From positions 1 to 64,000 of the forward strand of contig NZ_FNDE01000002.1 in NCBI RefSeq assembly GCF_900099925.1: a DNA stretch of 64,000 bases. Direction: 5' to 3'. The notes beneath the pieces are model-generated. The model saw nothing but the letters and a program-made list of their open reading frames with translations. It made no database searches and was not told the DNA's origin. Position 1 is the stretch's first letter. Each line of letters begins with the position of its first letter. Source of the stretch: Aneurinibacillus thermoaerophilus. GTDB taxonomy: Bacteria; Bacillota; Bacilli; Aneurinibacillales; Aneurinibacillaceae. Position numbers and translations under genes: made by a program. Below, in pieces: positions 1 through 64,000 of the stretch.

Positions 1-60
1 TGGCAGAGCACCTGACTTGTAATCAGGGGGTTGAGGGTTCGATTCCTTTCGCCGGCACCA
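1..60 (+). tRNA. tRNA-Thr(TGT), 5' end missing
   Basis: The window opens inside this gene. An anticodon stem CCTGA/TCAGG encloses a loop with anticodon TGT, followed by a T-arm and an encoded CCA at 58-60. The acceptor 5' strand lies outside the window. Confidence 0.93.
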
Positions 61-112
61 TCACAGTATTTCATTACTCTGAATATCTACTCTTTGGATT
101 GTCCAATAATAT

Positions 113-197
113 GGAGGGGTAGCGAAGTGGCTAAACGCGGCGGACTGTAAATCCGCTCCCTCTGGGTTCGGCGGTTCGAATCCGTCCCCCTCCACCA
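113..197 (+). tRNA. tRNA-Tyr(GTA)
   Basis: Acceptor GGAGGGG pairs with CCCCTCC. The anticodon loop carries GTA, there is a long variable arm as usual for bacterial tRNA-Tyr, and CCA is encoded. Confidence 0.95.
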
Positions 198-219
198 TTT
201 TTCAAGTAGCCTAATGTAT

Positions 220-293
220 AGGGGCATAGTTTAATGGTAGAACAGAGGTCTCCAAAACCTCCAGTGTGGGTTCGATTCCTACTGCCCCTGCCA
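220..293 (+). tRNA. tRNA-Trp(CCA)
   Basis: Acceptor AGGGGCA pairs with TGCCCCT. Anticodon CCA sits between GAGGT and ACCTC, and the 3' CCA is encoded. Confidence 0.95.
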
Positions 294-304
294 TATTTAT
301 TTAT

Positions 305-381
305 GGCGGTCGTGGCGAAGTGGTTAACGCATCGGATTGTGGCTCCGACATTCGTGGGTTCGATTCCCATCGATCGCCCCA
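305..381 (+). tRNA. tRNA-His(GTG)
   Basis: Anticodon GTG in a TCGGA/TCCGA stem. The extra 5' G (G-1, position 305) faces C73, the identity feature of tRNA-His. CCA is encoded. Confidence 0.95.
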
Positions 382-385
382 TTGC

Positions 386-460
386 TGGGGTATCGCCAAG
401 CGGTAAGGCAACGGACTTTGACTCCGTCATTCCCTGGTTCGAATCCAGGTACCCCAGCCA
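386..460 (+). tRNA. tRNA-Gln(TTG)
   Basis: Acceptor TGGGGTA pairs with TACCCCA. Anticodon TTG in an ACGGA/TCCGT stem, with encoded CCA. Confidence 0.95.
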
Positions 461-518
461 CTTCCTTTACGCAAGTAGTTGAAACCTTTAACAAAAGAAT
501 TTATAATAAATAAAAGAT

Positions 519-594
519 GCGGACATAGCTCAGCTGGTAGAGCACAACCTTGCCAAGGTTGGGGCCGCGGGTTCGAGTCCCGTTGTCCGCTCCA
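519..594 (+). tRNA. tRNA-Gly(GCC)
   Basis: Acceptor GCGGACA pairs with TGTCCGC. Anticodon GCC in a CAACC/GGTTG stem, with encoded CCA. Confidence 0.95.
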
Positions 595-600
595 TACAAT

Positions 601-674
601 GGAGGCATAGCCAAGTGGTAAGGCACAGGTCTGCAAAACCTTTATCCCCGGTTCGAATCCGGGTGCCTCCTCCA
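601..674 (+). tRNA. tRNA-Cys(GCA)
   Basis: Acceptor GGAGGCA pairs with TGCCTCC. Anticodon GCA, with encoded CCA. Confidence 0.95.
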
Positions 675-686
675 TTTTTCTTTTAT

Positions 687-775
687 GCCGGGGTGGCGGA
701 ACTGGCAGACGCACAGGACTTAAAATCCTGCGGTAGGTGACTACCGTACCGGTTCGATTCCGGTCCTCGGCACCA
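687..775 (+). tRNA. tRNA-Leu(TAA)
   Basis: Class II tRNA with a long variable arm. Anticodon TAA in a CAGGA/TCCTG stem, with encoded CCA. Confidence 0.95.
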
Positions 776-802
776 TTTATTAGTGTTTTAGCTTTATCTC
801 GT

Positions 803-887
803 GCCGATGTGGTGGAATTGGCAGACGCGCACGACTCAAAATCGTGTTCCTTCGGGAGTGTCGGTTCGACTCCGACCATCGGCACCA
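803..887 (+). tRNA. tRNA-Leu(CAA)
   Basis: Class II tRNA. Anticodon CAA in a CACGA/TCGTG stem, variable arm with a TTCGGG-type tip, encoded CCA. Confidence 0.95.
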
Positions 888-895
888 TACATAAT

Positions 896-969
896 GCGGG
901 TGTAGTTCAATGGTAGAACATCAGCCTTCCAAGCTGAATACGTGGGTTCGATTCCCATCACCCGCTCCA
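896..969 (+). tRNA. tRNA-Gly(TCC), last of the cluster
   Basis: Acceptor GCGGGTG pairs with CACCCGC. Anticodon TCC in a TCAGC/GCTGA stem, encoded CCA. It is the second glycine isoacceptor in this cluster. Confidence 0.95.
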
Positions 970-1131
970 TTTATTTTAGATGCATATACATACGAACAAC
1001 GCGGTTTTTCGTTCCTAAAAGGACGAAGGGTCGCGTTTTTTATTTATGGAGAACGATCAGTGGAGTCTGCAAATGTTTCCGATTATATCTCGCAATTTAA
1101 GGAAAAGATAAAAGGGAAAGGGGAGGAATCC

Positions 1132-1800
1132 ATGTTATTGCCTGAGAAATTTTTAATTTGTGTGCGTTGTGAAGATGGGGTGAAACGGGAAGAAGGACAA
1201 ACTCCTATTCCGGGTGAAGGAATTCCAAATGCAGAAGTTATGCTTATCGGGGAAAGCCCGGGAGCAGAAGAAATGAAAAGCGGCCGCCCCTTTCAGGGAA
1301 AAGCTGGAGAAAATTTAAATAGGTTTTTGGCTTCTGCGGGCTTAGACCGGAGCAAAATGTATGTTGCGAACACCACCCGCTGCCGTCCCTACAAAGAAAC
1401 AGTACGTATACTAAAGGATGGTACCAAAAAAATTACCAAGTCCAATAAGCCTCCTTCTCAGCATGCGATTCGATCTTGTGCAACATGGCTTGATATGGAA
1501 ATCGACTTGGTTAATCCAAAATTGATTGTTACCCTCGGTTCCACTCCTTTAAAGCGTTTAGTTCCTGATTATAGCATTTCCGAAGTGCATGGTACTTTGT
1601 TGACTGTGCCAATACAGCATGCTGGCGAAAAAGAAGATAGCCGTGAATTTACATTGTCAGAAAAAGAATATCATGTGTTTCCACTGTATCATCCCGCAGC
1701 GATTATCTATCGCAGGGAGCTTCAGGAAGTGTTTGAGCAGGACTTGCATAAACTACGGAAAACGGTGGAAGAGTTGAAATTAAATAGCGTACTTTTATAA
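1132..1800 (+). CDS. Uracil-DNA glycosylase, family 4 type
   Basis: Predicted to excise uracil from DNA as the first step of base excision repair. The 222-residue protein has motif GESPGAEE followed by GRPFQGKAG, the family-4 active-site region, and a late YHPAA motif in the place of the usual HPS/A motif. An N-terminal CVRC pair plus two later cysteines (RCRP and SCATW) match the four iron-sulfur ligands of family 4. I chose the ATG at 1132 because of GGGGAGG just upstream. A GTG at 1060 behind GGAGAA would add 24 residues and is a real alternative. An insert between the two later cysteines makes it longer there than the second paralogue at 2687. Confidence 0.85.
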   Translation: MLLPEKFLICVRCEDGVKREEGQTPIPGEGIPNAEVMLIGESPGAEEMKSGRPFQGKAGENLNRFLASAGLDRSKMYVANTTRCRPYKETVRILKDGTKKITKSNKPPSQHAIRSCATWLDMEIDLVNPKLIVTLGSTPLKRLVPDYSISEVHGTLLTVPIQHAGEKEDSREFTLSEKEYHVFPLYHPAAIIYRRELQEVFEQDLHKLRKTVEELKLNSVLL

Positions 1801-2031
1801 AGGATATGTTTATGTTTTTTCACAATAAAGTTTTTATCCTTGCACTTCTCCCCCCTATGTTAACGCTTAAAGGATGATGAAGAGTATTCTGCTTGTATTT
1901 GACTATAAAAGTGGTCATCTATAGCATTTTCTTTTTTTGTAAAAATCACCAATGTAATTTATGTATAAAATTTATTCTATGAGGAATTTTAAGACTAGCA
2001 TTCACCAATATTCACTATTAGGAGGTTTTTC

Positions 2032-2244
2032 ATGATGAATCAACGTCAAACACGTAACACGAACAACTTGGTTGCCCCGCAAGCCCGGGCTGCGCTGGAT
2101 CAGATGAAGTATGAAATTGCAGCAGAGTTTGGTGTGACACTTGGCCCGGATACTACTTCACGCCAGAATGGTTCTGTAGGTGGAGAAATTACGAAGCGCC
2201 TTGTGCAGATGGCTGAACAGCAGCTTTCTGGTCGTATCCAATAA
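2032..2244 (+). CDS. Alpha/beta-type small acid-soluble spore protein
   Basis: Binds and protects DNA in the dormant spore and is degraded at germination. The 70-residue protein has the family pattern: an alanine-rich first helix with DQMKYEIA, the germination-protease site region around EFGVTLG, and the second conserved block [18 protein letters not shown]. It starts at ATGATG behind AGGAGG. Such genes are normally read by sigma G in the forespore; I could not pick out a convincing sigma G promoter. It stands alone and is followed by a terminator. Confidence 0.96.
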
Positions 2245-2686
2245 CTTTTTGTATCGCTTTGAAGCTATGTATTCTTTTGTTACCAATGCGTGAAAAGAGA
2301 ACAGAAAGTGCGTGGAAAATGGAGCAACTCTTGAAGAGTATGCTTAGCAAATATTCCGCTGCCTGAAATAAGGTAGCGGAATATTTTATGTGTAAGAAAG
2401 GTTCATTATCAACGTCAACTTAGTAAGCACTACCGTACTGGAAGTTTTTATGTAGTCAACCATGCTATTCCGCAGTCTGGTCTAAAGACGAAAGAGCAGC
2501 TGCTCGAAGCCTGAACGGTACAGATGAGTGAACAAACAAAAAATAAGAGCAGGTGCAAGGCACAAAAAAGATGAAAAATGGAGCTGGGGCAAAAGGCTAT
2601 GCTCCGTTTTTTTGTCTGCTATTTTAACATATGAAAAAAATGTGGTATTGTAGAAAAGGATGTAATCATGATGGGAGAGAAAGCGG
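2245..2686. other. Gene-poor interval
   Basis: Apart from the terminator at 2350-2387 I see nothing I can support here. Open frames in this stretch lack ribosome sites and family resemblance. Confidence 0.6.
2350..2387 (+). terminator. Terminator after the SASP gene
   Basis: A 15-bp stem (one G-T pair), 2350-2364 with 2371-2385, followed by T residues. Confidence 0.85.
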
Positions 2687-3367
2687 ATGAAACATGTCGC
2701 GGAAGGCATGCAGGATTTTTACCGTCGTCTGACAAAAGATGGATACAAGCCAGACGATGTAAAACCGGCGCTGTATCAGGTAGAGCGCATTGTACATATG
2801 GAACAGCTTCGTCGACATATACTAAACTGTATGGATTGCCAACTATGCGAGAACGCGAAAAATCGCGTGCCAGGCACCGGCAACACGGGCACTCCGCTCA
2901 TGATTGTAGGCGAAGGGCCAGGAGAAGATGAAGAGAACTGGGGCCTACCGCTTGTCGGCATCAGCGGTTCTTTGCTGACGCTTATTCTTGGTAAAGCCGG
3001 AATCCGGCGCGAGCAAGTATATATGACTAATGTGGTGAAGTGCCGGGTCACGGATGAAAAAGGGAAAAACCGGACCCCGATGCGGGAGGAAACATTGGAG
3101 TGTAGCAAATATTTACGGCGAGAGCTGGAACTTATCAAGCCTCGGGTGGTACTTGCACTCGGCAAAGTGGCGCTGCAATTTTTCTTTCCGGATATGAAAA
3201 CTATGTCACAGTTCAGGGGCAATGTGTATGACTATCAGGGAATTAAAGTTGTACCCACATGGCATCCAGCATACGTAGTACGGCAGCGGGGCGATGCCCT
3301 TGCCAAAACAAAGCGGGAAGTATGGGCAGATTTGAAGGTTGCTATCGAATGTGCCAAGGGAAATTAG
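2687..3367 (+). CDS. Uracil-DNA glycosylase, family 4 type (second copy)
   Basis: A 226-residue protein with the iron-sulfur pattern CMDCQLC, later KCR and ECSKYL cysteines, active-site motif GEGPGEDEENWGLPLVG and THWP-like TWHPAY. It is predicted to remove uracil from DNA. Its N-terminus has an extra helical stretch of about 50 residues before the cysteine cluster. GGGAG lies upstream of the ATG. It probably shares a transcript with the permease 24 bp downstream. It is clearly distinct from the glycosylase at 1132, so this short region encodes two diverged enzymes of the same fold. Confidence 0.85.
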   Translation: MKHVAEGMQDFYRRLTKDGYKPDDVKPALYQVERIVHMEQLRRHILNCMDCQLCENAKNRVPGTGNTGTPLMIVGEGPGEDEENWGLPLVGISGSLLTLILGKAGIRREQVYMTNVVKCRVTDEKGKNRTPMREETLECSKYLRRELELIKPRVVLALGKVALQFFFPDMKTMSQFRGNVYDYQGIKVVPTWHPAYVVRQRGDALAKTKREVWADLKVAIECAKGN

Positions 3368-3391
3368 AAAACGGGAGGAGAGGAGAGAAGA

Positions 3392-4726
3392 GTGGGATCA
3401 CAGCTAGAATCAGGTAGAAACTTGTATGGATTAAACGAAACGCCGCCTCTCTCAGTAACGGTAACCGCTGCATCGCAGTGGTTTTTTGTTACACTTTCAA
3501 GTTCTCTTGTCGTGCCGTTGGCGATCGGGGAAATGTATGGATTGCATGCATCGCAGCTGAGTCAGTTTGTACAGCAGACGTTTTTTTTTATAGGACTTGT
3601 ATCGCTTTTGCAAATCTTATTTGGTCACCGATTGCCGATTACAGAAGGACCGGCTGGTATGTGGTGGGGCATTTTCGTGATTTTAGCCAACCTCGGCATG
3701 GCTGCTGGACAGGCGCCGCGTGAAATCGCGCAATCTTTGGAACTAGGGCTTATTGTTGCAGGAATTATGCTGATTATTCTCGGAGCGACTGGATTTATTG
3801 AGAAAATCGAGAAAATATTTACGCCGCTTGTCAGTGGAAGTTATTTAGTTTTGCTTGCCGCCTCGCTAAGCGGCCCGGTTGTGAAAGGGATGCTCGGTAT
3901 TGATTATTTTTCGCCGGGAAGTGGGGTTCAGCCTGCTCTGGCCGCTGTTTCTTTAGGGCTTGTTTTCTTTACGTTTGTCATGATTCGTTCACGGTTTAAG
4001 TACATCCGCAGTTTCGCTATTCTTATCAGTATGGTCGTCGGATGGCTCATATATTTAGCGACGGGGTGGATAAAGCCGCTGCAGGAGGCAGGGGCGTTAT
4101 TTTCTTTACCCAAACTATTTTTCTGGGGGCCACCTGTATTGCATGTCGGCACGATTTTAACTTCTCTGATTACAGCTTTAATTTTGTTGACGAACCTTAT
4201 TGCCAGCATTGCTGTTGTAAGCCAAGTGGTAGGTGTGCGGCCGCAGGAAGAAAATTATCGGCGAGGGGGAATAATGACGGGGGTAGCGCATATCTTGTCA
4301 GGAGTCGGAGGCATCGTCGGTCTCGTTCCCCTTTCCATCGCTGCAGGTGTTATTCAGGTGTCGCGCATCGCTTCGCGTCTCCCCTTTATAGTTGGTTCGG
4401 TCATGATGATGTTACTCGGCATCTTGCCGCCGGTAAGTCGTATTCTTGCTGGCTTGCCGTCTCCTGTCGGGTATGCGGTCATGTTCGTTACATTTACGCA
4501 GTTACTTGGTTTTGGTCTGCGGGATTTCGGGCGTGTTATTCTGGATGAAAGAAAGATTTTAATTGTCGGGTTTGGATTGTTGGGGGGAATCGGACTGATG
4601 TTTGTTCCGCCTGAAGCGTTGCGGAGCTTGCCGCCTATCTTCAGCAATCTATTTGGCAATGGTCTTGTTATGGGAGTTCTGTTGGTTATTTTTATGGAAC
4701 AGGTTGTCATGCGTCAAAAATCATAA
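3392..4726 (+). CDS. NCS2-family uracil/xanthine permease
   Basis: A polytopic membrane protein of 444 residues with about 12-14 hydrophobic segments. The PITEGPAGMWWG segment and the late GLRDFGR region resemble uracil/purine permeases of the nucleobase-cation symporter 2 family (the YwdJ group). It starts with GTG behind GGAGAGGAG, 24 bp after a uracil-DNA glycosylase. Pairing with a uracil-releasing enzyme suggests a nucleobase substrate such as uracil, but that is inference from context. Confidence 0.85.
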   Translation: MGSQLESGRNLYGLNETPPLSVTVTAASQWFFVTLSSSLVVPLAIGEMYGLHASQLSQFVQQTFFFIGLVSLLQILFGHRLPITEGPAGMWWGIFVILANLGMAAGQAPREIAQSLELGLIVAGIMLIILGATGFIEKIEKIFTPLVSGSYLVLLAASLSGPVVKGMLGIDYFSPGSGVQPALAAVSLGLVFFTFVMIRSRFKYIRSFAILISMVVGWLIYLATGWIKPLQEAGALFSLPKLFFWGPPVLHVGTILTSLITALILLTNLIASIAVVSQVVGVRPQEENYRRGGIMTGVAHILSGVGGIVGLVPLSIAAGVIQVSRIASRLPFIVGSVMMMLLGILPPVSRILAGLPSPVGYAVMFVTFTQLLGFGLRDFGRVILDERKILIVGFGLLGGIGLMFVPPEALRSLPPIFSNLFGNGLVMGVLLVIFMEQVVMRQKS

Positions 4727-4733
4727 CTTTCAA

Positions 4734-4768
4734 GCAAAAAACTCGCGAAGTTTTCGCGAGTTTTTTGC
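4734..4768. terminator. Bidirectional terminator
   Basis: A perfect 16-bp stem (GCAAAAAACTCGCGAA and its complement) around a 3-nt loop, with A and T tracts on both sides. It separates two convergent genes. Confidence 0.92.
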
Positions 4769-4772
4769 TGCG

Positions 4773-5459
4773 CTATGTAATAACAAGATATGGCTTTCCG
4801 TCTACTTTCGTGCATGCTCCGCCATTTACATGAGTGAACATTTCTCCGGCCGATTTCAACAACTGTTCGTCTGTCCAGCGGTTAAATTCTGGATAGATGT
4901 AGAAAACATGTGCTAATCGTTTTGCCTCTTCCGTGACGCTTGTACGTATGGAGTCGACAAAAGGGCTGCCAAACGGTCCTTGCTCGTCAGCAAGCACAAG
5001 TTTTCCTGCACAGGAAATTTCCCGCCCGTTTAATCCTTTATATGTTTCACTTTTCTTTCCAAGGCGCAGGCAGACATTTCCTTCGATTTTATCACGGTCA
5101 TACAATCCGGCCGGAAGACCGAATTGCAAAGATAAGAAGTTATTTATATCCACGCCTGTATGGATCCAGTGAAACGGTTTGTTTTGTAGCACGCGTCGCA
5201 CAAGCGCCTCCGAGGAAGGACGATAGCGTGAAGGATCTATACCTAAGACTTTGAATATACGGCGCCATTCTGTAATGCCAGGGACTTCTGTTATCGGTTT
5301 ATCCAGATAATCATGACGTATATTTTCCAAAAACAGATTAATGCGTCCTTTCAGCATTTTGGGTGTGGCTGACAGCGATACATTATCATAATGTAAAATA
5401 CCGAGCCTAAGTCCGGGCACTTTATCGCGAATGGAGGAATCCATTGTATATGTTTGCAC
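4773..5459 (-). CDS. B3/B4 tRNA-binding-domain protein
   Basis: The 228-residue protein resembles the free-standing B3/B4 domain, the editing domain of phenylalanyl-tRNA synthetase beta chain. Typical features are the central HTGVDINNFLSLQFGLPAGLYD block and a C-terminal FTHVNGGAC segment. Free-standing forms may clear mischarged amino acids, but their role is not settled. It starts with GTG seven bases after AGGAGG on the minus strand and is transcribed alone. Confidence 0.8.
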   Translation of the reverse strand: MQTYTMDSSIRDKVPGLRLGILHYDNVSLSATPKMLKGRINLFLENIRHDYLDKPITEVPGITEWRRIFKVLGIDPSRYRPSSEALVRRVLQNKPFHWIHTGVDINNFLSLQFGLPAGLYDRDKIEGNVCLRLGKKSETYKGLNGREISCAGKLVLADEQGPFGSPFVDSIRTSVTEEAKRLAHVFYIYPEFNRWTDEQLLKSAGEMFTHVNGGACTKVDGKPYLVIT

Positions 5460-5558
5460 AGGTCAACCTCCTTTTTGATGGTATTTTATCATATTTGCCA
5501 AAAAGACAGGAGAAATTGATATACTAAATAAATAAATCTAAAGAAAAAGAGGGACAAG

Positions 5559-5993
5559 ATGAAAGATGTGATCATTTATACGGACGGCGCCTGTTCCGGC
5601 AATCCGGGGCCCGGCGGTTGGGGAGCCGTGTTATTATATGGGAAGCATCGCAAAGAAATGTGCGGTAGCGAAGATAACACGACGAACAATCGCATGGAGC
5701 TGAAAGCTGCCGTAGAGGCACTTAAAGCATTAAAAGAGCCGTGCAATGTACGTTTGCATAGCGACAGTGCTTACCTTGTCAACTGTTTCCAGCAGGGCTG
5801 GTATAAAGGCTGGATCAAAAACGGCTGGAAAAATAGCAAAAAGCAACCAGTGGAAAACCAAGATTTATGGAAAGAACTACTGGCGCTGATGGAAATTCAC
5901 AATGTACAGTATGTAAAAGTAAAAGGACATGCAGACGACGAATTAAACAACCGATGCGACGAACTGGCGACTGGGGCCATTGTGCGCCGGTAG
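5559..5993 (+). CDS. rnhA: Ribonuclease HI
   Basis: Cleaves the RNA strand of RNA-DNA hybrids. The 144-residue protein has all four catalytic acids: YTDGACSGNPGPGGWG (Asp), NRMELKA (Glu), HSDSAY (Asp) and the C-terminal CDELA (Asp). The basic protrusion WKNSKKQPVENQDLW of the bacterial type I enzyme is present. It is followed 27 bp later by queG on the same strand. Confidence 0.95.
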   Translation: MKDVIIYTDGACSGNPGPGGWGAVLLYGKHRKEMCGSEDNTTNNRMELKAAVEALKALKEPCNVRLHSDSAYLVNCFQQGWYKGWIKNGWKNSKKQPVENQDLWKELLALMEIHNVQYVKVKGHADDELNNRCDELATGAIVRR

Positions 5994-6020
5994 AAGGAAG
6001 AAAAACGAAGGGGTGGCAGG

Positions 6021-7190
6021 ATGGAACAAAAGCAGCACAAACAAGCGGAGACGGATTGGAGCCACCTGAAGCAGGAAATCATTGCATATGCGCATAAAAT
6101 TGGAATTGATAAAATCGGGTTTGCCTCGTCGGCCCCGTTTCTAACATTAAAAGAAAGATTGTATAAACATCGTGAGCTGGGTTACGAGTCCGGTTTTGAA
6201 GAAAAAGATATTGAAAAACGGACGCATCCAGAGCAAATTATGCCGGAAGCCAAATCGATTATCGCTATTGCACTCGCCTACCCCTCCCGCATGGAAGCGC
6301 CGCCAAAATCGACGCCTGGAAATTATCGGGGGATTATGGCCCGCGTGTCGTGGGGGGAAGACTACCATCGTGTACTGCGCGATCGTCTGAAAAAGCTGGA
6401 ACAATTCCTGCACGAAAAAGTCCCTGATATTAGGACCGAGATTATGGTGGATACGGGTGCATTATCAGACAGGGCGGTGGCGGAACGCGCCGGATTAGGC
6501 TGGGTAGGCAAAAACACATCGCTGATCACTCCTGAATTCGGCTCATGGGTATACCTTGGAGAAATGTTGACGAGCGCGCCGTTTCCGCCGGATAAACCGA
6601 TAGAGGACGAATGTGGGGATTGCACGATTTGCATCGATGCTTGCCCGACGGGCGCCATCGTTCAAAGGGGACAGCTAAATTCACAACGTTGTATCGCATT
6701 TTTGACACAGGTTAAAGATATGATTCCGGAAGCATTTCGTCCGGCGGTTGGCAACCGTTTATATGGCTGCGACACATGCCAGCAGGTTTGTCCCAAAAAC
6801 CGCAAAATCAATTTTACCCATCATCCGGAATTCGTTCCTGATCCGGAGATGGCCAAGCCATTGTTAAAACCGCTTTTAACCATTAGCAAAAAAGAATTTG
6901 CTGCGAAGTTTGGCCGTACATCCGGAGCTTGGAGAGGAAAGAAGCCCATTCAGCGCAATGCGATTTTAGCCTTGGCACATTTTAAGGATAAGAGCGCGGT
7001 TCCGGATTTAATTGAGATCATGACAAATGATGAACGTCCTGTGATGCGGGGAACGGCTGCTTGGGCGCTCGGCAGAATCGGCGGCGATGCAGCAATTACC
7101 GCTCTAAAAAAAGCGAAAACACGCGAAAAAGTTAAAACAGTTCTTAGAGAGATAGAAAAAGCGCTGTCCCTTACAGAAAATGTCGAATGA
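6021..7190 (+). CDS. queG: Epoxyqueuosine reductase
   Basis: Carries out the last step of queuosine synthesis in tRNA, using cobalamin and two 4Fe-4S clusters. The 389-residue protein has an N-terminal cobalamin-binding domain (VDTGALSDRAVAERAGLGWVGKN), then the cluster motifs CGDCTICIDACPTGAI and CDTCQQVCPKN, and a C-terminal HEAT-like repeat region (about residues 310-385). Start ATG follows AGGGGTGG. It is immediately downstream of rnhA. Confidence 0.95.
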   Translation: MEQKQHKQAETDWSHLKQEIIAYAHKIGIDKIGFASSAPFLTLKERLYKHRELGYESGFEEKDIEKRTHPEQIMPEAKSIIAIALAYPSRMEAPPKSTPGNYRGIMARVSWGEDYHRVLRDRLKKLEQFLHEKVPDIRTEIMVDTGALSDRAVAERAGLGWVGKNTSLITPEFGSWVYLGEMLTSAPFPPDKPIEDECGDCTICIDACPTGAIVQRGQLNSQRCIAFLTQVKDMIPEAFRPAVGNRLYGCDTCQQVCPKNRKINFTHHPEFVPDPEMAKPLLKPLLTISKKEFAAKFGRTSGAWRGKKPIQRNAILALAHFKDKSAVPDLIEIMTNDERPVMRGTAAWALGRIGGDAAITALKKAKTREKVKTVLREIEKALSLTENVE

Positions 7191-7256
7191 TTGTACTGGA
7201 TTTTCGTTTTTTATCCGAGGTAAGATGAAAAGAAAATGTATAAAGGTAGGGATTAG

Positions 7257-7793
7257 GTGAAGTCGGAAGTTTACTATACCGTGTATCAAAGTCCCCTCGG
7301 GCCTATTACATTGGCCGCTGCTGACGCTGGAATGTGCTGGGTAGAGTTTGGCGAAAGCGAGACAGCTAAGCTTTCTTTGGTGCGTTGGACGAAGAAATGG
7401 CTTCATACGGAGAAAATTACCTATGCTCCGAAATTTTTCTTAGAAGCGACAAAACAGTTAGACGAGTATTTTGCGGGCAAACGCCGTGAGTTTACCCTTC
7501 CGCTTGACATACACGGTACGGCGTTTCAAAAAATGGTCTGGGAGCAGTTACGAAGGATTCCATATGGCGAAACGAGATCGTACAAAGACATTGCATTGGC
7601 AATAAACGCTGCGAAAGCGGTGCGCGCTATTGGCGGAGCTAATAACAAAAACCCGTTGTCTATTTTCATTCCGTGCCATCGGGTTATTGGCTCAAATGGC
7701 GCGCTTGTCGGGTACGGCGGCGGGTTGCATATCAAAGAATATTTGCTGCGGTTGGAGGGCGTACTGGAGCGTTCGGAAATCGGTTTTGTATAA
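7257..7793 (+). CDS. ogt: Methylated-DNA-protein cysteine methyltransferase
   Basis: Suicide repair protein that moves alkyl groups from O6-alkylguanine to its own cysteine. The active-site motif IPCHRVIGSNG is present, with the Arg-finger helix YGETRSYKDIA before it. At 178 residues it has the usual two-domain length. It starts with GTG, behind a weak GGTAGGG. A perfect terminator follows at 7824. Confidence 0.93.
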   Translation: MKSEVYYTVYQSPLGPITLAAADAGMCWVEFGESETAKLSLVRWTKKWLHTEKITYAPKFFLEATKQLDEYFAGKRREFTLPLDIHGTAFQKMVWEQLRRIPYGETRSYKDIALAINAAKAVRAIGGANNKNPLSIFIPCHRVIGSNGALVGYGGGLHIKEYLLRLEGVLERSEIGFV

Positions 7794-7823
7794 ATGATAA
7801 ATAATACAAGAAATAAGAAGTGG

Positions 7824-7874
7824 AAAAGGTGGTGTATGACGCTTGCATACAAAGCGTCATACACCACCTTTTTT
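7824..7874 (+). terminator. Strong terminator
   Basis: A perfect 21-bp stem, 7824-7844 with 7852-7872, followed by a T run. Confidence 0.95.
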
Positions 7875-7965
7875 GGTTTGCGCTATTATTCTGGTCTTCG
7901 TGGAGCATATACATATTTTGAAACGATATTTTTTAAGATAGACCGCTTTGGAAAGGAGAAAGGAA

Positions 7966-8928
7966 ATGACCACATGGAGAGAGGCGCTAGAACACTATTT
8001 TCAATGTCGGACAAAAGGAATGATTGTAGGGACGGAAGAACTGGATTCTTATCTGGGCGAAGGCACAAAAGCGGAAATGATTCAGGCCTGTAATGCGCGG
8101 CGCAGGCAGCAGCTTTCTGCGAGAAATGCGCGTCCGCTGAAAAGTCGGTTGCAGCTTAGTGGTATCCAAATTGAAAAAGAAGGTACCACAGAAATTATCG
8201 TTCGGGTTGAAGCGAACGAATGGTATGCTTATCAACTGGAGAATCAATGGTATGAGCAGGAAAAAGAAGTACGCACACGCATTGTATTGCGAAAATGCGA
8301 GGAAAACTGGGTCGTTGAGCAGGAGGAACCGATTGTCGCCCACCTTAATGCTTGGGAATCAGAAGCATTAGAAGTTCTTTGTTTGGGTGGTAATGACAAA
8401 TATGAGGTAGAGGACGGAAGTGAGCACGGATTACGTTATACGTACGATCGGCTTCAGGCGGTGCGTTATGCCGAAGCGTGGTGGGACGGCTACAACCCAC
8501 AGTTTCGTCACTTTGACGTGGATTGTACGAACTTTATATCGCAATGTTTGTATGCGGGGGGAATCCCCATGCGCTATACAGGCAACAAGGCGACAGGTTG
8601 GTGGTATAGAGGAGGAAACAGCCCATCGGCACAGTGGAGTCATAGTTGGGCGGTTGCGCACAGTTTTCGCTGGTATCTCGAAAAGGGAGGCCATATTAAA
8701 ACCGAAGTGAAAACGAGCGCTGGTGAACTATCGCTAGGAGATGTGATTTGCTATGATTTTGACGGCGACGGGCGGTGGCAGCATTCCACTATTGTTGTGG
8801 CCAAAGACAGCCAGGGTATGCCACTTGTGAACGCCCATACGACGAACAGTCGCCATCGCTATTGGGACTATCATGATTCAACCGCTTATACACCGCGCAT
8901 TCAGTATCGTTTTTTTCATATTTTATAA
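7966..8928 (+). CDS. Amidase-domain protein (Amidase_6 type)
   Basis: The C-terminal half (from YDRLQAVRYAEAWW onward) matches the putative amidase domain with conserved DCTNFISQCLYAGGIPM (catalytic Cys), SHSWAVAHSF and LGDVICYDFDGDGRWQHSTIVV (His). The N-terminal 150 residues look like a substrate-binding or regulatory region. There is no signal peptide, so the location is unclear. The ATG at 7966 lies 8 bases after AAGGAG. Similar proteins occur near sporulation or wall genes in Bacillus, but the substrate is unknown. Confidence 0.8.
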   Translation: MTTWREALEHYFQCRTKGMIVGTEELDSYLGEGTKAEMIQACNARRRQQLSARNARPLKSRLQLSGIQIEKEGTTEIIVRVEANEWYAYQLENQWYEQEKEVRTRIVLRKCEENWVVEQEEPIVAHLNAWESEALEVLCLGGNDKYEVEDGSEHGLRYTYDRLQAVRYAEAWWDGYNPQFRHFDVDCTNFISQCLYAGGIPMRYTGNKATGWWYRGGNSPSAQWSHSWAVAHSFRWYLEKGGHIKTEVKTSAGELSLGDVICYDFDGDGRWQHSTIVVAKDSQGMPLVNAHTTNSRHRYWDYHDSTAYTPRIQYRFFHIL

Positions 8929-9001
8929 ACGAATTGAATCTTTTGAACGGATGATTCGTAAAGAAAAGAGGAAGGATGATATGCAGATAAGGAGGAAGTG
9001 A

Positions 9002-9979
9002 ATGATTGTTATGAGCAATATGAACAAACGGAGGTGGATTGCGCTTGCAATCGTTGTAGTCATAGTAGGAGCGGCGCTGTTCCTTCAAATATTGCGGGGC
9101 GATACGATATCTGCTTCTGCCCCGAAATTGTGGCAAGAGGAAATCGTATCAGGAAGCGGCTCCGACAAGATATTGCAACTATATGTAGAAGGCGTGATCT
9201 CGGAAGAAACAAGCTGGAATAGTTCATTTGATTACGAAGCGCTTATTTCCCAGTTGAACCAGGGGAAGGATGACCCGAAGGTTAAAGCGTTCGTTATTCG
9301 GATTAACTCGCCGGGCGGAGCAGTTGTTCCGACGGATGAATTGTATCGTAAACTCAAACAGATTAAAGCGGAAACGAAAAAGCCGATTGTTATTAGCATG
9401 GGTTCATATGCGGCCTCTGGCGGCTATTATATTGCAACAGCTGGAGATAAAATCTTTGCCAATCCGTCCACGCTGACTGGTAGTCTCGGCGTGATCGCTT
9501 CGTATTTGAACTACGGTGAGCTTGCAGAAAAATACGGGGTTAAAGAAGTTGTAATTAAGAGTGGTAAGTTCAAGGATATTGGAAATCCGATGCGCGAAAT
9601 GACGCAAGATGAACAGGCATTATTGCAAAATATGATTAATGAAAGTTATCAGCAGTTTGTTTCAGTAATTGCGGAAGGCCGAAAGATGCCACGGGAAAAG
9701 GTTCTTCAACTTGCCGATGGCAGGGTATATACAGGAAAGCAGGCGAAAGCGAACGGTTTGGTTGACGAATTTGGCACATTGGAAGATGCGACTGAGGCGG
9801 CACGAAAAATGGCCGGTTTGCAGGAAGCAACGGTTGTTCGCTACGAAGAGCCGTTCGGCTTTTCTAAAATATTCTCGTCTTTTTCGGCTAAACTTTTTTC
9901 ATTGAATTTGCAGTCTTTACCCGATGTTCTGAAAGAAGAAAGACGGACACCAAGCCTCGAGTATATTTATCGTCCGTAG
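9002..9979 (+). CDS. sppA: Signal peptide peptidase SppA
   Basis: Membrane-anchored serine protease that degrades leftover signal peptides. Residues 10-30 form a signal anchor. The SppA domain shows INSPGGAV, the nucleophile in GSYAASGGYY and the general base lysine in SGKFKDIGNPMRE. Its 325 residues fit the short Gram-positive type. ATG follows AAGGAGG. The RDD membrane protein 40 bp downstream is likely in the same operon, as in other Bacillales. Confidence 0.93.
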   Translation: MIVMSNMNKRRWIALAIVVVIVGAALFLQILRGDTISASAPKLWQEEIVSGSGSDKILQLYVEGVISEETSWNSSFDYEALISQLNQGKDDPKVKAFVIRINSPGGAVVPTDELYRKLKQIKAETKKPIVISMGSYAASGGYYIATAGDKIFANPSTLTGSLGVIASYLNYGELAEKYGVKEVVIKSGKFKDIGNPMREMTQDEQALLQNMINESYQQFVSVIAEGRKMPREKVLQLADGRVYTGKQAKANGLVDEFGTLEDATEAARKMAGLQEATVVRYEEPFGFSKIFSSFSAKLFSLNLQSLPDVLKEERRTPSLEYIYRP

Positions 9980-10019
9980 TTCATACATTGGTGGCAACCG
10001 GGCAAAAGGAGGAGTGCTT

Positions 10020-10418
10020 ATGGAACATGAAAGCATGCGGTACGCCGGATTTTGGATTCGTTTTTTGGCAGCCTTGATTGACGCTATTGTGCTGATGGCA
10101 GTTATGTATATTTTAGGGTTAACTTCGTCCGAGACATTTTCCGTAGAGTGGAATATAGAGAATCTTATCGGGCTTGCCTACTACATTATCCTTACTGGTT
10201 TGTATGGGCAGACGCTTGGCAAAATGATTATTGGGGTCAAAGTAGTGCGGACGGATGGCAGCGCGGCAGGTTGGGGCGCGGTTGTCTTAAGAGAGACAAT
10301 CGGCAAAATCCTATCCGCCATTGTATTTTTCCTCGGGTTTATATGGGCCGGATTCGACAAGCAAAAACAGGCTTGGCATGACAAGATAGCCAGCACATAT
10401 ATAGTGAAGACGAAATAA
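10020..10418 (+). CDS. RDD-family membrane protein
   Basis: Starts with MRYAGFWIRFLAALIDAIVL, the Arg/Asp pattern that names the RDD family, followed by two more hydrophobic segments. About 132 residues. ATG at 10020 is placed 7 bases after AAAGGAGG. Function of the family is poorly defined, though some members act in ion transport. It follows sppA directly. Confidence 0.8.
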   Translation: MEHESMRYAGFWIRFLAALIDAIVLMAVMYILGLTSSETFSVEWNIENLIGLAYYIILTGLYGQTLGKMIIGVKVVRTDGSAAGWGAVVLRETIGKILSAIVFFLGFIWAGFDKQKQAWHDKIASTYIVKTK

Positions 10419-10434
10419 AGGAATGCGAAGAGAA

Positions 10435-10465
10435 GGGCCGCAATTTTGCGCAGCGGCTCTTTTTT
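10435..10465 (+). terminator. Terminator after the sppA operon
   Basis: GGGCCGC pairs with GCGGCTC (one G-T pair) and is followed by six T residues. Confidence 0.8.
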
Positions 10466-10554
10466 ACATATTATGATGAAAAGCAACAGACGAAAGTACG
10501 TTCATTTCTGTTTTACAAAGAATGTGCTATGATAAAGATGAGGTGAACAGGTGA

Positions 10555-11019
10555 ATGGCGTTTAACATCGTGTTGCATGAGCCGCTTATACCGGCCAATA
10601 CGGGCAATATCGCCCGCACGTGTGCGGCGACCGGGACAAAGCTTCATTTAATCGAGCCGCTCGGTTTTTCCACGGACGATAGATATTTAAAGCGGGCAGG
10701 GCTTGATTATTGGCATGCGGTCGATATTACATACTATAAATCGTTCGCCGATTTCGCAGCGCAGCACAGGGAAGGACGGCTCTTTTTTGTCGAGACGAGT
10801 GGAGCGAGATACCATTCCGAGGTAGAATACAGGGATGGTGATTTTTTTGTTTTCGGTAAGGAAACAACCGGTATTCCGCAAGAGATTCTTTCGCAATATC
10901 CCGGACAAACGATACGCATCCCGATGGGCGATGCGACTCGTTCACTTAATCTGTCTAATACAGCGGCGATTGTATTGTATGAAGGTCTTAGACAAATAGG
11001 TTACCCTGGCATGAAGTAA
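10555..11019 (+). CDS. trmL: tRNA (cytidine/uridine-34 2'-O)-methyltransferase
   Basis: SPOUT-class enzyme that methylates the wobble ribose of certain leucine tRNAs. The 154-residue protein shows the family motifs EPLIPANTGNIARTCAATG, FGKETTGIP and IPMGDATRSLNLSNTAAIVLYE, the trefoil-knot SAM site. It is preceded by AGGTGA and stands alone. Confidence 0.95.
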   Translation: MAFNIVLHEPLIPANTGNIARTCAATGTKLHLIEPLGFSTDDRYLKRAGLDYWHAVDITYYKSFADFAAQHREGRLFFVETSGARYHSEVEYRDGDFFVFGKETTGIPQEILSQYPGQTIRIPMGDATRSLNLSNTAAIVLYEGLRQIGYPGMK

Positions 11020-11183
11020 AACGGGATACAGAAGTTTGGAGGTATATATTATCGAAGGAATAAATTCCGCATGTTCATTATTATCGACCGTGCGAAACAG
11101 ACAGGCTGCAATTATCGGGATTTGTACAAGAATAGAAAGAGCATATCGCTCAGCAGTGGAAACAGTAAAAGGAGGATCCGGGA

Positions 11184-11909
11184 ATGGCGGAAAGAGCGAT
11201 GCTATTTGATCTGGACGGAACGTTGTTGGCATTGGACACAGAAGCTTTTGTTCACAGGTATATGAAGAGGCTGGGGGAATATACCGCTCATATTGTCGAT
11301 CCGGAATTGTTGGTCAAGTCTGTGTGGCAGGCGACCAAGTACATGATGACAGATGACAGGGCAGAACGGACGAACGAAGAGATTTTCCGTGACCATTTCC
11401 TTTCGTTATGCGGCTTAGAACAGGAAGCCATCTGGCCTGTGTTTGATAAGTTTTATGCGGAAGAGTTTCCGCGGTTGAAGGAAGATATTGAACCGCACCC
11501 GTACGCGCTTCAAGTCGTAGAGGAAGCGAAAAAGCAGGGCTACAAGCTTGTTGTGGCTACCAATCCGATATTTCCCGACGTTGCTATTCGCGAGCGGATG
11601 AAGTGGGCTGGTCTCAAGGAAAATGATTTTATTCATGTAACCGTTTTTGAGTCATCCCATTATTGTAAGCCGAACCCGAAATATTTCCTGGAAATTTGTG
11701 AACGGATTGGCATAAAGCCGAAGTATGCTATCATGGTCGGCAATGATATGCAACAGGATATGGTAGCGGCGGAAGTTGGTTTGAAGACATTTCTTGTCGA
11801 AGATTACAAGATTGATCGCGGTGTGCCACAATACCGGGTGGATGCTTCCGGTACGCTGCAAGAGCTGTACGATCAACTTATTTCACGCAACGGAATTTTT
11901 TCCGAATAA
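11184..11909 (+). CDS. HAD-superfamily hydrolase
   Basis: A 241-residue hydrolase of the haloacid dehalogenase fold. Motif I is FDLDGTLL (Asp9 and Asp11), motif II lies in VVATNP, motif III is the lysine in CKPNPKYF, and motif IV is VGNDMQQD. A helical cap lies between motifs I and II, as in subfamily IA. The substrate cannot be read from sequence. ATG follows AAGGAGG. Confidence 0.85.
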   Translation: MAERAMLFDLDGTLLALDTEAFVHRYMKRLGEYTAHIVDPELLVKSVWQATKYMMTDDRAERTNEEIFRDHFLSLCGLEQEAIWPVFDKFYAEEFPRLKEDIEPHPYALQVVEEAKKQGYKLVVATNPIFPDVAIRERMKWAGLKENDFIHVTVFESSHYCKPNPKYFLEICERIGIKPKYAIMVGNDMQQDMVAAEVGLKTFLVEDYKIDRGVPQYRVDASGTLQELYDQLISRNGIFSE

Positions 11910-11938
11910 TTAACAAAAACATTTTATTAGAAAAATAA

Positions 11939-11967
11939 TTGACAAGAGTGCATAAGACACGTAATAT
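11939..11967 (+). promoter_or_regulatory. Candidate sigma A promoter for the metQ leader
   Basis: TTGACA at 11939-11944 and TAATAT at 11962-11967 with a 17-bp gap, about 30 bp before the S-box aptamer. Confidence 0.5.
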
Positions 11968-11998
11968 AGTTCTCAGCATAATAATTAAATACTTCTCG

Positions 11999-12110
11999 CT
12001 TATCGAGAGAGGCGGAGGGACTGGCCCAATGAAGCCCGGCAGCGGATTTTCCTTGAGCGGAAAATGCTGTGCCAATTCCAGCAGGATTTTTCTATCCTGG
12101 CAGATAAGAG
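11999..12110 (+). promoter_or_regulatory. SAM-I (S-box) riboswitch of metQ
   Basis: Contains the conserved core: CTTATC-GAGAG, GGCGGAGGGACTGGCCC, GAAGCCCGGCAGC, GTGCCAATTCCAGCAGG and the closing GATAAGAG. The family binds S-adenosylmethionine and, in the bound state, frees a terminator. The terminator at 12128 lies directly downstream, then metQ. Confidence 0.95.
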
Positions 12111-12127
12111 TTCGAGGTTAAGATATA

Positions 12128-12160
12128 ACCCCTCTTCGCTCTGCCGGAGAGGGGTTTTTG
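12128..12160 (+). terminator. Riboswitch-controlled terminator
   Basis: ACCCCTCT (12128-12135) pairs with AGAGGGGT (12148-12155), then T residues. It sits between the S-box and metQ. Confidence 0.9.
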
Positions 12161-12258
12161 TATCACGCATATCGGGCCCATGTGCGCGATACGAACCGAC
12201 ACCTTTGCCAGACATAGAAAATTAGAAATGAATTGAGAGTAAAGAGGGGTAAAAGACG

Positions 12259-13062
12259 ATGAAAAAATGGATTGTATCTGTCGTTTTGTTGCTCACCGTC
12301 GGTTTGCTCGCGGCATGCGGCGGGGAAGGTAATGGGAAGAAAATTGTGGTCGGTGCAAGCTCTGTTCCGCATGCGGAAATTCTTAAGTTTGTACAGGATA
12401 AATTAAAAGAGCAAGGCGTGGAGATGGAAGTAAAAGAATTTACAGACTATGTGCTGCCGAACACGGCGCTTGAAGAAAAACAGCTTGATGCGAACTATTT
12501 CCAAACCATTCCTTATCTTGAAGATTTCAATAAAAAACATGGCACTCATATCAAAGCATTGGATGGCATTCACTTGGAACCGATGGGACTGTACCCAGGC
12601 AAAGAAAAGGCGCCTGAACCGAAACAAGGTGCAGTTGTAGCGATTCCAGACGATGTATCCAACGGTGCACGCGCATTGAAATTGCTGGAATCGAAAGGCT
12701 GGATTAAACTGACGCCCGGCAAAGAGCTAAACAGCTTGACGAAACAGGATATTATCCAGAATCCGAAAAAGATCAAAATTACGGAAATGCAAGCTTCCAT
12801 GCTGCCGCGGGCGATCAATGAAGTGGATTACGCAGTCATTAATGGAAACTACGCGATGGAAGGCGGTCTGACGTTCGACCAGGCGCTTGCGGTAGAAAAC
12901 AAAGATTCCGAGGCCGCCAAAACGTTTGCTAACATTATCGCTGTTAGAGAAGGCGATGAAAACCGCGAGGAGATTAAGAAGCTGATTCAAGTACTGAAAT
13001 CAGACGATGTGAAGAAGTTTATCGAAGAAAAATATAAAGGTGCAGTTATTCCGGTATTCTAA
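12259..13062 (+). CDS. metQ: Methionine ABC transporter substrate-binding lipoprotein
   Basis: Captures methionine outside the membrane for the MetNPQ importer. It has a lipoprotein signal with lipobox LLAAC (Cys20), then the NlpA domain: VGASSVPHAEIL, LDANYFQTIPYLEDFN and YAVINGNYAMEGGL. The usual MetN ATPase and MetP permease genes are not adjacent, so the permease must be encoded elsewhere. Control by the upstream S-box supports the methionine assignment. Confidence 0.93.
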   Translation: MKKWIVSVVLLLTVGLLAACGGEGNGKKIVVGASSVPHAEILKFVQDKLKEQGVEMEVKEFTDYVLPNTALEEKQLDANYFQTIPYLEDFNKKHGTHIKALDGIHLEPMGLYPGKEKAPEPKQGAVVAIPDDVSNGARALKLLESKGWIKLTPGKELNSLTKQDIIQNPKKIKITEMQASMLPRAINEVDYAVINGNYAMEGGLTFDQALAVENKDSEAAKTFANIIAVREGDENREEIKKLIQVLKSDDVKKFIEEKYKGAVIPVF

Positions 13063-13099
13063 GAAGCGAGACAACCGGCTTGCCCTTTTTGCCTAACGC

Positions 13100-13137
13100 A
13101 AGAACTCCGCTCTTTATAAAAGATGCGGAGTTCTTAT
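13100..13137. terminator. Terminator after metQ
   Basis: AAGAACTCCGC (13100-13110) pairs perfectly with GCGGAGTTCTT (13125-13135). The T-tail is weak on the plus strand. Confidence 0.75.
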
Positions 13138-13140
13138 ATT

Positions 13141-13227
13141 TCATAGTCCCCAAGTTTTGTCTTCGTTATAACCAGCTGTGAAGATCGCACCAAGTAACAT
13201 GACTGAGACAAGCAAGATGATAACCAT
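13141..13227 (-). CDS. Predicted 28-residue single-span membrane peptide
   Basis: ATG at 13227 on the minus strand is preceded by AAAGGAGAC at good spacing (8 bases). It encodes 28 residues: a hydrophobic stretch MVIILLVSVMLLGAIFTAG followed by the polar tail YNEDKTWGL and a stop. The strong ribosome site and typical small-membrane-protein layout support it. The function is unknown. Confidence 0.55.
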   Translation of the reverse strand: MVIILLVSVMLLGAIFTAGYNEDKTWGL

Positions 13228-13400
13228 TTCTTTGTCTCCTTTCCCAAGCCTATTTCATCTTTATTATAATGGATTGTGTCATACTTTGGAATATCGCAGA
13301 AAAGACAATCTTGTTAAAGATAATGCGCTTACATTGGAAATTAACGGAGTGATTTGCTATATTGAAAAGGAGCGATACTTTACGGAGGTGAGCTTTACAA

Positions 13401-13706
13401 ATGTATGTTGTGATGAATGTGTTGCAAGTCCCCGCTGAAGGCAAGGAGCGGATGGCAGAGATGTTTGCTAAAAGCGTGGAGCGGATGAAACAGGTACCCG
13501 GTTGTCTGGAATTCCAGTTTTTAAGCGCAAAAGGTGCGGACAAGCAGATCGTGTATACGAAATGGGATAGTGAAGAATCGTTCCGAGCGTGGACCGAAAG
13601 CGAAGGATTTCGTCAGGCTCATGCGCACGCTTCCAACAATAATCCGGCTACCGGATCGCAACTGGAAATTTACGAAGTGTTGCATGGTGCTACATACGAC
13701 AAATAA
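13401..13706 (+). CDS. Antibiotic-biosynthesis-monooxygenase-fold protein, possible heme-degrading HmoA/IsdG type
   Basis: A 101-residue ABM-fold protein. The early Asn in YVVMNVLQV, the Trp in TKWDSEESFRAW and the His-rich AHAHA segment match heme-degrading monooxygenases that release iron from heme. Start ATG follows ACGGAGGTGAG. It stands alone with its own terminator. Heme as substrate is inferred from these residues only. Confidence 0.75.
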   Translation: MYVVMNVLQVPAEGKERMAEMFAKSVERMKQVPGCLEFQFLSAKGADKQIVYTKWDSEESFRAWTESEGFRQAHAHASNNNPATGSQLEIYEVLHGATYDK

Positions 13707-13727
13707 ATTGAATCGGGATATAAGTTG

Positions 13728-13762
13728 AAACACCAGACCTATAGCGGGGCTGGTGTTTTTTA
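13728..13762 (+). terminator. Terminator
   Basis: AAACACCAG pairs with CTGGTGTTT and is followed by T residues. Confidence 0.85.
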
Positions 13763-14034
13763 ATACCCTGCCTGCAATTTTTGCTTAAGCAGTGATTCTA
13801 CATTCGGGTCGTTCCGTCATATATATATAAATACTAATAAGAACTACTGGCTTAACTTTATACAAATGGTCATATGTTATAGCTGGAATAGCAAGGGTTT
13901 TTGCAAGTATGTAAGCCGGATAAAAATCTTTATGGTGAAAAACCTGCTAGCATGTCATCTGCATTTTCAGAATAAGATAGTAAAAAGCGCCCTAAGAATG
14001 ACCATTCCGTAGAAGAAAAGGAGAGGAGTGCCCG

Positions 14035-14916
14035 ATGGATATCCTGAAGCGGATTGCAGAACACCGTGCACGTGAAGAAAAGATAAAATGGGAAGGAACA
14101 TTCGCTGAGTACTTAGAGATCGTAAGAAAGAATCCGCACGTGGCCCAGACCGCACACGCCCGGGTGTATAACATGATTAAGCACGCCGGGATTGAATATA
14201 ATGAAGATGGCACGAAACGATATAAATTTTTTAGCGATGAAATTTTTGGCCTAGACCGTGCGATTGAGAAGTTGGTGGAGGAGTATTTCCATTCAGCCGC
14301 TATGCGTCTTGATGTTCGTAAGAGGATTTTGTTGTTGATGGGACCGGTCAGCGGAGGAAAATCAACCATTGTTACGATGCTTAAGCGCGGCCTTGAACAG
14401 TATACACGCACCGATGAAGGAGCGGTATACGCGATTAAAGATTGCCCGATGCAGGAAGATCCGCTACATTTGATACCGCATGAATTGCGCCCGGAATTCG
14501 AAAGGGAGCTTGGCATTAAGATTGAAGGTAATCTGTCTCCATATAACCAGATGCGTCTTGAAACAGAATATGGCGGTCACATCGAAGATATGCCAGTCGA
14601 ACGCATCGTTTTCTCGGAAGCAAAACGGTGCGGCATTGGAACATTTAGTCCGTCTGATCCGAAATCGCAGGATATTGCCGATCTTACGGGAAGCATCGAC
14701 TTTTCAACGATTATAAAGTATGGCTCCGAATCTGACCCGCGCGCGTATCGTTTTGACGGGGAATTGAACAAAGCGAATCGTGGTCTGATGGAATTTCAGG
14801 AGATGCTGAAGTGCGATGAGAAATTCCTCTGGAATTTGCTTTCGCTTACCCAAGAAGGAAACTTTAAAGCTGGCCGTTTCGCCCTTATTTCCGCTGACGA
14901 ATTGGTTGTTAAATGA
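14035..14916 (+). pseudogene. prkA: prkA, 5' part (interrupted by the prophage)
   Basis: PrkA is an AAA+ protein first called a serine protein kinase, later described as protease-like, expressed in the mother cell in Bacillus sporulation. This part encodes the N-terminal domain and AAA+ core: Walker A GPVSGGKST at residues 103-111, then EYGGHIEDMPVERI and TGSIDFSTI. True prkA sequence runs to the GA of codon 289 (14899-14900). The five codons after it and the TGA at 14914 belong to the prophage. The fragment ends just before the conserved DELIVAHTNE, which is supplied by 49078 onward. It is intact at both ends of the insertion and so is best seen as a reversible disruption, not decay. Start ATG follows AAGGAGAGG. 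Confidence 0.95.
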
Positions 14917-14928
14917 TATCTACTAAAA
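14899..14928 (+). other. attL: left junction of the prophage
   Basis: Predicted crossover GA at 14899-14900, a 12-nt arm (14901-14912), then the 16-bp sequence ATGATATCTACTAAAA (14913-14928). That 16-mer is exactly inverted at the right end (49050-49065), again 12 nt from GA. The dyad is the expected form of a serine-integrase attP. Confidence 0.85.
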
Positions 14929-14963
14929 GTATATAAGCAGGTGAAAGCAAATATGACTGATTT

Positions 14964-14998
14964 ATAAAAAACCTCCCACTTAATTAAGTGAGGAGGTT
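14964..14998 (-). terminator. Terminator of the recombinase gene
   Basis: AACCTCC-CACTT pairs with AAGTG-A-GGAGGTT. On the minus strand it is followed by T residues. The stem overlaps the recombinase stop codon. Confidence 0.8.
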
Positions 14999-16599
14999 GA
15001 ATTTATTATAAGCATTGGGTTTAAATAAGCATGTAAGTTAAATTTTCCTTTTCCTGTCTTTTCAAGTACTATATAGTCAAAGATACCCCTTAAAAGTTCG
15101 TTCTTCTCACCTTTGCTTAATTCACCGTATCGATACAGATGGAGAATATCTTTAAATCCTGCTTGTAAAGTTTCAACATCTAATTCTTCCACTTGCTCTG
15201 CTTGTGTTTCTTTCCGTAAGAAGTTTAATTGTCTTTCTTTATCCTCTTTTTGACGTAAAATCTCCGCTCTATCCTGCTCGTATTCTTCATCGCTTATTTG
15301 CCCTTTACGCAGCATTCTTCTCAAAGCCGTTAATTCACCATCTAGATCTTGCAATTGCTTCTCTAAAACAGAAATACGATTAAGAGGATCAATTTTTTTA
15401 TTCTGTTGCATCTTTTCAATATCAATTATTTCCTTTAACTTCTCTTTAAGTGTTTCAGGATTTACATTTATAAAATCTTCTTCTAATATTCTTAGTACTT
15501 CTTCTTCCACGCTATTGTATTTCATGTAAACACTGCAACCTAGACAAATCATAAACTCTTTTCTATAGCAAGACTTTGTGCCATCTTTTTTAGTGTAATA
15601 TTGTGTGCTATATTGGCGTTGCATTTTATTTCCGCATTTGGAACAAACTATAAGAGAAGCCAACGGTGTTGGTTCAAATTCCAATTTCACTTTAGGACTA
15701 CTCCTATTCTCTTTCATTTTTTGTCCTGCTTTTTCAAATGTTTCTTTATCAATGATTGGTTCATGGGCATTTTCAACCACAATCCAATCTTTTTTATCTT
15801 GCTTTATCTTTGTTCCTTTGTGTGTCCGTGTTGTTCGAAACTGAACGGTGCCGACATAAACCGGGTTAACAAGTATACGACGAATTACCATCGGCTTCCA
15901 GTAATCTTTTCCGGTTGCCGTGGGGATGCCCTCGCGGCTCAATCGAGTACTAATAGCATTATATCCAATACCTTCATTTACATATAAATGAAAAATTTTT
16001 TGAACTACCCATGCAGTATCAGGATCTGGCTCTAGTTTTTGTGTATAACTATTAAACTTGTAGCCGTAAGGAATACCTGCACCTCCCGTCATCCATCTTC
16101 CCATACGTGCATAGTGGGCACGGGCTTCCACCATTCTTTCTTTAATCATATCGTATTCCATGTTAGCCATGAACATATTAAATTTAATAACTTTTTGGTC
16201 ATATGAGTTATAAGGGTCGTAAATCTTGCCCGGTGTAATAAGATAAAGATGTTTTTCCATTAATAAATCCCAAACAATACCCATTTGAGAATAATCCCCA
16301 CGACCCAAACGGGAGATTTCTTTAATTGCAATAGCAACTGTTCTCGGCTCTTTTGCTTTTATTTCTTCTATAATAGAGGAGAAGACTGGTCGGCTTTCAA
16401 TCAAATCTCCACCGCTCCCAATTTCCTCGTAGATATCCCAATCTATATGTCTAAAATTAGTTTCTAATAAATCTTCAATAAGCGTACGTTGCTCTGCTAA
16501 TGTATCCTGATCAACTCTTTTTTCCCTCTCTATATCCTGTCTACTTTTACGAATATAACCGTATATGTATTTCACCGTATTTGGTAGTTGTCCTTGCAA
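14980..16599 (-). CDS. Large serine recombinase (integrase/excisionase of the element)
   Basis: A 539-residue site-specific recombinase. The catalytic domain has the nucleophile Ser19 in YIRKSRQD and the EISRLGRGDYSQ motif. A recombinase domain follows (IGYNAISTRLSREGIPTATG), then a zinc ribbon (CSKCGNKM...CLGC), then a long coiled coil (about residues 395-470) of the kind that controls direction. It resembles SprA and SpoIVCA in plan. It starts with TTG, 8 bases after GGGGG. It lies 64 bp from attL, pointing toward it, and its promoter region carries an inverted repeat related to the att arms. Confidence 0.95.
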   Translation of the reverse strand: MQGQLPNTVKYIYGYIRKSRQDIEREKRVDQDTLAEQRTLIEDLLETNFRHIDWDIYEEIGSGGDLIESRPVFSSIIEEIKAKEPRTVAIAIKEISRLGRGDYSQMGIVWDLLMEKHLYLITPGKIYDPYNSYDQKVIKFNMFMANMEYDMIKERMVEARAHYARMGRWMTGGAGIPYGYKFNSYTQKLEPDPDTAWVVQKIFHLYVNEGIGYNAISTRLSREGIPTATGKDYWKPMVIRRILVNPVYVGTVQFRTTRTHKGTKIKQDKKDWIVVENAHEPIIDKETFEKAGQKMKENRSSPKVKLEFEPTPLASLIVCSKCGNKMQRQYSTQYYTKKDGTKSCYRKEFMICLGCSVYMKYNSVEEEVLRILEEDFINVNPETLKEKLKEIIDIEKMQQNKKIDPLNRISVLEKQLQDLDGELTALRRMLRKGQISDEEYEQDRAEILRQKEDKERQLNFLRKETQAEQVEELDVETLQAGFKDILHLYRYGELSKGEKNELLRGIFDYIVLEKTGKGKFNLHAYLNPMLIINSTSSLN

Positions 16600-16612
16600 A
16601 GTATATTCCCCC

Positions 16613-16650
16613 TTTTTAGTAGTTATCTTTTAATATAATACTACTAAAAA
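16613..16650 (-). promoter_or_regulatory. Inverted repeat in the recombinase promoter region
   Basis: TTTTTAGTAGT (16613-16623) and ACTACTAAAAA (16640-16650) are a perfect 11-bp inverted repeat with an AT-rich 16-nt centre that includes TATATT-like sequence. It lies just upstream of the recombinase ribosome site. The TTTTAGTAG/CTACTAAAA core is also the outer part of the att arms. Confidence 0.7.
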
Positions 16651-16714
16651 AAATACCTGTTATGACATACTAAATATTCGACAAAAAAAAGAAGAAGCAG
16701 GTGTGTCCCGCTCC

Positions 16715-16996
16715 TTACGGAATTCTTATGTATTGGTCAAGTACTTGTATCATATTGCCGATGTGTAATCGTCTAAATTCGTCCACTGTGTTATTTTTCA
16801 CCATTTCTAATTGTTGTTTTATATCTTCTAGTAACACGCATAATGTAGTTCTGTTTAGAACATTCAATTTGCAATCTTCTCCATTTATAGTTCGAAACCG
16901 AACATTATAATAACTATTATTATCTTCAACTATTTTTTTCACTTCCAGATATGTACCATCATTTTCAATACTGTCACTAAGTTTGATAAAAGGCAT
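16715..16996 (-). CDS. Hypothetical protein, 93 residues
   Basis: Not recognised. ATG at 16996 follows AGGAGG. The protein looks globular, with an N-terminal beta-rich part (TYLEVKKIVEDNNSYYNVRFRT region) and a C-terminal helical part rich in Leu, Glu and Gln. No helix-turn-helix is evident. It is the only other minus-strand gene in the left third, upstream of the recombinase, so a role in recombination or its control is possible but unsupported. Confidence 0.7.
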   Translation of the reverse strand: MPFIKLSDSIENDGTYLEVKKIVEDNNSYYNVRFRTINGEDCKLNVLNRTTLCVLLEDIKQQLEMVKNNTVDEFRRLHIGNMIQVLDQYIRIP

Positions 16997-17121
16997 TTTA
17001 GTTCCTCCTGTTGCTGTTTTTACTTATATCTTACCATGCTTTATTTGTGTTTTTGGTTGAAATATAATGTCATCAACAAAAAATTCTTTTAAAAAAAACT
17101 TAATTTTTTATTAAGGAAAAA

Positions 17122-17148
17122 GAAGGGATCTTCAAGTACGTGTCTAAC
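17122..17148 (+). promoter_or_regulatory. Early bipartite module, copy 1
   Basis: GAAGGGA, 14 nt, then TCTAAC preceded by TG. It is followed by a small GAGAA/TTCTC hairpin and the AAAGGAGG of the gene at 17207. Confidence 0.6.
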
Positions 17149-17206
17149 TGTAGAGTCACAAAAGCGAGAACATAAATTCTCGTAAAGGGAAAGGAGGAGA
17201 TGACAA

Positions 17207-17464
17207 ATGGTACAAGTTAAAAACGAAATGTTTAACCGTATGATGGAAGAACTTAAACAACAAAAAGAATTAGTAATTTACAAAACTTTTGTTTTACAAT
17301 ACATAAACAATGCCATTGAAAACTTAAATATTCAAGGCACAGCGCTTGAACTCTTAAAAGGCTCTATGATTTCCATTCATACCGCTAAAACCAGAGAAGA
17401 AGTTGATTTTTATACACTACATGCAGAAGACTTTATTCGAAACATAGAAAACAACAAACAATAA
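17207..17464 (+). CDS. Hypothetical early phage protein, 85 residues
   Basis: Not recognised. Strong AAAGGAGG site before ATG. The sequence is mostly predicted helix (FNRMMEELKQQKELVIYKTF) and acidic at the end. It is the first plus-strand gene of the element and is preceded by early module copy 1. Confidence 0.75.
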   Translation: MVQVKNEMFNRMMEELKQQKELVIYKTFVLQYINNAIENLNIQGTALELLKGSMISIHTAKTREEVDFYTLHAEDFIRNIENNKQ

Positions 17465-17471
17465 CAATCTT

Positions 17472-17490
17472 GGAGCGGGAAAGCCGCTCC
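17472..17490 (+). terminator. GGAGCGG/CCGCTCC hairpin
   Basis: A 7-bp GC stem with a 5-nt loop after the gene. There is little T-tail, so it may be a weak terminator or processing stem. The same stem sequence recurs at 18290-18310. Confidence 0.5.
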
Positions 17491-17530
17491 TAATTATAAA
17501 AAAATTTTCTACATTTTTTATTAAGAAAAA

Positions 17531-17557
17531 GCAGGAAACTACTAACTAATGTTTAAC
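17531..17557 (+). promoter_or_regulatory. Early bipartite module, copy 2
   Basis: GCAGGAA, 14 nt, TTTAAC preceded by TG, with TATAGACT after it. An AGAAC-aaat-GTTCT hairpin and AAAGGAGG follow. Confidence 0.65.
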
Positions 17558-17610
17558 TATAGACTTACAAACGAGAACAAATGTTCTTTTGACGAAAGGA
17601 GGTTGATATT

Positions 17611-17826
17611 ATGTTTATTTACGAAGTAATTAAATCAAGAAGTCTAAAAGGAATACTAAACCGTGTCTTTGAAATTGCTCCATGTCTTAAACACGATTAC
17701 ACAGTAATTAATCCATTAAAAGATAAATTAAAAATGAACAAAAAAATCAAAAAAAGAAATTATTATCTTGTCGCATTTACGTGGAATCCAGAAACAAAAG
17801 AATATTGTTTCGAGTTTAATATCTAA
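17611..17826 (+). CDS. Hypothetical early phage protein, 71 residues
   Basis: Not recognised. Basic, with a KMNKKIKKRNYYLVAF segment in the middle. AAAGGAGG before ATG and an early module upstream support expression. Confidence 0.7.
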   Translation: MFIYEVIKSRSLKGILNRVFEIAPCLKHDYTVINPLKDKLKMNKKIKKRNYYLVAFTWNPETKEYCFEFNI

Positions 17827-17844
17827 TATGTGTTCAGTACATAA

Positions 17845-17891
17845 GACAGATAGCATACTTAACAAAAGACAGCACTTGGTTTTCAACCAAG
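17845..17891 (+). other. GACAGA/GACAGCAC leader element, copy A
   Basis: GACAGA, 12 nt, CAAAAGACAGCAC, then a perfect CTTGGTT-ttc-AACCAAG stem-loop. It lies between the gene at 17611 and early module copy 3. Confidence 0.6.
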
Positions 17892-17922
17892 AAAAAATTT
17901 CTTATTTTTTCATTAAGAAAAA

Positions 17923-17949
17923 GCAGGAAATACATAATTAATGTTTAAC
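17923..17949 (+). promoter_or_regulatory. Early bipartite module, copy 3
   Basis: GCAGGAA, 14 nt, TTTAAC preceded by TG. A GGGAAC-gaaa-GTTCTC hairpin and AAGGAGG follow. Confidence 0.65.
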
Positions 17950-18005
17950 TGTAAACATACAAAACGGGAACGAAAGTTCTCTAAATCTAATAAGGAGGTG
18001 ATAAA

Positions 18006-18260
18006 ATGGTACTTGCTAATTTTACATATTTAAATAAAGTACAAATTCACATTAAGTACGAAGAAGATACTTATTACCTTACAACTGAACATGCTTATAT
18101 GATCAATGAATACAAATTTAACAACATTAAAGATTTACATAATGCTTTAGATAATATTAAGTACTATTACTTACAAGAATATATGGAAGAAAATGAAGAA
18201 AATCCAGAAGAACATCCTTCACATGAGCAAATGGAAAAATTGTTAGAAACTTTAATCTAA
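18006..18260 (+). CDS. Hypothetical early phage protein, 84 residues
   Basis: Not recognised. Very acidic C-terminus (EYMEENEENPEEHPSHEQ), tyrosine-rich middle. AAGGAGGTG precedes ATG. Confidence 0.7.
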   Translation: MVLANFTYLNKVQIHIKYEEDTYYLTTEHAYMINEYKFNNIKDLHNALDNIKYYYLQEYMEENEENPEEHPSHEQMEKLLETLI

Positions 18261-18262
18261 TT

Positions 18263-18310
18263 GCAGGAGCGGGTCTCCATCCTGCTTACGGAGCGGTTCA
18301 TATCCGCTCC
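18263..18310 (+). terminator. Double hairpin
   Basis: GCAGGA/TCCTGC (18263-18285) is followed at once by GGAGCGG/CCGCTCC (18290-18310). T-tails are poor, so attenuation or RNA processing is as likely as termination. Confidence 0.5.
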
Positions 18311-18348
18311 AATTAATAAAAAAATTCTATATTTTTTATTAAGAAAAA

Positions 18349-18375
18349 GCAGGAAACGAATAATAAATGTTTAAC
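18349..18375 (+). promoter_or_regulatory. Early bipartite module, copy 4
   Basis: GCAGGAA, 14 nt, TTTAAC preceded by TG, then TACAGACT, upstream of AAAAGGAGG and the gene at 18419. Confidence 0.65.
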
Positions 18376-18418
18376 TACAGACTCACAAAACGGAAAGATT
18401 AAAAGGAGGGGATTTAAA

Positions 18419-18703
18419 ATGCCAAAATATTATCCTAACCGATTCACGGGGGAATTACTAGAAGCCTCTAAAGTATGGGCAAAAAACAAAACCAAATTAA
18501 GAGAAGAGGGTTATATAACAGATTTCTTTAAGCCTAATTGCTACAATGGACAAGATTACTACATCTTACGAAAAGAAGAAAATGGAGAATATCAATTTAC
18601 AAAAGTTAGCCGTTTCGGAACAAAAAATAAACTACAGTTACTTCTTTTAACAGGCTGGGAAATCATCAAAGAGCCAGAACCAAAACTTAGAGAAGCAAAA
18701 TAA
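18419..18703 (+). CDS. Hypothetical early phage protein, 94 residues
   Basis: Not recognised. Basic N-terminus (MPKYYPNRFTGELLEASKVW). Behind AAAAGGAGGGG. Same leader type as its neighbours. Confidence 0.7.
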   Translation: MPKYYPNRFTGELLEASKVWAKNKTKLREEGYITDFFKPNCYNGQDYYILRKEENGEYQFTKVSRFGTKNKLQLLLLTGWEIIKEPEPKLREAK

Positions 18704-18726
18704 AACACAAAAGATAAACACACTCC

Positions 18727-18766
18727 GACAGACAGGTAACGAAAGACAGAGCGTGCTGAAAAGCAC
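18727..18766 (+). other. GACAGA/GACAGAGC leader element, copy B
   Basis: GACAGA, 7 nt, CGAAAGACAGAGC, then stem GTGCT-gaaa-AGCAC. It lies directly before AAAGGAGG of the next gene. The gap is shorter and the last bases differ from the other copies. Confidence 0.5.
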
Positions 18767-18786
18767 AGAAAGGAGGGTGTTTAAAA

Positions 18787-19200
18787 ATGTTAAAGCCAGA
18801 ATATATTACGATCGTTGATTGTGGAGAAGATAATCAAGGAATTCCTTTTTGCAATTCACTATTTCAAGTTATTTCTTTCGTAGATAAAGAACAACTTGAA
18901 GTAACAACTATTGTTATCCGTGATAATATTAAATATCCAGTTTTCTACGATATTGACGACTTTTTAAGTATTTTTGTTTTTCAAATTTTACACAAGGAAT
19001 GGATTAATAAAAGCAGAAATAAACCATCTCAGAAGAAATATCAAGAGTACATTCAATTTAAAGAACGTATGATTAACCATTATATCTATTTATTTGCTAT
19101 TCTCTATGACTTAATGAAAGCGGAAGGCTGGCCAGAGGAACAAATTAAAAAATACAGCCCGCGCGCTTATAAATACTTAATGGAATATTTAAATAATTAA
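18787..19200 (+). CDS. Hypothetical early phage protein, 137 residues
   Basis: Not recognised. A beta-rich N-terminal half followed by helical segments (NKSRNKPSQKKYQEYIQFKE). AAAGGAGGGTG lies upstream of ATG. It precedes the replication gene. Confidence 0.7.
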   Translation: MLKPEYITIVDCGEDNQGIPFCNSLFQVISFVDKEQLEVTTIVIRDNIKYPVFYDIDDFLSIFVFQILHKEWINKSRNKPSQKKYQEYIQFKERMINHYIYLFAILYDLMKAEGWPEEQIKKYSPRAYKYLMEYLNN

Positions 19201-19306
19201 ATTGTTATGAAAACAAGGAGGAATAAAACACAGATAAAAATACATAACTACAATACCGATTACACTCCTGATCCTTGTTGTTTAAGGAAAAGGAGGTCGA
19301 TATGAA

Positions 19307-20833
<1,527 letters not shown>

Positions 20834-20838
20834 TCATT

Positions 20839-20867
20839 AAAGCGGGAAACTTGTCCCGCTTTTTTTA
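20839..20867 (+). terminator. Terminator after the helicase gene
   Basis: AAAGCGGGA pairs with TCCCGCTTT and is followed by a T run. Confidence 0.88.
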
Positions 20868-20887
20868 TTTTTCCTAAACAACAATAT

Positions 20888-21160
20888 GAACCGACTTTTA
20901 TTCTCCATGAACCGAGTTTGAACCGACTTATGAACCGATTTTATCCTAGAGCCACAAGGGATGAGCCGACTGAACCGACTTTTTCTAAAAGTTTTTAAAC
21001 AGCAATACTAGTTTTTATAGAGTATACCAATGTCTTTTTATTGTTTAGGGAAAAAGTTTTACAGAAAATCGGTTCACTCGGTTCAAAGCCCGTCAAATCA
21101 AGGTTTTTTTGGTTCACAACTCGGTTCAGAGTCGGTTCATGTGTTTTTAAAACTCGGTTC
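20888..21160. repeat. Mirror-symmetric 12-iteron element, copy 1
   Basis: Left half has GAACCGA at 20888, 20909, 20920, 20932 and 20972, with GAGCCGA at 20963. Right half has TCGGTTC at 21069, 21078, 21121, 21132 and 21154, with TTGGTTC at 21109. Start-to-start steps are 21, 11, 12, 31, 9 on the left and 9, 31, 12, 11, 22 on the right, a mirror image. Many steps are near whole helical turns. It fills the gap between the helicase terminator and the next gene, where an origin would be plausible. A second copy is at 34314. Confidence 0.93.
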
Positions 21161-21185
21161 ATGTTAATTTTCTTTTTGTAAAAAA

Positions 21186-21212
21186 CAAGGGAATGTATGT
21201 TCTGTGTTTAAA
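21186..21212 (+). promoter_or_regulatory. Early bipartite module, copy 5
   Basis: CAAGGGA, 14 nt, TTTAAA preceded by TG, then ATATAGT, upstream of the gene at 21251. Confidence 0.55.
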
Positions 21213-21250
21213 AATATAGTTGTAAATACTTTACAAAAGAAAGGAATGTT

Positions 21251-21616
21251 GTGCTTATGTTAGAGAAGAAAAAACAAAAGAGATTAGACTTTGTTAAATA
21301 CCTAAATGACGATTATACTATCGTTATTGCCCGACATCCAAGATTCCATTGGATGTCGCATACGGAAAGTAATTATGTATATTTCTTGTATATTACTCGA
21401 ACTCAAAACCGGTTCATCGATGAAAAGACAGCAGCGGTAGCAAGATACAACATTCTGTGCTTTCAACAAATTTATTCTTCTTACAGTTGCTTGATGAAAT
21501 CGCTTTATGCCGTTATTTCCGAATATCTACTTGATGCGAATAAAATTTTAGAGGTTTTTTTGCTATGCGAAAAACTACGGGAACAATATGGAGAACAGCA
21601 AGTATTACGAGACTAA
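21251..21616 (+). CDS. Hypothetical phage protein, 121 residues
   Basis: Not recognised. Basic N-terminus (MLEKKKQKRLDF), aromatic-rich middle. GTG at 21251 is 5 bases after AAAGGA; ATG at 21257 is possible. It lies immediately after the iteron element, so it is a candidate to bind that DNA, but no DNA-binding motif is visible. Confidence 0.65.
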   Translation: MLMLEKKKQKRLDFVKYLNDDYTIVIARHPRFHWMSHTESNYVYFLYITRTQNRFIDEKTAAVARYNILCFQQIYSSYSCLMKSLYAVISEYLLDANKILEVFLLCEKLREQYGEQQVLRD

Positions 21617-21624
21617 TTATAAAA

Positions 21625-21655
21625 AACAGCAGGGATTTATTCCTTGCTGTTTTTA
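21625..21655 (+). terminator. Terminator
   Basis: AACAGCAGGGA pairs with TCCTTGCTGTT (one G-T pair), then T residues. Confidence 0.85.
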
Positions 21656-21692
21656 TTTTTTAAAAAAAACTTAATTTTCCATAAAGAAAAAA

Positions 21693-21719
21693 GCAGGAAT
21701 TGGTTAATTAATATATAAC
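21693..21719 (+). promoter_or_regulatory. Early bipartite module, copy 6
   Basis: GCAGGAA, 14 nt, TATAAC, then TGTAGT. It drives the leader that contains GACAGCAC element copy C. Confidence 0.6.
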
Positions 21720-21745
21720 TGTAGTAATAACTTCTCCATTTCCCT

Positions 21746-21793
21746 GACAGATACGGTTTATTACGAAAGACAGCACAGGCATTTATAAATGCC
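21746..21793 (+). other. GACAGA/GACAGCAC leader element, copy C
   Basis: GACAGA, 12 nt, CGAAAGACAGCAC, then the stem-loop GGCATT-tata-AATGCC. It lies 32 bp before the next start codon. Confidence 0.65.
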
Positions 21794-21824
21794 GTATCCA
21801 TATGTGGGGAAAGGAGTGATATAT

Positions 21825-22040
21825 ATGGGATACTTAAAAGAAAACAATGTAAATTATTTAATTCCTACTACCGAGAAGTGGCTTTCTTTTGAAAATTTAT
21901 TAAAAGAAGGTTATACAAAAGAACAACTTAATCGTGCATATTCTTTATTCTGTGCTCATAAAGAGACTTATAGAAAAATGTATTATACATTTGGTTTTGA
22001 GGCTTGCCTCCGTGACATATTGGAAAGGGGGCGAGTTTAA
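21825..22040 (+). CDS. Hypothetical phage protein, 71 residues
   Basis: Not recognised. ATG at 21825 is chosen because AAAGGAG is 8-9 bases upstream. The stop codon overlaps the ATG of the next gene (TTTAATG), so the two are coupled. Confidence 0.7.
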   Translation: MGYLKENNVNYLIPTTEKWLSFENLLKEGYTKEQLNRAYSLFCAHKETYRKMYYTFGFEACLRDILERGRV

Positions 22041-22426
22041 TGTCTTACATTTACAATAAATTAGACTTTAATGAACTCGCTGATTTAACCTTTTTGGATA
22101 AAAAAGGGGAATTACATATTAAATGTTTTTGTTATAACGAAGAAAACGAAAAAATAGGTGTTATTGTTCAACAGGTATTAAAAAATAATACTACAAAAGA
22201 ATATTATTTAACTAATTTACAATATGCCAATTTAAAAAATGATTTTTATATAGACGATCTTCCACAAGCAGCGACATTATTAGAGCAACATTATCCGTTT
22301 TATTATCGTTTTAATAGAATTAATGGATTGTTTATGTTTACTTTCTTTGATCATGATGGAAACTTCTTATTACACGTAGATTGTACAGAGGAAGAGAAGA
22401 ATTATTTAATTGGACATTTACTTTAA
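22040..22426 (+). CDS. Hypothetical phage protein, 128 residues
   Basis: Not recognised. Starts on the last base of the preceding stop codon, behind AAAGGGGG. Acidic, with beta-rich character (LHIKCFCYNEENEKIGVIVQ). Confidence 0.7.
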   Translation: MSYIYNKLDFNELADLTFLDKKGELHIKCFCYNEENEKIGVIVQQVLKNNTTKEYYLTNLQYANLKNDFYIDDLPQAATLLEQHYPFYYRFNRINGLFMFTFFDHDGNFLLHVDCTEEEKNYLIGHLL

Positions 22427-22451
22427 TAATTAATTACAGTATTTACTTCAC

Positions 22452-22497
22452 AGCAACCATACGGGCAGGAAAAAAATCCTGCTTAATGGTTGCTTTT
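22452..22497 (+). terminator. Terminator with nested stems
   Basis: AGCAACCAT pairs with ATGGTTGCT, with an inner GCAGGA/TCCTGC stem, then TTTT. Confidence 0.85.
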
Positions 22498-22508
22498 CAT
22501 TTACCAAA

Positions 22509-22551
22509 GACAGATTGCCTCCATACGAATGACAGCACTTGCGACTGCAAG
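22509..22551 (+). other. GACAGA/GACAGCAC leader element, copy D
   Basis: GACAGA, 11 nt, CGAATGACAGCAC, then stem CTTGC-gact-GCAAG. It is just upstream of the gene at 22596. Confidence 0.6.
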
Positions 22552-22595
22552 GCCATGTAGCCGTTTATCGGCTTTCGGAAAATGGAGGTGATTGT

Positions 22596-23465
22596 ATGGC
22601 AGATATGTTTGGTAATATTCAGTTTCGTTCAGACGAAAACGAAACCGAAAGATTATGGAGATTATTCGCAGAAGAACTTAAACAAGAGCAAGAAGGTTTT
22701 AGTTATATTAAAGGAACCTCTCAGGATTCCAATAATGGATATAAGCAACATAAGGATGCAAGGGATTCTAAATTTGATTTTGTTTTTCACTTTAAAGATT
22801 GGGATACTCAAGTTTACGAGAATATTCCTTCCTTTAAACTAGGGGAATTTACAGGAAAATTAAAAGAATGGAAATGGGATTATAATTTTATTCTTAATAT
22901 AGAAGTTAAACGGGTAGGTATGGGTAATCAATACAGTGTTATGCCTAAACGCTTTATTCAAGCCTTTAATATACCGTTTTATGATAAAGACAATTGGCTG
23001 ATCGTAGATTTTAGCAATGTATTAAAAATAAGTAATTTTGGTGGGATTATACATATAGAGGAGCGAAATGAGAAGACTGTCCATCATATTTTTCATCAGG
23101 AAGATATTCTTAAAGCCTGTATTGGCTATTATGTAATGGACTGGGAAGGAGATCCGACAAAGGTCGGTGGTGGGGGATATAAAGCAAAGACTTTACTTAA
23201 TAAAAAATACTCCGTTAAGTTCTCTAGTTTTGAAAGTGTTAAAGATTATATCCGTAGTATGGCCGATTATTACCTTACGGTACAAAAAGAACAGAATAGA
23301 CAGTTATTTTACAAGAATTTGCTTAATAAAGAAACACAAATACTTCCTTATTCAGAAAGTAAACTAAAAAATGCCAAAATTAAGCCTTTCATATTTGAGA
23401 ATGGAGAGGTAAAAGAAATAGGTAAAGAGTTCATCTCATGTAAAGAGGTGATCTCTAATGGCTAA
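22596..23465 (+). CDS. Hypothetical phage protein, 289 residues
   Basis: Not recognised. ATG at 22596 follows AATGGAGGTG. The middle (KLKEWKWDYNFILNIEVKR, QAFNIPFYDKDNWLIVDF) could be a nuclease-like or sugar-binding fold, but I cannot name a family. It overlaps the next gene by 8 bases, so the two are probably co-translated. Confidence 0.75.
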   Translation: MADMFGNIQFRSDENETERLWRLFAEELKQEQEGFSYIKGTSQDSNNGYKQHKDARDSKFDFVFHFKDWDTQVYENIPSFKLGEFTGKLKEWKWDYNFILNIEVKRVGMGNQYSVMPKRFIQAFNIPFYDKDNWLIVDFSNVLKISNFGGIIHIEERNEKTVHHIFHQEDILKACIGYYVMDWEGDPTKVGGGGYKAKTLLNKKYSVKFSSFESVKDYIRSMADYYLTVQKEQNRQLFYKNLLNKETQILPYSESKLKNAKIKPFIFENGEVKEIGKEFISCKEVISNG

Positions 23466-23883
23466 AAATAAATATAATGCTAGAAAAGTAGTCGTAGATG
23501 GGATTACTTTCGATTCTAAAATAGAAGCACAATATTATCTTTATTTAAAAGAACTGAAAGAGAAGGGCGAAGTTCTAGAATTTCAACTTCAGCCTCAATA
23601 TCTTCTACAAGGAGAATACATAAATTCAGAAGGAAAGAAGATAAGACCAATATATTATATCGCTGATTTTCTTGTTACATATAAAGACGGAACACAAGAG
23701 GTTATAGATATAAAGGGGAAACCTACACCGGAAGCAAAATTGAAAAAGAAACTGTTTGAGTATAAATATAAAATCCCGCTTCTCTGGATTGTCTATGTAG
23801 CCAAGCGAGGAGGTTGGCTTCTATACGAGGAAAATGAAAGACTGAAACGGGAAGAAAAGAAAGCCAAGAAGCAAGAAGACTGA
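23458..23883 (+). CDS. DUF1064 family protein, predicted PD-(D/E)XK nuclease
   Basis: A 141-residue protein matching DUF1064, seen in many Gram-positive phages and thought to resemble Holliday-junction resolvase-like nucleases. It has FDSKIEAQYYL (Glu), IRPIYYIADFLV (Asp) and VIDIKGKPTPEAKLK (Asp and Lys), the expected order of catalytic residues. It probably acts in phage DNA replication or recombination. Confidence 0.85.
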   Translation: MAKNKYNARKVVVDGITFDSKIEAQYYLYLKELKEKGEVLEFQLQPQYLLQGEYINSEGKKIRPIYYIADFLVTYKDGTQEVIDIKGKPTPEAKLKKKLFEYKYKIPLLWIVYVAKRGGWLLYEENERLKREEKKAKKQED

Positions 23884-23980
23884 TATTGATAATGTAGTAG
23901 TACTTATAGAGTTTAAAGCGAAAGAAGAGTTGGATAGTTAATATCCGCTCTTTTTTATTTATTTTTTTTGGTCCTGTTTA

Positions 23981-24016
23981 CTTTTGGTATGTGTGTTATA
24001 ATAGTTATACCAAAAG
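23981..24016 (+). promoter_or_regulatory. Operator-like inverted repeat around a -10 box
   Basis: CTTTTGGTAT (23981-23990) and ATACCAAAAG (24007-24016) are perfect inverted repeats 16 nt apart. TATAAT at 23997-24002 lies between them. A repressor bound here would block the promoter of the membrane protein at 24056. Confidence 0.75.
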
Positions 24017-24055
24017 AAAAAAACGGTAAATATGTAAATAAAAGGAGGTAATAAA

Positions 24056-24553
24056 ATGACATATGGAATTTTGACAGATAAAAGGCAAAAGAAAATTGTC
24101 ACAGTATACTTTATTGTATATACTTTATTAACCGCCTTGGCTTTTTACCCACTTTATGTTATGCATGTAAATGCAAACAGCAGTTTCTGGATTTATTTAT
24201 TCTCATTCATGCTTATAGCAACGGCTGGTGCAATCATCTTCAAAAGGATGTATTATGGAACGTATTATATATTAACAACCGGAACAGAAAAAGATGGTAT
24301 TTCAGTTGGTTGGATTATCGCAATTTTTCATGTGCAGTTATTTATTTCTTTGGTTTCCTGTTATGTTCTTTACAATGTGTTTCATTCTCTTAGTTTGGCT
24401 GTTGTGTATTCTATCTTTTTCTTTGTGGGCGGTTTTAATTGGAACCTGTGCCACGGGCAGATGTATGCAATCGATACAGAACTATGGGAAAAAGGATATT
24501 TACCTAAAATTGTAGTAAAAAAATATAAAAAAAAGCAGGGAATTGATAATTAA
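24056..24553 (+). CDS. Predicted membrane protein, 165 residues
   Basis: Four hydrophobic segments (about residues 15-37, 44-62, 81-103, 107-127) and a basic C-terminus. Not recognised as a family. It has its own promoter with a flanking inverted repeat, unlike the early genes around it. Independent control of a membrane protein suggests a lysogeny function such as exclusion of other phages, which is only a guess. AAAGGAGG precedes ATG. Confidence 0.75.
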   Translation: MTYGILTDKRQKKIVTVYFIVYTLLTALAFYPLYVMHVNANSSFWIYLFSFMLIATAGAIIFKRMYYGTYYILTTGTEKDGISVGWIIAIFHVQLFISLVSCYVLYNVFHSLSLAVVYSIFFFVGGFNWNLCHGQMYAIDTELWEKGYLPKIVVKKYKKKQGIDN

Positions 24554-24561
24554 TGTTTAAT
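24535..24561 (+). promoter_or_regulatory. Early bipartite module, copy 7
   Basis: GCAGGGA, 14 nt, TTTAAT preceded by TG. It lies across the end of the membrane protein gene and has no gene between it and the terminator at 24639. Confidence 0.55.
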
Positions 24562-24564
24562 TAA

Positions 24565-24684
24565 ATAAGTGCAACGATCAACGATTAACAACGCTTTAAT
24601 ATTTTTAAACACCTTTTAAAATATATATGAACGGGTTTAGAGTAGTCCATCACAGTTAATGTGCTGTTTTGGACTACTCTTTTT
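24565..24684 (+). ncRNA. Candidate small RNA ending in a strong terminator
   Basis: The stretch from module copy 7 to the terminator has no usable open frame. The terminator is AGAGTAGTCCA (24639-24649) with TGGACTACTCT (24670-24680) and an inner ACAG/CTGT pair, then TTTT. A new module (copy 8) begins 40 bp later. This gives a promoter-terminator unit of about 120 nt. The start is assumed from the module position. Confidence 0.35.
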
Positions 24685-24725
24685 ATTTATAATTAAAAAT
24701 ATTGTTAATTTTTGTAAACAAAAAA

Positions 24726-24752
24726 CAAGGAAAAGCCTTGTTGCTGTTTAAA
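24726..24752 (+). promoter_or_regulatory. Early bipartite module, copy 8
   Basis: CAAGGAA, 14 nt, TTTAAA preceded by TG, then GACAGGT, upstream of AAAAGGAGG and the gene at 24791. Confidence 0.55.
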
Positions 24753-24790
24753 TGACAGGTAGATAGGTAAGGAAAAGGAGGCGATGTCGC

Positions 24791-25303
24791 ATGAAAATAT
24801 ATGATAAACTTCTGTCTAATTTAAAAGAAGAGTTTAATAAAAATAATAACTTTTTTTCTAATTCGTTTGATGATGGCTTTGTTAAAAAACTAACAGATGG
24901 TGTCCCAGCGAAGAAATTAACCATGAAGGAATTGATGGAAAATTATAAAAAGAAACTTCCATCTCAACCCGCTAGAATGAGTGAAGAATTAAATGATTAT
25001 TATTCATTTTTAGATAGTTCCTTAAAGAAATTTATTGTTGAACATAATCTTCAGGAGTACAAATTTTTAGATATGGTTATTAAAAGTAGTTTTCATGAAT
25101 TGAGCGATTTAGAAGTTAAACTATTAAAACATGATATTGTGGAAAGAAGAAATCTAGATTTTCAGAAAGTCGATGTTTTTACAATAGAAATTGCTGTAAT
25201 AATGCTTACTACACATTATCATTATTTTATGTTTTTGTGTTCTAACAAAGAAGATAAATTACCAATTAACAATATTAAAGAATATCTGAATGGGAGGTTA
25301 TAG
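24791..25303 (+). CDS. Hypothetical phage protein, 170 residues
   Basis: Not recognised. Mostly helical, starting KIYDKLLSNLKEEFNK. It heads a likely operon with the split sigma factor genes (20 bp before the next start). A regulator or assembly partner of that sigma factor is possible on position alone. Confidence 0.7.
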   Translation: MKIYDKLLSNLKEEFNKNNNFFSNSFDDGFVKKLTDGVPAKKLTMKELMENYKKKLPSQPARMSEELNDYYSFLDSSLKKFIVEHNLQEYKFLDMVIKSSFHELSDLEVKLLKHDIVERRNLDFQKVDVFTIEIAVIMLTTHYHYFMFLCSNKEDKLPINNIKEYLNGRL

Positions 25304-25323
25304 CAGAAAAGGAGGTAGATATC

Positions 25324-25587
25324 ATGAAATTAACACGTGAGGAGGCTTGGGATTATGTTTTAGAATATCAAAATTTAATTTGGGCTAAAATATGGAATTA
25401 CAATATTTACAATAAAGAAGATGTTTTTCAGGAAGCATTGATTGAACTACATAAAAGGATACAAAAACACGGAATAGAGAATATTTCTTCTCAGGTTCGT
25501 TCTGCTGTGGTTGACAGTATAAAAAAACAAAAGAATAACTCAATGGACTTAAATAGACTTAAAGAAAGTGGGGTGTTAGCATGTTAA
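25324..25587 (+). CDS. Sigma-70 region 2-like protein (first half of a split sigma factor)
   Basis: The 87-residue protein has the order seen in sigma region 2: an N-terminal helix (EEAWDYVLEYQNLIWAKIW), then NKEDVFQEALIELHKRIQKH, matching the DLxQExxLxLxKAxxxF helix that binds RNA polymerase, and a final basic helix (VVDSIKKQK). Region 4 is absent and is encoded by the next, overlapping gene. AAAGGAGG precedes ATG. With the next gene it would make a two-subunit sigma factor, as in SigO-RsoA of B. subtilis. Confidence 0.7.
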   Translation: MKLTREEAWDYVLEYQNLIWAKIWNYNIYNKEDVFQEALIELHKRIQKHGIENISSQVRSAVVDSIKKQKNNSMDLNRLKESGVLAC

Positions 25588-25886
25588 ACACCCTTACCCC
25601 TGAAGAAAAAGAAAGAGAGCAAAGGATAATAATTAAAAGATTAATCGAGCATTATAACTTGTTTTATCAACTTATTAGTTTTCCAGAGGATATAATTCCT
25701 AAAGTCGATCTCGATATGGCCATCAATAGTTTAGATGACTTGGAACGAAAAATCATTATTCTTACTTGCCTAGAGGGATATACATACAGACAAGTTGAAA
25801 ATATATTGGGTATTCCTAGAACAACTATTGGGGACTTGAAGAAACAAGCAATAGATAAAATAGTAAAAAAATGTATGGAAATATAA
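25581..25886 (+). CDS. Sigma-70 region 4-like protein (second half of a split sigma factor)
   Basis: The 101-residue protein ends with a clear sigma region 4: SLDDLERKIIILTCLEGYTYRQVENILGI and PRTTIGDLKKQAIDKI, a helix-turn-helix for the -35 element. Its ATG lies inside the last codons of the region-2 gene (7-base overlap), so the two should be made in equal amounts. Placed just before the terminase genes, it sits where phages such as PBSX keep their late-gene activator. Confidence 0.8.
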   Translation: MLNTLTPEEKEREQRIIIKRLIEHYNLFYQLISFPEDIIPKVDLDMAINSLDDLERKIIILTCLEGYTYRQVENILGIPRTTIGDLKKQAIDKIVKKCMEI

Positions 25887-25898
25887 CTTTTTTCGGAC

Positions 25899-25973
25899 AA
25901 AAGGAGGTGTGAAATCGTATATATAGTGAAAGCCGTACTAAAAAAGTTTTTTTCATGTATATCACCTCCTTTT
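25899..25973. repeat. Inverted repeat made of two perfect ribosome-binding sites
   Basis: AAAAGGAGGTG (25899-25909) and CACCTCCTTTT (25963-25973) are exact complements. Either transcript would fold its Shine-Dalgarno sequence into a stem. On the minus strand AGGAGGTGATATAC is followed by ATG at 25956, opening a 43-codon frame (25825-25956) antisense to the region-4 gene. On the plus strand no good start follows. Confidence 0.6.
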
Positions 25974-25994
25974 CCTTTCATATGGTACGGATTA

Positions 25995-26032
25995 AGCAGA
26001 GAGGCTGTTCGTGTTGGCTTCTCTGCTTTTTT
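25995..26032 (+). terminator. Terminator at the end of the early region
   Basis: AGCAGAGA pairs with TCTCTGCT, with extra GC pairs inside, then TTTTTT. Confidence 0.85.
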
Positions 26033-26144
26033 AATTATGTGAGGGCATAGTGCTATAAGTGGGTGCAAGTCCCGCTCCTTACCATTGTTTAAAAGTCCAT
26101 CAATAAGGAAACGGTAATAATAAAAACTAAGGAGAAGAGGATAT

Positions 26145-26354
26145 ATGAGGATATTTTGGTTATTCTGTTTTTACTTATCGCTAATCTCTGGATTAGCAGG
26201 GTGTCTTGCTGTTATGTTCGATGTATTGCTGTTTAAGGAAAACATCTTTACTCTATATGAGATTTCACAATTCATTATTCTTATTCTCTTGGCAATCTTT
26301 ATTAGAATGTATATCTTGCCTAAATATAAAAATAAGTTCGTAAAGAGGCTATAA
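26145..26354 (+). CDS. Predicted small membrane protein, 69 residues
   Basis: Two hydrophobic segments (about residues 3-25 and 38-57) and a basic tail. Not recognised. AAGGAGAAGAGG precedes ATG and a hairpin follows the stop codon. Confidence 0.65.
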   Translation: MRIFWLFCFYLSLISGLAGCLAVMFDVLLFKENIFTLYEISQFIILILLAIFIRMYILPKYKNKFVKRL

Positions 26355-26367
26355 TGCCTCTATTTTT
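26344..26367 (+). terminator. Terminator
   Basis: AGAGGC pairs with GCCTCT, then ATTTTTG. The stem overlaps the end of the gene. Confidence 0.7.
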
Positions 26368-26490
26368 GTTTTTAATTAGTTCGGCATATTTACCCCTTTG
26401 AACTTACTTAAAAACGAAAATAGAAGCATTATGGAGGCCATATTTCATTAAAAATACATGATAAATCCATGAAAGAAAGGAGGGTTAGAA

Positions 26491-27039
26491 ATGGCAAGAA
26501 AAAAAGATAGTTATAAAAATCATCTAAATAAGACTGTGGAGCAGATACTGGCTTTGCCACGAAGACAAAGACGTTTTCCCGCTATGGCTTTATATTTACA
26601 AAATTTTGATATGTCTGTTCAAGAGGTTGCTGAACTTTTAGATATACCAGAAGGAACGGCTAAAGATTGGGCAGCAAAGGACGAATGGGCGAAGACCAGA
26701 GAAGAAATAAAAGAAAAAATAAAAGATAAAATAAAAGTTACAGCAGAGACTGAACATACAAAGATAATTATGCAAATCATTTCTAACCTTCTTCAGAAGT
26801 TCCTAGAGGCATCATTGAATCCAAACGTTAAGGTCATTGATATACGTGATTTAAAATTCTTATCTGAGGCATTAGAAAAGAATTATAAAATACTGGGATT
26901 GCTTAATGTTATAGAAGAACCTACACAGAAACATGAAGTGGAATATAAAGGAATTAATAATCCTGTTCAAAATCTTTCAGATGAAGAACTTCGTCTTCTC
27001 CTGCTTGGTCTTCAGGAGAAGGAAGGTGATGGAGAATGA
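26491..27039 (+). CDS. Terminase small subunit
   Basis: Binds phage DNA at the packaging site and brings in the large subunit. The 182-residue protein has an N-terminal helix-turn-helix (FDMSVQEVAELLDIPEGTAKDWAAKDEW), a charged coiled segment and a C-terminal acidic tail. It overlaps the large subunit gene by 4 bases (ATGA). AAAGGAGGG precedes ATG. Confidence 0.88.
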   Translation: MARKKDSYKNHLNKTVEQILALPRRQRRFPAMALYLQNFDMSVQEVAELLDIPEGTAKDWAAKDEWAKTREEIKEKIKDKIKVTAETEHTKIIMQIISNLLQKFLEASLNPNVKVIDIRDLKFLSEALEKNYKILGLLNVIEEPTQKHEVEYKGINNPVQNLSDEELRLLLLGLQEKEGDGE

Positions 27040-28478
27040 CAGTATTAAGTCATAAGGAAATTCAGGTATTAAGAGAATTGGCTCAAACAGAATTGGCAAG
27101 AAGAAACTTTCATGATTTTTGTGTTTATATGTATCCAGAGTTCTTTACTCCGAATAAGCCTCATGCTAAAAAAATTGCCGAAACACTACAACAATCATAT
27201 GAAGACTACAAGAGAGGCTTACAGCCTAAAATTATTATTGCTCTTCCTCCACGTGCAGGGAAGAGTTTTATTATTTCTTTATTTTGCGCTTGGCTTATTG
27301 GTAAAGAACCTAAAGAGTCTATTATGAGGAATACATACTCCGCTTCTCTTGCAGAGGATTTTTCATACTACATTAGAGAGTTAATTCAGACAGAGAAGTA
27401 TTTAAAAATATTTCCACATATAAAACTAAAACAAGATAAATCAAAAATCGATGGTTGGTCTATCGAAGGTGCGCCACGAACAACATATTTCTGCGCGGGT
27501 GTCGGAGGAAGTATTACTGGCAAGGGTGCAACTATCTTAGCCGTCCTTGATGATCCGATTAAGAATATGGAAGATGCTATGTCCCCTGTCATCAGAAAGA
27601 AAACTTGGGAATGGTATACTTCCACGCACAAGACCCGCTTGGAAGGCAACTGTATAGAAATTGTTATTGCTACCCGCTGGCACACGGAAGATCCAACGGG
27701 AAAAATAATGGAATTAGATAAAAATGAAAATGAATGGAAAAAAATCATTATTCCTGCATTAGACGAGAACGGTAAAAGTTACTGTGAGGAGATTAAATCA
27801 ACAGAGGACTTTTTAAAATTAAAAAAATCTATGGATAGTTTTATTTGGGATGCATTGTATATGCAGAAACCTGCAAACGTTGACGGGGTTCTCTTTAAGA
27901 AAAACGAACTTAATTACTTTACAATGCAAGAATTAAATAAATTACTTAGAAATAAAAAACCAGATGTAATTGTTGGTTACACAGACGTAGCCGATACGGG
28001 GGCAGATAGTCTTTGCTCTCTTATCGGCTATAAGTTTGAGGATAAAGTGTATATAGCAGATGTGATATTTACACAAGACCCGGTTGAAGTAACAGAACCG
28101 CTGGTCGCACAACAGATAATTACACATAAACCTAACACTCACACGATCGAAAGTAACAATGGTGGTCGTAGTTTTGCTCTTAATGTGCAGAGATTAGTCA
28201 GCGGTAAGACATTTACTTTTATCAATACGAAACAGAATACACAAAACAAAGAAACAAGAATTTTGATGAAATCGGGGCAGATTAAACAGCATTTCGTATT
28301 TAGAGAAGATTATGAGATTGGTAGTGATTACGATAAATTTATGAACGAACTTACTAGTTACGTGAAACTTGGTAAGAACAAGCACGACGATGCAGTGGAT
28401 GCCGCTACAGGTTTAGCGGAGACGATTTTTGAAGAAAACAACATTCAATTAGGCGGTAAAGTATTCAGCCGTAGATAG
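27036..28478 (+). CDS. Terminase large subunit
   Basis: The packaging motor. The 480-residue protein has a Walker A ALPPRAGKSF, Walker B TILAVLDDPI, a coupling segment IATRWH and a nuclease domain with GYTDVADTGAD and NKHDDAVDAATG acidic residues. It starts at the ATGA overlap with the small subunit. Confidence 0.95.
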   Translation: MTVLSHKEIQVLRELAQTELARRNFHDFCVYMYPEFFTPNKPHAKKIAETLQQSYEDYKRGLQPKIIIALPPRAGKSFIISLFCAWLIGKEPKESIMRNTYSASLAEDFSYYIRELIQTEKYLKIFPHIKLKQDKSKIDGWSIEGAPRTTYFCAGVGGSITGKGATILAVLDDPIKNMEDAMSPVIRKKTWEWYTSTHKTRLEGNCIEIVIATRWHTEDPTGKIMELDKNENEWKKIIIPALDENGKSYCEEIKSTEDFLKLKKSMDSFIWDALYMQKPANVDGVLFKKNELNYFTMQELNKLLRNKKPDVIVGYTDVADTGADSLCSLIGYKFEDKVYIADVIFTQDPVEVTEPLVAQQIITHKPNTHTIESNNGGRSFALNVQRLVSGKTFTFINTKQNTQNKETRILMKSGQIKQHFVFREDYEIGSDYDKFMNELTSYVKLGKNKHDDAVDAATGLAETIFEENNIQLGGKVFSRR

Positions 28479-28490
28479 GAGGTGATAGAT

Positions 28491-29963
28491 TTGAAACAAA
28501 TTGGAATTTTGACGAGTAGAGGGAAGTTTGTAGATAACGAGATTATGAATAAATACCTATTAAAAGAAAGAAAAATAGACGAAAAAAGTAAGCAGATAAA
28601 AGACCCCTTTGCAGGGAAGTATACAGATGGTCTTGTTGTCCCTCCATACAATCTTTTGGAACTGGCAAATACATTGTCGTTTAATCCTTACCATTTCAGG
28701 GCTGTTGTCACCGTAGCAGGAGATGTCGCAGGAACAGGATATGTTCTCAAACCAACAGTTGATGAACCAAACGAAGAAAATAAAAAAGAGTTAATAGCAT
28801 TTTTTGATAAGATAAAGCCTAGTGTAAATGAGATTGTTCGCAGAATGTTGGTTGATTATAAAACAACAGGGAACGGATATTTAGAAATAATTCGTGAGGG
28901 ATATGCACTTAACGGTAAGCCCGTTGGCCTTGACCATATTCCTTCCCACACTGTAAGGGAACATGTTAGCGGTGAAAAGATATGTCAGATACGTGGAGAC
29001 CAAAAAATATGGTTTAAATTATTTAATGCTCCTTTTGATTTATCTGTACATAACACGGAACCAAAAACGAACGAGGAACGTGCAACAGAATATTTATCCT
29101 TAAAAGAATACCATCCTTCTGACGATTTTTATGGAATTCCACAATATATTTCCGTGATTCGAACAATGTATGGGGATATTGCAAGAAACGAATATAACCT
29201 TTCGTTCTTTAAAAATTATGGAATGCCTGCTGCTATCGTTTCAGTTGCTGGAAATTTCAATCCTGCACAACCGATTGACTTAGAAGGTCATACCATAGTG
29301 GATTATCTAGAAGATCAATTTAGACAATTCCAAGAAAACCCTCACAGCACTATGTTATTAACAATACCAAGCGCAGGTGGTGGAGAGGTTAAAGTAGAAG
29401 TAACACCTATTGGCACTGAACAAAAAGATTCTTCTTTCCAAATGTATCGTAAAGACAATCGTGATGAAATATTAGCCGCTCACGGTGTTCCTCCTTATCG
29501 GCTCGGTATAGCCGAAACAGGAAGTTTAGGGGGTAGCACAGCAGAAGAAAGTACAGAAATATACAAGAGAAGTATTATAGAACCTTTACAACAACTTGTA
29601 GAAGCAATGATTAACCGAATTATCAGAGAAGGTTTTGGAATAACCGATTGGGAATTTCGCTTTAACGATATAGATTTAGAAGATATGGCAAAGGATTTAG
29701 AGTTTGCAGATGCACTTTTCCAAAAAGGTGCTATCACACCTAACGAGTTAATTCGTAACTTTGGTAAGAAATTTGGGATTGAACCTGACCCTGACAATCC
29801 ATATTTAAATAGCCACTACATAAATGGAACTCCTATTGATTTAGAATACATAATCGAAAAAATGGAAAAAGAGAAGGACCAAGAAATGGATTTAGAACAA
29901 GCAGAAAGTTTGTTGAATAAAATCAAATCTGTCATGTTCAAGTCCGTGATAAAGAATGAGTAA
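28491..29963 (+). CDS. Portal protein, PBSX XkdE type
   Basis: Forms the ring at the capsid vertex. About 490 residues with NPYHFRAVVTVAGDVAGTGYVL near the N-terminus and PPYRLGIAETGSLGG in the C-terminal half, as in XkdE-like portals. TTG at 28491 is chosen because it lies 8 bases after AGGAGG; a GTG at 28482 is too close to that site. It overlaps the next gene by 8 bases. Confidence 0.88.
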   Translation: MKQIGILTSRGKFVDNEIMNKYLLKERKIDEKSKQIKDPFAGKYTDGLVVPPYNLLELANTLSFNPYHFRAVVTVAGDVAGTGYVLKPTVDEPNEENKKELIAFFDKIKPSVNEIVRRMLVDYKTTGNGYLEIIREGYALNGKPVGLDHIPSHTVREHVSGEKICQIRGDQKIWFKLFNAPFDLSVHNTEPKTNEERATEYLSLKEYHPSDDFYGIPQYISVIRTMYGDIARNEYNLSFFKNYGMPAAIVSVAGNFNPAQPIDLEGHTIVDYLEDQFRQFQENPHSTMLLTIPSAGGGEVKVEVTPIGTEQKDSSFQMYRKDNRDEILAAHGVPPYRLGIAETGSLGGSTAEESTEIYKRSIIEPLQQLVEAMINRIIREGFGITDWEFRFNDIDLEDMAKDLEFADALFQKGAITPNELIRNFGKKFGIEPDPDNPYLNSHYINGTPIDLEYIIEKMEKEKDQEMDLEQAESLLNKIKSVMFKSVIKNE

Positions 29964-30813
29964 AGAATTAGAACTTTATATGAAGGCTCGTAGAATACAA
30001 CAGCATATGGCAGTAGAAAAGTCAACAGATAAAAAATCAATTGCTATCATGGGGCAAATGGTCGATAAACTTGCGGAAGTAATAAAGAAAGTAGGTAAGG
30101 AAAGTATTGAACTTTTAAAAAGCGATAGAGGAACTTACTATTCTCCTGATATGTTTTCAGTTGCTTTAGATTTAGTAATGGCTCATTACGAAGAAGAGTT
30201 TGCTGAAATCATGACAGAGTTCAATGTAGAAGCCGCTCAACTAGGACAGAATAGAATAATTCATCATTTGCAGGTTATGGGCTTCTCTTTAACTCATGCA
30301 CCTATTACTGACCGTGTATTAGAGTTAATTAAAGAACAAACCTTTGAAGCAAGTAAAAACACATTAGCAAATATTAAAGGCGACGTAATGGATAATATTG
30401 CAGATAGTTATCGTCAAGGATTAGGTATAGATGATGCGGCTAAACGATTAGAAGAAGTTTTTGAAAATATGAAAGAACATCAACTAAAACGAATAGCCCG
30501 TACAGAAATTAATGGAAATTTACAAAAGGGCGCACACGAAACAATGAATGAACTTAATATCGAATACACACAATGGATTTCAGCAGATGACAGCAGAACT
30601 AGAAGAAGTCATAAGGAACTAAATGGACAAATAACAAAAAGAAATGGTAAATATAGTAATGGTTTAGAGCATCCCGGAGACCGTAGAGGTCCGACAGAAG
30701 AATGGATTAATTGCCGTTGCAGAGAAGTACCGTATTTTATTCCAAAGGGATATGCCCCACCACCGGGTAGAGACTGGTTTTATGAAAAAGATTTAATAAA
30801 GATAAGTCATTAG
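29956..30813 (+). CDS. Phage head morphogenesis protein (SPP1 gp7 / Mu gpF type)
   Basis: A 285-residue minor head protein. The C-terminal domain has ARTEINGNLQKGAHETM, ADDSRTRRSHKELNGQI and WINCRCREVPYFIP, the usual pattern of this family. Its gene follows the portal as in SPP1 and PBSX-like phages. Confidence 0.88.
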   Translation: MSKELELYMKARRIQQHMAVEKSTDKKSIAIMGQMVDKLAEVIKKVGKESIELLKSDRGTYYSPDMFSVALDLVMAHYEEEFAEIMTEFNVEAAQLGQNRIIHHLQVMGFSLTHAPITDRVLELIKEQTFEASKNTLANIKGDVMDNIADSYRQGLGIDDAAKRLEEVFENMKEHQLKRIARTEINGNLQKGAHETMNELNIEYTQWISADDSRTRRSHKELNGQITKRNGKYSNGLEHPGDRRGPTEEWINCRCREVPYFIPKGYAPPPGRDWFYEKDLIKISH

Positions 30814-30824
30814 GAGGTGGTAAT

Positions 30825-30986
30825 GTGTTTGGATTTTTTAAAAGTAAAGAACAAAAGAGGTTCGAAAATTTTTTAAAATATGAGGAATTCTACAAGAGTC
30901 AAGAAAAAAATAGATTTAAAGTCGTTTTTACACATTATAGGTATGAAGACTATCTTGAAGATAGAAAACGATACAGAGGTTATTGA
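30825..30986 (+). CDS. Hypothetical phage protein, 53 residues
   Basis: GTG at 30825 follows TAGGAGGTGG. The product is very basic and aromatic (starts MFGFFKSKEQKRFENFLKYE). It is followed by a small GAGGCTACA/TGTAGTCTC hairpin. Not recognised. Confidence 0.55.
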   Translation: MFGFFKSKEQKRFENFLKYEEFYKSQEKNRFKVVFTHYRYEDYLEDRKRYRGY

Positions 30987-31033
30987 AGAGGCTACATTAT
31001 GTAGTCTCTTTTCTTTTGAAAGGAGGTGAGTAG

Positions 31034-32023
31034 ATGGAAAAGAGAATTGTATATGCTCCAGTGCTAGTGCCTGATAAACCTGATCATGATGGGGATATAG
31101 TTACAGCCGAACAGATTCAAGAATTTGCTCACCGTTTTATGGCTTCATATCGAAATATCGATTTACAACATACAATGAACAACATTGGTGTTCCAGTAGA
31201 ATCCTACATTGCTAAACAACCTTATAAAGTGGAAACACCTGAAGGTGAAAAAGTATTGCCTGTTGGAACTTGGATAATGGCTGTTAAGGTTATTCACGAA
31301 GACACTTGGAACAGAATTAAAAATGGAGAACTGACAGGTTTTAGTATTATGGCAGTCAAGAAAACCGTGCTTAATGAAATAGTTGCTAAATCAAGAGAAT
31401 TTAGCCTTTCTGAAAGCGACTTGGTTGCCGTGAAAAGTAAAACTACCTTGAAGGATCTAGGTGATGATCTAGAGGTTATATTTGTTTCCATCGTAGATGA
31501 ACCCGCTGTTCCAGATGCGAAGTTTTTCACTATTAAATCCAAGAAGCAGAGTTTAATAGATAAATTAAAAGAAAAAGTAAATAAAGCACTCTTGGATGAC
31601 AGTGGCACTGCTCGAAAGGAGGTGACAGGTATGACAGAGGAAGAATTAAAGGCTCTTTTGGAGACTATTCAGGCTTTGCAACAAAAAGTAGCAGCACTAG
31701 AAGAACAAATAAATGGAGAACCAGAAGATTCTCAAGAAGTAAATCAGGAAGAAGTTCAAGATAGTGCTGAAAAGGGAGAAGAAACTGAAACTTCTTCTCA
31801 GGAACAAGCAGATGAGGTTTCAAGCGAAGAAGATTTAAAGGCGATAATTGCAGATTTACAAAAACAGATTGAGGAACTTAAAGGTAAAGGTTCTAATACT
31901 GTTGCTAAAAGCCGTAAATTGAGAGGTTCCGATTTCCAAACTACTAATGAAGAAAAGAAAGAAGTATATAAGTCCAAGTACGAACGTGATGCGTTCGGTA
32001 ATCGAATTAATTTAGGACTATAA
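31034..32023 (+). CDS. XkdF-like prohead protease-scaffold fusion
   Basis: The N-terminal half (residues 1-160) looks like the XkdF/S78-type phage protease: MEKRIVYAPVLVPDKPDHDGDIV, LQHTMNN (His) and LTGFSIM (Ser). The C-terminal 130 residues are a charged coiled coil ending in a basic capsid-binding tail, typical of a scaffold. A strong internal ribosome site and in-frame ATG at 31631 allow separate synthesis of the scaffold. AAAGGAGGTGAG precedes the first ATG. Confidence 0.82.
   Translation: MEKRIVYAPVLVPDKPDHDGDIVTAEQIQEFAHRFMASYRNIDLQHTMNNIGVPVESYIAKQPYKVETPEGEKVLPVGTWIMAVKVIHEDTWNRIKNGELTGFSIMAVKKTVLNEIVAKSREFSLSESDLVAVKSKTTLKDLGDDLEVIFVSIVDEPAVPDAKFFTIKSKKQSLIDKLKEKVNKALLDDSGTARKEVTGMTEEELKALLETIQALQQKVAALEEQINGEPEDSQEVNQEEVQDSAEKGEETETSSQEQADEVSSEEDLKAIIADLQKQIEELKGKGSNTVAKSRKLRGSDFQTTNEEKKEVYKSKYERDAFGNRINLGL
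31631..32023 (+). CDS. Nested scaffold protein from an internal start
   Basis: Inside the XkdF-like gene, AAAGGAGGTGACAGGT stands directly before the in-frame ATG at 31631. The product would be the 130-residue scaffold domain (MTEEELKALLETIQALQQKV onward). This mirrors lambda C/Nu3, where the scaffold starts inside the protease gene. Confidence 0.6.
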   Translation: MTEEELKALLETIQALQQKVAALEEQINGEPEDSQEVNQEEVQDSAEKGEETETSSQEQADEVSSEEDLKAIIADLQKQIEELKGKGSNTVAKSRKLRGSDFQTTNEEKKEVYKSKYERDAFGNRINLGL

Positions 32024-32043
32024 AAGAAAGGGGAGATGAAAAT

Positions 32044-33006
32044 ATGTATAACATTGATATTAAAGGAGGAATTGAAAAAGCACTAAAAAGTATTACGGTG
32101 CAAGATTTAAATGATAGTGTTTTAAGTCCAGAGCAGTTCCAAAAGTTTGTGGATGGATTGCAAGACGAAAGTAAAATTTTAAGTATGGCTCGTCTACAAG
32201 AAATGTATAGTCAAGTAGCAAAAATTGACCGTATGCAATTTGATGGCCGTGTCTTAGAACAAGGTAAAAATGCAGACGGCACTCAAAATATTCCGGGTGC
32301 TGCTAAACCAACATTCAAAACTAATGAATTAGTTGCTCACGAATTAGTAGCAGTAACTGGTCTTTATGATGATGCCGCTCGTCGCAATATAATGAAGAAA
32401 AATTTAGAGAACTACCTAATTACTCTTTTCAGTAAGCAAGTTGCCTTCGATTTAGCAGAATACTGTTTGTGGGCTAATACTGCTTCATCTGATCCATTCT
32501 TAAAGAAAACAAACGGTTGGATTGAACTTGCTGCTAACAAATTATATGGACAAGGAACTGAAGCAGACTTCAATCCTACGGATATTTTCAGTATTTTTAA
32601 TTCAATGATTCAGGCTATGCCTAAACGTGCTATTCGTAATCGTTCAGAAGTTGTTTTTCATGTAGGGTTTGAAATTGAAGATGCTCTTCGTGATGCATAT
32701 GCGAATCGTGGTACTGATTTAGGAGACCTCGCACTTACTACAAACGGAACACTTACATATAAAGGCTTCCCGGTTGTGTATGATCCTGCAATGGATGCAT
32801 ATCCTGATGATACTGGTCGTGCTGTTCTTTTCACAAATCCTAAGAACTTAGTTTATGGTGTATTCCATCGTGTAACGATTGAAGCAGACCGAGTTCCGAA
32901 GGAACGTAAAACAGATTTTGTATTAACTTTTGAAGGAGATGCAAATTACGATAACGAGGAAGCAGCAGTAGTTGCTTACTTAGACAAAGCAAAGCCTAGT
33001 GCTTAA
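32044..33006 (+). CDS. Major capsid protein, PBSX XkdG type
   Basis: A 320-residue shell protein following the protease-scaffold gene. Features include ARLQEMYSQVAKIDRMQFDGRVLEQG near the start and KGFPVVYDPAMDAYPDDTGRAVLFTNPKNLVYGVF in the last third, as in XkdG-like capsid proteins of the HK97 fold. Preceded by AAAGGGGAG. Confidence 0.85.
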   Translation: MYNIDIKGGIEKALKSITVQDLNDSVLSPEQFQKFVDGLQDESKILSMARLQEMYSQVAKIDRMQFDGRVLEQGKNADGTQNIPGAAKPTFKTNELVAHELVAVTGLYDDAARRNIMKKNLENYLITLFSKQVAFDLAEYCLWANTASSDPFLKKTNGWIELAANKLYGQGTEADFNPTDIFSIFNSMIQAMPKRAIRNRSEVVFHVGFEIEDALRDAYANRGTDLGDLALTTNGTLTYKGFPVVYDPAMDAYPDDTGRAVLFTNPKNLVYGVFHRVTIEADRVPKERKTDFVLTFEGDANYDNEEAAVVAYLDKAKPSA

Positions 33007-33045
33007 AGTTTTGTCTTCTCTTCTTTTTAGAAAGGAGGAATTACA

Positions 33046-33378
33046 GTGATTAGTGTTGTGAAACTATATGAGGTTAAAAACACTAGCACTGATACAGTAG
33101 CAAAAGGGGGATATATCTTTCCCCCTAGAACTACTGTAAAAGTCAGAGTTAGTGAATATAAAATAAAAGAATTTTCGGCTCATAAGGATTTAAAGGTAAA
33201 AGAAGTTTCTTCAAGCGATAAACAACATGGGGAAAGAAAAAATGAAACAAGTAAATACAGAATTAATGGTAACGGTCGATTACAATGTCCTTACTGCGAT
33301 AAAGATTACAAGACAGAAGAAGGCTTAGATAAACATATTGAAGAAAAACATCCAGAGAAGAAGCAAGGTGATGCCTAA
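33046..33378 (+). CDS. YqbF-like phage protein with a C-terminal C2H2 zinc finger
   Basis: The N-terminal 60 residues (VVKLYEVKNTSTDTVAKGG, VKVRVSEYKIKEF) resemble small YqbF-like proteins that follow capsid genes in skin/PBSX relatives. The C-terminus is CPYCDKDYKTEEGLDKHIEEKH, with two cysteines and two histidines spaced as in a classical C2H2 finger. GTG start behind AAAGGAGG. Role unknown; head-tail joining or DNA contact would fit the position. Confidence 0.75.
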   Translation: MISVVKLYEVKNTSTDTVAKGGYIFPPRTTVKVRVSEYKIKEFSAHKDLKVKEVSSSDKQHGERKNETSKYRINGNGRLQCPYCDKDYKTEEGLDKHIEEKHPEKKQGDA

Positions 33379-33809
33379 TGGGTAAATACTATTCAACCAT
33401 TGAAGATGTAATCGTCTATACAGGCATAGAACCTGTTGATTTAAAACTTGATACAGAAGAAGAATTACATTCAACAATTGAAACTTGGCTTATACAGGTT
33501 AAATCCCTAATGGACAGAATAACAGAAAGAGATTTTCACAAAGAACTAGAAGATGGGAAAATTAACGAAATAGATGCTGGTCTTCACAATATTGCTCTCC
33601 GTATTACAGCCAATATGGTTCTCCAAGCACAGATAAGAAAACAAACAAGCACAATAGAAAAAGACAGTAACCTTCCACAATTACTTCAATCCTCCATTAT
33701 TACCCAAGATATCCGAGAAGAATTAGAACAATATAAAAACAAAAAGATAGAAAGTAACGATTTTAGTTTTTTTATTCGCAGAGTGCGAAACGGAAGTGAA
33801 TTATCATGA
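33378..33809 (+). CDS. Head-tail connector, YqbG-like
   Basis: A 143-residue helical protein starting YYSTIEDVIVYTGIEP, which matches head-completion proteins of the gp6/YqbG group. It shares its first base with the previous stop codon and overlaps the next gene by 4 bases. Confidence 0.75.
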   Translation: MGKYYSTIEDVIVYTGIEPVDLKLDTEEELHSTIETWLIQVKSLMDRITERDFHKELEDGKINEIDAGLHNIALRITANMVLQAQIRKQTSTIEKDSNLPQLLQSSIITQDIREELEQYKNKKIESNDFSFFIRRVRNGSELS

Positions 33810-34315
33810 ATACACAAGTAAATGATCAGGTATTAGAAAATTTACCTGCAAATGTTAGACAGGCTATTGAACAAGCAGTAGAAATGACGAAATTGGAAAT
33901 GTGGAGGAATTTACGAATAAAAACTCCTGTTGATCATGGACGTGCTGCGAACAGTTGGCAAATGCAAGTTGTAAACCCATTAGAACATATGATTTATAAC
34001 ACTGCTTCATACATAAAGTATCTAATCGAAGGAACGGGAGAGTATGGACCAACTGGAAGACCGATTATGCCAAAAACAGCAGGTGCATTAAAATTCCTTT
34101 GGAAAGGAAAAACTTTCATCTTCAAAGGAGATTTAACGGAAAAATGGCAAAAGGCTAGTTTTATAAAATGGGCAAAAGAAGAAGGAATGGAACCTGTTCT
34201 TTCTTGGCCAAAAGGTATTAAGCCACATGATTTTATTGATAAAAGCAAACAAGAAACAGAGGCACGTATTCCTGAATTTGTCCAAACTGCAATAGACCGG
34301 GTTATGGGGTCATGA
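33806..34315 (+). CDS. HK97 gp10-like head-tail joining protein
   Basis: A 169-residue protein with KTPVDHGRAANSWQ and YIKYLIEGTGEYGP, the usual pattern of the HK97 gp10 family. Its stop codon overlaps the first iteron of the second mirror element (TCATGAACCGA). Confidence 0.85.
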   Translation: MNTQVNDQVLENLPANVRQAIEQAVEMTKLEMWRNLRIKTPVDHGRAANSWQMQVVNPLEHMIYNTASYIKYLIEGTGEYGPTGRPIMPKTAGALKFLWKGKTFIFKGDLTEKWQKASFIKWAKEEGMEPVLSWPKGIKPHDFIDKSKQETEARIPEFVQTAIDRVMGS

Positions 34316-34585
34316 ACCGATTTTTATTTTTATGAACCGACTTTGAACCGACTTATGAACCAATTTTGTCCTACAGCCCCAACGAATGAACCAAATGAAC
34401 CGACTTTTTCTAAAAGTTTTCAAACAGCAATACTAGTTTTAAAATAGCATACCAATGTCTTTATATTGTTTAGGGAAAAAGTTTTACAGAAACTCGGTTC
34501 ACTCGGCTCAGAGCCTATCATATCAATGTTTTTTCGGTTCATGACTTGGTTCAAAGTCGGTTCATGTTTTTTTCTAAATCGGTTC
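34314..34585. repeat. Mirror-symmetric 12-iteron element, copy 2
   Basis: GAACCGA at 34314, 34334, 34345 and 34397, GAACCAA at 34357 and 34388. TCGGTTC at 34494, 34534, 34557 and 34579, TCGGCTC at 34503 and TTGGTTC at 34546. Steps are 20, 11, 12, 31, 9, then a 97-nt centre step, then 9, 31, 12, 11, 22. This is the same plan as copy 1, with the same centre step of 97. The centres are also closely alike (TTTTCTAAAAGTTTT, AACAGCAATACTAGTTTT, TTGTTTAGGGAAAAAG). It splits the head-tail gene block. Confidence 0.93.
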
Positions 34586-34603
34586 AAAGAAAGGAGGGGC
34601 TTT

Positions 34604-35050
34604 ATGATTGGGTTAGGTAAGGCTGTTGTACAAATACAAGAAAAAGTTGAGGAGATTTTAAAGAATGAAAATAGAGAAGGTGGAAGGCTAGAAGGAGTAA
34701 AGGACATCATTAGTTGGGTTTATCATAAAGGAAAACCTTCTCACCCCGCCATTTGGATAATTCCACAAGACCCCACTCCAACAACTGTAGCATTAGCGAA
34801 TAAACGATACTGGGAACAAATATTTAGTATTGCAAGTTTAGTAAAAAGTAATGATCCTGTCGAAGGAGCAAAACAGGCTACATTATTGGCAGGAGAAGCG
34901 AGGGATATATTAATACAGTCTAAGCGACTTGGACTTTCCTATGTACAAGATGTGACTGATTTATCGTTTAGCCCCTCCAACAATTCCAACAGCAATGGGA
35001 TTGAATATGGAGCAGTGGCTTTTATTAAAGTAAAATTTTTTACTATTTAA
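34604..35050 (+). CDS. Tail completion / YqbJ-like protein
   Basis: A 148-residue protein in the position of the tail terminator. ATG at 34604 follows AAAGGAGGGG, itself only 19 bp after the last iteron. Upstream in-frame codons run through the iteron element and are not credible coding sequence. Weak family resemblance only. Confidence 0.65.
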   Translation: MIGLGKAVVQIQEKVEEILKNENREGGRLEGVKDIISWVYHKGKPSHPAIWIIPQDPTPTTVALANKRYWEQIFSIASLVKSNDPVEGAKQATLLAGEARDILIQSKRLGLSYVQDVTDLSFSPSNNSNSNGIEYGAVAFIKVKFFTI

Positions 35051-35068
35051 CGAAAGGAGGAATTATAT

Positions 35069-36025
35069 ATGGCAGATATTTTGCGATATGCAGGATTTGC
35101 AGAAGAAACCGAGTTTAATGGTTCTACTATTCCTGCCGAAAGATTTCATGTGGATATTGCTAGTGCCAGTTTAGATATACCAGCAAGCAAAAACGTTACG
35201 GTTCCCGGTGGACTAGGAAAAGGTGCAAAAAGAAAAGTAAATACATATAACTATCCAACTGGTGCTGTTGAATATGCAGTTGATTTAAATACAATTGGTT
35301 TCTTTTTAAAAATGACTTTGGGAGGCTATAAATTTACTAGTGGTACTTTAAATCAGCATGAATTCTATGGTGATAAAAATGCAATTCCTAGATCATTTAT
35401 AACAACTGTTGGAAAAGATAGATTTGAGCACCTGTTCACTGGTTGTGTAGTTGAAAGCATGGAAATAAATGTTTCTGACAGTGTTGTTACTGCAACTGTT
35501 AACATTGTAGGTGCAAAGGCACAGCGAAGAACAATTAAATTAGAAAGCCAGTTAAATATTCCTGATGCTTACCCGCTTGCAATGCACGAAGTAACGGCTC
35601 GTATCAATGGAACTGAAAATATTTCTACTAAAGTTCAAAATTTAACCATCTCAATTTCTAACAATGCAAGCGCTGATGCAGGTAAAGTTATTGGACAACT
35701 TCATCCTGCACGAATTATAACTGGAGAACGAACTGTGGATATTTCTTATACGCTTTATTTTGAGGACGAAACAGAACTTGCTCGCTATGAGAATGACGAA
35801 GAATTTACATTAGATATTGATTTTAACCAAGTAGACGGTAGCAATATGAATATCCATCTACCACGTGCTTACTATGATAGTGTTCCTACAACAGTAAGTG
35901 GAAGGGATATGATTACACAATCCGCTACTGTTAAAACACTTGTAGGTACTGTTACTTTAGATGACGGTGAAACAGTAGAAACAAATATCTATGTAAAACT
36001 CAATAACAGAGAGGGGGAATATTAA
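35069..36025 (+). CDS. Major tail tube protein
   Basis: A 318-residue beta-rich protein (MADILRYAGFAEETEFNG, VPGGLGKGAKRKVNTYNYPTG) placed before the tail chaperones and tape measure. That position and composition match phage tail tube subunits. Confidence 0.8.
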   Translation: MADILRYAGFAEETEFNGSTIPAERFHVDIASASLDIPASKNVTVPGGLGKGAKRKVNTYNYPTGAVEYAVDLNTIGFFLKMTLGGYKFTSGTLNQHEFYGDKNAIPRSFITTVGKDRFEHLFTGCVVESMEINVSDSVVTATVNIVGAKAQRRTIKLESQLNIPDAYPLAMHEVTARINGTENISTKVQNLTISISNNASADAGKVIGQLHPARIITGERTVDISYTLYFEDETELARYENDEEFTLDIDFNQVDGSNMNIHLPRAYYDSVPTTVSGRDMITQSATVKTLVGTVTLDDGETVETNIYVKLNNREGEY

Positions 36026-36026
36026 T

Positions 36027-36404
36027 ATGAGTTTAAAAGCACAATTATTAAATGGAACTAGTTTCCGTAAGGAAGTTGATATTGAATTTGATAATAAAAT
36101 AATTACATTTGTTTTGAAACCACTATCTAACGCGGAATACAAAAATATTCAAGTAAAAATAAATAAAGGTCAGAAAAAGTATTTAGATACTAAGATTGCT
36201 AAAACTCAGTACATAGATTTAGCAGATATGACCGAACGTGGATTTAAGGCTAATGTTGAAATTTTTATTAAAGGGGTTGCAGACGAAGTTTGGACAGAAG
36301 AAGAGGTTAATAAACTTCCTGCCGGTCTGGTGGATAAAGTGGCTACAAAAATATTGGAGATTTCAGGAATTATTGATTCAAAGGATGATAAAAAAAAGAA
36401 TTAA
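36027..36404 (+). CDS. Tail assembly chaperone, upstream frame
   Basis: A 125-residue protein between the tail tube and tape measure genes, the place of lambda gpG. It ends in DDKKKN over a run of eight A residues, where a -1 shift would carry the ribosome into the next frame. Confidence 0.8.
   Translation: MSLKAQLLNGTSFRKEVDIEFDNKIITFVLKPLSNAEYKNIQVKINKGQKKYLDTKIAKTQYIDLADMTERGFKANVEIFIKGVADEVWTEEEVNKLPAGLVDKVATKILEISGIIDSKDDKKKN
36392..36398 (+). other. Predicted -1 frameshift site
   Basis: A-AAA-AAG in the zero frame (codons AAA 36393-36395 and AAG 36396-36398) is a classical slippery heptamer. After a -1 slip the ribosome reads GAA TTA ATG and continues in the downstream frame. The fusion would be about 218 residues, the lambda G-GT arrangement. 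Confidence 0.7.
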
Positions 36405-36682
36405 TGGAAGCAGAATTAAAAGAATTTGCTGAATCGATTGAAGGGCAAAATATGATAATACTACACGATTTAGGTTATAAATTAGCAGACTCTCAAAAGG
36501 ACTTAACTCCTTTGCAGAGTCTGTTTTTAATTTATGGGATGAATTACAGAACAAAAGTTCAATTAGAACAAATCAATCAATCAACTAGTAATAGCAGTAG
36601 TTTAAGTAAAAGAAATTCTTCTGTTCAACATTATTTAAAACAAAAAGTTAAAGAAAGATGGAAAGAAAGGGGTGAGTTATAG
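36404..36682 (+). CDS. Tail assembly chaperone, downstream frame
   Basis: Open from 36398 in the -1 frame and from its own ATG at 36404, which overlaps the previous stop (TAATG). It has no good ribosome site, in keeping with expression by frameshift or coupling. The protein is 92 residues and ends in a basic helix. Confidence 0.75.
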   Translation: MEAELKEFAESIEGQNMIILHDLGYKLADSQKDLTPLQSLFLIYGMNYRTKVQLEQINQSTSNSSSLSKRNSSVQHYLKQKVKERWKERGEL

Positions 36683-38625
36683 TGGCAAATGCTATTGAAA
36701 TTATTATTCGTGCGCAAGATTATGCTAGTGAAGTATTTGAACGATTAAGAAACACTGGAGTTGAGGCGGGGGAACGTCTCACCGACAGTTTAAGCGAAGT
36801 TAGCGAAGAGGCAAGACAGATGGGTGATCGTGTAGATGATGCTATGGAAGAAGTTGAACGTGCTGCACAAGAGGCAGAAGATTCTATTGAAAAGTTAGCA
36901 GAAACAGCAGAAGAAGCAACAAAAGATATGAAAGAAGCCGCTGAAGAACAGAAAGAAGCATTACAAAGTGTAACAGAACAAATTGGAATAGCAAGTGCCG
37001 CTTTAACTACTTTCGCCCAAGTCCAAAAAGATGTTAATGCAAGAATGGATAAGTTGGCTTATCTTACTGGAATGCAAGATAGTGCCGTATCTGAATTAGT
37101 GCAATCTATTTCTGATGCTAACTTTGGATTAGAAGAAACATTAGAAGTTCTAGAAAGAGGAAGAAAAGAAGGTTTAAAGAGTGAAGAACAATTACGTAAA
37201 TATGCAGAAAGTTGGAAGACTGTACAAAAAGCAACTGGTTTAGGATTAGACGAATTACTTGAGTTTAGCCCAATTCTTGAACGTGCAAATGCAGGTTTTG
37301 CTGAAAACACTGATGCAATGGATGCATTCGGTTGGGTAATGCAAAATACAACTTCCAGCATTCCTGAATTTATGGATGCGATTGCTGGAGCAATGATAGA
37401 CATTGGGGATGCAGAAATTAGATTAAATGAAATGGCTGCTGCTTTAAAACTTGTAGAAGAAAAATACGGTGTTACTGGTCCAGAAGCGATTTCAGTCTTT
37501 CAAACAAAGGTGGGAGAGGCCGCTGCACTTGTAGAAGAGCAAACTGGACAAGCAGGATTTACGATGGAAGCATTTATGGAAATGATTGGAGCAACAACGG
37601 AAGAATTAAATCGATATGCTAGTCAAGTAGCAGGCTCCTCTCATGTAATGGAAGAGTTGGCTAATATTCAGGATAAAAATGCTACTTTATTCGATAAAAT
37701 CATGGCAAAAGTTGCAGATTTCAATGCACAACATCAGGGTGCAATCCAAACAATGGGGACATTTGGAACAATCATGAGTGGTTTAACACCTGTTATTCTT
37801 TTAGCAAGTAATGCACAAGCAATTTATACAACTATTACTACTGCTGCAACAGGTGCTACAACTGCTTTCGGTACTGCTATTACCTTCTTAACCGGTCCTG
37901 TAGGTTTAGTCATCCTTGCTATTACTGCATTAATTGGAGTTGGCTATCTGCTAATAAAAAATTGGGAAAGTGTAAAAGAATTTGGAATTATGGTTTGGGA
38001 AGGTATTGTTTCAGCCGCTCAAACAGCATGGGAGTTATTAAAACAAGGGGCAGAAATAGCATTTAAAGTAATATTTTGGCAATGGATATTGCTATACAAT
38101 GGCTTCAAAGAAGGGATTAAATTTATTATGGATGTTTTCCCTCAAGCATGGGATAAAATCAAAGAAGGTGCTTCTATTGCCTTTCAATCTGTTAAAAATA
38201 TATGGAGTGGAATAGGTAATTTCTTTAAAGGCTTGTGGGACGGCATTATTGCAGGGTTAAAAGCACCGTTCAATTTCTTTATCGATACAGTGAATAAAAT
38301 GATAGGAGCAGTAAATAATATCCAGATTAAAGTACCTGACTGGGTTCCGGGCTTAGGTGGAAAACAATTTGGCTTCAATATTCCTAATATTCCTCGCCTC
38401 CATACAGGAGGTATTTTTAATGCTCCAATTGGTCAACGTGAAGGACTTGCTTTATTAAAAGATGGTGAAATGGTCTTAGATCCTATGGTTTCAAGAAAAG
38501 AAATCAATAATCAATCTAATAATGAACGTCCTCAAATTATTCGAATTGAACTGGACGGAAGAGTACTGGCTGAAGTTGTAGGAAAACATACACAAGATGA
38601 AATTATATTGAGAGGAGGGTGGTAG
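36682..38625 (+). CDS. Tape measure protein
   Basis: A 647-residue protein that sets tail length. Residues 1-120 are an alanine/glutamate-rich coiled coil. Two long hydrophobic segments lie near 385-430 (MSGLTPVILLASNAQ; FLTGPVGLVILAITALIGVG), and a glycine/proline-rich C-terminus contains IPRLHTGGIF, common in these proteins. Its length predicts a short tail. Confidence 0.88.
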   Translation: MANAIEIIIRAQDYASEVFERLRNTGVEAGERLTDSLSEVSEEARQMGDRVDDAMEEVERAAQEAEDSIEKLAETAEEATKDMKEAAEEQKEALQSVTEQIGIASAALTTFAQVQKDVNARMDKLAYLTGMQDSAVSELVQSISDANFGLEETLEVLERGRKEGLKSEEQLRKYAESWKTVQKATGLGLDELLEFSPILERANAGFAENTDAMDAFGWVMQNTTSSIPEFMDAIAGAMIDIGDAEIRLNEMAAALKLVEEKYGVTGPEAISVFQTKVGEAAALVEEQTGQAGFTMEAFMEMIGATTEELNRYASQVAGSSHVMEELANIQDKNATLFDKIMAKVADFNAQHQGAIQTMGTFGTIMSGLTPVILLASNAQAIYTTITTAATGATTAFGTAITFLTGPVGLVILAITALIGVGYLLIKNWESVKEFGIMVWEGIVSAAQTAWELLKQGAEIAFKVIFWQWILLYNGFKEGIKFIMDVFPQAWDKIKEGASIAFQSVKNIWSGIGNFFKGLWDGIIAGLKAPFNFFIDTVNKMIGAVNNIQIKVPDWVPGLGGKQFGFNIPNIPRLHTGGIFNAPIGQREGLALLKDGEMVLDPMVSRKEINNQSNNERPQIIRIELDGRVLAEVVGKHTQDEIILRGGW

Positions 38626-38628
38626 TCT

Positions 38629-40329
38629 ATGATTGACATTAAAATCAATGGTGAGTCTGTTCTAATTCAAGGTGGCTCTCTAAATATTCAGAAAAATATC
38701 ACAGACTACGACACTCTTACTTTCAATGTAATTACATTTGAAAACAAGAAATGGTTTAAAGAAGGCCTTGAGGTTGAATTGTTTTTTCAGGGAGTTAAAC
38801 GTTTCGGAGGATATATACATAAGGTTCGTGAAGTAGGGGCATTACATAATTATTTACTCCATCAAATTCAAGTGAAAGGCTATGAATATCTTGCTGATAA
38901 GATCCCAATTGCTAAGGCTTATCAGTTTGAATGGAGTGGCGATATAGTTGCTTACATTGTCAATGATTTTCTTTATCAAGAAGGTATAACAATTGCTTAC
39001 TCTGAAAGAGGGATAAGACTTAACGACATTAAATTTGGCTATGTTAGTGCATGGACTGCTCTTAAACGGCTAGCAGAAAAGAATAATTTTTATCTTCGTA
39101 TTGATGAAAATAAAAAAATCCATTTTAGAAGTAAAAAAAGCAATATTGCTCCATTCGCTTTGAACTGGAACAATGTTATTTCCAATTCTGTAAGAGTAGA
39201 AAAAGGAAATCCCGCTTATAGAAATACACAATATTTAGTGGGAAGTAAAGCAAAAACAGATACCCTAATCGCTGAATTCAAAGGTGACGGTAAAAATAAG
39301 ACTTTTACTCTTGGCTTTCCATTAGCAGAACGACCAAAAGCATATGTAAGCATAAATGGCGGGCCATTTGAAGAGAAGTTAGTAGGTTTTAAAGAAATAA
39401 CTAATACCGGTTATTTCTTTTATTTTTCTATGAATGACAATGTAATTGTTCAGGATAAGGATGCTCCTGTTTTAACAGATAATGATATTGTTAAATTCGA
39501 ATATAAAGGTCTATACGATGTAGTAATCGTAAATAAACTACCATACGAAATCGAAAAACGAAAACAATTAGACAAAGGAACAGGAATTGTGGGACAAGTT
39601 ATTAACAAAGATATAATTGGCTTAGACAATGCAATACAGGAAAACCTACTAATACTAAACAAATATGGCACACAAGAAGGTTTTATTATCGAGTATGAAA
39701 CCGATAAAGACGGCCTTGAACCGGGAATGCTCCAACCTATTCATCTGCCAGAACATAATTTAGTAGACACAGAAGGATTAATTACTCATGTTCGTATCCG
39801 TGATGTAGATCAGGAGTTAAGATATTCTGTTCGTGTTGTAAATGGTCCATTTGACGAGGATTGGGTTGCTTTCTTCTCTAAAAAAGAAAAGGACAATGAT
39901 TTTAATTTAATCGAGGGAAGTGAATTAATACAACCTGTCTATTCCTTTGAGAAGACTTGGCAACAAACAGAGTTTCCTAATCTATTCTCTTCTGCCGTCT
40001 ATCCGGGTAAAAATACTTTTCCCGGTCCTTCTCTATATCCTGCACTCAAAACAGGTCAGAAAGTCAAATTTCTGGCTTATTTTATTAACGACATTGAAAC
40101 AGGAAGGGTTCCAATTATTAAACAAACAGAAGAAGGGGATATAGTCTATTCTCTTTGTCTATTAGGTTTGGATATTGAAGGATTAATAACTAAACTCGCA
40201 TGGGTGGGTGGAGCAACTGCTAGCGAACAGGTAGGTACAGGTATTTACTTAGATATACAAAATGTAACCTTAAATAAAACGAGACTAGAAGTTTTCCAGA
40301 TTGAGAAGATCGATAGGAAGGGGTGGTAA
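38629..40329 (+). CDS. Tail / baseplate hub protein
   Basis: A 566-residue structural protein directly after the tape measure. The N-terminal 200 residues (VEGKGYEYL-like QVKGYEYLADKIP, FGYVSAWTALKRLAEKNNFYLRID) resemble tail hub proteins of the gp27/XkdQ kind. A later domain is beta-rich. It probably forms the tail tip. Confidence 0.72.
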   Translation: MIDIKINGESVLIQGGSLNIQKNITDYDTLTFNVITFENKKWFKEGLEVELFFQGVKRFGGYIHKVREVGALHNYLLHQIQVKGYEYLADKIPIAKAYQFEWSGDIVAYIVNDFLYQEGITIAYSERGIRLNDIKFGYVSAWTALKRLAEKNNFYLRIDENKKIHFRSKKSNIAPFALNWNNVISNSVRVEKGNPAYRNTQYLVGSKAKTDTLIAEFKGDGKNKTFTLGFPLAERPKAYVSINGGPFEEKLVGFKEITNTGYFFYFSMNDNVIVQDKDAPVLTDNDIVKFEYKGLYDVVIVNKLPYEIEKRKQLDKGTGIVGQVINKDIIGLDNAIQENLLILNKYGTQEGFIIEYETDKDGLEPGMLQPIHLPEHNLVDTEGLITHVRIRDVDQELRYSVRVVNGPFDEDWVAFFSKKEKDNDFNLIEGSELIQPVYSFEKTWQQTEFPNLFSSAVYPGKNTFPGPSLYPALKTGQKVKFLAYFINDIETGRVPIIKQTEEGDIVYSLCLLGLDIEGLITKLAWVGGATASEQVGTGIYLDIQNVTLNKTRLEVFQIEKIDRKGW

Positions 40330-40332
40330 TAA

Positions 40333-40788
40333 ATGGTTAGAGTGAAAGAGTATCCTTATGAAGAAACAAATCCATTAAATCCTTATCCAGAGGAAACCGG
40401 TCAAATTGAAGATGGAATTGTCTTAGGTGATTATAAATCTATTCAATACAATAAAACAAATTGGGATGAGCAGACAGCAATTACACCTCAACGTTTGAAT
40501 AATTTAGAAGGTATGTTTGATTTACTTATTGAACGCACACATTGGCTTCATGTGTTGGCAACCGCTTGGGATACATTAGAAGTAGACGATACAAGACATC
40601 CAGTGATTTGGCGACAAATAGGAAACCCAACAGATAAAAATGGAAACATAAATTATAGTTATGGTAATGCTAGTTATTTTACACGAACAGCAGAACTACA
40701 ACCTTTAAGAGTCCAATTAAGAACAGACGATCCAGATCCAAACAACCCAGATAATATCGGGATGATTTATTTACGCACTGACTTATAA
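40333..40788 (+). CDS. Small tail-tip protein, 151 residues
   Basis: Not clearly recognised. It contains TAITPQRLNNLEGM, a short motif that recurs in Gram-positive phage tail and fibre proteins near the site of trimer formation. It lies between the hub and the fibre genes. Confidence 0.6.
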   Translation: MVRVKEYPYEETNPLNPYPEETGQIEDGIVLGDYKSIQYNKTNWDEQTAITPQRLNNLEGMFDLLIERTHWLHVLATAWDTLEVDDTRHPVIWRQIGNPTDKNGNINYSYGNASYFTRTAELQPLRVQLRTDDPDPNNPDNIGMIYLRTDL

Positions 40789-40808
40789 GAGAGGAGGGGA
40801 TAGCAAAT

Positions 40809-42428
40809 ATGGAATTCGTGTATAATTACGAAGTTATAAAACTAGAAGATAAACAAATAATTGAACTATCCCCTCTTCCAAGGTTTATTGAAGGAAGGGA
40901 CGGGCTAATAAATATAGATGAATATTATGCCGATGTAAAAGATTTGGTTTTAAGTGGTGCTGATATATCCGATAATCCTAAAGCACTTGAATATTCGGAT
41001 TTGATTAAAAATTTTACCATTCCAAAATTTGAGGGACAGGTTGAAATTTACGATCCTAATGCGAATGTTACAGCATCATATAGAAACCAAGCAATAAAAG
41101 AAAAAGAAATAGAAATGGGGTTAAAATATGAACGTGAGTTCGTGTGGATTGACGGTGCAGAGGAAGCCAACGGTGTAATTGTTCTACCGTACGACGATTA
41201 TGATACCGTTTATGTAGTTAAAGGAACAAAGGAAAATCCCGAACTAATTATAATAGCAGAAGGGCAGGAGGGAGATTGGCCACCTTATTATTATAAGAAG
41301 GACGGGAAAACTTACATTGTTATGGAAGGCTTTTCTGGTGCAGGTGGAACACAATCCTCTCCATATCCAGTTTCTACACCACAAGATTTTTTTAATATTA
41401 ACAATAATTTAAGTGCAAGTTATATACAAACTAACGATATTGATTTTAGTGGCATTAATTTTACTCAAATTGCAGGTGCTTCTATTGTAGATAGAAGATT
41501 TTCTGGGACTTACGATGGAAATGGATATTCATTAAAGAATATAACAATAAATGATAACAATGTTACATATAAAGAACCTGCTGTATTTGGAATTGCTGGT
41601 GGAGTTATAAAAAACGTATTTATAAAAAACATAACAATAAATGTAACAAAAACCATCAACCGTGCAGGAGGACTTGTAGGTTTTCTATATCGTGGCCAGA
41701 TTGAAAATTGTGCTGTTGAAGGGGTAATAAATTCGACCAATGGAAATGTTGGGGGATTAGTAGGTGGAGCATATAATTCATCAATTAAGAACTGTTATGC
41801 AAAAATAAATATGCAACAAAGTACTTCTGCAAAAAAAGGTGGATTCATATGTGACCTACAGGGAACAACTATCCAAAATTGTTATTCCGCTAGTATTGGT
41901 TCTGTATCCCCTTTTGTTCATACAATTTATAGTAATGTTTATATAGTACAATGCTATTATGACAAAGATTTATCAGGAGGAATTTTAAATTTACCGGCGA
42001 TTGGTAAAACAACAGCAGAAATGAAACAACAAAGTACTTATCAGAACTGGGATTTTGTAAATATATGGAACCTCAAATCTGATTCTTATCCTGATCTGGT
42101 TGCGTTAAGAACAGATAACATTTTAGAAGAACCAAATAATGGAGATGGAGGTGGAGGTGGAGACGGAGGTGGAGGAACTACTCCTACTGGTCCTTCTCCA
42201 ATTAATATATTAAAACTAATTGATAAAAATGGAATATGGGAAATTTGTATTGCTTCACCGAACGATCCTAATTTAAAATACAACTTTTTTAGAATAATTA
42301 CATCAGACGGACAAATAGGTTGCTTAGATATAATAAAAATTGACGAGTTGGACGGTTCAGAAAGTCCGTTTAGAATTATTACACATAAAGGAATTTTCGC
42401 TTTAAGAACCGTTCAAGTGCAGGGATAA
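40809..42428 (+). CDS. Tail fibre-like protein with GLUG repeats
   Basis: A 539-residue protein. The N-terminal 170 residues are a phage-attachment-type domain. Residues about 180-380 carry GLUG-type beta-helix repeats (INRAGGLVGFLYRGQIENC, NVGGLVGGAYNSSIKNCYA), often found in surface adhesins. A glycine-rich linker (GDGGGGGDGGGG) joins a C-terminal domain of about 90 residues. It probably binds the host surface. A fibre built from GLUG repeats may have been recruited from an adhesin. Confidence 0.75.
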   Translation: MEFVYNYEVIKLEDKQIIELSPLPRFIEGRDGLINIDEYYADVKDLVLSGADISDNPKALEYSDLIKNFTIPKFEGQVEIYDPNANVTASYRNQAIKEKEIEMGLKYEREFVWIDGAEEANGVIVLPYDDYDTVYVVKGTKENPELIIIAEGQEGDWPPYYYKKDGKTYIVMEGFSGAGGTQSSPYPVSTPQDFFNINNNLSASYIQTNDIDFSGINFTQIAGASIVDRRFSGTYDGNGYSLKNITINDNNVTYKEPAVFGIAGGVIKNVFIKNITINVTKTINRAGGLVGFLYRGQIENCAVEGVINSTNGNVGGLVGGAYNSSIKNCYAKINMQQSTSAKKGGFICDLQGTTIQNCYSASIGSVSPFVHTIYSNVYIVQCYYDKDLSGGILNLPAIGKTTAEMKQQSTYQNWDFVNIWNLKSDSYPDLVALRTDNILEEPNNGDGGGGGDGGGGTTPTGPSPINILKLIDKNGIWEICIASPNDPNLKYNFFRIITSDGQIGCLDIIKIDELDGSESPFRIITHKGIFALRTVQVQG

Positions 42429-42488
42429 TCTCCCTGCTATTTTTATTTTAAAAGGGAGGTGTAAAGATAAAGAAAGGGGTTGGGATAA

Positions 42489-42938
42489 ATGGATTTCTTT
42501 AGAGATTTATACAATTTATTTGTTGCTCTAGTTGCAGGTCTATTCGGTATTGCAGTAAGCAATGGAACAGTAGATAAGTTTGCTAGTATGTTTCTTCTTC
42601 TCAGTTTATTTACAATTGCTGTTTTAACGATTGAATACACTACCCTTCTAACTGAAAGAAAGTTAGGAATTAAAGATTTAGCATTGCCAGTAATAAAATC
42701 ATTTTGTACATTGGCAATTTTTCTATTCTTTAGTATAGGGGCTATCCTGTCAATTGGGATAGATAATTACACCTCAACATTCCTATATTTCATCACTTGG
42801 TCATATACGGGATTAATTGTAAGTGCTTATTTAGTGCAAATACTTACTTTTGGAAAGAAACTTGGTATTCCCGGTATGGCTAAATTAATTGAGATTGTTG
42901 AGCAATTCTCTACGATCTTCACAAGATATAAGAAATAA
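42489..42938 (+). CDS. Holin-like membrane protein
   Basis: A 149-residue protein with four hydrophobic segments and charged ends, just before the endolysin. This matches phage holins of the four-helix type, which open the membrane at lysis. GAAAGGGGTTGG lies upstream of ATG. Confidence 0.7.
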   Translation: MDFFRDLYNLFVALVAGLFGIAVSNGTVDKFASMFLLLSLFTIAVLTIEYTTLLTERKLGIKDLALPVIKSFCTLAIFLFFSIGAILSIGIDNYTSTFLYFITWSYTGLIVSAYLVQILTFGKKLGIPGMAKLIEIVEQFSTIFTRYKK

Positions 42939-42977
42939 CACATATAAACATACAAGGAACTTTATAACTCGGATTAT

Positions 42978-43007
42978 AGAGCCTATTTTTTAGGCTCTAT
43001 TTTTTTA
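42978..43007 (+). terminator. Terminator between holin and endolysin
   Basis: AGAGCCTA pairs with TAGGCTCT, then a T run. Read-through must supply the endolysin unless it has its own promoter. Confidence 0.85.
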
Positions 43008-43025
43008 TGAAAGGAGAGGATCAAT

Positions 43026-43841
43026 ATGAAAAAACAAGGAAAATTTATTGAAATGAGCAGAGAAGAATTTTTTAAATGGCTAATGGATTTAAAAGTAAGT
43101 AGAAAAATTACACATATACAAGAGCATCATACATATAGACCAAATTATGGTGATTGTAAAAAGCACTCCAATCTTGAGTTAGTTGAAAATATATCTAAAT
43201 ACCACAAAAAATTGGGTTGGAGTTGCATTGGCCAACATATTACAACCTTTCCAGATGGAAAAATAGTTATCGGCGAAAGAAGTTTTGACGATGATCCCGC
43301 TGGTATTAAAGGACACAATGCTGGCGGTATTTGCATAGAAAATCTAGGTTTCTTTGATAAAGGGCAAGATGTAATGACAGAAGAGCATAAGAAAACCATT
43401 ATTTTTGTTACCGCTGCTTTACATTTTAAATTTAACCTACCTGTAAATACTAATACTTGTGTTTATCATGCTTGGTTTGCAAATAAAACTTGTCCCGGAA
43501 CTAATTTCTTTGGGGGAAATACAAAGTCAGACGCACAGAAGTATTTCTATCCTTTAGTAGAGAAGCAGATTGCAGAATTTAAAGGTGCTAAAACAATTTC
43601 AAAACCTGCTTCTGCTCCTGCTACTAAAAAAGAAAGTAAGAAAGGAGTAAAGGTAATTTGCTCTTCTCTTTGGACTTATAACTCTGCAAATTGGGATGAT
43701 AAAGCAGTAATAGTACATAAAGGAGAAGTATTTACCATCATCTCTGACAAAATTAAAGTTGGAGGAGGATATATGTACCGACTCAAGAGTGGTCTCTACA
43801 TTACCGCTAACCCTAAATATGTTGAAGTAATTAATCTTTAG
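43026..43841 (+). CDS. Endolysin, N-acetylmuramoyl-L-alanine amidase
   Basis: Cuts the bond between muramic acid and the peptide. The 271-residue protein has an Amidase_2 domain with zinc ligands in IQEHHTYRPNY, the YHAWF-NKTCPG segment (His and Cys), and a C-terminal SH3-like wall-binding domain (VKVICSSLWTYNSANWDDKA onward). No signal peptide, so release depends on a holin. Confidence 0.92.
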   Translation: MKKQGKFIEMSREEFFKWLMDLKVSRKITHIQEHHTYRPNYGDCKKHSNLELVENISKYHKKLGWSCIGQHITTFPDGKIVIGERSFDDDPAGIKGHNAGGICIENLGFFDKGQDVMTEEHKKTIIFVTAALHFKFNLPVNTNTCVYHAWFANKTCPGTNFFGGNTKSDAQKYFYPLVEKQIAEFKGAKTISKPASAPATKKESKKGVKVICSSLWTYNSANWDDKAVIVHKGEVFTIISDKIKVGGGYMYRLKSGLYITANPKYVEVINL

Positions 43842-43849
43842 GAATATTT

Positions 43850-43887
43850 AATAATCATTATAACTATTATAATGATTATTTTTATTT
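43850..43887 (+). terminator. Terminator after the endolysin
   Basis: A perfect 13-bp AT-rich stem, AATAATCATTATA with its complement, loop of 5, then T-rich sequence. Confidence 0.75.
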
Positions 43888-43920
43888 ATAAACATTTATA
43901 ATGAAAGGAGTTGATTAATA

Positions 43921-44217
43921 ATGTTTGAGAATGATTTATATTTACTAATTGGTTTTGCACTTGCTGTTCTTGTAACACTTTTTACCCCTATGGTAAGGGG
44001 ATATTTAAATAAATTCTATTCTTTTCTTGTGAAAAAACTAGGTAAAAATACTGCTAATATACTTAAAACAGTATTTATAGCAGTTATTCAATACATAAAA
44101 GACAATAAAGACAAGATAATTACTGTTTTAGTAAAGAAATCTAATGACAAAATAAACAAAGACAATATAAAAAGCATTGAAAAAGGTTATAAAAAAGGAA
44201 AAGAAATATTAAAGTAA
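43921..44217 (+). CDS. Small membrane protein, possible second holin
   Basis: One hydrophobic segment at the N-terminus (LYLLIGFALAVLVTLFTPMV) and a long basic tail (98 residues). Its position after the endolysin suggests a lysis accessory. AAAGGAG precedes ATG. Confidence 0.6.
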   Translation: MFENDLYLLIGFALAVLVTLFTPMVRGYLNKFYSFLVKKLGKNTANILKTVFIAVIQYIKDNKDKIITVLVKKSNDKINKDNIKSIEKGYKKGKEILK

Positions 44218-44223
44218 TACATT

Positions 44224-44250
44224 GCCTCCCGCTTTGGGAGGCTATTTTTC
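44224..44250 (+). terminator. Terminator at the end of the late block
   Basis: GCCTCCC pairs with GGGAGGC, followed by TATTTTTC. Confidence 0.85.
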
Positions 44251-44306
44251 TATTTTTATTGTAAATTTTTACTAACGAAAAAACTGAAATAAATACACGA
44301 AAAAAA

Positions 44307-44527
44307 TAAAATAAATACTCATACAAAGTCATTCCTTGTCAGTCATGACTTTGTAAAAAATGATTAAAAACGAATAAATGAGGTTTTTAACGACATTTAT
44401 TTATTTTATTTTATTCTTCTTATTTTTGCAGAATTTCTTAGAAAAATAAGAAACAGTGATTATTCCTAATTTTCGGATCGCTATTTTTATCTACATATAA
44501 AAATATTTTAGAATCCGTAGATAAAAA
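44307..44527. repeat. Cluster of inverted repeats in a gene-free stretch
   Basis: In 44251-44602 there is no gene. It holds four inverted repeats: ATAAAATAAATA (44307) with its complement at 44399; ACAAAGTCAT (44323) with ATGACTTTGT (44345); TTCTTATTTTT (44417) with AAAAATAAGAA (44442); TTTTTATCTAC (44484) with GTAGATAAAAA (44517). The second is nested in the first. A GCAGGA box at 44529 resembles the early modules but its second half does not fit. Confidence 0.7.
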
Positions 44528-44602
44528 AGCAGGATTTATTTATTCAAAAAATAAGATGACAGTAGAAATATCAAAACTTAAAGATAAAAAGGAGGTATTC
44601 TC

Positions 44603-44863
44603 ATGATAGAATTTTTACAGTTCTTAGGACAGAAATTAATGCAGCAAAAAGAAATACTGGCTTGGGTTGACAAAATGTTTTATGTTACGTTGAAAGTTAT
44701 GTTTGCATGGCTATCGATGGGATTTCTGACTTACATCGCATACGATAATATTAATAAAAGTGTGCCTGAAAGATACAAAGAATATTGTTATGCAATAACA
44801 GATAGTATTGCTATTACAATAACATACATTATTACAGTCTACTATTTTATAAGTTTTTTCTAA
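44603..44863 (+). CDS. Predicted membrane protein, 86 residues
   Basis: Two hydrophobic segments (about residues 27-47 and 64-86). Not recognised. AAAAAGGAGG precedes ATG. It lies between the inverted-repeat cluster and the annealing protein. Confidence 0.6.
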   Translation: MIEFLQFLGQKLMQQKEILAWVDKMFYVTLKVMFAWLSMGFLTYIAYDNINKSVPERYKEYCYAITDSIAITITYIITVYYFISFF

Positions 44864-44907
44864 AAAGGTGTTGATAAAATATTAAAGCGCAATTAGGAGG
44901 AAAAAGT

Positions 44908-45462
44908 ATGGACTATAAGCAACTAACCAGACCGTTCGGTAAAGACCAAATAAAAATAAGACAAGGAAGAAAAAATATGTCTTATTATTATGTTCCTTCC
45001 CAGCATGTAGTTGAACGCTTAAATGAGATCGGAACATTTAATTGGCACTTCACAATAAAGGAAAGTAAACAAATAAACGAAGAAGTTGTTGTGTTGGGAA
45101 GTTTAACAATCATGGGGAACACTAAAGAAGCCTACGGTTCAGCCCCAATTGATGATAAGAAAAGCGTAGGGGACAGTTTTAAAACGGCTTCTGCCCTTGC
45201 TCTTACAAAAGCCGCTAGTCTGTTCGGAATTCCATGTGTGTTCCATACAAAAATACAAGATAACAAACAAAATACACATAATTATCCACAAATGCCTACA
45301 TCTCAAACTAACAATGCTCAACCAAATGCTTGTATGGATTGTGGCTTAATAATAAGCGAGGCCGAAGTGCAATTTAGTAAAAAATATGCACATACTTATA
45401 AAAACAAAATCTTGTGCAAAGAATGTCAACAAAATTATAGAAACGTGAGAAGAGTAAAATAA
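44908..45462 (+). CDS. Rad52/DdrA-like single-strand annealing protein with zinc ribbon
   Basis: The first 120 residues (QLTRPFGKDQIKIRQG, YYYVPSQHVVERLNEIGTFNWHF, YGSAPIDDKKSVGDSFKTASALALTKAASLFGIP) match phage annealing proteins of the Rad52 superfamily, which promote homologous recombination. The C-terminus adds a CMDCG...CKEC zinc ribbon. Such genes normally lie with early replication genes; here it follows lysis. TTAGGAGG precedes ATG. Confidence 0.85.
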   Translation: MDYKQLTRPFGKDQIKIRQGRKNMSYYYVPSQHVVERLNEIGTFNWHFTIKESKQINEEVVVLGSLTIMGNTKEAYGSAPIDDKKSVGDSFKTASALALTKAASLFGIPCVFHTKIQDNKQNTHNYPQMPTSQTNNAQPNACMDCGLIISEAEVQFSKKYAHTYKNKILCKECQQNYRNVRRVK

Positions 45463-45479
45463 TCTCTTCTCTTTTTTTA
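45447..45479 (+). terminator. Terminator
   Basis: GAGAAGAG pairs with CTCTTCTC, then seven T residues. The stem overlaps the end of the gene. Confidence 0.85.
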
Positions 45480-45695
45480 TTTAAATTATTCGTTTAAAAA
45501 ACAAGGGATTTATCTTTCAAGAAACAAGTATACAAATAGAAATTAAATTAGTTAAAAGAAAGGGAGGTTACAGACGAAAGAAAATTTGAATACTCGCAAA
45601 AGGCTGCTGTTTCATGGAAAAATCATTGTCTTAAATAGTGTATTTTAAAATGTTCTTTAATTTGATATAATTAATTATTCGTGGAGGGAAAACAT

Positions 45696-47162
45696 ATGGC
45701 AACGGTGATCAAAGAAATGTTAAAAAATGTTGACAAAGAATTAATAAGTGAATTTCAGTCACTTCCGATAGACATTTGGGATTTTAAGGACGAAGATGTT
45801 CGTTTTGGAACACATGGGATCCATAACTATCCTGCTGTTATGGTATATCCAATAAGTCGCAAACTATTATCTATTTTCAAAAAATATCAACCTATAAAAA
45901 CATTACTTGACCCATACATGGGGTCAGGAACTTGCCTAGTTGAAGGGATTTTGGCTGATTTGGATTCTGTTTATGGAACAGACTTAAATCCATTAGCAAG
46001 ATTAATAAGTAGGGTAAAAACAAAAGCAATAGAACCAGACATTCTTAACGAACAGATAAGCCATTTGTTTTATAATCTAGATTACAATTTTACAGAATTA
46101 AGAAAAATTATTGATAAATTTGATGATTATGTAAGAAAAGAAAAGAAATTAGATGTTACTGCAAAAGATGGTTGGGGTTCTAATGCAGTAGAGATTACAA
46201 AAGAGTATCTAGCAATGCATAATATTGACCTTTATTTGCCTGAGATCAGTAATCTCGGCTATTGGTTTTTACCAAGAGTTGTTCTAGAATTACAAATTAT
46301 AAAAAACTGTATAAAATTAATAGAAAACAAAGATGTTCGCAATTTCTTATGGGTTTGTTTTAGTGAAGTAGTTCGTTTAACAAGTAATCGTCGTAACGGT
46401 GAATTTAAAATGTACCGTATGGATAAAGAAAAATTAAAAACATTCAATCCGAACGTTTTAGAAATATTCATGAATACGGTACAAAAGAACGAACAGAAGA
46501 TGTTAGAGTTTTATGATGCATATTCACAAAAACAAAAAAACACACAAGTTCATATATACAATAATAATGCTATGACACTAGAAAATATTCCAGACGAAGA
46601 GATTGATATTGTTATCACTTCTCCACCTTATGGTGATTCTCGCACAACTGTTGCGTACGGACAATTTTCACGAACTGCTTTAGAGTGGTTGGATATGCAC
46701 GAAACAGATTCTACAGAAGAAGAACTAGACGAAAGAAAAATAAGAGCAATTGATAGCAACTTACTTGGTGGAAAAATAGATAAAAATATGGAGTTTAATC
46801 TTCCTTCACCAACTTTAAGAGAAGCATACGAACAAATAAAACAAAAAGACGAAAAACGTGCATTGGAAGTTTATGCTTTTTACAGAGATTTGAACGAGTC
46901 CATAAGAGCAATCACAAGTAAAATGAAAAAGAATGGGTATCAGTGCTGGGTCGTTGGGAATAGAACAGTAAAGGAGATTCAGTTACCAACTCATCAAATT
47001 TTAATTGAACTTGCTGAACATCATGGAAATGCTTATGTAACTACACTTGTAAGAAATATTTCAAATAAAGTAATGCCTTTACTAAACAGTCCAACAAATA
47101 AGACCGGACAAAAAGTAGCCACTATGACAAACGAACATATAGTAATTATTCGTAAGCAATAG
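45696..47162 (+). CDS. DNA methyltransferase of a type II restriction-modification system
   Basis: A 488-residue SAM-dependent enzyme. The SAM motif LDPYMGSGTCLVEG is near residue 70 and the catalytic motif ITSPPYGDSRTTVAYGQFSR near residue 305. SPPY points to exocyclic amino methylation, N4-cytosine or N6-adenine. The partner nuclease family MvaI/BcnI goes with N4-cytosine enzymes, which favours that. It ends 29 bp from the convergent nuclease gene. ATG at 45696 follows GGAGGG. The target sequence cannot be read from the protein. Confidence 0.88.
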   Translation: MATVIKEMLKNVDKELISEFQSLPIDIWDFKDEDVRFGTHGIHNYPAVMVYPISRKLLSIFKKYQPIKTLLDPYMGSGTCLVEGILADLDSVYGTDLNPLARLISRVKTKAIEPDILNEQISHLFYNLDYNFTELRKIIDKFDDYVRKEKKLDVTAKDGWGSNAVEITKEYLAMHNIDLYLPEISNLGYWFLPRVVLELQIIKNCIKLIENKDVRNFLWVCFSEVVRLTSNRRNGEFKMYRMDKEKLKTFNPNVLEIFMNTVQKNEQKMLEFYDAYSQKQKNTQVHIYNNNAMTLENIPDEEIDIVITSPPYGDSRTTVAYGQFSRTALEWLDMHETDSTEEELDERKIRAIDSNLLGGKIDKNMEFNLPSPTLREAYEQIKQKDEKRALEVYAFYRDLNESIRAITSKMKKNGYQCWVVGNRTVKEIQLPTHQILIELAEHHGNAYVTTLVRNISNKVMPLLNSPTNKTGQKVATMTNEHIVIIRKQ

Positions 47163-47192
47163 ACGGAGAAGATCTTCTCCGTCTATATTTTT
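47159..47192. terminator. Bidirectional terminator between methylase and nuclease
   Basis: A perfect palindrome 47159-47186 centred on AGATCT, with T tracts after it, between the convergent stop codons. Confidence 0.9.
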
Positions 47193-47895
47193 ATAAAATA
47201 CGTTCTTTTGTTTCATAAAATTCATCGATTTTATTTTTACGAATACGAAAAGCAGTTCCTCTTGAACGTCCCGCTCCACTTGGCTTCAAATGAACACGAA
47301 AATCTATGTATATATCGCCATTTTCCATAACCTCTAGGAATTTGTCGCCAGTAAAGTTTTTACACAAATAAACTTCATCGTATAAGAATTCTTCGTTTGC
47401 ACCTCTACCTCTATGATGTGCTGGAACATATATAAGACTTTTACTTATTTTTTCAAGAAATTTTTGAGCAAGTAACTCTTTGTCATAATACCCTAAAATA
47501 ACCTCATTACCGTCATCTAACCGTTTAACAATATTTATTCTATCGTTTTTAACAACTGCTCGGATATTTTGTGCATTATAAACACTTGACGAAAAAGTTG
47601 ATTTTAAAGCATATCTGCCCTTTTTATCAACATAACCATATTTAGTTAGCATTTCTTCCCAACTCATATCACGAACTGGCTCAAGTGTAAAAAGTGTTAA
47701 TAGAGAAGAAGAATTTCTACGAACTGCTTTTAGTTCGCCTGTTTCACCAAGATCGGGTAAATCAATGTTATTTTCTGTAATACCTAGTAAATCTTCTAGT
47801 GTTTTACCTACTCCAGTATCCGCTCCACGATGAGTCTTTACCCAACCCATTTTCTTTATTTGTTCCATTTTTGTTAAAAAAGTGTTCAAATCCAT
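47191..47895 (-). CDS. Restriction endonuclease, MvaI/BcnI family
   Basis: A 234-residue enzyme with WVKTHRGADTGVGKTLEDLLGI, ENNIDLPDLGETGELKAVR (active-site Glu and the ELK pair) and SLLTLFTLEPVRDMSWEEML, which match the MvaI/BcnI family. MvaI and BcnI cut CCWGG and CCSGG; the site of this enzyme is not known. ATG at 47895 follows TGGGGGT; an upstream TTG would add 14 residues. It is convergent with its methyltransferase, and promoter control may keep the nuclease low. Confidence 0.88.
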   Translation of the reverse strand: MDLNTFLTKMEQIKKMGWVKTHRGADTGVGKTLEDLLGITENNIDLPDLGETGELKAVRRNSSSLLTLFTLEPVRDMSWEEMLTKYGYVDKKGRYALKSTFSSSVYNAQNIRAVVKNDRINIVKRLDDGNEVILGYYDKELLAQKFLEKISKSLIYVPAHHRGRGANEEFLYDEVYLCKNFTGDKFLEVMENGDIYIDFRVHLKPSGAGRSRGTAFRIRKNKIDEFYETKERIL

Positions 47896-48080
47896 TATTT
47901 TACCCCCAACTATTAGATTCCATTTATTAGAATACAAGATTCTTCAAAATGGTTCCATAGTCTGGTGTAAAATAATTTAAAATAATTAATTTTATACTAT
48001 TAATCAATCCACAACATAATTTAAAAATGGTAGTATATTAACATATGAAAAAATTATTTAAATAAGGAGTAAAGCCAAAT

Positions 48081-48425
48081 ATGAAATTATACTCACTTGT
48101 GTTAAATGATAATAATTATTTTATTAAACAGTATGTAAAAGATAACAATGCGGAAATAGTAAAAGAACAAACTTATAGACCTAACGAATATTTCAATTAT
48201 CCAAATCTGGAAGAAATAAAGATGGAAATGAAGAACATTGGGGCAGAAGCATTAATTCTGAACGATATCCATGATTTACAGGATATTAATACTTTCGAGG
48301 AATTTATTAATCAAGCGGAGAAGAACAATATAGAAGTTATTTTTGCTAGTCAAAAATTAAAAACTTCAAAAAAGTATACAATAAGAGAACTAGTATTTTA
48401 TTTATCTAGGAATTTTTACAATTAA
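48081..48425 (+). CDS. Possible catalytically inactive resolvase-fold protein, 114 residues
   Basis: The middle, EALILNDIHDLQDINTFEEFINQAEKNNIEVIF, has the length and rhythm of the serine-recombinase segment that carries the conserved DRLGR, but the arginines are gone. The start (YSLVLNDNNYFIKQY) lacks the catalytic serine. It may be a degenerate recombinase N-terminal domain used as a regulator. TAAGGAG precedes ATG. It lies near attR, so it could modulate the recombinase. The family link is a visual judgement. Confidence 0.5.
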   Translation: MKLYSLVLNDNNYFIKQYVKDNNAEIVKEQTYRPNEYFNYPNLEEIKMEMKNIGAEALILNDIHDLQDINTFEEFINQAEKNNIEVIFASQKLKTSKKYTIRELVFYLSRNFYN

Positions 48426-48461
48426 TTGATATATAAATATCGTATTATAGAGGCAACGTAC

Positions 48462-48494
48462 GCAGGGTAAAATAAAAAATCCCTGCTTTTTTAT
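48462..48494 (+). terminator. Terminator
   Basis: GCAGGG pairs with CCCTGC across a 13-nt A-rich loop, then TTTTTT. Confidence 0.75.
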
Positions 48495-48626
48495 TTTTGG
48501 TCCTTCTCAAAAAAATCACTATATAGTATAATTATTCCATATTTAATTATAACATCAAAATAGCAAGCAAGTGGTTGCCATTGCAACACAACTAAAAATA
48601 ATTATTTGAAGAACTACTTAAAACAT

Positions 48627-48703
48627 AGTTTAAACTACATATATTAATAATAATGTAAAAAACACAGTTAAAACTACAACTTTAAAACACCGCTTAAAAT
48701 ACA
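48627..48703. repeat. Degenerate direct repeats near attR
   Basis: AGTTTAAACTACA at 48627, AGTTAAAACTACA at 48666 and GCTTAAAATACA at 48692, with similar ACTTAAAAC and CTTTAAAAC half-copies between them. They lie in the 306-bp gene-free stretch 48426-48731, about 350 bp from attR. Confidence 0.55.
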
Positions 48704-48737
48704 TACCACTCCTGCTAGCACAGTAGGGGGTATGTAT

Positions 48738-49007
48738 ATGTTAGTTAAAGAAAGAATATTACACGAAAATCAATCCCTTCACCTGCATATGATGTACAAA
48801 CGGCATCATCGTGCAGGGGTGAAGGGGATGGAAACAGTCACTCAACCTTCTCATCCTTCCCACAAAATCACAGAGATCGAGGGGAAGTATGGAACAATCA
48901 AAGTATTTAAATCTCAAAGGGAAGTTTCAAAAACGGACGAGGATATTCATTCTTTAATCGCAAGGGTTCTGCTAATGAAACAAAAAAGACTAGCCAACAA
49001 CGGTTAG
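48738..49007 (+). CDS. Small phage protein next to attR, candidate directionality factor
   Basis: About 89 residues from ATG 48738, 7 bases after AGGGGG (an ATG at 48732 is too close). The N-terminus is basic and His-rich. The last 50 residues (EIEGKYGTIKVFKSQREVSK, DIHSLIARVLLMKQKR) resemble short proteins found near mobile elements. It is the last gene before attR, and SPbeta keeps its directionality factor gene sprB in a like place. No direct evidence for that role. Confidence 0.6.
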   Translation: MLVKERILHENQSLHLHMMYKRHHRAGVKGMETVTQPSHPSHKITEIEGKYGTIKVFKSQREVSKTDEDIHSLIARVLLMKQKRLANNG

Positions 49008-49015
49008 TCTTTTTT
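48982..49015 (+). terminator. Terminator at the right end of the prophage
   Basis: AAAAAAGACTA pairs with TAGTCTTTTTT, with inner CC/GG. It may keep phage transcription out of the prkA 3' part. Confidence 0.9.
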
Positions 49016-49049
49016 CCATTTATTAGGGAAATAGATACATAATTTTATA

Positions 49050-49080
49050 TTTTAGTAGATATCATACCATCACCGATGAG
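49050..49080 (+). other. attR: right junction of the prophage
   Basis: TTTTAGTAGATATCAT (49050-49065), a 12-nt arm (49066-49077), then GA at 49078-49079. From the GAG codon at 49078 the frame reads E-L-I-V-A-H-T-N-E, the conserved continuation of PrkA after the left part. Confidence 0.85.
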
Positions 49081-50112
49081 CTTATCGTTGCCCATACAAA
49101 CGAATCAGAGTACAAAGCATTTATCAGTAATAAGAAAAATGAAGCCCTCCAATCCCGGATGATCGTGATGCGCATTCCGTATAACTTGCGCGTATCGGAT
49201 GAGGAGAAAATTTATGGGAAGCTAATTAGACAAAGCGACCTTGGACACGTCCATATCGCGCCGCATTCCCTGCGTGCTGCAGCGATTTTCTCCACTTTGA
49301 CACGCTTGAAGGAATCGAAGAAGCAGGGCGTTGATTTGTTGAAGAAAATGCGGTTGTATAACGGGGACGCTGTGGAAGGATTCAAAGACTCAGACATTAA
49401 GGAACTGCAAAGCGAATTTCCGGATGAGGGCATGTCTGGCATTGACCCGCGTTATGTTATTAATCGTATTTCTAGTGCTCTTATTCGCCGCGATACCGAA
49501 TGCATCAATGCCCTTGATATTTTGCGGGCGCTCAAGGATGGCTTGGATCAGTCACCTACCATTACAAAGGAAGATAAAGAACGCTACCTTACATTCATTA
49601 ACATTGCGCGCAAGGAGTATGACGAGTTAGCCAAAAAAGAAGTACAAAAAGCGTTTGTTTACTCGTATGAAGAATCTGCGAAAACCCTTTTGGATAACTA
49701 TCTTGATAACGTAGAGTCCTATTGCAACAAAACGAAGGTATGTGACCCTATTACCGGTGAAGAAATGGACGCGGATGAAAAACTTATGCGGTCGATTGAG
49801 GAACAGATTGGCATCTCGGAGAATGCGAAAAAAGCATTCCGTGAAGAGATACTCATCCGGATTTCTGCTTATGCGCGTAAAGGCAAGCGATTCGACTATA
49901 ACAGTCATGAACGACTGCGCGAAGCGATCGAGAAGAAGTTATTTGCTGATTTGAAAGATGTTGTCAAAATCACGACCTCAACCAAAACGCCGGACGAAGT
50001 GCAGTTGAAGAAAGTAAATGAAGTAACCGCGCGCTTGATTGACGAGCATGGATACTGCCCGATTTGTGCAAACGAACTCTTGCGTTATGTGGGCAGTCTT
50101 TTGAATCGATAA
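49078..50112 (+). pseudogene. prkA: prkA, 3' part (interrupted by the prophage)
   Basis: Encodes the C-terminal 344 residues of PrkA, from ELIVAHTNESEYKAFISNKK to VGSLLNR, including IAPHSLRAAAIFSTLTRLKE and DEGMSGIDPRYVINRISSAL. The frame is fully intact and ends with the normal stop. Alone it has no start or ribosome site at the junction. Joined to 14035-14900 it gives 632 residues, the usual PrkA length. It is followed 23 bp later by yhbH, so loss of prkA transcription across the insert may also reduce yhbH and spoVR expression. Confidence 0.95.
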
Positions 50113-50135
50113 GCGGTGAAAAAGGGGGAAATTTT

Positions 50136-51275
50136 ATGAAACAAGAACCACCGTTTATCATTTCACGTGAAGATTGGTCGCTGCACCGTAAAGGTCATCA
50201 GGATCAGCAACGCCACCAGGAAAAGGTGAAGGAAGCAATCAAACAAAATCTTCCTGATTTAATAAATGAAGAAAGCATTGTTATGTCGAACGGACGGGAT
50301 GTTGTAAAAATCCCGATCCGTTCTCTTGATGAATATCGTATTAGATATAATTACAACAAAAGTAAACATGTCGGCCAAGGTGATGGCGATTCTAAAGTTG
50401 GCGACGTGATTGCACGAGAAAGCGGAGCGGGTCAGGGGCCGGGCGCAGGCGATCAGCCTGGCATAGATTACTATGAGGCGGAGATTTCAGTAGAAGAGCT
50501 GGAAGAGATGCTATTCGCCGAAATGGAATTGCCGAATCTTCAACAAAAACAAGAGGATCAAGTGATCGTTACCGATATTCGCTTTAATGATGTAAGGAAA
50601 AAAGGACTGATAGGAAATATTGACAAAAAGCGTACGATTTTGGAGGCGCTGCGTCGCAATGCGCGAGAAGGATACAAAGGAATTAAAAACATTATTGATG
50701 AAGATTTGCGTTTCAAAACATGGGAAGAAATCGTCAGACCACACTCCAACGCGGTTATCATCGCAATGATGGACACTTCAGGTTCGATGGGGGCGTTGGA
50801 AAAGTACGTAGCGCGTAGCTTTTTTTTCTGGATGACCCGATTTTTGCGCACGAAGTATGAGAAGGTGGAAATTGTATTTATTGCACACCATACCGAAGCG
50901 AAAGAAGTAACGGAAGAAGCGTTCTTTTCCAAAGGTGAGAGCGGGGGCACGATTTGCTCGTCCGCCTATCGTAAAGCGCTTGAGATTATCGATAGCCGTT
51001 ACCCACCATCTCTGTATAATATTTATCCATTTCATTTTTCAGACGGCGATAATTTGACATCAGACAATGATCGTTGCGTGAAGCTGGTAAAAGAGCTAAT
51101 GGCAAGGTGCAATATGTTCGGATATGGTGAGGTTAACCAATATAATAGACATTCAACATTAATGTCTGCCTATAAACATATTAAAGATCCAAAATTCAAA
51201 TACTGTATCGTTCGTGAAAAAGGTGAGGTTTATAAAGCGTTAACCACTTTCTTTGGGAAGGAGGAGAAAGAGTGA
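50136..51275 (+). CDS. yhbH: YhbH-family sporulation protein (DUF444)
   Basis: A 379-residue protein of the DUF444 family with a von Willebrand A-like domain (MMDTSGSMG, metal-binding DxSxS) in the C-terminal half. In Bacillus and proteobacteria it is linked to PrkA in operons. ATG at 50136 follows AAAGGGGG. It overlaps spoVR by 4 bases (GTGA). Confidence 0.93.
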
Positions 51276-52708
51276 CATCGGATGAGGTTAGACAATTAGA
51301 GCGGGCGGTTGATGAGATTACTGAAATTGCCAAAGGGTTCGGGCTTGATTTTTATCCGATGCGCTATGAAATTTGTCCGGCGGACATTATTTATACGTTT
51401 GGCGCATATGGTATGCCAACACGCTTTTCTCATTGGAGTTTTGGTAAAGCTTTCTATAAAATGAAACTGCAGTACGATTTAGGTTTAAGCAAAATCTACG
51501 AACTAGTCATCAATTCGAATCCGTGCTATGCGTTTCTTCTGGAGGGCAATTCGTTAATTCAAAATAAACTGATTGTAGCCCACGTGCTGGCACATTGCGA
51601 TTTCTTCAAAAATAACGTTCGTTTCAGCAAGACAAACCGAAATATGGTCGAGAGCATGGCGGCGACAGCAGAGCGGCTGCGCCAGTATGAGATTGAATAT
51701 GGCAAGCAAACCGTAGAAGAGTTTCTTGACGCGGTGCTTGCGATTCAGGAGCATGTCGATCCAAGTTTGAACCGCCGCCATTTTAGCTGGGCGGAAGAGA
51801 TAGAAAAAAAACGGAACACCGTCGAACTAAAAAAAAACAACCCTTATGGGGATATATGGTTTTTAGACGAAGAGGAGCAGAAACGACGGAAAATTGCGGA
51901 AGAAGAAGTGAAGAAGAGGTGGGATCGCTTCCCTCCAGATCCGGAAAAAGACTTGCTTTTGTTCATTGAAGAGTTTAGTCCGCGCTTGGAGAATTGGCAA
52001 CGCGACGTACTTACGATTATGCGGGAAGAAATGCTGTATTTCTGGCCGCAAATTGAGACGAAAATTATGAATGAAGGCTGGGCGTCTTACTGGCACCAGC
52101 GTATTCTGCGGGAAATGGATTTAACTGAAGAGGAGACCATTGAATACGCGAAGCTGAATGCTGGTGTTGTGCAGCCGTCTACCATAAGCATTAACCCGTA
52201 TTATTTAGGCCTGAAAATGTTCGAAGATATTGAAGAGCGCTGGAATAACCCGACTAAAGAAGAACAGGAACGTTTTGGTCGAAAGCCAGGCATGGGGCGT
52301 GAGAAGATCTTTGAAGTACGCGAACTGGACAGTGATATTTCTTTTATCCGTAACTATTTAACAAAAGAACTTGTTGAAAAAATGGATATGTACGTATTCG
52401 CACGTCAAGGCAACGATTGGACGATTACAGACAAATCGTGGGAGATAGTGCGCGATCAACTGGTGACGAGTCGCGTCAATGGCGGATTTCCATACATTTT
52501 AGTACAGGATGGCGATTACTTGCGCAATGGCGAGCTGTATTTGTTTCACCAGTATGAGGGAATGGAATTGGATATAAAGCACCTGGAAAGAACGTTGCCA
52601 TATATCTATAAGCTTTGGGGCAGAACGGTGCACTTGGAGACAAAAATCGAGGAACGTCGCGTGCTGTTTACTTATGACGGTAAGAAGTGTCACCGGAGAT
52701 TTCTTTAA
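51272..52708 (+). CDS. spoVR: Stage V sporulation protein R
   Basis: A 478-residue member of the SpoVR family, needed for normal spore cortex in Bacillus. Contains [31 protein letters not shown] and [14 protein letters not shown], typical of the family. GTG start at the overlap with yhbH, behind AAGGAGGAG. The three-gene order prkA-yhbH-spoVR matches the conserved ycgB-linked set in other bacteria. Confidence 0.95.
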
Positions 52709-52714
52709 TTACCG

Positions 52715-52743
52715 AAGACCGCTACAGGAAAAGCGGTCTTTTT
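52715..52743 (+). terminator. Terminator after spoVR
   Basis: AAGACCGCT pairs with AGCGGTCTT, then TTTC. Confidence 0.88.
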
Positions 52744-52842
52744 CTTTCCCATATTATTCATACAAGGTAAAGAAATTTTTTCTTTTTTGTCTAACTAACT
52801 ATTTAACCAAAGGAGAAAAGGAAGAAAAAGGGGGATTTGGCG

Positions 52843-53130
52843 ATGGCGCGAATCGACACGGGCGGAATTTTGATTTCCGTATTTATTGGCTTTGTGCTTG
52901 GATTGAAAATGCAGGATAATTATTTATGGGTACAGCCAAAACCGACGGAAAATGCGCTGCAAGCAATTGCCTCCACGGATGTTGTGCAAGCGAAGAATAT
53001 AACAAAGGAAAGGCTTGTAGAAGAACTAAAGAAATACATGACATCCAACTTTGGCTACCAGTCGTTAAAAGTTTCATGGATTCAATATATTAAAGATTAC
53101 GATATTTTTTTGAAAACGAAGGTGTTATGA
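52843..53130 (+). CDS. Hypothetical signal-anchored protein, 95 residues
   Basis: One N-terminal hydrophobic segment (GGILISVFIGFVLGL) and an extracytoplasmic helical domain. Not recognised. ATG at 52843 is 8 bases after GGGGG. It overlaps the start of the next small gene. Confidence 0.65.
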   Translation: MARIDTGGILISVFIGFVLGLKMQDNYLWVQPKPTENALQAIASTDVVQAKNITKERLVEELKKYMTSNFGYQSLKVSWIQYIKDYDIFLKTKVL

Positions 53131-53300
53131 TTCAAGTTCAGACTCATTTGCTTGAAACGAGCGGGGATTTAGTATATATGTTAAACGCGGTACAAGGGTT
53201 TGTGAAAAGCCGCTTGCCGGATATGTATGAACAGAGTCGAGTCGTGATTATAAACCAAAAAGGGGATATACTGATGGAAAGGAAGTTTTCTGCTTCATAA
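53127..53300 (+). CDS. Hypothetical protein, 57 residues
   Basis: ATG at 53127 overlaps the stop codon of the previous gene (ATGA). The peptide starts MIQVQTHLLETSGDLVYMLN. It is probably translated by coupling. Not recognised. Confidence 0.55.
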   Translation: MIQVQTHLLETSGDLVYMLNAVQGFVKSRLPDMYEQSRVVIINQKGDILMERKFSAS

Positions 53301-53345
53301 AGATAAACGATTATTATAGGGAACAGAAAACGGAGGGATGCAGTG

Positions 53346-54116
53346 ATGGTACCTGCTTTGTTTGTTGCACACGGCGCGCCGACATTGGTATTAGAAGAAA
53401 ATCAATATACGAAGATGCTAAAAGGATTGGCTGATCGTCTGCCGGAACCTCGTGCTATTGTGTTGTTTTCGGCGCATTGGGAAGCGCCTGTACAGATGGT
53501 GAGTGCTGTAGAAGAATATGAGATGATATATGATTTTTACGGTTTTCCGGAAGAAATGTATAAAATTGTATATCCGGCCAAAGGAAACAAGGATCTTGCA
53601 CAGAAGATCGTAAAGTTGTTGGAGGAAAGTGGAACCGATTCCAAAGTGGACGCGGAGAGGGGGATTGATCACGGAGCTTGGGTGGTACTTCGGTTGATGT
53701 ACCCGGATGCTCGTGTCCCGGTTGTTGTGCTATCGGTGAATCCTGCGCTTTCCCCTGCGGAGCAATATTACATAGGGCGGGCGCTGGCACCGTTGCGGAA
53801 AGAAGGTGTGATGATTATTGGAAGCGGCGGAACGGTACATAATTTGCATAGGTTGAATTGGAACAGTTTAGAAAAAGAAAAGTGGGCGGCCACGTTTGAC
53901 GATTGGCTGCAAGCAAAAATAGAGATGTGGGATACGGATTCGCTGTTTAGGTATGAGACGGAAGCGCCGTATGGCAGGGAAGCTGTGCCACGCAACGAGC
54001 ACTTTATTCCGCTGTTGCTCGCCATGGGGGCGGCGGATGACGGAAGAAAAGCGGATTTGCTGCATCGGGAATATCAGCATGGAAGCTTGAGTCTATGTTG
54101 TTGGAAGTTTGAATAA
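53346..54116 (+). CDS. Class III extradiol dioxygenase (DODA type)
   Basis: A ring-opening or aromatic-aldehyde-type dioxygenase. The 256-residue protein has the iron ligands expected for the DODA family: AHGAPTLVLE (His), SAHWEAP (His), GIDHGAW (His) and GSGGTVHNL. Substrates in this family include DOPA and other catechols; the substrate here is unknown. A GTG 3 bases upstream could also be the start. GGAGGG lies upstream. Confidence 0.9.
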   Translation: MVPALFVAHGAPTLVLEENQYTKMLKGLADRLPEPRAIVLFSAHWEAPVQMVSAVEEYEMIYDFYGFPEEMYKIVYPAKGNKDLAQKIVKLLEESGTDSKVDAERGIDHGAWVVLRLMYPDARVPVVVLSVNPALSPAEQYYIGRALAPLRKEGVMIIGSGGTVHNLHRLNWNSLEKEKWAATFDDWLQAKIEMWDTDSLFRYETEAPYGREAVPRNEHFIPLLLAMGAADDGRKADLLHREYQHGSLSLCCWKFE

Positions 54117-54260
54117 TCAGTGTAAGGGTGTCGCAATTTATAGTCATTTAACTACAAATTGCTAATTGGAAGCATCCTTCCTCTGCAGACGAGCAGCCGA
54201 TTGGTAGGTATTCAGTATACAACGATTGGCAAAGTATTTGAATATTCGCGTCACGCATTT

Positions 54261-54305
54261 GAAATATGAAAGACCTTTCGATAATTGAAGGGTCTTTCAT
54301 ATTTC
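54261..54305. terminator. Terminator between convergent genes
   Basis: A 15-bp perfect stem, 54261-54275 with 54291-54305. Confidence 0.85.
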
Positions 54306-54388
54306 AAAGCGGTGTTTGAACAGCATGTATCCAGTTTTATGACGTTTTCGGATATAATCTTGCGTTTTATACGGCAACAGATGTAATG

Positions 54389-55006
54389 TTATGCTTGAGC
54401 CATTTTTCCTAAAGGCCCATTTTCATTGATGATATCTTCCAAGTCGTATACAGATATGGGAAACATGGGAAAGCCGACATAGTAAGGGGTAATTTCATAC
54501 AGTTGAAAATAAATAACCAATGCTTTATCTGCTATATAAAAATCTTGATCTGGCCGAATCCCTTTAAATTCGCCTAACAATGGGATGTTTCGTTTTTTAA
54601 TCTGGAATTGAATAATATTGGACAGTCTTTTTATGTAATCACTTCCTTGTTGAAATAAATCCTTCAATTGATAGAGTTTACCTGTTTGAATATTTATAGT
54701 TAATGATTTTAAAATGGTGAGTCCATGTGCGTGGTGCAAGATATAGGCATAATTCTCTAGGGTTAGGCTAAGGATATCTCTTTCATTGGATTTGATCTCA
54801 TAATGGCCGAGCATTTCGATCGTTGTTGGATTTTGATAATACCCTTGTTCTTGGATTAAGGCATAAACTTGATGCAAAATGATAACGTTTATTTTTTCTT
54901 GTACAGCCTTATTTTTCAGTCCTTCTACCCGAGGATAATAAATGGTGACATTTGGGGCAAGAATGGACATTGTTTGTATATAAACGGGGAAGTTATATGA
55001 ATCCAT
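54389..55006 (-). CDS. DUF4163/DUF3298-domain protein
   Basis: A 205-residue protein with IYYPRVEGLKNKAVQEKIN at the front (DUF4163) and FYIADKALVIYFQLYEITPYYVGFP at the end (DUF3298), the pair found in RsiV-like and secreted wall-associated proteins. No signal sequence or membrane anchor is seen, so it may be cytosolic or truncated relative to relatives. Confidence 0.75.
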   Translation of the reverse strand: MDSYNFPVYIQTMSILAPNVTIYYPRVEGLKNKAVQEKINVIILHQVYALIQEQGYYQNPTTIEMLGHYEIKSNERDILSLTLENYAYILHHAHGLTILKSLTINIQTGKLYQLKDLFQQGSDYIKRLSNIIQFQIKKRNIPLLGEFKGIRPDQDFYIADKALVIYFQLYEITPYYVGFPMFPISVYDLEDIINENGPLGKMAQA

Positions 55007-55095
55007 AGCATACCAATCCCTTTCGATTTTTTCCTATGTTTTAGCCTATTCAGGAAGTGGTTGCACGGTTTTTGTTTAGAGATTTTTTAAATTTA

Positions 55096-55124
55096 TTGAC
55101 AGTTTTCATAAACGTAATTATTAT
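55096..55124 (+). promoter_or_regulatory. Sigma A promoter of the tandem S-box leader
   Basis: TTGACA (55096-55101), 17 bp, TATTAT (55119-55124), placed 28 bp before the first aptamer. Confidence 0.7.
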
Positions 55125-55151
55125 AGAATAAATAATTTATATATTGATTTT

Positions 55152-55264
55152 CTTATCAAGAGAGGCGGAGGGACTGGCCCAGTGAAGCCCGGCAACCCCA
55201 ATGACCCTATTCGAGGGAAGGAAGGTGCCAATTCCAGCAGGATACACATATCCTGAGAGATAAG
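55152..55264 (+). promoter_or_regulatory. SAM-I riboswitch, first of a tandem pair
   Basis: CTTATCAAGAG, GGCGGAGGGACTGGCCC, GAAGCCCGGCAACC, GGTGCCAATTCCAGCAGG and GAGATAAG give the full S-box core. It is followed by its own terminator at 55284. Confidence 0.95.
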
Positions 55265-55283
55265 GAAAAGGATGAGCAATCAG

Positions 55284-55319
55284 CTCCTTTATACCTTACT
55301 CAGGATAAAGGGGTTTTTA
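55284..55319 (+). terminator. Terminator of the first S-box
   Basis: CTCCTTTAT (55284-55292) pairs with ATAAAGGGG (55305-55313) with one G-T pair, then TTTTTA. Confidence 0.8.
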
Positions 55320-55368
55320 TTTTGCCCTGCAATTTGGTTCGTACGATGCACACAAACTGAATATATCG

Positions 55369-55477
55369 CTCTTATCAAGAGAGGTGGAGGGACTGGCCCG
55401 ATGAAACCCGGCAACCATCAAACGCAATGTTTGAACGGTGCTAATGCCTGTGGAACGACTGTTCTAAACGATGAGAG
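55369..55477 (+). promoter_or_regulatory. SAM-I riboswitch, second of a tandem pair
   Basis: CTCTTATC pairs with GATGAGAG as P1. GGTGGAGGGACTGGCCC and GAAACCCGGCAACC are conserved. GGTGCTAATGCC replaces the usual GGTGCCAATTCC, a known variation. It lies 50 nt after the first terminator. Confidence 0.92.
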
Positions 55478-55496
55478 GGGAAAGTTTGCTGTATAT

Positions 55497-55528
55497 AAAC
55501 ACTCTCCATCGAAGAGTGTTTTATTTTT
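55497..55528 (+). terminator. Terminator of the second S-box
   Basis: AAACACTCT pairs with AGAGTGTTT, then TATTTTTT, just before the coding start at 55571. Confidence 0.88.
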
Positions 55529-55570
55529 TATCTTTGATGTTTATGAAACGAAATGAAACGGAGGAAGAAC

Positions 55571-56733
55571 ATGAACATTGAAACACTTCTTGTTCGTTCT
55601 GGGTTAGAAAGAGACCGCGCGACTGGTGCAATCAGTACACCGATTTACCAGAGCGCGACTTTCCAGCATCCAGAGCTGGGTGTCAGTACCGGATATGATT
55701 ATTCCCGCACAGCCAATCCAACCCGGACAGCGCTGGAAGAAGCGATAGCCGTGTTGGAAAAAGGAGCGAAGGGCTTCGCTTTTGCTTCCGGGATGGCCGC
55801 CATTTCCTCTGTTTTTTGTTTGTTAAAGAGCGGGGATGAGATTTTGCTTTCTGATGACATTTACGGCGGCACGTACCGGGCGATTACAAAACTGTTCCCT
55901 CGTTTCGGCATACAGTCAAAGTTCGTAAATACAACGGATATCGGTGCGATTGAAAGCGCGATTACGCCGGCGACACGTGCGATATTTTTGGAGAGTCCGT
56001 CCAATCCGCAGATGAATATTACAGATATTGAAGCCGTATGCCGGCTGGCCAAACAATACGGGTTGCTAACCATTGTCGATAATACGTTTATGACGCCTTA
56101 TTTACAGCGGCCTTTGCGGCTGGGAGCCGACATTGTGATTCATAGCGCCACCAAATATATCGGAGGACATAGCGATGTTGTAGGGGGGTGGTGGTAGCGG
56201 GCAAAAAAGAAATCGCTGAAGAAATCGGATTTATTCAGAACGCGTTCGGTGCCATTCTTGGCCCGCAAGATTCCTGGTTGTTGCTACGGGGATTGAAGAC
56301 GTTGAAAGTGCGGCTTGACCAACATCAGAAAAGCGCGCATAAAATAGCGGTTTGGCTGCAAAACCATCCCGCGGTAAAGCGGGTATATTATCCCGGTCTT
56401 CCCGAACATCCGGGGCATGAGCTGGCCGCTAAACAGGCAGCGGGCTTTGGCGGCGTGCTCTCTTTTATGTTGCATAATGTAGAACAGGTAGAGCGATTTT
56501 TGCGGAATGTCACTCTTCCGGCTCTTGCCGTAAGTCTCGGCGCTGTCGAAAGTATTTTGACGTATCCGGCTCGGATGTCGCATGCCAGTATTCCGGAAGC
56601 GGATCGAAAGAAAATGGGAATTACGGATACGTTATTGCGCCTATCGGTCGGTCTGGAAGAGCCGGACGATTTGATTCAAGATCTGGAGCAGGCTTTGCAA
56701 TGTAGTGTTTCCAGTTCCAATTATGTTTCTTGA
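55571..56733 (+). pseudogene. Trans-sulfuration enzyme (Cys/Met metabolism PLP family), frameshifted
   Basis: PLP enzyme of the cystathionine gamma-synthase / beta-lyase / O-acetylhomoserine sulfhydrylase family. The first part, 55571-56197, has the PLP region (FASGMAAISSVF, VDNTFMTPYLQRPL) and the PLP lysine motif SATKYIGGHSD. The second, 56188-56733, continues with IGFIQNAFGAILGPQDSWLLLRG to the normal C-terminus. The break is at six G residues (56183-56188). Seven Gs would restore VGGVVVAG. This is a single-base loss, sequencing error or switchable tract. S-box control indicates a role in methionine synthesis. ATG follows GGAGGAAGAAC. Confidence 0.88.
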
Positions 56734-57199
56734 GTATATATCATTTTGGATGTTTTGTATGTACAATCAAAAGAAACTGTTTTGTACATATAGGACATTG
56801 ATACACAAAGATGGAAAATCTTTCGGGGTATGGGTAACGATACGGGCTGTGCCCAACGGCAAAGAGCATCATGTGCGGCAATACGGCGTGCATTTAATAA
56901 ACAAGCCGTGTGGCGAAGAGAGACCGGTCGGTGATGCAATTGAACGGCAGTGTTTGATGGGATGAAAAAGTGCAGTTCCTGGCTGGGAAGCGCAGCGCAT
57001 GTTTACCGGGGAGAAGTCATTTCCATAAGGGCAAACCGGGATAAGGAAGGACAGCCGATAGATGTTTCGGCTGTTTTTTTACATAGAAAATGATTTGAGA
57101 AAGAATAGGCTCATAATAAAGGAAACAGGGAAAAGATGATTGACTTTTTTATTTATTGTAATATACTTTTATAAAGTAAGTTAATAACTTATCAGGAGG
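56734..57199. other. Gene-free interval
   Basis: No convincing gene. It holds a terminator (ACAGCCGA 57051-57058 with TCGGCTGT 57067-57074, then T run), placed far from the previous stop, so a decayed gene may have stood between. GC content is host-like. Confidence 0.55.
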
Positions 57200-57205
57200 T
57201 TGGAT

Positions 57206-57913
57206 ATGATTACTATTTATCCAGCAGCTTCGCGTTATTCCACAAATCATGGTTGGCTGCAAAGTAATTTCAGTTTTTCGTTTGCTGAGTATTATGATCC
57301 AAATAATTTACAGTTTGGCCCGCTTCGGGTGTTTAATGATGATATCGTACAACCGGGTACGGGCTTTGGTGCTCATCCGCACAGGGAAATGGAGATTGTC
57401 TCTATTGTGCTGAGAGGACAATTGAAACATCAGGATAGCACTGGTAATTCAGCGGTGCTTGTGCCGGGAGAAATTCAGCGCATGACCGCCGGGACGGGGA
57501 TTATGCACGCTGAGTTCAATCCGTCCGATACGGAAGAGGTTAATTTTTTGCAGCTCTGGTTTCTACCGGATGAAAAAGGATTGGAGCCTTCATACGAACA
57601 ATTCGCGTATAATCAGGAAGCAATGAGAAATAACTTGTTGCCTATAGTAGCGAAACGTCAAGTAGATGGGCATCGCGTAGCGCATATTCATCAGGATTTG
57701 ACGTTATATCTTTCCAGGCTGGATACCGGCAAGAGCCTGACATTTACGCAAGCGGAAGGCCGCCGTATCTATGTATTTGTGATTGAGGGCGAACTGGAAT
57801 TAAACGGGAAGAAAACGCTGCACACTCGTGATGCCGCGCGCATTATGGACACGCTAGTATTGGAGTTGAAAGCAGCAGAAAATGTACACTTTATGCTTAT
57901 CGATCTTCCTTAA
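57206..57913 (+). CDS. Pirin-family cupin protein
   Basis: A 235-residue bicupin. The N-terminal cupin has the metal ligands GFGAHPHREMEIV and GIMHAEFN (three His, one Glu). Bacterial pirins may act as quercetinases or redox regulators; the role here is not known. ATG at 57206 follows AGGAGG. Confidence 0.9.
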   Translation: MITIYPAASRYSTNHGWLQSNFSFSFAEYYDPNNLQFGPLRVFNDDIVQPGTGFGAHPHREMEIVSIVLRGQLKHQDSTGNSAVLVPGEIQRMTAGTGIMHAEFNPSDTEEVNFLQLWFLPDEKGLEPSYEQFAYNQEAMRNNLLPIVAKRQVDGHRVAHIHQDLTLYLSRLDTGKSLTFTQAEGRRIYVFVIEGELELNGKKTLHTRDAARIMDTLVLELKAAENVHFMLIDLP

Positions 57914-57927
57914 TCATGCAAGTAATG

Positions 57928-57960
57928 AAAAACTTGCGGGTAACGTGCCCGCGAGTTTTT
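57928..57960. terminator. Bidirectional terminator
   Basis: AAAAACTTGCGGG pairs with CCCGCGAGTTTTT (one mismatch-like G-T), between convergent pirin and P450 genes. Confidence 0.9.
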
Positions 57961-57961
57961 C

Positions 57962-59302
57962 TTATCTTTTTTTCACGATCATGCGCAAACCGTTTTTGGG
58001 GCGCAGCGTCACCACCGGTTCCGGTTCGACCGGATTGTGCGGATCGGCGAGACGCAACTGGAATTTTTGAGCAATTGTAACGAGAATAAGCGTGGCCTCC
58101 ATAATGGCGAAATGATTACCGATACAGACGCGCGGCCCCCCGCCGAACGGAAAGAAAGCAAACTGCGGGATTTCTTTAAGGAGATTGCCTGCAAATCGCT
58201 CAGGAATAAAGGCATCTGGATTATCGAAATATTTTGGATTGCGGTGCATGACATACTGGCTCATCATAATCGATTCGCCCGGTTTAAATGTATGTCCTCC
58301 AATCTCTATTTCATCCGTCACCTCACGGTTAATTGCCCAGGCGGCCGGATAGAGGCGCAGCGTTTCCCAGATTATATTTTCCGCGTATTTTAATTTCGGC
58401 AGATCATGTACGGTTACTTTCCGTCCGCCAAGCACTTGTTCGATTTCCGACCAGAGCTTTTGCTCCGCTTCCGGGTGTTGGGCGAGAAGGTATAGCGTCC
58501 ATGACAATGTGTTTGCCGTTGTTTCATGGCCGGCGATGAAAATCGTCATGACTTCATCGCGTACCTGATGGTCGGTCATGCCCGTACCATCGTCTTCATC
58601 CCGTGCCGCAAGCAGCATGGAGAGTAAGTCGCCACGGTTTTCATCTTCGCTTTTCCGGCGTTCTTCAATAATCGAGAAAATGACCTTATCCAATGTTTCC
58701 GCTGCTTCTTTAAATTCGCGATTGCTTTTGGTCGGGATGCTTTCCGGAATATCAATAAACGAAGAGGCGCGTCGGCTTACATATTTTAACCCTACATCAA
58801 TCGCATGCTCGATATCATTTAAATTTTTATTAATACTTGTCCCAAACATTGTTTTTGTGATAATGGAGAGGGTTAATTCCATCATATCTTTCGAGATAAG
58901 GCGCTCTTCGCCGTCCTTCCATTTACTGATGAGTTTCTCCCCATATTCCACCATCGTGTCGCCGTAGCTGACAATATGGTCTTGACGGAATGAAGGCTGC
59001 ATAAGGCGCCGCTGACGCATGTGGAATTTTCCTTCGCTTGTGAGGATGCCTTCTCCGACGACTGCTTTGGCAACTTGTAGACCTTTTCCTTTTTTAAAGT
59101 GTGCTTGTTTGGTTACGAGTACTTCCTTAATATAATCGGGGTTGCTTATTAGATAAAGGTGCCGGGGACCAAATCTCAGGTGAACAATATCGCCATATTC
59201 TTCAGCGGCGCGGCGCAGAAATTCAAGGGGATTCTTGCGAAAAGCAAACAGATTGCCGGTAATGGGTAAGCCCTTTGGGCCGAGAATTTCGATTTCACTC
59301 AT
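57962..59302 (-). CDS. Cytochrome P450
   Basis: A 446-residue monooxygenase. It has the I-helix motif AGHETTANTLSW, ExxR in ETLRLYP, and the heme loop FPFGGGPRVCIG with the cysteine ligand. Overall it resembles soluble bacterial P450s of the fatty-acid/terpene type that need separate redox partners. No ferredoxin or reductase gene is adjacent. ATG at 59302 follows GGAGGG; an upstream ATG would add 5 residues. Confidence 0.93.
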   Translation of the reverse strand: MSEIEILGPKGLPITGNLFAFRKNPLEFLRRAAEEYGDIVHLRFGPRHLYLISNPDYIKEVLVTKQAHFKKGKGLQVAKAVVGEGILTSEGKFHMRQRRLMQPSFRQDHIVSYGDTMVEYGEKLISKWKDGEERLISKDMMELTLSIITKTMFGTSINKNLNDIEHAIDVGLKYVSRRASSFIDIPESIPTKSNREFKEAAETLDKVIFSIIEERRKSEDENRGDLLSMLLAARDEDDGTGMTDHQVRDEVMTIFIAGHETTANTLSWTLYLLAQHPEAEQKLWSEIEQVLGGRKVTVHDLPKLKYAENIIWETLRLYPAAWAINREVTDEIEIGGHTFKPGESIMMSQYVMHRNPKYFDNPDAFIPERFAGNLLKEIPQFAFFPFGGGPRVCIGNHFAIMEATLILVTIAQKFQLRLADPHNPVEPEPVVTLRPKNGLRMIVKKR

Positions 59303-59470
59303 GTATGTTCCCTCCATTTTTGGTTATATTGTGTACTATCTCCCTTTCTTATTCTTTTTTTTATTTTTCCTTTATAAATCTTACGGAAAGACAAAAGAAC
59401 ATTGTCCGTGGGGAGGAGTTCGTGCTATGATTTGAAAAAAACGGGATTGCGAACTTCCTGTTTATTGTTG

Positions 59471-59486
59471 ATACCTTAGCGGGTAT
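59471..59486 (+). promoter_or_regulatory. CsoR/CstR-type operator
   Basis: ATACC-TTAGC-GGGTAT is an imperfect inverted repeat with the G/C tract typical of this family. It overlaps a TATGAT -10-like box (59484-59489) upstream of the repressor gene, which suggests self-control. Confidence 0.65.
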
Positions 59487-59520
59487 GATAAAGACATACC
59501 ATCGATTGAGGTGATAAGGG

Positions 59521-59781
59521 ATGGAATATAACGATGCTATAAAAAATCGCCTCCGCCGCATTGAAGGACAGATTCGCGGAGTGCTCAGCATGATGGAACA
59601 GCAAAAGGATTGCCGTGATGTTGTCACCCAACTCACCGCGGTTCGTTCCGCTGTTGATCGCGTGATCGGATTGGTTGTGGCAAATAATATGGAAGCGTGT
59701 ATACGCATGGAAATTGAAAAAGGAAATAATCCCGATCATGTTATTAAGGAAGCGGTTGATTTGCTTGTAAAAAGCCGCTAA
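59521..59781 (+). CDS. CsoR-family repressor, CstR-like
   Basis: An 86-residue all-helical DNA-binding repressor. Cys31 and Cys60 are present, but the copper-ligand histidine of CsoR is Asn56 here. That pattern (Cys, Asn, Cys) matches CstR, which senses persulfides, not copper. The C-terminus IKEAVDLLVKSR is typical. An operator-like repeat lies just upstream. ATG follows GAGGTGATAAGGG. Confidence 0.85.
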   Translation: MEYNDAIKNRLRRIEGQIRGVLSMMEQQKDCRDVVTQLTAVRSAVDRVIGLVVANNMEACIRMEIEKGNNPDHVIKEAVDLLVKSR

Positions 59782-59791
59782 GAAAGCAAAG

Positions 59792-59816
59792 CAGCACGTT
59801 ATGTGCTGTTTTTTTG
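59792..59816 (+). terminator. Terminator
   Basis: CAGCAC pairs with GTGCTG, then a T run. Confidence 0.8.
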
Positions 59817-59858
59817 TGATACCAGTTTACTTACGACTTGAGAACAAAATGTGAAGAT

Positions 59859-60035
59859 ATGGAAAATATGTTGTTAGGGAGTGTCATTTCCGCGCTGTCG
59901 ACCGGACTGAGCGCCGTGCCGATTTTGTTTCTTCCGCATATTTATCATTATGCACGGCATATACTGGTAGCGCTGGCCGCTGAAATAATGATGGTCGATT
60001 TCCCTAACATTATGATTCCTCCGATTGGACGGTGA
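59859..60035 (+). pseudogene. Fragment of a ZIP-family metal transporter
   Basis: About 58 residues. LLGSVISALSTGLSAVPILF and ILVALAAEIMM match the first two helices of ZIP zinc/iron transporters (GSxISALATGLGALPILF, LLAFAAGIMM). The rest is missing and the frame ends inside the convergent gene at 60010. There is no ribosome site. It appears to be a remnant after deletion. Confidence 0.55.
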
Positions 60036-60450
60036 TTCCGTGACGCATCAACAGGGCGGTAGTGACACCGACACCTTTTCGTTTTGTTTTGGAAAATGTG
60101 CCATTATAAATCATATTGCTGCCACAGGAAGGGCTACGTTCTTTCAAAATGGCTTCTTTAGCATTAACTGATTGCGCAATAAGCAAAACCTGCCGTGCAC
60201 CTTGCAGGAACTGTTCTGTTACGTCATTGCCTTGATTGTCAATAACTTTTGCTTTCCCATCGAGTACATCAAATCCGTCGCCGCCCACAATTTCCGCCGG
60301 ATTGCGGGGGGTTGACAGCCCGCCCAGTTGCTCTGGACAGACAGGAATTGCTTTTCCGTCTTTGACGAGTTGCTCAATTTCTGCTACCCGATTGTCTTTT
60401 TGGTCGTACCGGCATGCGCATCCCATTAAACAAGCGCTTATGATTTTCAT
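60010..60450 (-). CDS. DUF523 family protein
   Basis: A 146-residue protein of the DUF523 (YbbK) family: SACLMGCACRYD, VCPEQLGGLSTPRNPAEI, LKERSPSCGSNMIYNG and GVTTALL. Conserved cysteines suggest a metal or cluster site; the function is unknown. ATG at 60450 follows AGGGGAAA. Confidence 0.88.
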   Translation of the reverse strand: MKIISACLMGCACRYDQKDNRVAEIEQLVKDGKAIPVCPEQLGGLSTPRNPAEIVGGDGFDVLDGKAKVIDNQGNDVTEQFLQGARQVLLIAQSVNAKEAILKERSPSCGSNMIYNGTFSKTKRKGVGVTTALLMRHGITVQSEES

Positions 60451-60490
60451 CTTTGTTTCCCCTTTATCATTTTATTATTTGTGTTGTCAA

Positions 60491-60642
60491 TCACACGATC
60501 ATGTCGTTTCCGGTTTCTTTTGTTTTTTGTTGCAACTTCTGCAAGCTTTCTTCAAGGTGAGCGATCAGCATGACTTTGCCTTGTTAGGGGAAAGCGCTTT
60601 TATCGTTTCTCCCCCGATTCTGCTGATGGCTCCGGTAATCAT
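60491..60642 (-). pseudogene. Possible frameshifted small gene
   Basis: In 60451-60859 there is no intact gene. On the minus strand ATG at 60642, behind AAAAGG, opens MITGAISRIGGETIKALSP. Another frame then reads QGKVMLIAHLEESLQKLQQK and ends at 60491. Joined by a one-base insertion or two-base loss they would make about 50 residues, an amphipathic helical protein. Weak evidence only. Confidence 0.25.
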
Positions 60643-60859
60643 GGCACCTTTTCTTTCTATTGTTCATATATGCTGTTCCCTTTGAAATAGGGTGGAGAGG
60701 CAAATTATATTATACCACGTACCACAAAGTCTGAATCGAAGCCGCTGAAATTATACGGATGCTTAGTATTGAACAGCAAAATTCATCATAAGGCGTGCTA
60801 TACTTGAAAAAAAGAGATAAATATGCGTACTGCGCGCGGAAGAAAGGGTGTACGAGCAG

Positions 60860-62017
60860 ATGGAACATTTAATCAATCCGCGGGTTCGTGATATTCAAAT
60901 TTCCGGTATCCGCAAATTTTTCAATCTTGTGCAGCAATACGATGACGCCATTTCTTTAACAATTGGTCAGCCTGATTTTGCTACGCCAGGTCATATTAAA
61001 GAAGCAGGAAAACGCGCGATTGATCAAAACTGGACAACATACACGCCGAACGCTGGCCTGCCTGAGCTGCGGGAGGCGGCCGCAGCGTTCGTTTGGAAAA
61101 AATACGGCTTACGTTATGACCCGGTGACGGAGATTATTGTGACGAACGGAGCGAGTGAAGCGATTGATATCGCGTTACGTACCGTTCTGACGGAAGGCAG
61201 CGAGGTTATTTTGCCGGGCCCGGTTTATCCTGGCTATGAGCCAATTATTCGCTTATGCGGCGCCACACCTGTATACGTGGATACACGTGAAACCGATTTT
61301 AAAGTCACAACGACGTTGTTAAGCGAGAAAATAAATAAGAATACGCGTTGCGTGATTTTACCGTATCCGTCCAATCCGACCGGCTGCACATTAGAACAGG
61401 ATGAAATTGAAAAGATTGCTGCCCTCCTGGAAGACAAAGAGGTGTTTGTGATTTCGGACGAAATTTACAGTGAGCTTATTTACGAGAAAAAGCACCGCTC
61501 CATCGCTTCGCTTTCTTCCATGCGGGAAAAGACGATCGTTATCAATGGCTTGTCTAAATCTCATTCCATGACAGGATGGCGCATCGGATTTACGTTCGCA
61601 CCTGCATATATAACATCGCAGATGGTGAAAGTGCATCAGTATAATGTTACATGTGCCAGTGCAATAAGCCAGTATGCGGCGCTTGAAGCATTAACGGAAG
61701 GCATCAATGACGCGGAGATCATGAGAGCCGAGTATGACAAGAGAAGAACATACGTGTATGACCGCCTTACAGAAATGGGGCTGGACGTTGTTAAGCCGAA
61801 TGGCGCATTTTATATTTTTCCGCGTATTGGGCACTTTGGACTGTCTTCGTTTACATTTGCTTCGCGTCTTTTGGAAGAACAACGGGTGGCGGTAGTACCA
61901 GGGGACGCTTTTTCAGCTTATGGAGAGGGATACATCCGTATTTCTTATGCTTACGCGATGGAAGTGCTGGAAGAAGGGCTGAATCGTTTGGAAGCCTTTA
62001 TCACATCTTTGAAATAG
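60860..62017 (+). CDS. patA: PatA-type aminotransferase (N-acetyl-LL-diaminopimelate aminotransferase)
   Basis: Class I PLP aminotransferase, 385 residues, close to B. subtilis PatA from memory: EHLINPRVRDIQISGIRKF, LTIGQPDFATPGHIKEA, TYTPNAGLPELR, the PLP lysine in INGLSKSHSMTGWRIGF and the C-terminal EGYIRISYA (Arg). PatA makes part of the lysine/diaminopimelate pathway. ATG at 60860 agrees with the family start; a GTG 12 bases upstream sits on the ribosome site. Confidence 0.9.
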   Translation: MEHLINPRVRDIQISGIRKFFNLVQQYDDAISLTIGQPDFATPGHIKEAGKRAIDQNWTTYTPNAGLPELREAAAAFVWKKYGLRYDPVTEIIVTNGASEAIDIALRTVLTEGSEVILPGPVYPGYEPIIRLCGATPVYVDTRETDFKVTTTLLSEKINKNTRCVILPYPSNPTGCTLEQDEIEKIAALLEDKEVFVISDEIYSELIYEKKHRSIASLSSMREKTIVINGLSKSHSMTGWRIGFTFAPAYITSQMVKVHQYNVTCASAISQYAALEALTEGINDAEIMRAEYDKRRTYVYDRLTEMGLDVVKPNGAFYIFPRIGHFGLSSFTFASRLLEEQRVAVVPGDAFSAYGEGYIRISYAYAMEVLEEGLNRLEAFITSLK

Positions 62018-62123
62018 TTGAAATTACGAATGATGGTTAATCGAGAGCCATAAAGCAGAAGAGGGGAAGACGCGGCCGCAGCCGGGAGGCGATAGGATTG
62101 TCCGCTCGTGGCCGTCAGATGAG

Positions 62124-62153
62124 AAAGAGGAGCCTTGTCAGCTCCTCTTTTTT
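62124..62153. terminator. Terminator between convergent genes
   Basis: AAAGAGGAGC pairs with GCTCCTCTTT, followed by T residues. It serves patA and overlaps the end of nhaC. Confidence 0.88.
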
Positions 62154-63535
62154 GTTTCATACGGCACGCCGATACCCGTAAACCCGAATAGTATCGTGAT
62201 TACAGGACAAAGCAGACAGAAAAACGCGAACGGCGCATATTCAAAAACAGATACGCCAAGTACTCCGGAAATAAAGACGCCGCTGACGCCCCACGGAATA
62301 AGCGGATTTACAACGGTGCCGGCGTCTTCAAGCGTTCGTGCCAGATTTTTGCGTGCAAGACCGAGTTTTTTGTATTGCTTGACAAACGCATTACCGGTAA
62401 GAATGATAGACAAGTATTGCTCGCCGAGCAGTAAATTGATACCTATGGCGGATAAAGCGGTTGAAGCGATCAAGCGTCCGCGCGTCTGGATAAAACGTTG
62501 AATCATATCCATCAGTTGATAGATAATGCCAAGATGATATAGCAAGCCGCCCATGCTGAGCGAAAGAAAGATAAGAGAAACGGAAAACATCATGCTTTGA
62601 ATGCCGCCTCGTGTTAGCAATGAATCAATGACTTTGTTTCCTGTCTCGGACGTAAAGCCATTTTGGATAATCCCGATCATGTCACCTATTTTCAATTCAT
62701 GATTAAGCATGAACGCTACTGCAATTCCCGATAGAATACCAACCATCAGCGTTGGAATGGCCGAAATCCGGCGCATCGCCATGACCATGATGAGCAGAGG
62801 CGGCAACAGTGCCACAGGATGGACAACGGCATGTTCGATAAGCGCACGGTGCAGGCCCTCAATTTGTTCCTGCGGAATGGCTCCTGCGTTTCCGTTTCCG
62901 AGAAATAAAAACAGCAGGAGAGAAAGCAACAGCGCCGGAGTTGTTGTCCATGTCATGTGGCGAATATGGGTGAATAAATCGATGCGTGCTACTGTAGGCG
63001 CTAAGTTTGTCGTGTCGGACAGGGGCGACATTTTATCACCAAAGAACGCTCCTGATACTATCGCACCTGCTATCCAAGCGGGATTGATGCCTATCATCGT
63101 TCCCATGCCCATAAATGCGACTCCGATCGTGGCTGTCGTTGTTAGCGAACTTCCGGTGCAGGTTCCTACAACCGCAGTGATAAGCAGAACGGCGGCTAAA
63201 AAGTATTTTCCCGATAAAATGCTGAAACCGTATGCCATCATTGTGGGAACAGTGCCGCTTGCTATCCAAACGCTAATGAGTGCACCGATAAGAATAAAAA
63301 TAAATATCGGCGTAAGTCCTGGCCGCACGCCTTCAATCATACCTTCTTCAACCGTTTTCCAGGGCACTTTTTTTATGGAACTAATAATGATTAAGAGAAA
63401 AAGGGATAAAAGTAAAGGAACGTGCGGAGGCGCCTGCCATCCGATAATACAGAAGCTAAGAATGCTGAGCAAAAACAATGTAATAAGCCCAGCTTCCGCT
63501 TTTGTAAATTTTGTTTCTTGGTGTTGCTCTGGCAC
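62138..63535 (-). CDS. nhaC: Na+/H+ antiporter, NhaC family
   Basis: A 465-residue polytopic membrane protein with about 11-12 hydrophobic segments. GTCTGSSLTTTATIGVAFMG and SGAFFGDKMSPLSDTTNLAPTV are the hallmark NhaC motifs. Exchange of sodium (or malate with sodium in related NhaC types) for protons is expected. GTG start 8 bases after GGAGG on the minus strand. Confidence 0.92.
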   Translation of the reverse strand: MPEQHQETKFTKAEAGLITLFLLSILSFCIIGWQAPPHVPLLLSLFLLIIISSIKKVPWKTVEEGMIEGVRPGLTPIFIFILIGALISVWIASGTVPTMMAYGFSILSGKYFLAAVLLITAVVGTCTGSSLTTTATIGVAFMGMGTMIGINPAWIAGAIVSGAFFGDKMSPLSDTTNLAPTVARIDLFTHIRHMTWTTTPALLLSLLLFLFLGNGNAGAIPQEQIEGLHRALIEHAVVHPVALLPPLLIMVMAMRRISAIPTLMVGILSGIAVAFMLNHELKIGDMIGIIQNGFTSETGNKVIDSLLTRGGIQSMMFSVSLIFLSLSMGGLLYHLGIIYQLMDMIQRFIQTRGRLIASTALSAIGINLLLGEQYLSIILTGNAFVKQYKKLGLARKNLARTLEDAGTVVNPLIPWGVSGVFISGVLGVSVFEYAPFAFFCLLCPVITILFGFTGIGVPYETKKRS

Positions 63536-63565
63536 GATTCATTCCTCCAAAAAATTTTACTACTT

Positions 63566-63592
63566 AAACGCTTGTACGCTTTTAAGCGTTAA
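63566..63592. promoter_or_regulatory. Inverted repeat upstream of nhaC
   Basis: AACGCTT and AAGCGTT are inverted 9-10 nt apart, extended by AT pairs (TTAAACGCTT/AAGCGTTAAA). It lies about 30 bp upstream of the nhaC start, between two divergent genes, and could be an operator. Confidence 0.5.
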
Positions 63593-63722
63593 ATTAACTT
63601 TTTAAGAATACTCGATTAATAGTTTGTTTGTAAAGCATTATTTTAAAAGATGATAAAAAAAAGATGAGTTATACTGTCTAGTAGAAATCAATCCATAACA
63701 GAGAATGAAAGGCAGGAAAAAC

Positions 63723-64000
63723 ATGGGGAATGACGTGCTATGGTGGGAAGAAGAAAACAGGCAATTGTTGTCCGCAGTATGCCGAAATTGCCCGGAACCG
63801 CATTTTCAGCGGCGTTCAGGTGATTTACCGCATATCGGGTGCTGTGCGTATGAACCGGTATTTACTTTGTTTGAAATATATAAGATGATTGCCGCGGGAA
63901 AGACGGAATTCTTTCTCAAGGAAATATATGCAAATCCGCAAAATGAGATATACGACTATGAAATTGTGGCGGGTGCTAGCATTCAACCGTTATTTTACGA
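63723..64000 (+). CDS. Hypothetical cysteine-containing protein, 3' end outside the window
   Basis: ATG follows AAAGGCAGG. The visible 92 residues include CRNC and a GCC pair (CRNCPEPHFQRR, PHIGCCAYEP), which look like metal ligands, then a helical stretch EIYKMIAAGKTEFFLKEIY. Not recognised. It runs off the end. Confidence 0.7.
   Translation, partial: MGNDVLWWEEENRQLLSAVCRNCPEPHFQRRSGDLPHIGCCAYEPVFTLFEIYKMIAAGKTEFFLKEIYANPQNEIYDYEIVAGASIQPLFY

Follow-up and report, generated by a model that had tools for sequence, protein, structure and literature searches.

What purpose two mirror-symmetric arrays of short repeats, lying 13.4 kb apart in a single prophage, might serve is the question raised by the 64,000-nucleotide stretch of the Aneurinibacillus thermoaerophilus genome analyzed here, which is referred to below as the window. 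A first-pass annotation had described two elements of about 272 bp, each with six heptamers in one orientation and six in the other at mirrored steps, and both their positions and their anatomy were confirmed (Table 1). As argued below, copy 1 is in all likelihood the replication origin of the prophage, of the PICI/SaPI D5/SF3 type, predicted to be bound by Rep and bidirectional, and copy 2 arose more recently as a duplicate of the entire array.

The prophage and its surroundings

The prophage is set apart from its host by its GC content, which is about 0.30-0.37 as compared with 0.42-0.48 in the flanking DNA. It opens with a serine integrase gene at 14980, which is followed by genes for replication and then by those for terminase, portal, capsid, neck and tail. 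In the host DNA on either side there are three SAM riboswitches (11997-12110, 55150-55266 and 55369-55477), two of which stand in tandem about 100 nt apart. The gene directly past the prophage (49159-50112) is 77% identical to the gene past the prophage of the Cytobacillus genome G011, a likeness that could reflect an integration neighborhood common to different hosts. A further repeat, the 10-mer AAAAAGCAGG, occurs in prophage intergenic regions at 17526, 17918, 18344, 21688, 24530 and 44524, within a family of 56-87 nt repeats; it was not found in the scanned part of the G011 prophage, and it may be a shared promoter or leader, or an operator.

Anatomy of the two arrays

In copy 1 the heptamers follow one another at steps of 21/11/12/31/9, a center step of 97 and 9/31/12/11/22, and in copy 2 at steps of 20/11/12/31/9, 97 and 9/31/12/11/22. 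Each heptamer in either copy has at most one mismatch to GAACCGA or TCGGTTC, and in copy 2 four of the twelve are imperfect; the observation that spacing is kept despite mutated heptamers holds in both arrays. The steps correspond to approximately one, two or three helical turns, as had been proposed for most of them, with the exception of the 9-nt inner step, which is not a whole turn. Aligned without gaps over 266 nt, the two copies are 86% identical, and their centers differ at 7 of 90 positions.

The heptamers are far more frequent than shuffling would predict, in keeping with the first-pass annotation: exact GAACCGA is present 25 times in the window as compared with 5.7 +/- 2.3 times in shuffled sequences, and no shuffle reached 25. 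When the whole window was scanned for 274-nt stretches with 12 sites (at most one mismatch each), only copies 1 and 2 were recovered, and the 3.66-Mb host genome likewise contains the element only twice, at these same two places.

Table 1. Features of the two arrays and their neighboring genes, in window coordinates
Feature	Coordinates	Strand	Description
rep	19307..20833	+	508-aa D5_N / SF3-type helicase initiator; Pfam DUF5906, D5_N, Pox_D5, RFX_DNA_binding; PHROG primase/helicase families
Intrinsic terminator	20839..20862	+	In the gap that separates rep from copy 1
Copy 1, mirror iteron array	20888..21160	.	273 bp; predicted primary replication origin
Copy 1 left arm	20888..20978	+	Six GAACCGA-type iterons: 20888, 20909, 20920, 20932, 20963 (GAGCCGA), 20972
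Copy 1 center	20979..21068	.	90 nt, 77% A+T; predicted melting region
Copy 1 right arm	21069..21160	-	Six TCGGTTC-type iterons: 21069, 21078, 21109 (TTGGTTC), 21121, 21132, 21154
Neck gene	33806..34315	+	Head-closure / neck (tail-completion) protein; PHROG connector family
Copy 2, again a complete mirror iteron array	34314..34585	.	272 bp; lineage-specific duplicate, late genes on either side
Copy 2 left arm	34314..34403	+	Iterons 34314, 34334, 34345, 34357 (GAACCAA), 34388 (GAACCAA), 34397
Copy 2 center	34404..34493	.	90 nt, 74% A+T
Copy 2 right arm	34494..34585	-	Iterons 34494, 34503 (TCGGCTC), 34534, 34546 (TTGGTTC), 34557, 34579
Next late gene	34604..35050	+	Start about 18-19 nt past the end of copy 2

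The two copies occupy very different positions. Copy 1 begins 55 nt past the stop codon of rep, just 3' of the helicase gene that it had been said to follow, and the intervening terminator is predicted to insulate it from rep transcription; a similar GC stem and T run is likewise present in G011 and in L017, a second relative described below. Copy 2, conversely, is not 3' of rep and has no upstream terminator. It does interrupt the head-tail block, as originally noted, being situated between the neck gene, whose TGA stop (34313-34315) runs into the start of the array, and the next late gene.

The initiator encoded next to copy 1

The C-terminus of Rep comprises a Pox_D5/RFX winged helix (about residues 426-505). 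The sole sequence match to Rep in the PDB (E 3e-21) is 7ola/7om0, which is labelled 'DNA primase' and is a staphylococcal Rep. No primase domain was found in the 508-aa protein by the Pfam scan, and D5-type helicases are often mis-annotated as primases (PMC10061031). Modeled alone, the C-terminal domain reached a pLDDT of 82.8, and its best Foldseek matches were RFX5 and the RFX-DBD:X-box complex; the full-length model, with a pLDDT of 38.7, was left out of the fold searches.

Rep is predicted to be the reader of the heptamers through this C-terminal winged helix. On the evidence of its sequence and of the domain model, this D5/SF3 Rep with its DNA-binding domain matches the kind of initiator that is cognate to a PICI/SaPI-type origin.

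As a separate observation, the fold of the winged helix (20582-20824) is closest to that of eukaryotic RFX, and the iterons GTTACC and GTGACC of some relatives resemble the half-site of the RFX X-box, with weak statistics. A half-site of this kind, GTNRCV, was counted in 7 of 24 cases among the iterons (p = 0.008), and no such relationship is claimed.

Iteron arrays in relatives

A Rep at 63-70% identity is encoded by four genomes, and in all four an iteron array lies directly 3' of rep. In G011, whose Rep is 70% identical to that of the prophage and whose C-terminal domain is 71% identical, the array occupies the same place as copy 1 and has steps of 21/11/12/31/9 and 9/31/12/11, albeit with a center step of 109 instead of 97. 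In this comparison, the heptamers differ at only 2 of 84 positions, as opposed to 46 of 188 elsewhere (p = 1.5e-6). The proteins from L017-L019 are more distant (63% identity overall, 45-47% in the C-terminal domain), and there the iteron is GAACCAA/GAGCCAA, the left-arm steps are 11/11/11/31/9, and the right arm is degenerate. The contrast between L017-L019 and G011 suggests, for what is a small sample, that the iteron and the C-terminal domain of Rep change together. Spacing is retained beyond this prophage, in G011 and, for the left arm, in L017-L019, an outcome that favors the first-pass observation.

The element had no blastn match among phages and plasmids, and a DNA probe of it had none in six congeners. 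In the gapped-pattern search suggested at first pass, the exact pattern recovered from viral contigs only the same prophage and a single unrelated match, L005.

The survey was extended to 65 Rep homologues, comprising the close relatives above together with more remote ones drawn from phages and from samples of the class and of the phylum. With arrays called by an exact 6-mer test, which degenerate arrays such as that of L017 fail, 24 of the 65 homologues had an iteron array no more than 400 nt 3' of their rep gene, as compared with 1 of 61 upstream flanks (Fisher 2e-7) and 0 of 66 coding sequences (4e-9). Across these 24 arrays almost every one has an iteron sequence of its own, whereas the plan of spacing comes back repeatedly. 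In eight, the two innermost iterons of each arm are spaced 8-10 nt apart and the center step is 77-112 nt, and near-perfect mirror symmetry is seen in several, such as L105 (9,12,20,46,9 / 104 / 9,46,20,12,9), L093 (11,21,46,9 / 93 / 9,46,21,11) and L065 (44,9 / 80 / 9,44); three (L089, L092 and L100) are essentially one-directional. A non-iteron motif, ATCAAGG/CCTTGAT, was also found in 15 of 65 rep 3' flanks and in 9 of 127 controls (p = 0.002), and might be recognized by a further replication factor. ATCAAGG is present near 21100 in a right-arm spacer of copy 1 (21085-21108), and copy 2 has ATCAATG.

Copy 1 as a probable bidirectional origin

The origins of PICIs lie immediately 3' of rep and consist of two iteron sets and an AT-rich likely melting site, and PICI rep-ori replication has been shown on plasmids (PMC6092414). 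Similarly, the alpha protein of P4 binds the repeats of its origin through a winged helix and then unwinds the DNA (PMC4234260). In the prophage, where all genes are on the + strand, third-position GC skew switches from -0.24 to the left of copy 1 to +0.23 to the right (p = 1e-8), and it changes in the same direction in G011, Javan385 and Javan633, although gene content could be a partial cause. Together, the PICI plan, the P4 alpha precedent and the skew switch are the grounds on which copy 1 is taken to be the primary bidirectional origin, and it is very likely the place where the prophage starts DNA copying. Of the readings proposed at first pass, that of a phased array of protein which could serve as an origin is the one supported.

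Initiation would probably proceed as follows. Rep produced from the adjacent upstream gene would bind the heptamers via its C-terminal RFX-like winged helix, so that each arm would carry one Rep assembly, the two being mirror images of each other. Both assemblies would jointly melt the AT-rich center, and the loading of two helicase rings would then give rise to bidirectional forks. Copy 2, which keeps its spacing, is probably still bound by the same Rep.

Comparison with known origins

The SaPIbov1 ori is reportedly a named example of a PICI/SaPI replication origin, attributed to Ubeda et al. 2012. Contrary to the view that no named element has this plan, this plan is the published organization of PICI/SaPI origins (PMC6092414): in both copies, short iterons stand in two sets of opposite orientation to either side of an AT-rich center, and copy 1, unlike copy 2, is immediately 3' of the Rep helicase gene. 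The differences lie in the host of the array, which is a complete tailed-phage prophage and not a satellite, and in the presence of a second full array among the late genes. Since the prophage encodes its own terminase, portal, capsid, protease and tail proteins, whereas a PICI is a helper-dependent satellite without virion genes, it is not classed as a PICI. The yardstick for satellites in this comparison was a streptococcal satellite together with the literature, the staphylococcal SaPI sequences being left out.

P4 has more than one cis-acting replication region, and copy 2 could be a counterpart of the second. Its ori/crr and alpha system features an SF3 helicase with a C-terminal winged helix that reads iterons (PMC4234260), as is predicted here, but P4 possesses a primase-helicase fusion, whereas the Pfam scan of the present Rep gave no primase domain, and copy 2 is a copy of the whole origin and is dispensable in G011. 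The pRN1 origin is also located 3' of the gene for a helicase / winged-helix replication protein, yet it is a stem-loop without iterons (PMC4234260). Iterons in both orientations do occur 3' of the primase/helicase gene in Streptococcus phages Javan385 and Javan633, Streptococcus satellite Javan564, Staphylococcus phage PI-Sepi-HH2 and Paenibacillus phage LincolnB, although the iterons used there are different ones (GTTACC, GTTACG, TGTGACC, AAGACA and GTAACA).

Origin and fate of copy 2

A relative that lacks copy 2 but retains its flanking genes, such as the first-pass annotation had thought worth seeking, is provided by the nearest syntenic relative, G011, in whose prophage about 50 nt or less, with no array, separates the neck gene from the gene that follows it. 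Copy 2 is therefore not essential to this type of replicon. Copies 1 and 2 have in common 23 differences from G011 in the center and 13 in the spacers, so that, judged by these shared differences, the duplication took place after the G011 lineage had split off; alternatively, copy 2 may have been imported from the origin of a close relative. No second two-orientation array was found in 11 other prophage neighborhoods (2.7-55 kb each, several ending at contig ends, each scanned with its own iteron) or in the genomes of Javan385, LincolnB and PI-Sepi-HH2, each scanned with its own motif. In all of these a single two-orientation array adjoins rep, and PI-Sepi-HH2 has an additional minor one-direction triplet.

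When the changes are polarized with G011, the copy 2 branch accounts for 24 of them and the copy 1 branch for 9 (p = 0.014). On the copy 2 branch, 10 of 174 positions in heptamers and center are substituted, as opposed to 14 of 98 in the spacers (p = 0.025), a pattern that is compatible with relaxed constraint and residual function alike. It is possible, if doubtful, that copy 2 is a functionless duplicate in decay, as its excess of changes, its four imperfect heptamers, its absence from G011 and the lack of a skew change at its own position would suggest; yet its spacing has been kept to within 1 nt across 272 bp, and the pattern of constraint is still visible. Its complete array, its preserved spacing and the rarity of substitutions in its heptamers and center are also what would be expected of a control site that does not itself initiate, but that limits or licenses firing by Rep-mediated looping with copy 1 or by titration of Rep; as a further option, Rep on copy 2 might obstruct late transcription. 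Parallels for such a site are P4 crr and handcuffing in iteron plasmids, and titles cited in PMC6092414 report two replicons in P4 that are served by its initiator. The control-site reading can be advanced only tentatively, as G011 manages without copy 2 and a second array is present in no other prophage or phage checked. A second active origin, firing with or after copy 1, would likewise be somewhat unlikely: every part is present, including an AT-rich center close to that of copy 1, but GC skew is flat at copy 2 (+0.06 before, +0.02 after, p = 0.49), and read-through transcription would cross the array.

The outermost iterons mark the limits of the homology between the copies at either end, and these inverted ends would fit a small non-autonomous, MITE-like mobile unit with the iterons as transposase sites. 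Such a unit is nevertheless very improbable, for no target-site duplication is visible at the copies, there are only two copies in the genome and none in six congeners, and the place of copy 1 next to rep is kept in distant relatives. Hardly any probability attaches to a partition, packaging or RNA-hairpin element. While the mirror arms can fold as a single strand (z -6.5), this follows trivially from inverted iterons, heptamer changes in one arm are by inspection not accompanied by complementary changes in the mirror partner, and neither element has an Rfam match. Moreover, no partition gene was recognized among the prophage proteins scanned, and the terminase genes lie over 5 kb away from copy 2. 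The mobile-unit, partition, packaging and RNA-hairpin readings were rejected on these points, and the earlier guesses of a partition, packaging, silencing or mobile element gained no support.

Implications

With copy 1 read as the origin and copy 2 as its younger duplicate, the organization of the origin is one that is already known, and what is exceptional is the complete second copy among virion genes. An array 3' of rep is shared by a complete prophage and by numerous Rep homologues from throughout the phylum, some of them in phages with virion genes, which allows the origin of such prophages to be predicted, and these natural initiator/iteron pairs are a resource for the study of Rep specificity. 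It may be, though this is put forward tentatively, that the duplicated whole origin in a tailed-phage late operon has become a working control point, at which Rep-bound copy 2 would pair with copy 1 to limit firing or would couple late expression to replication; more generally, and just as tentatively, D5-type Reps may keep one mirror-symmetric spacing plan while the letters of the iterons change freely. The duplicated array is a natural experiment on the effect of a second origin in a phage genome.
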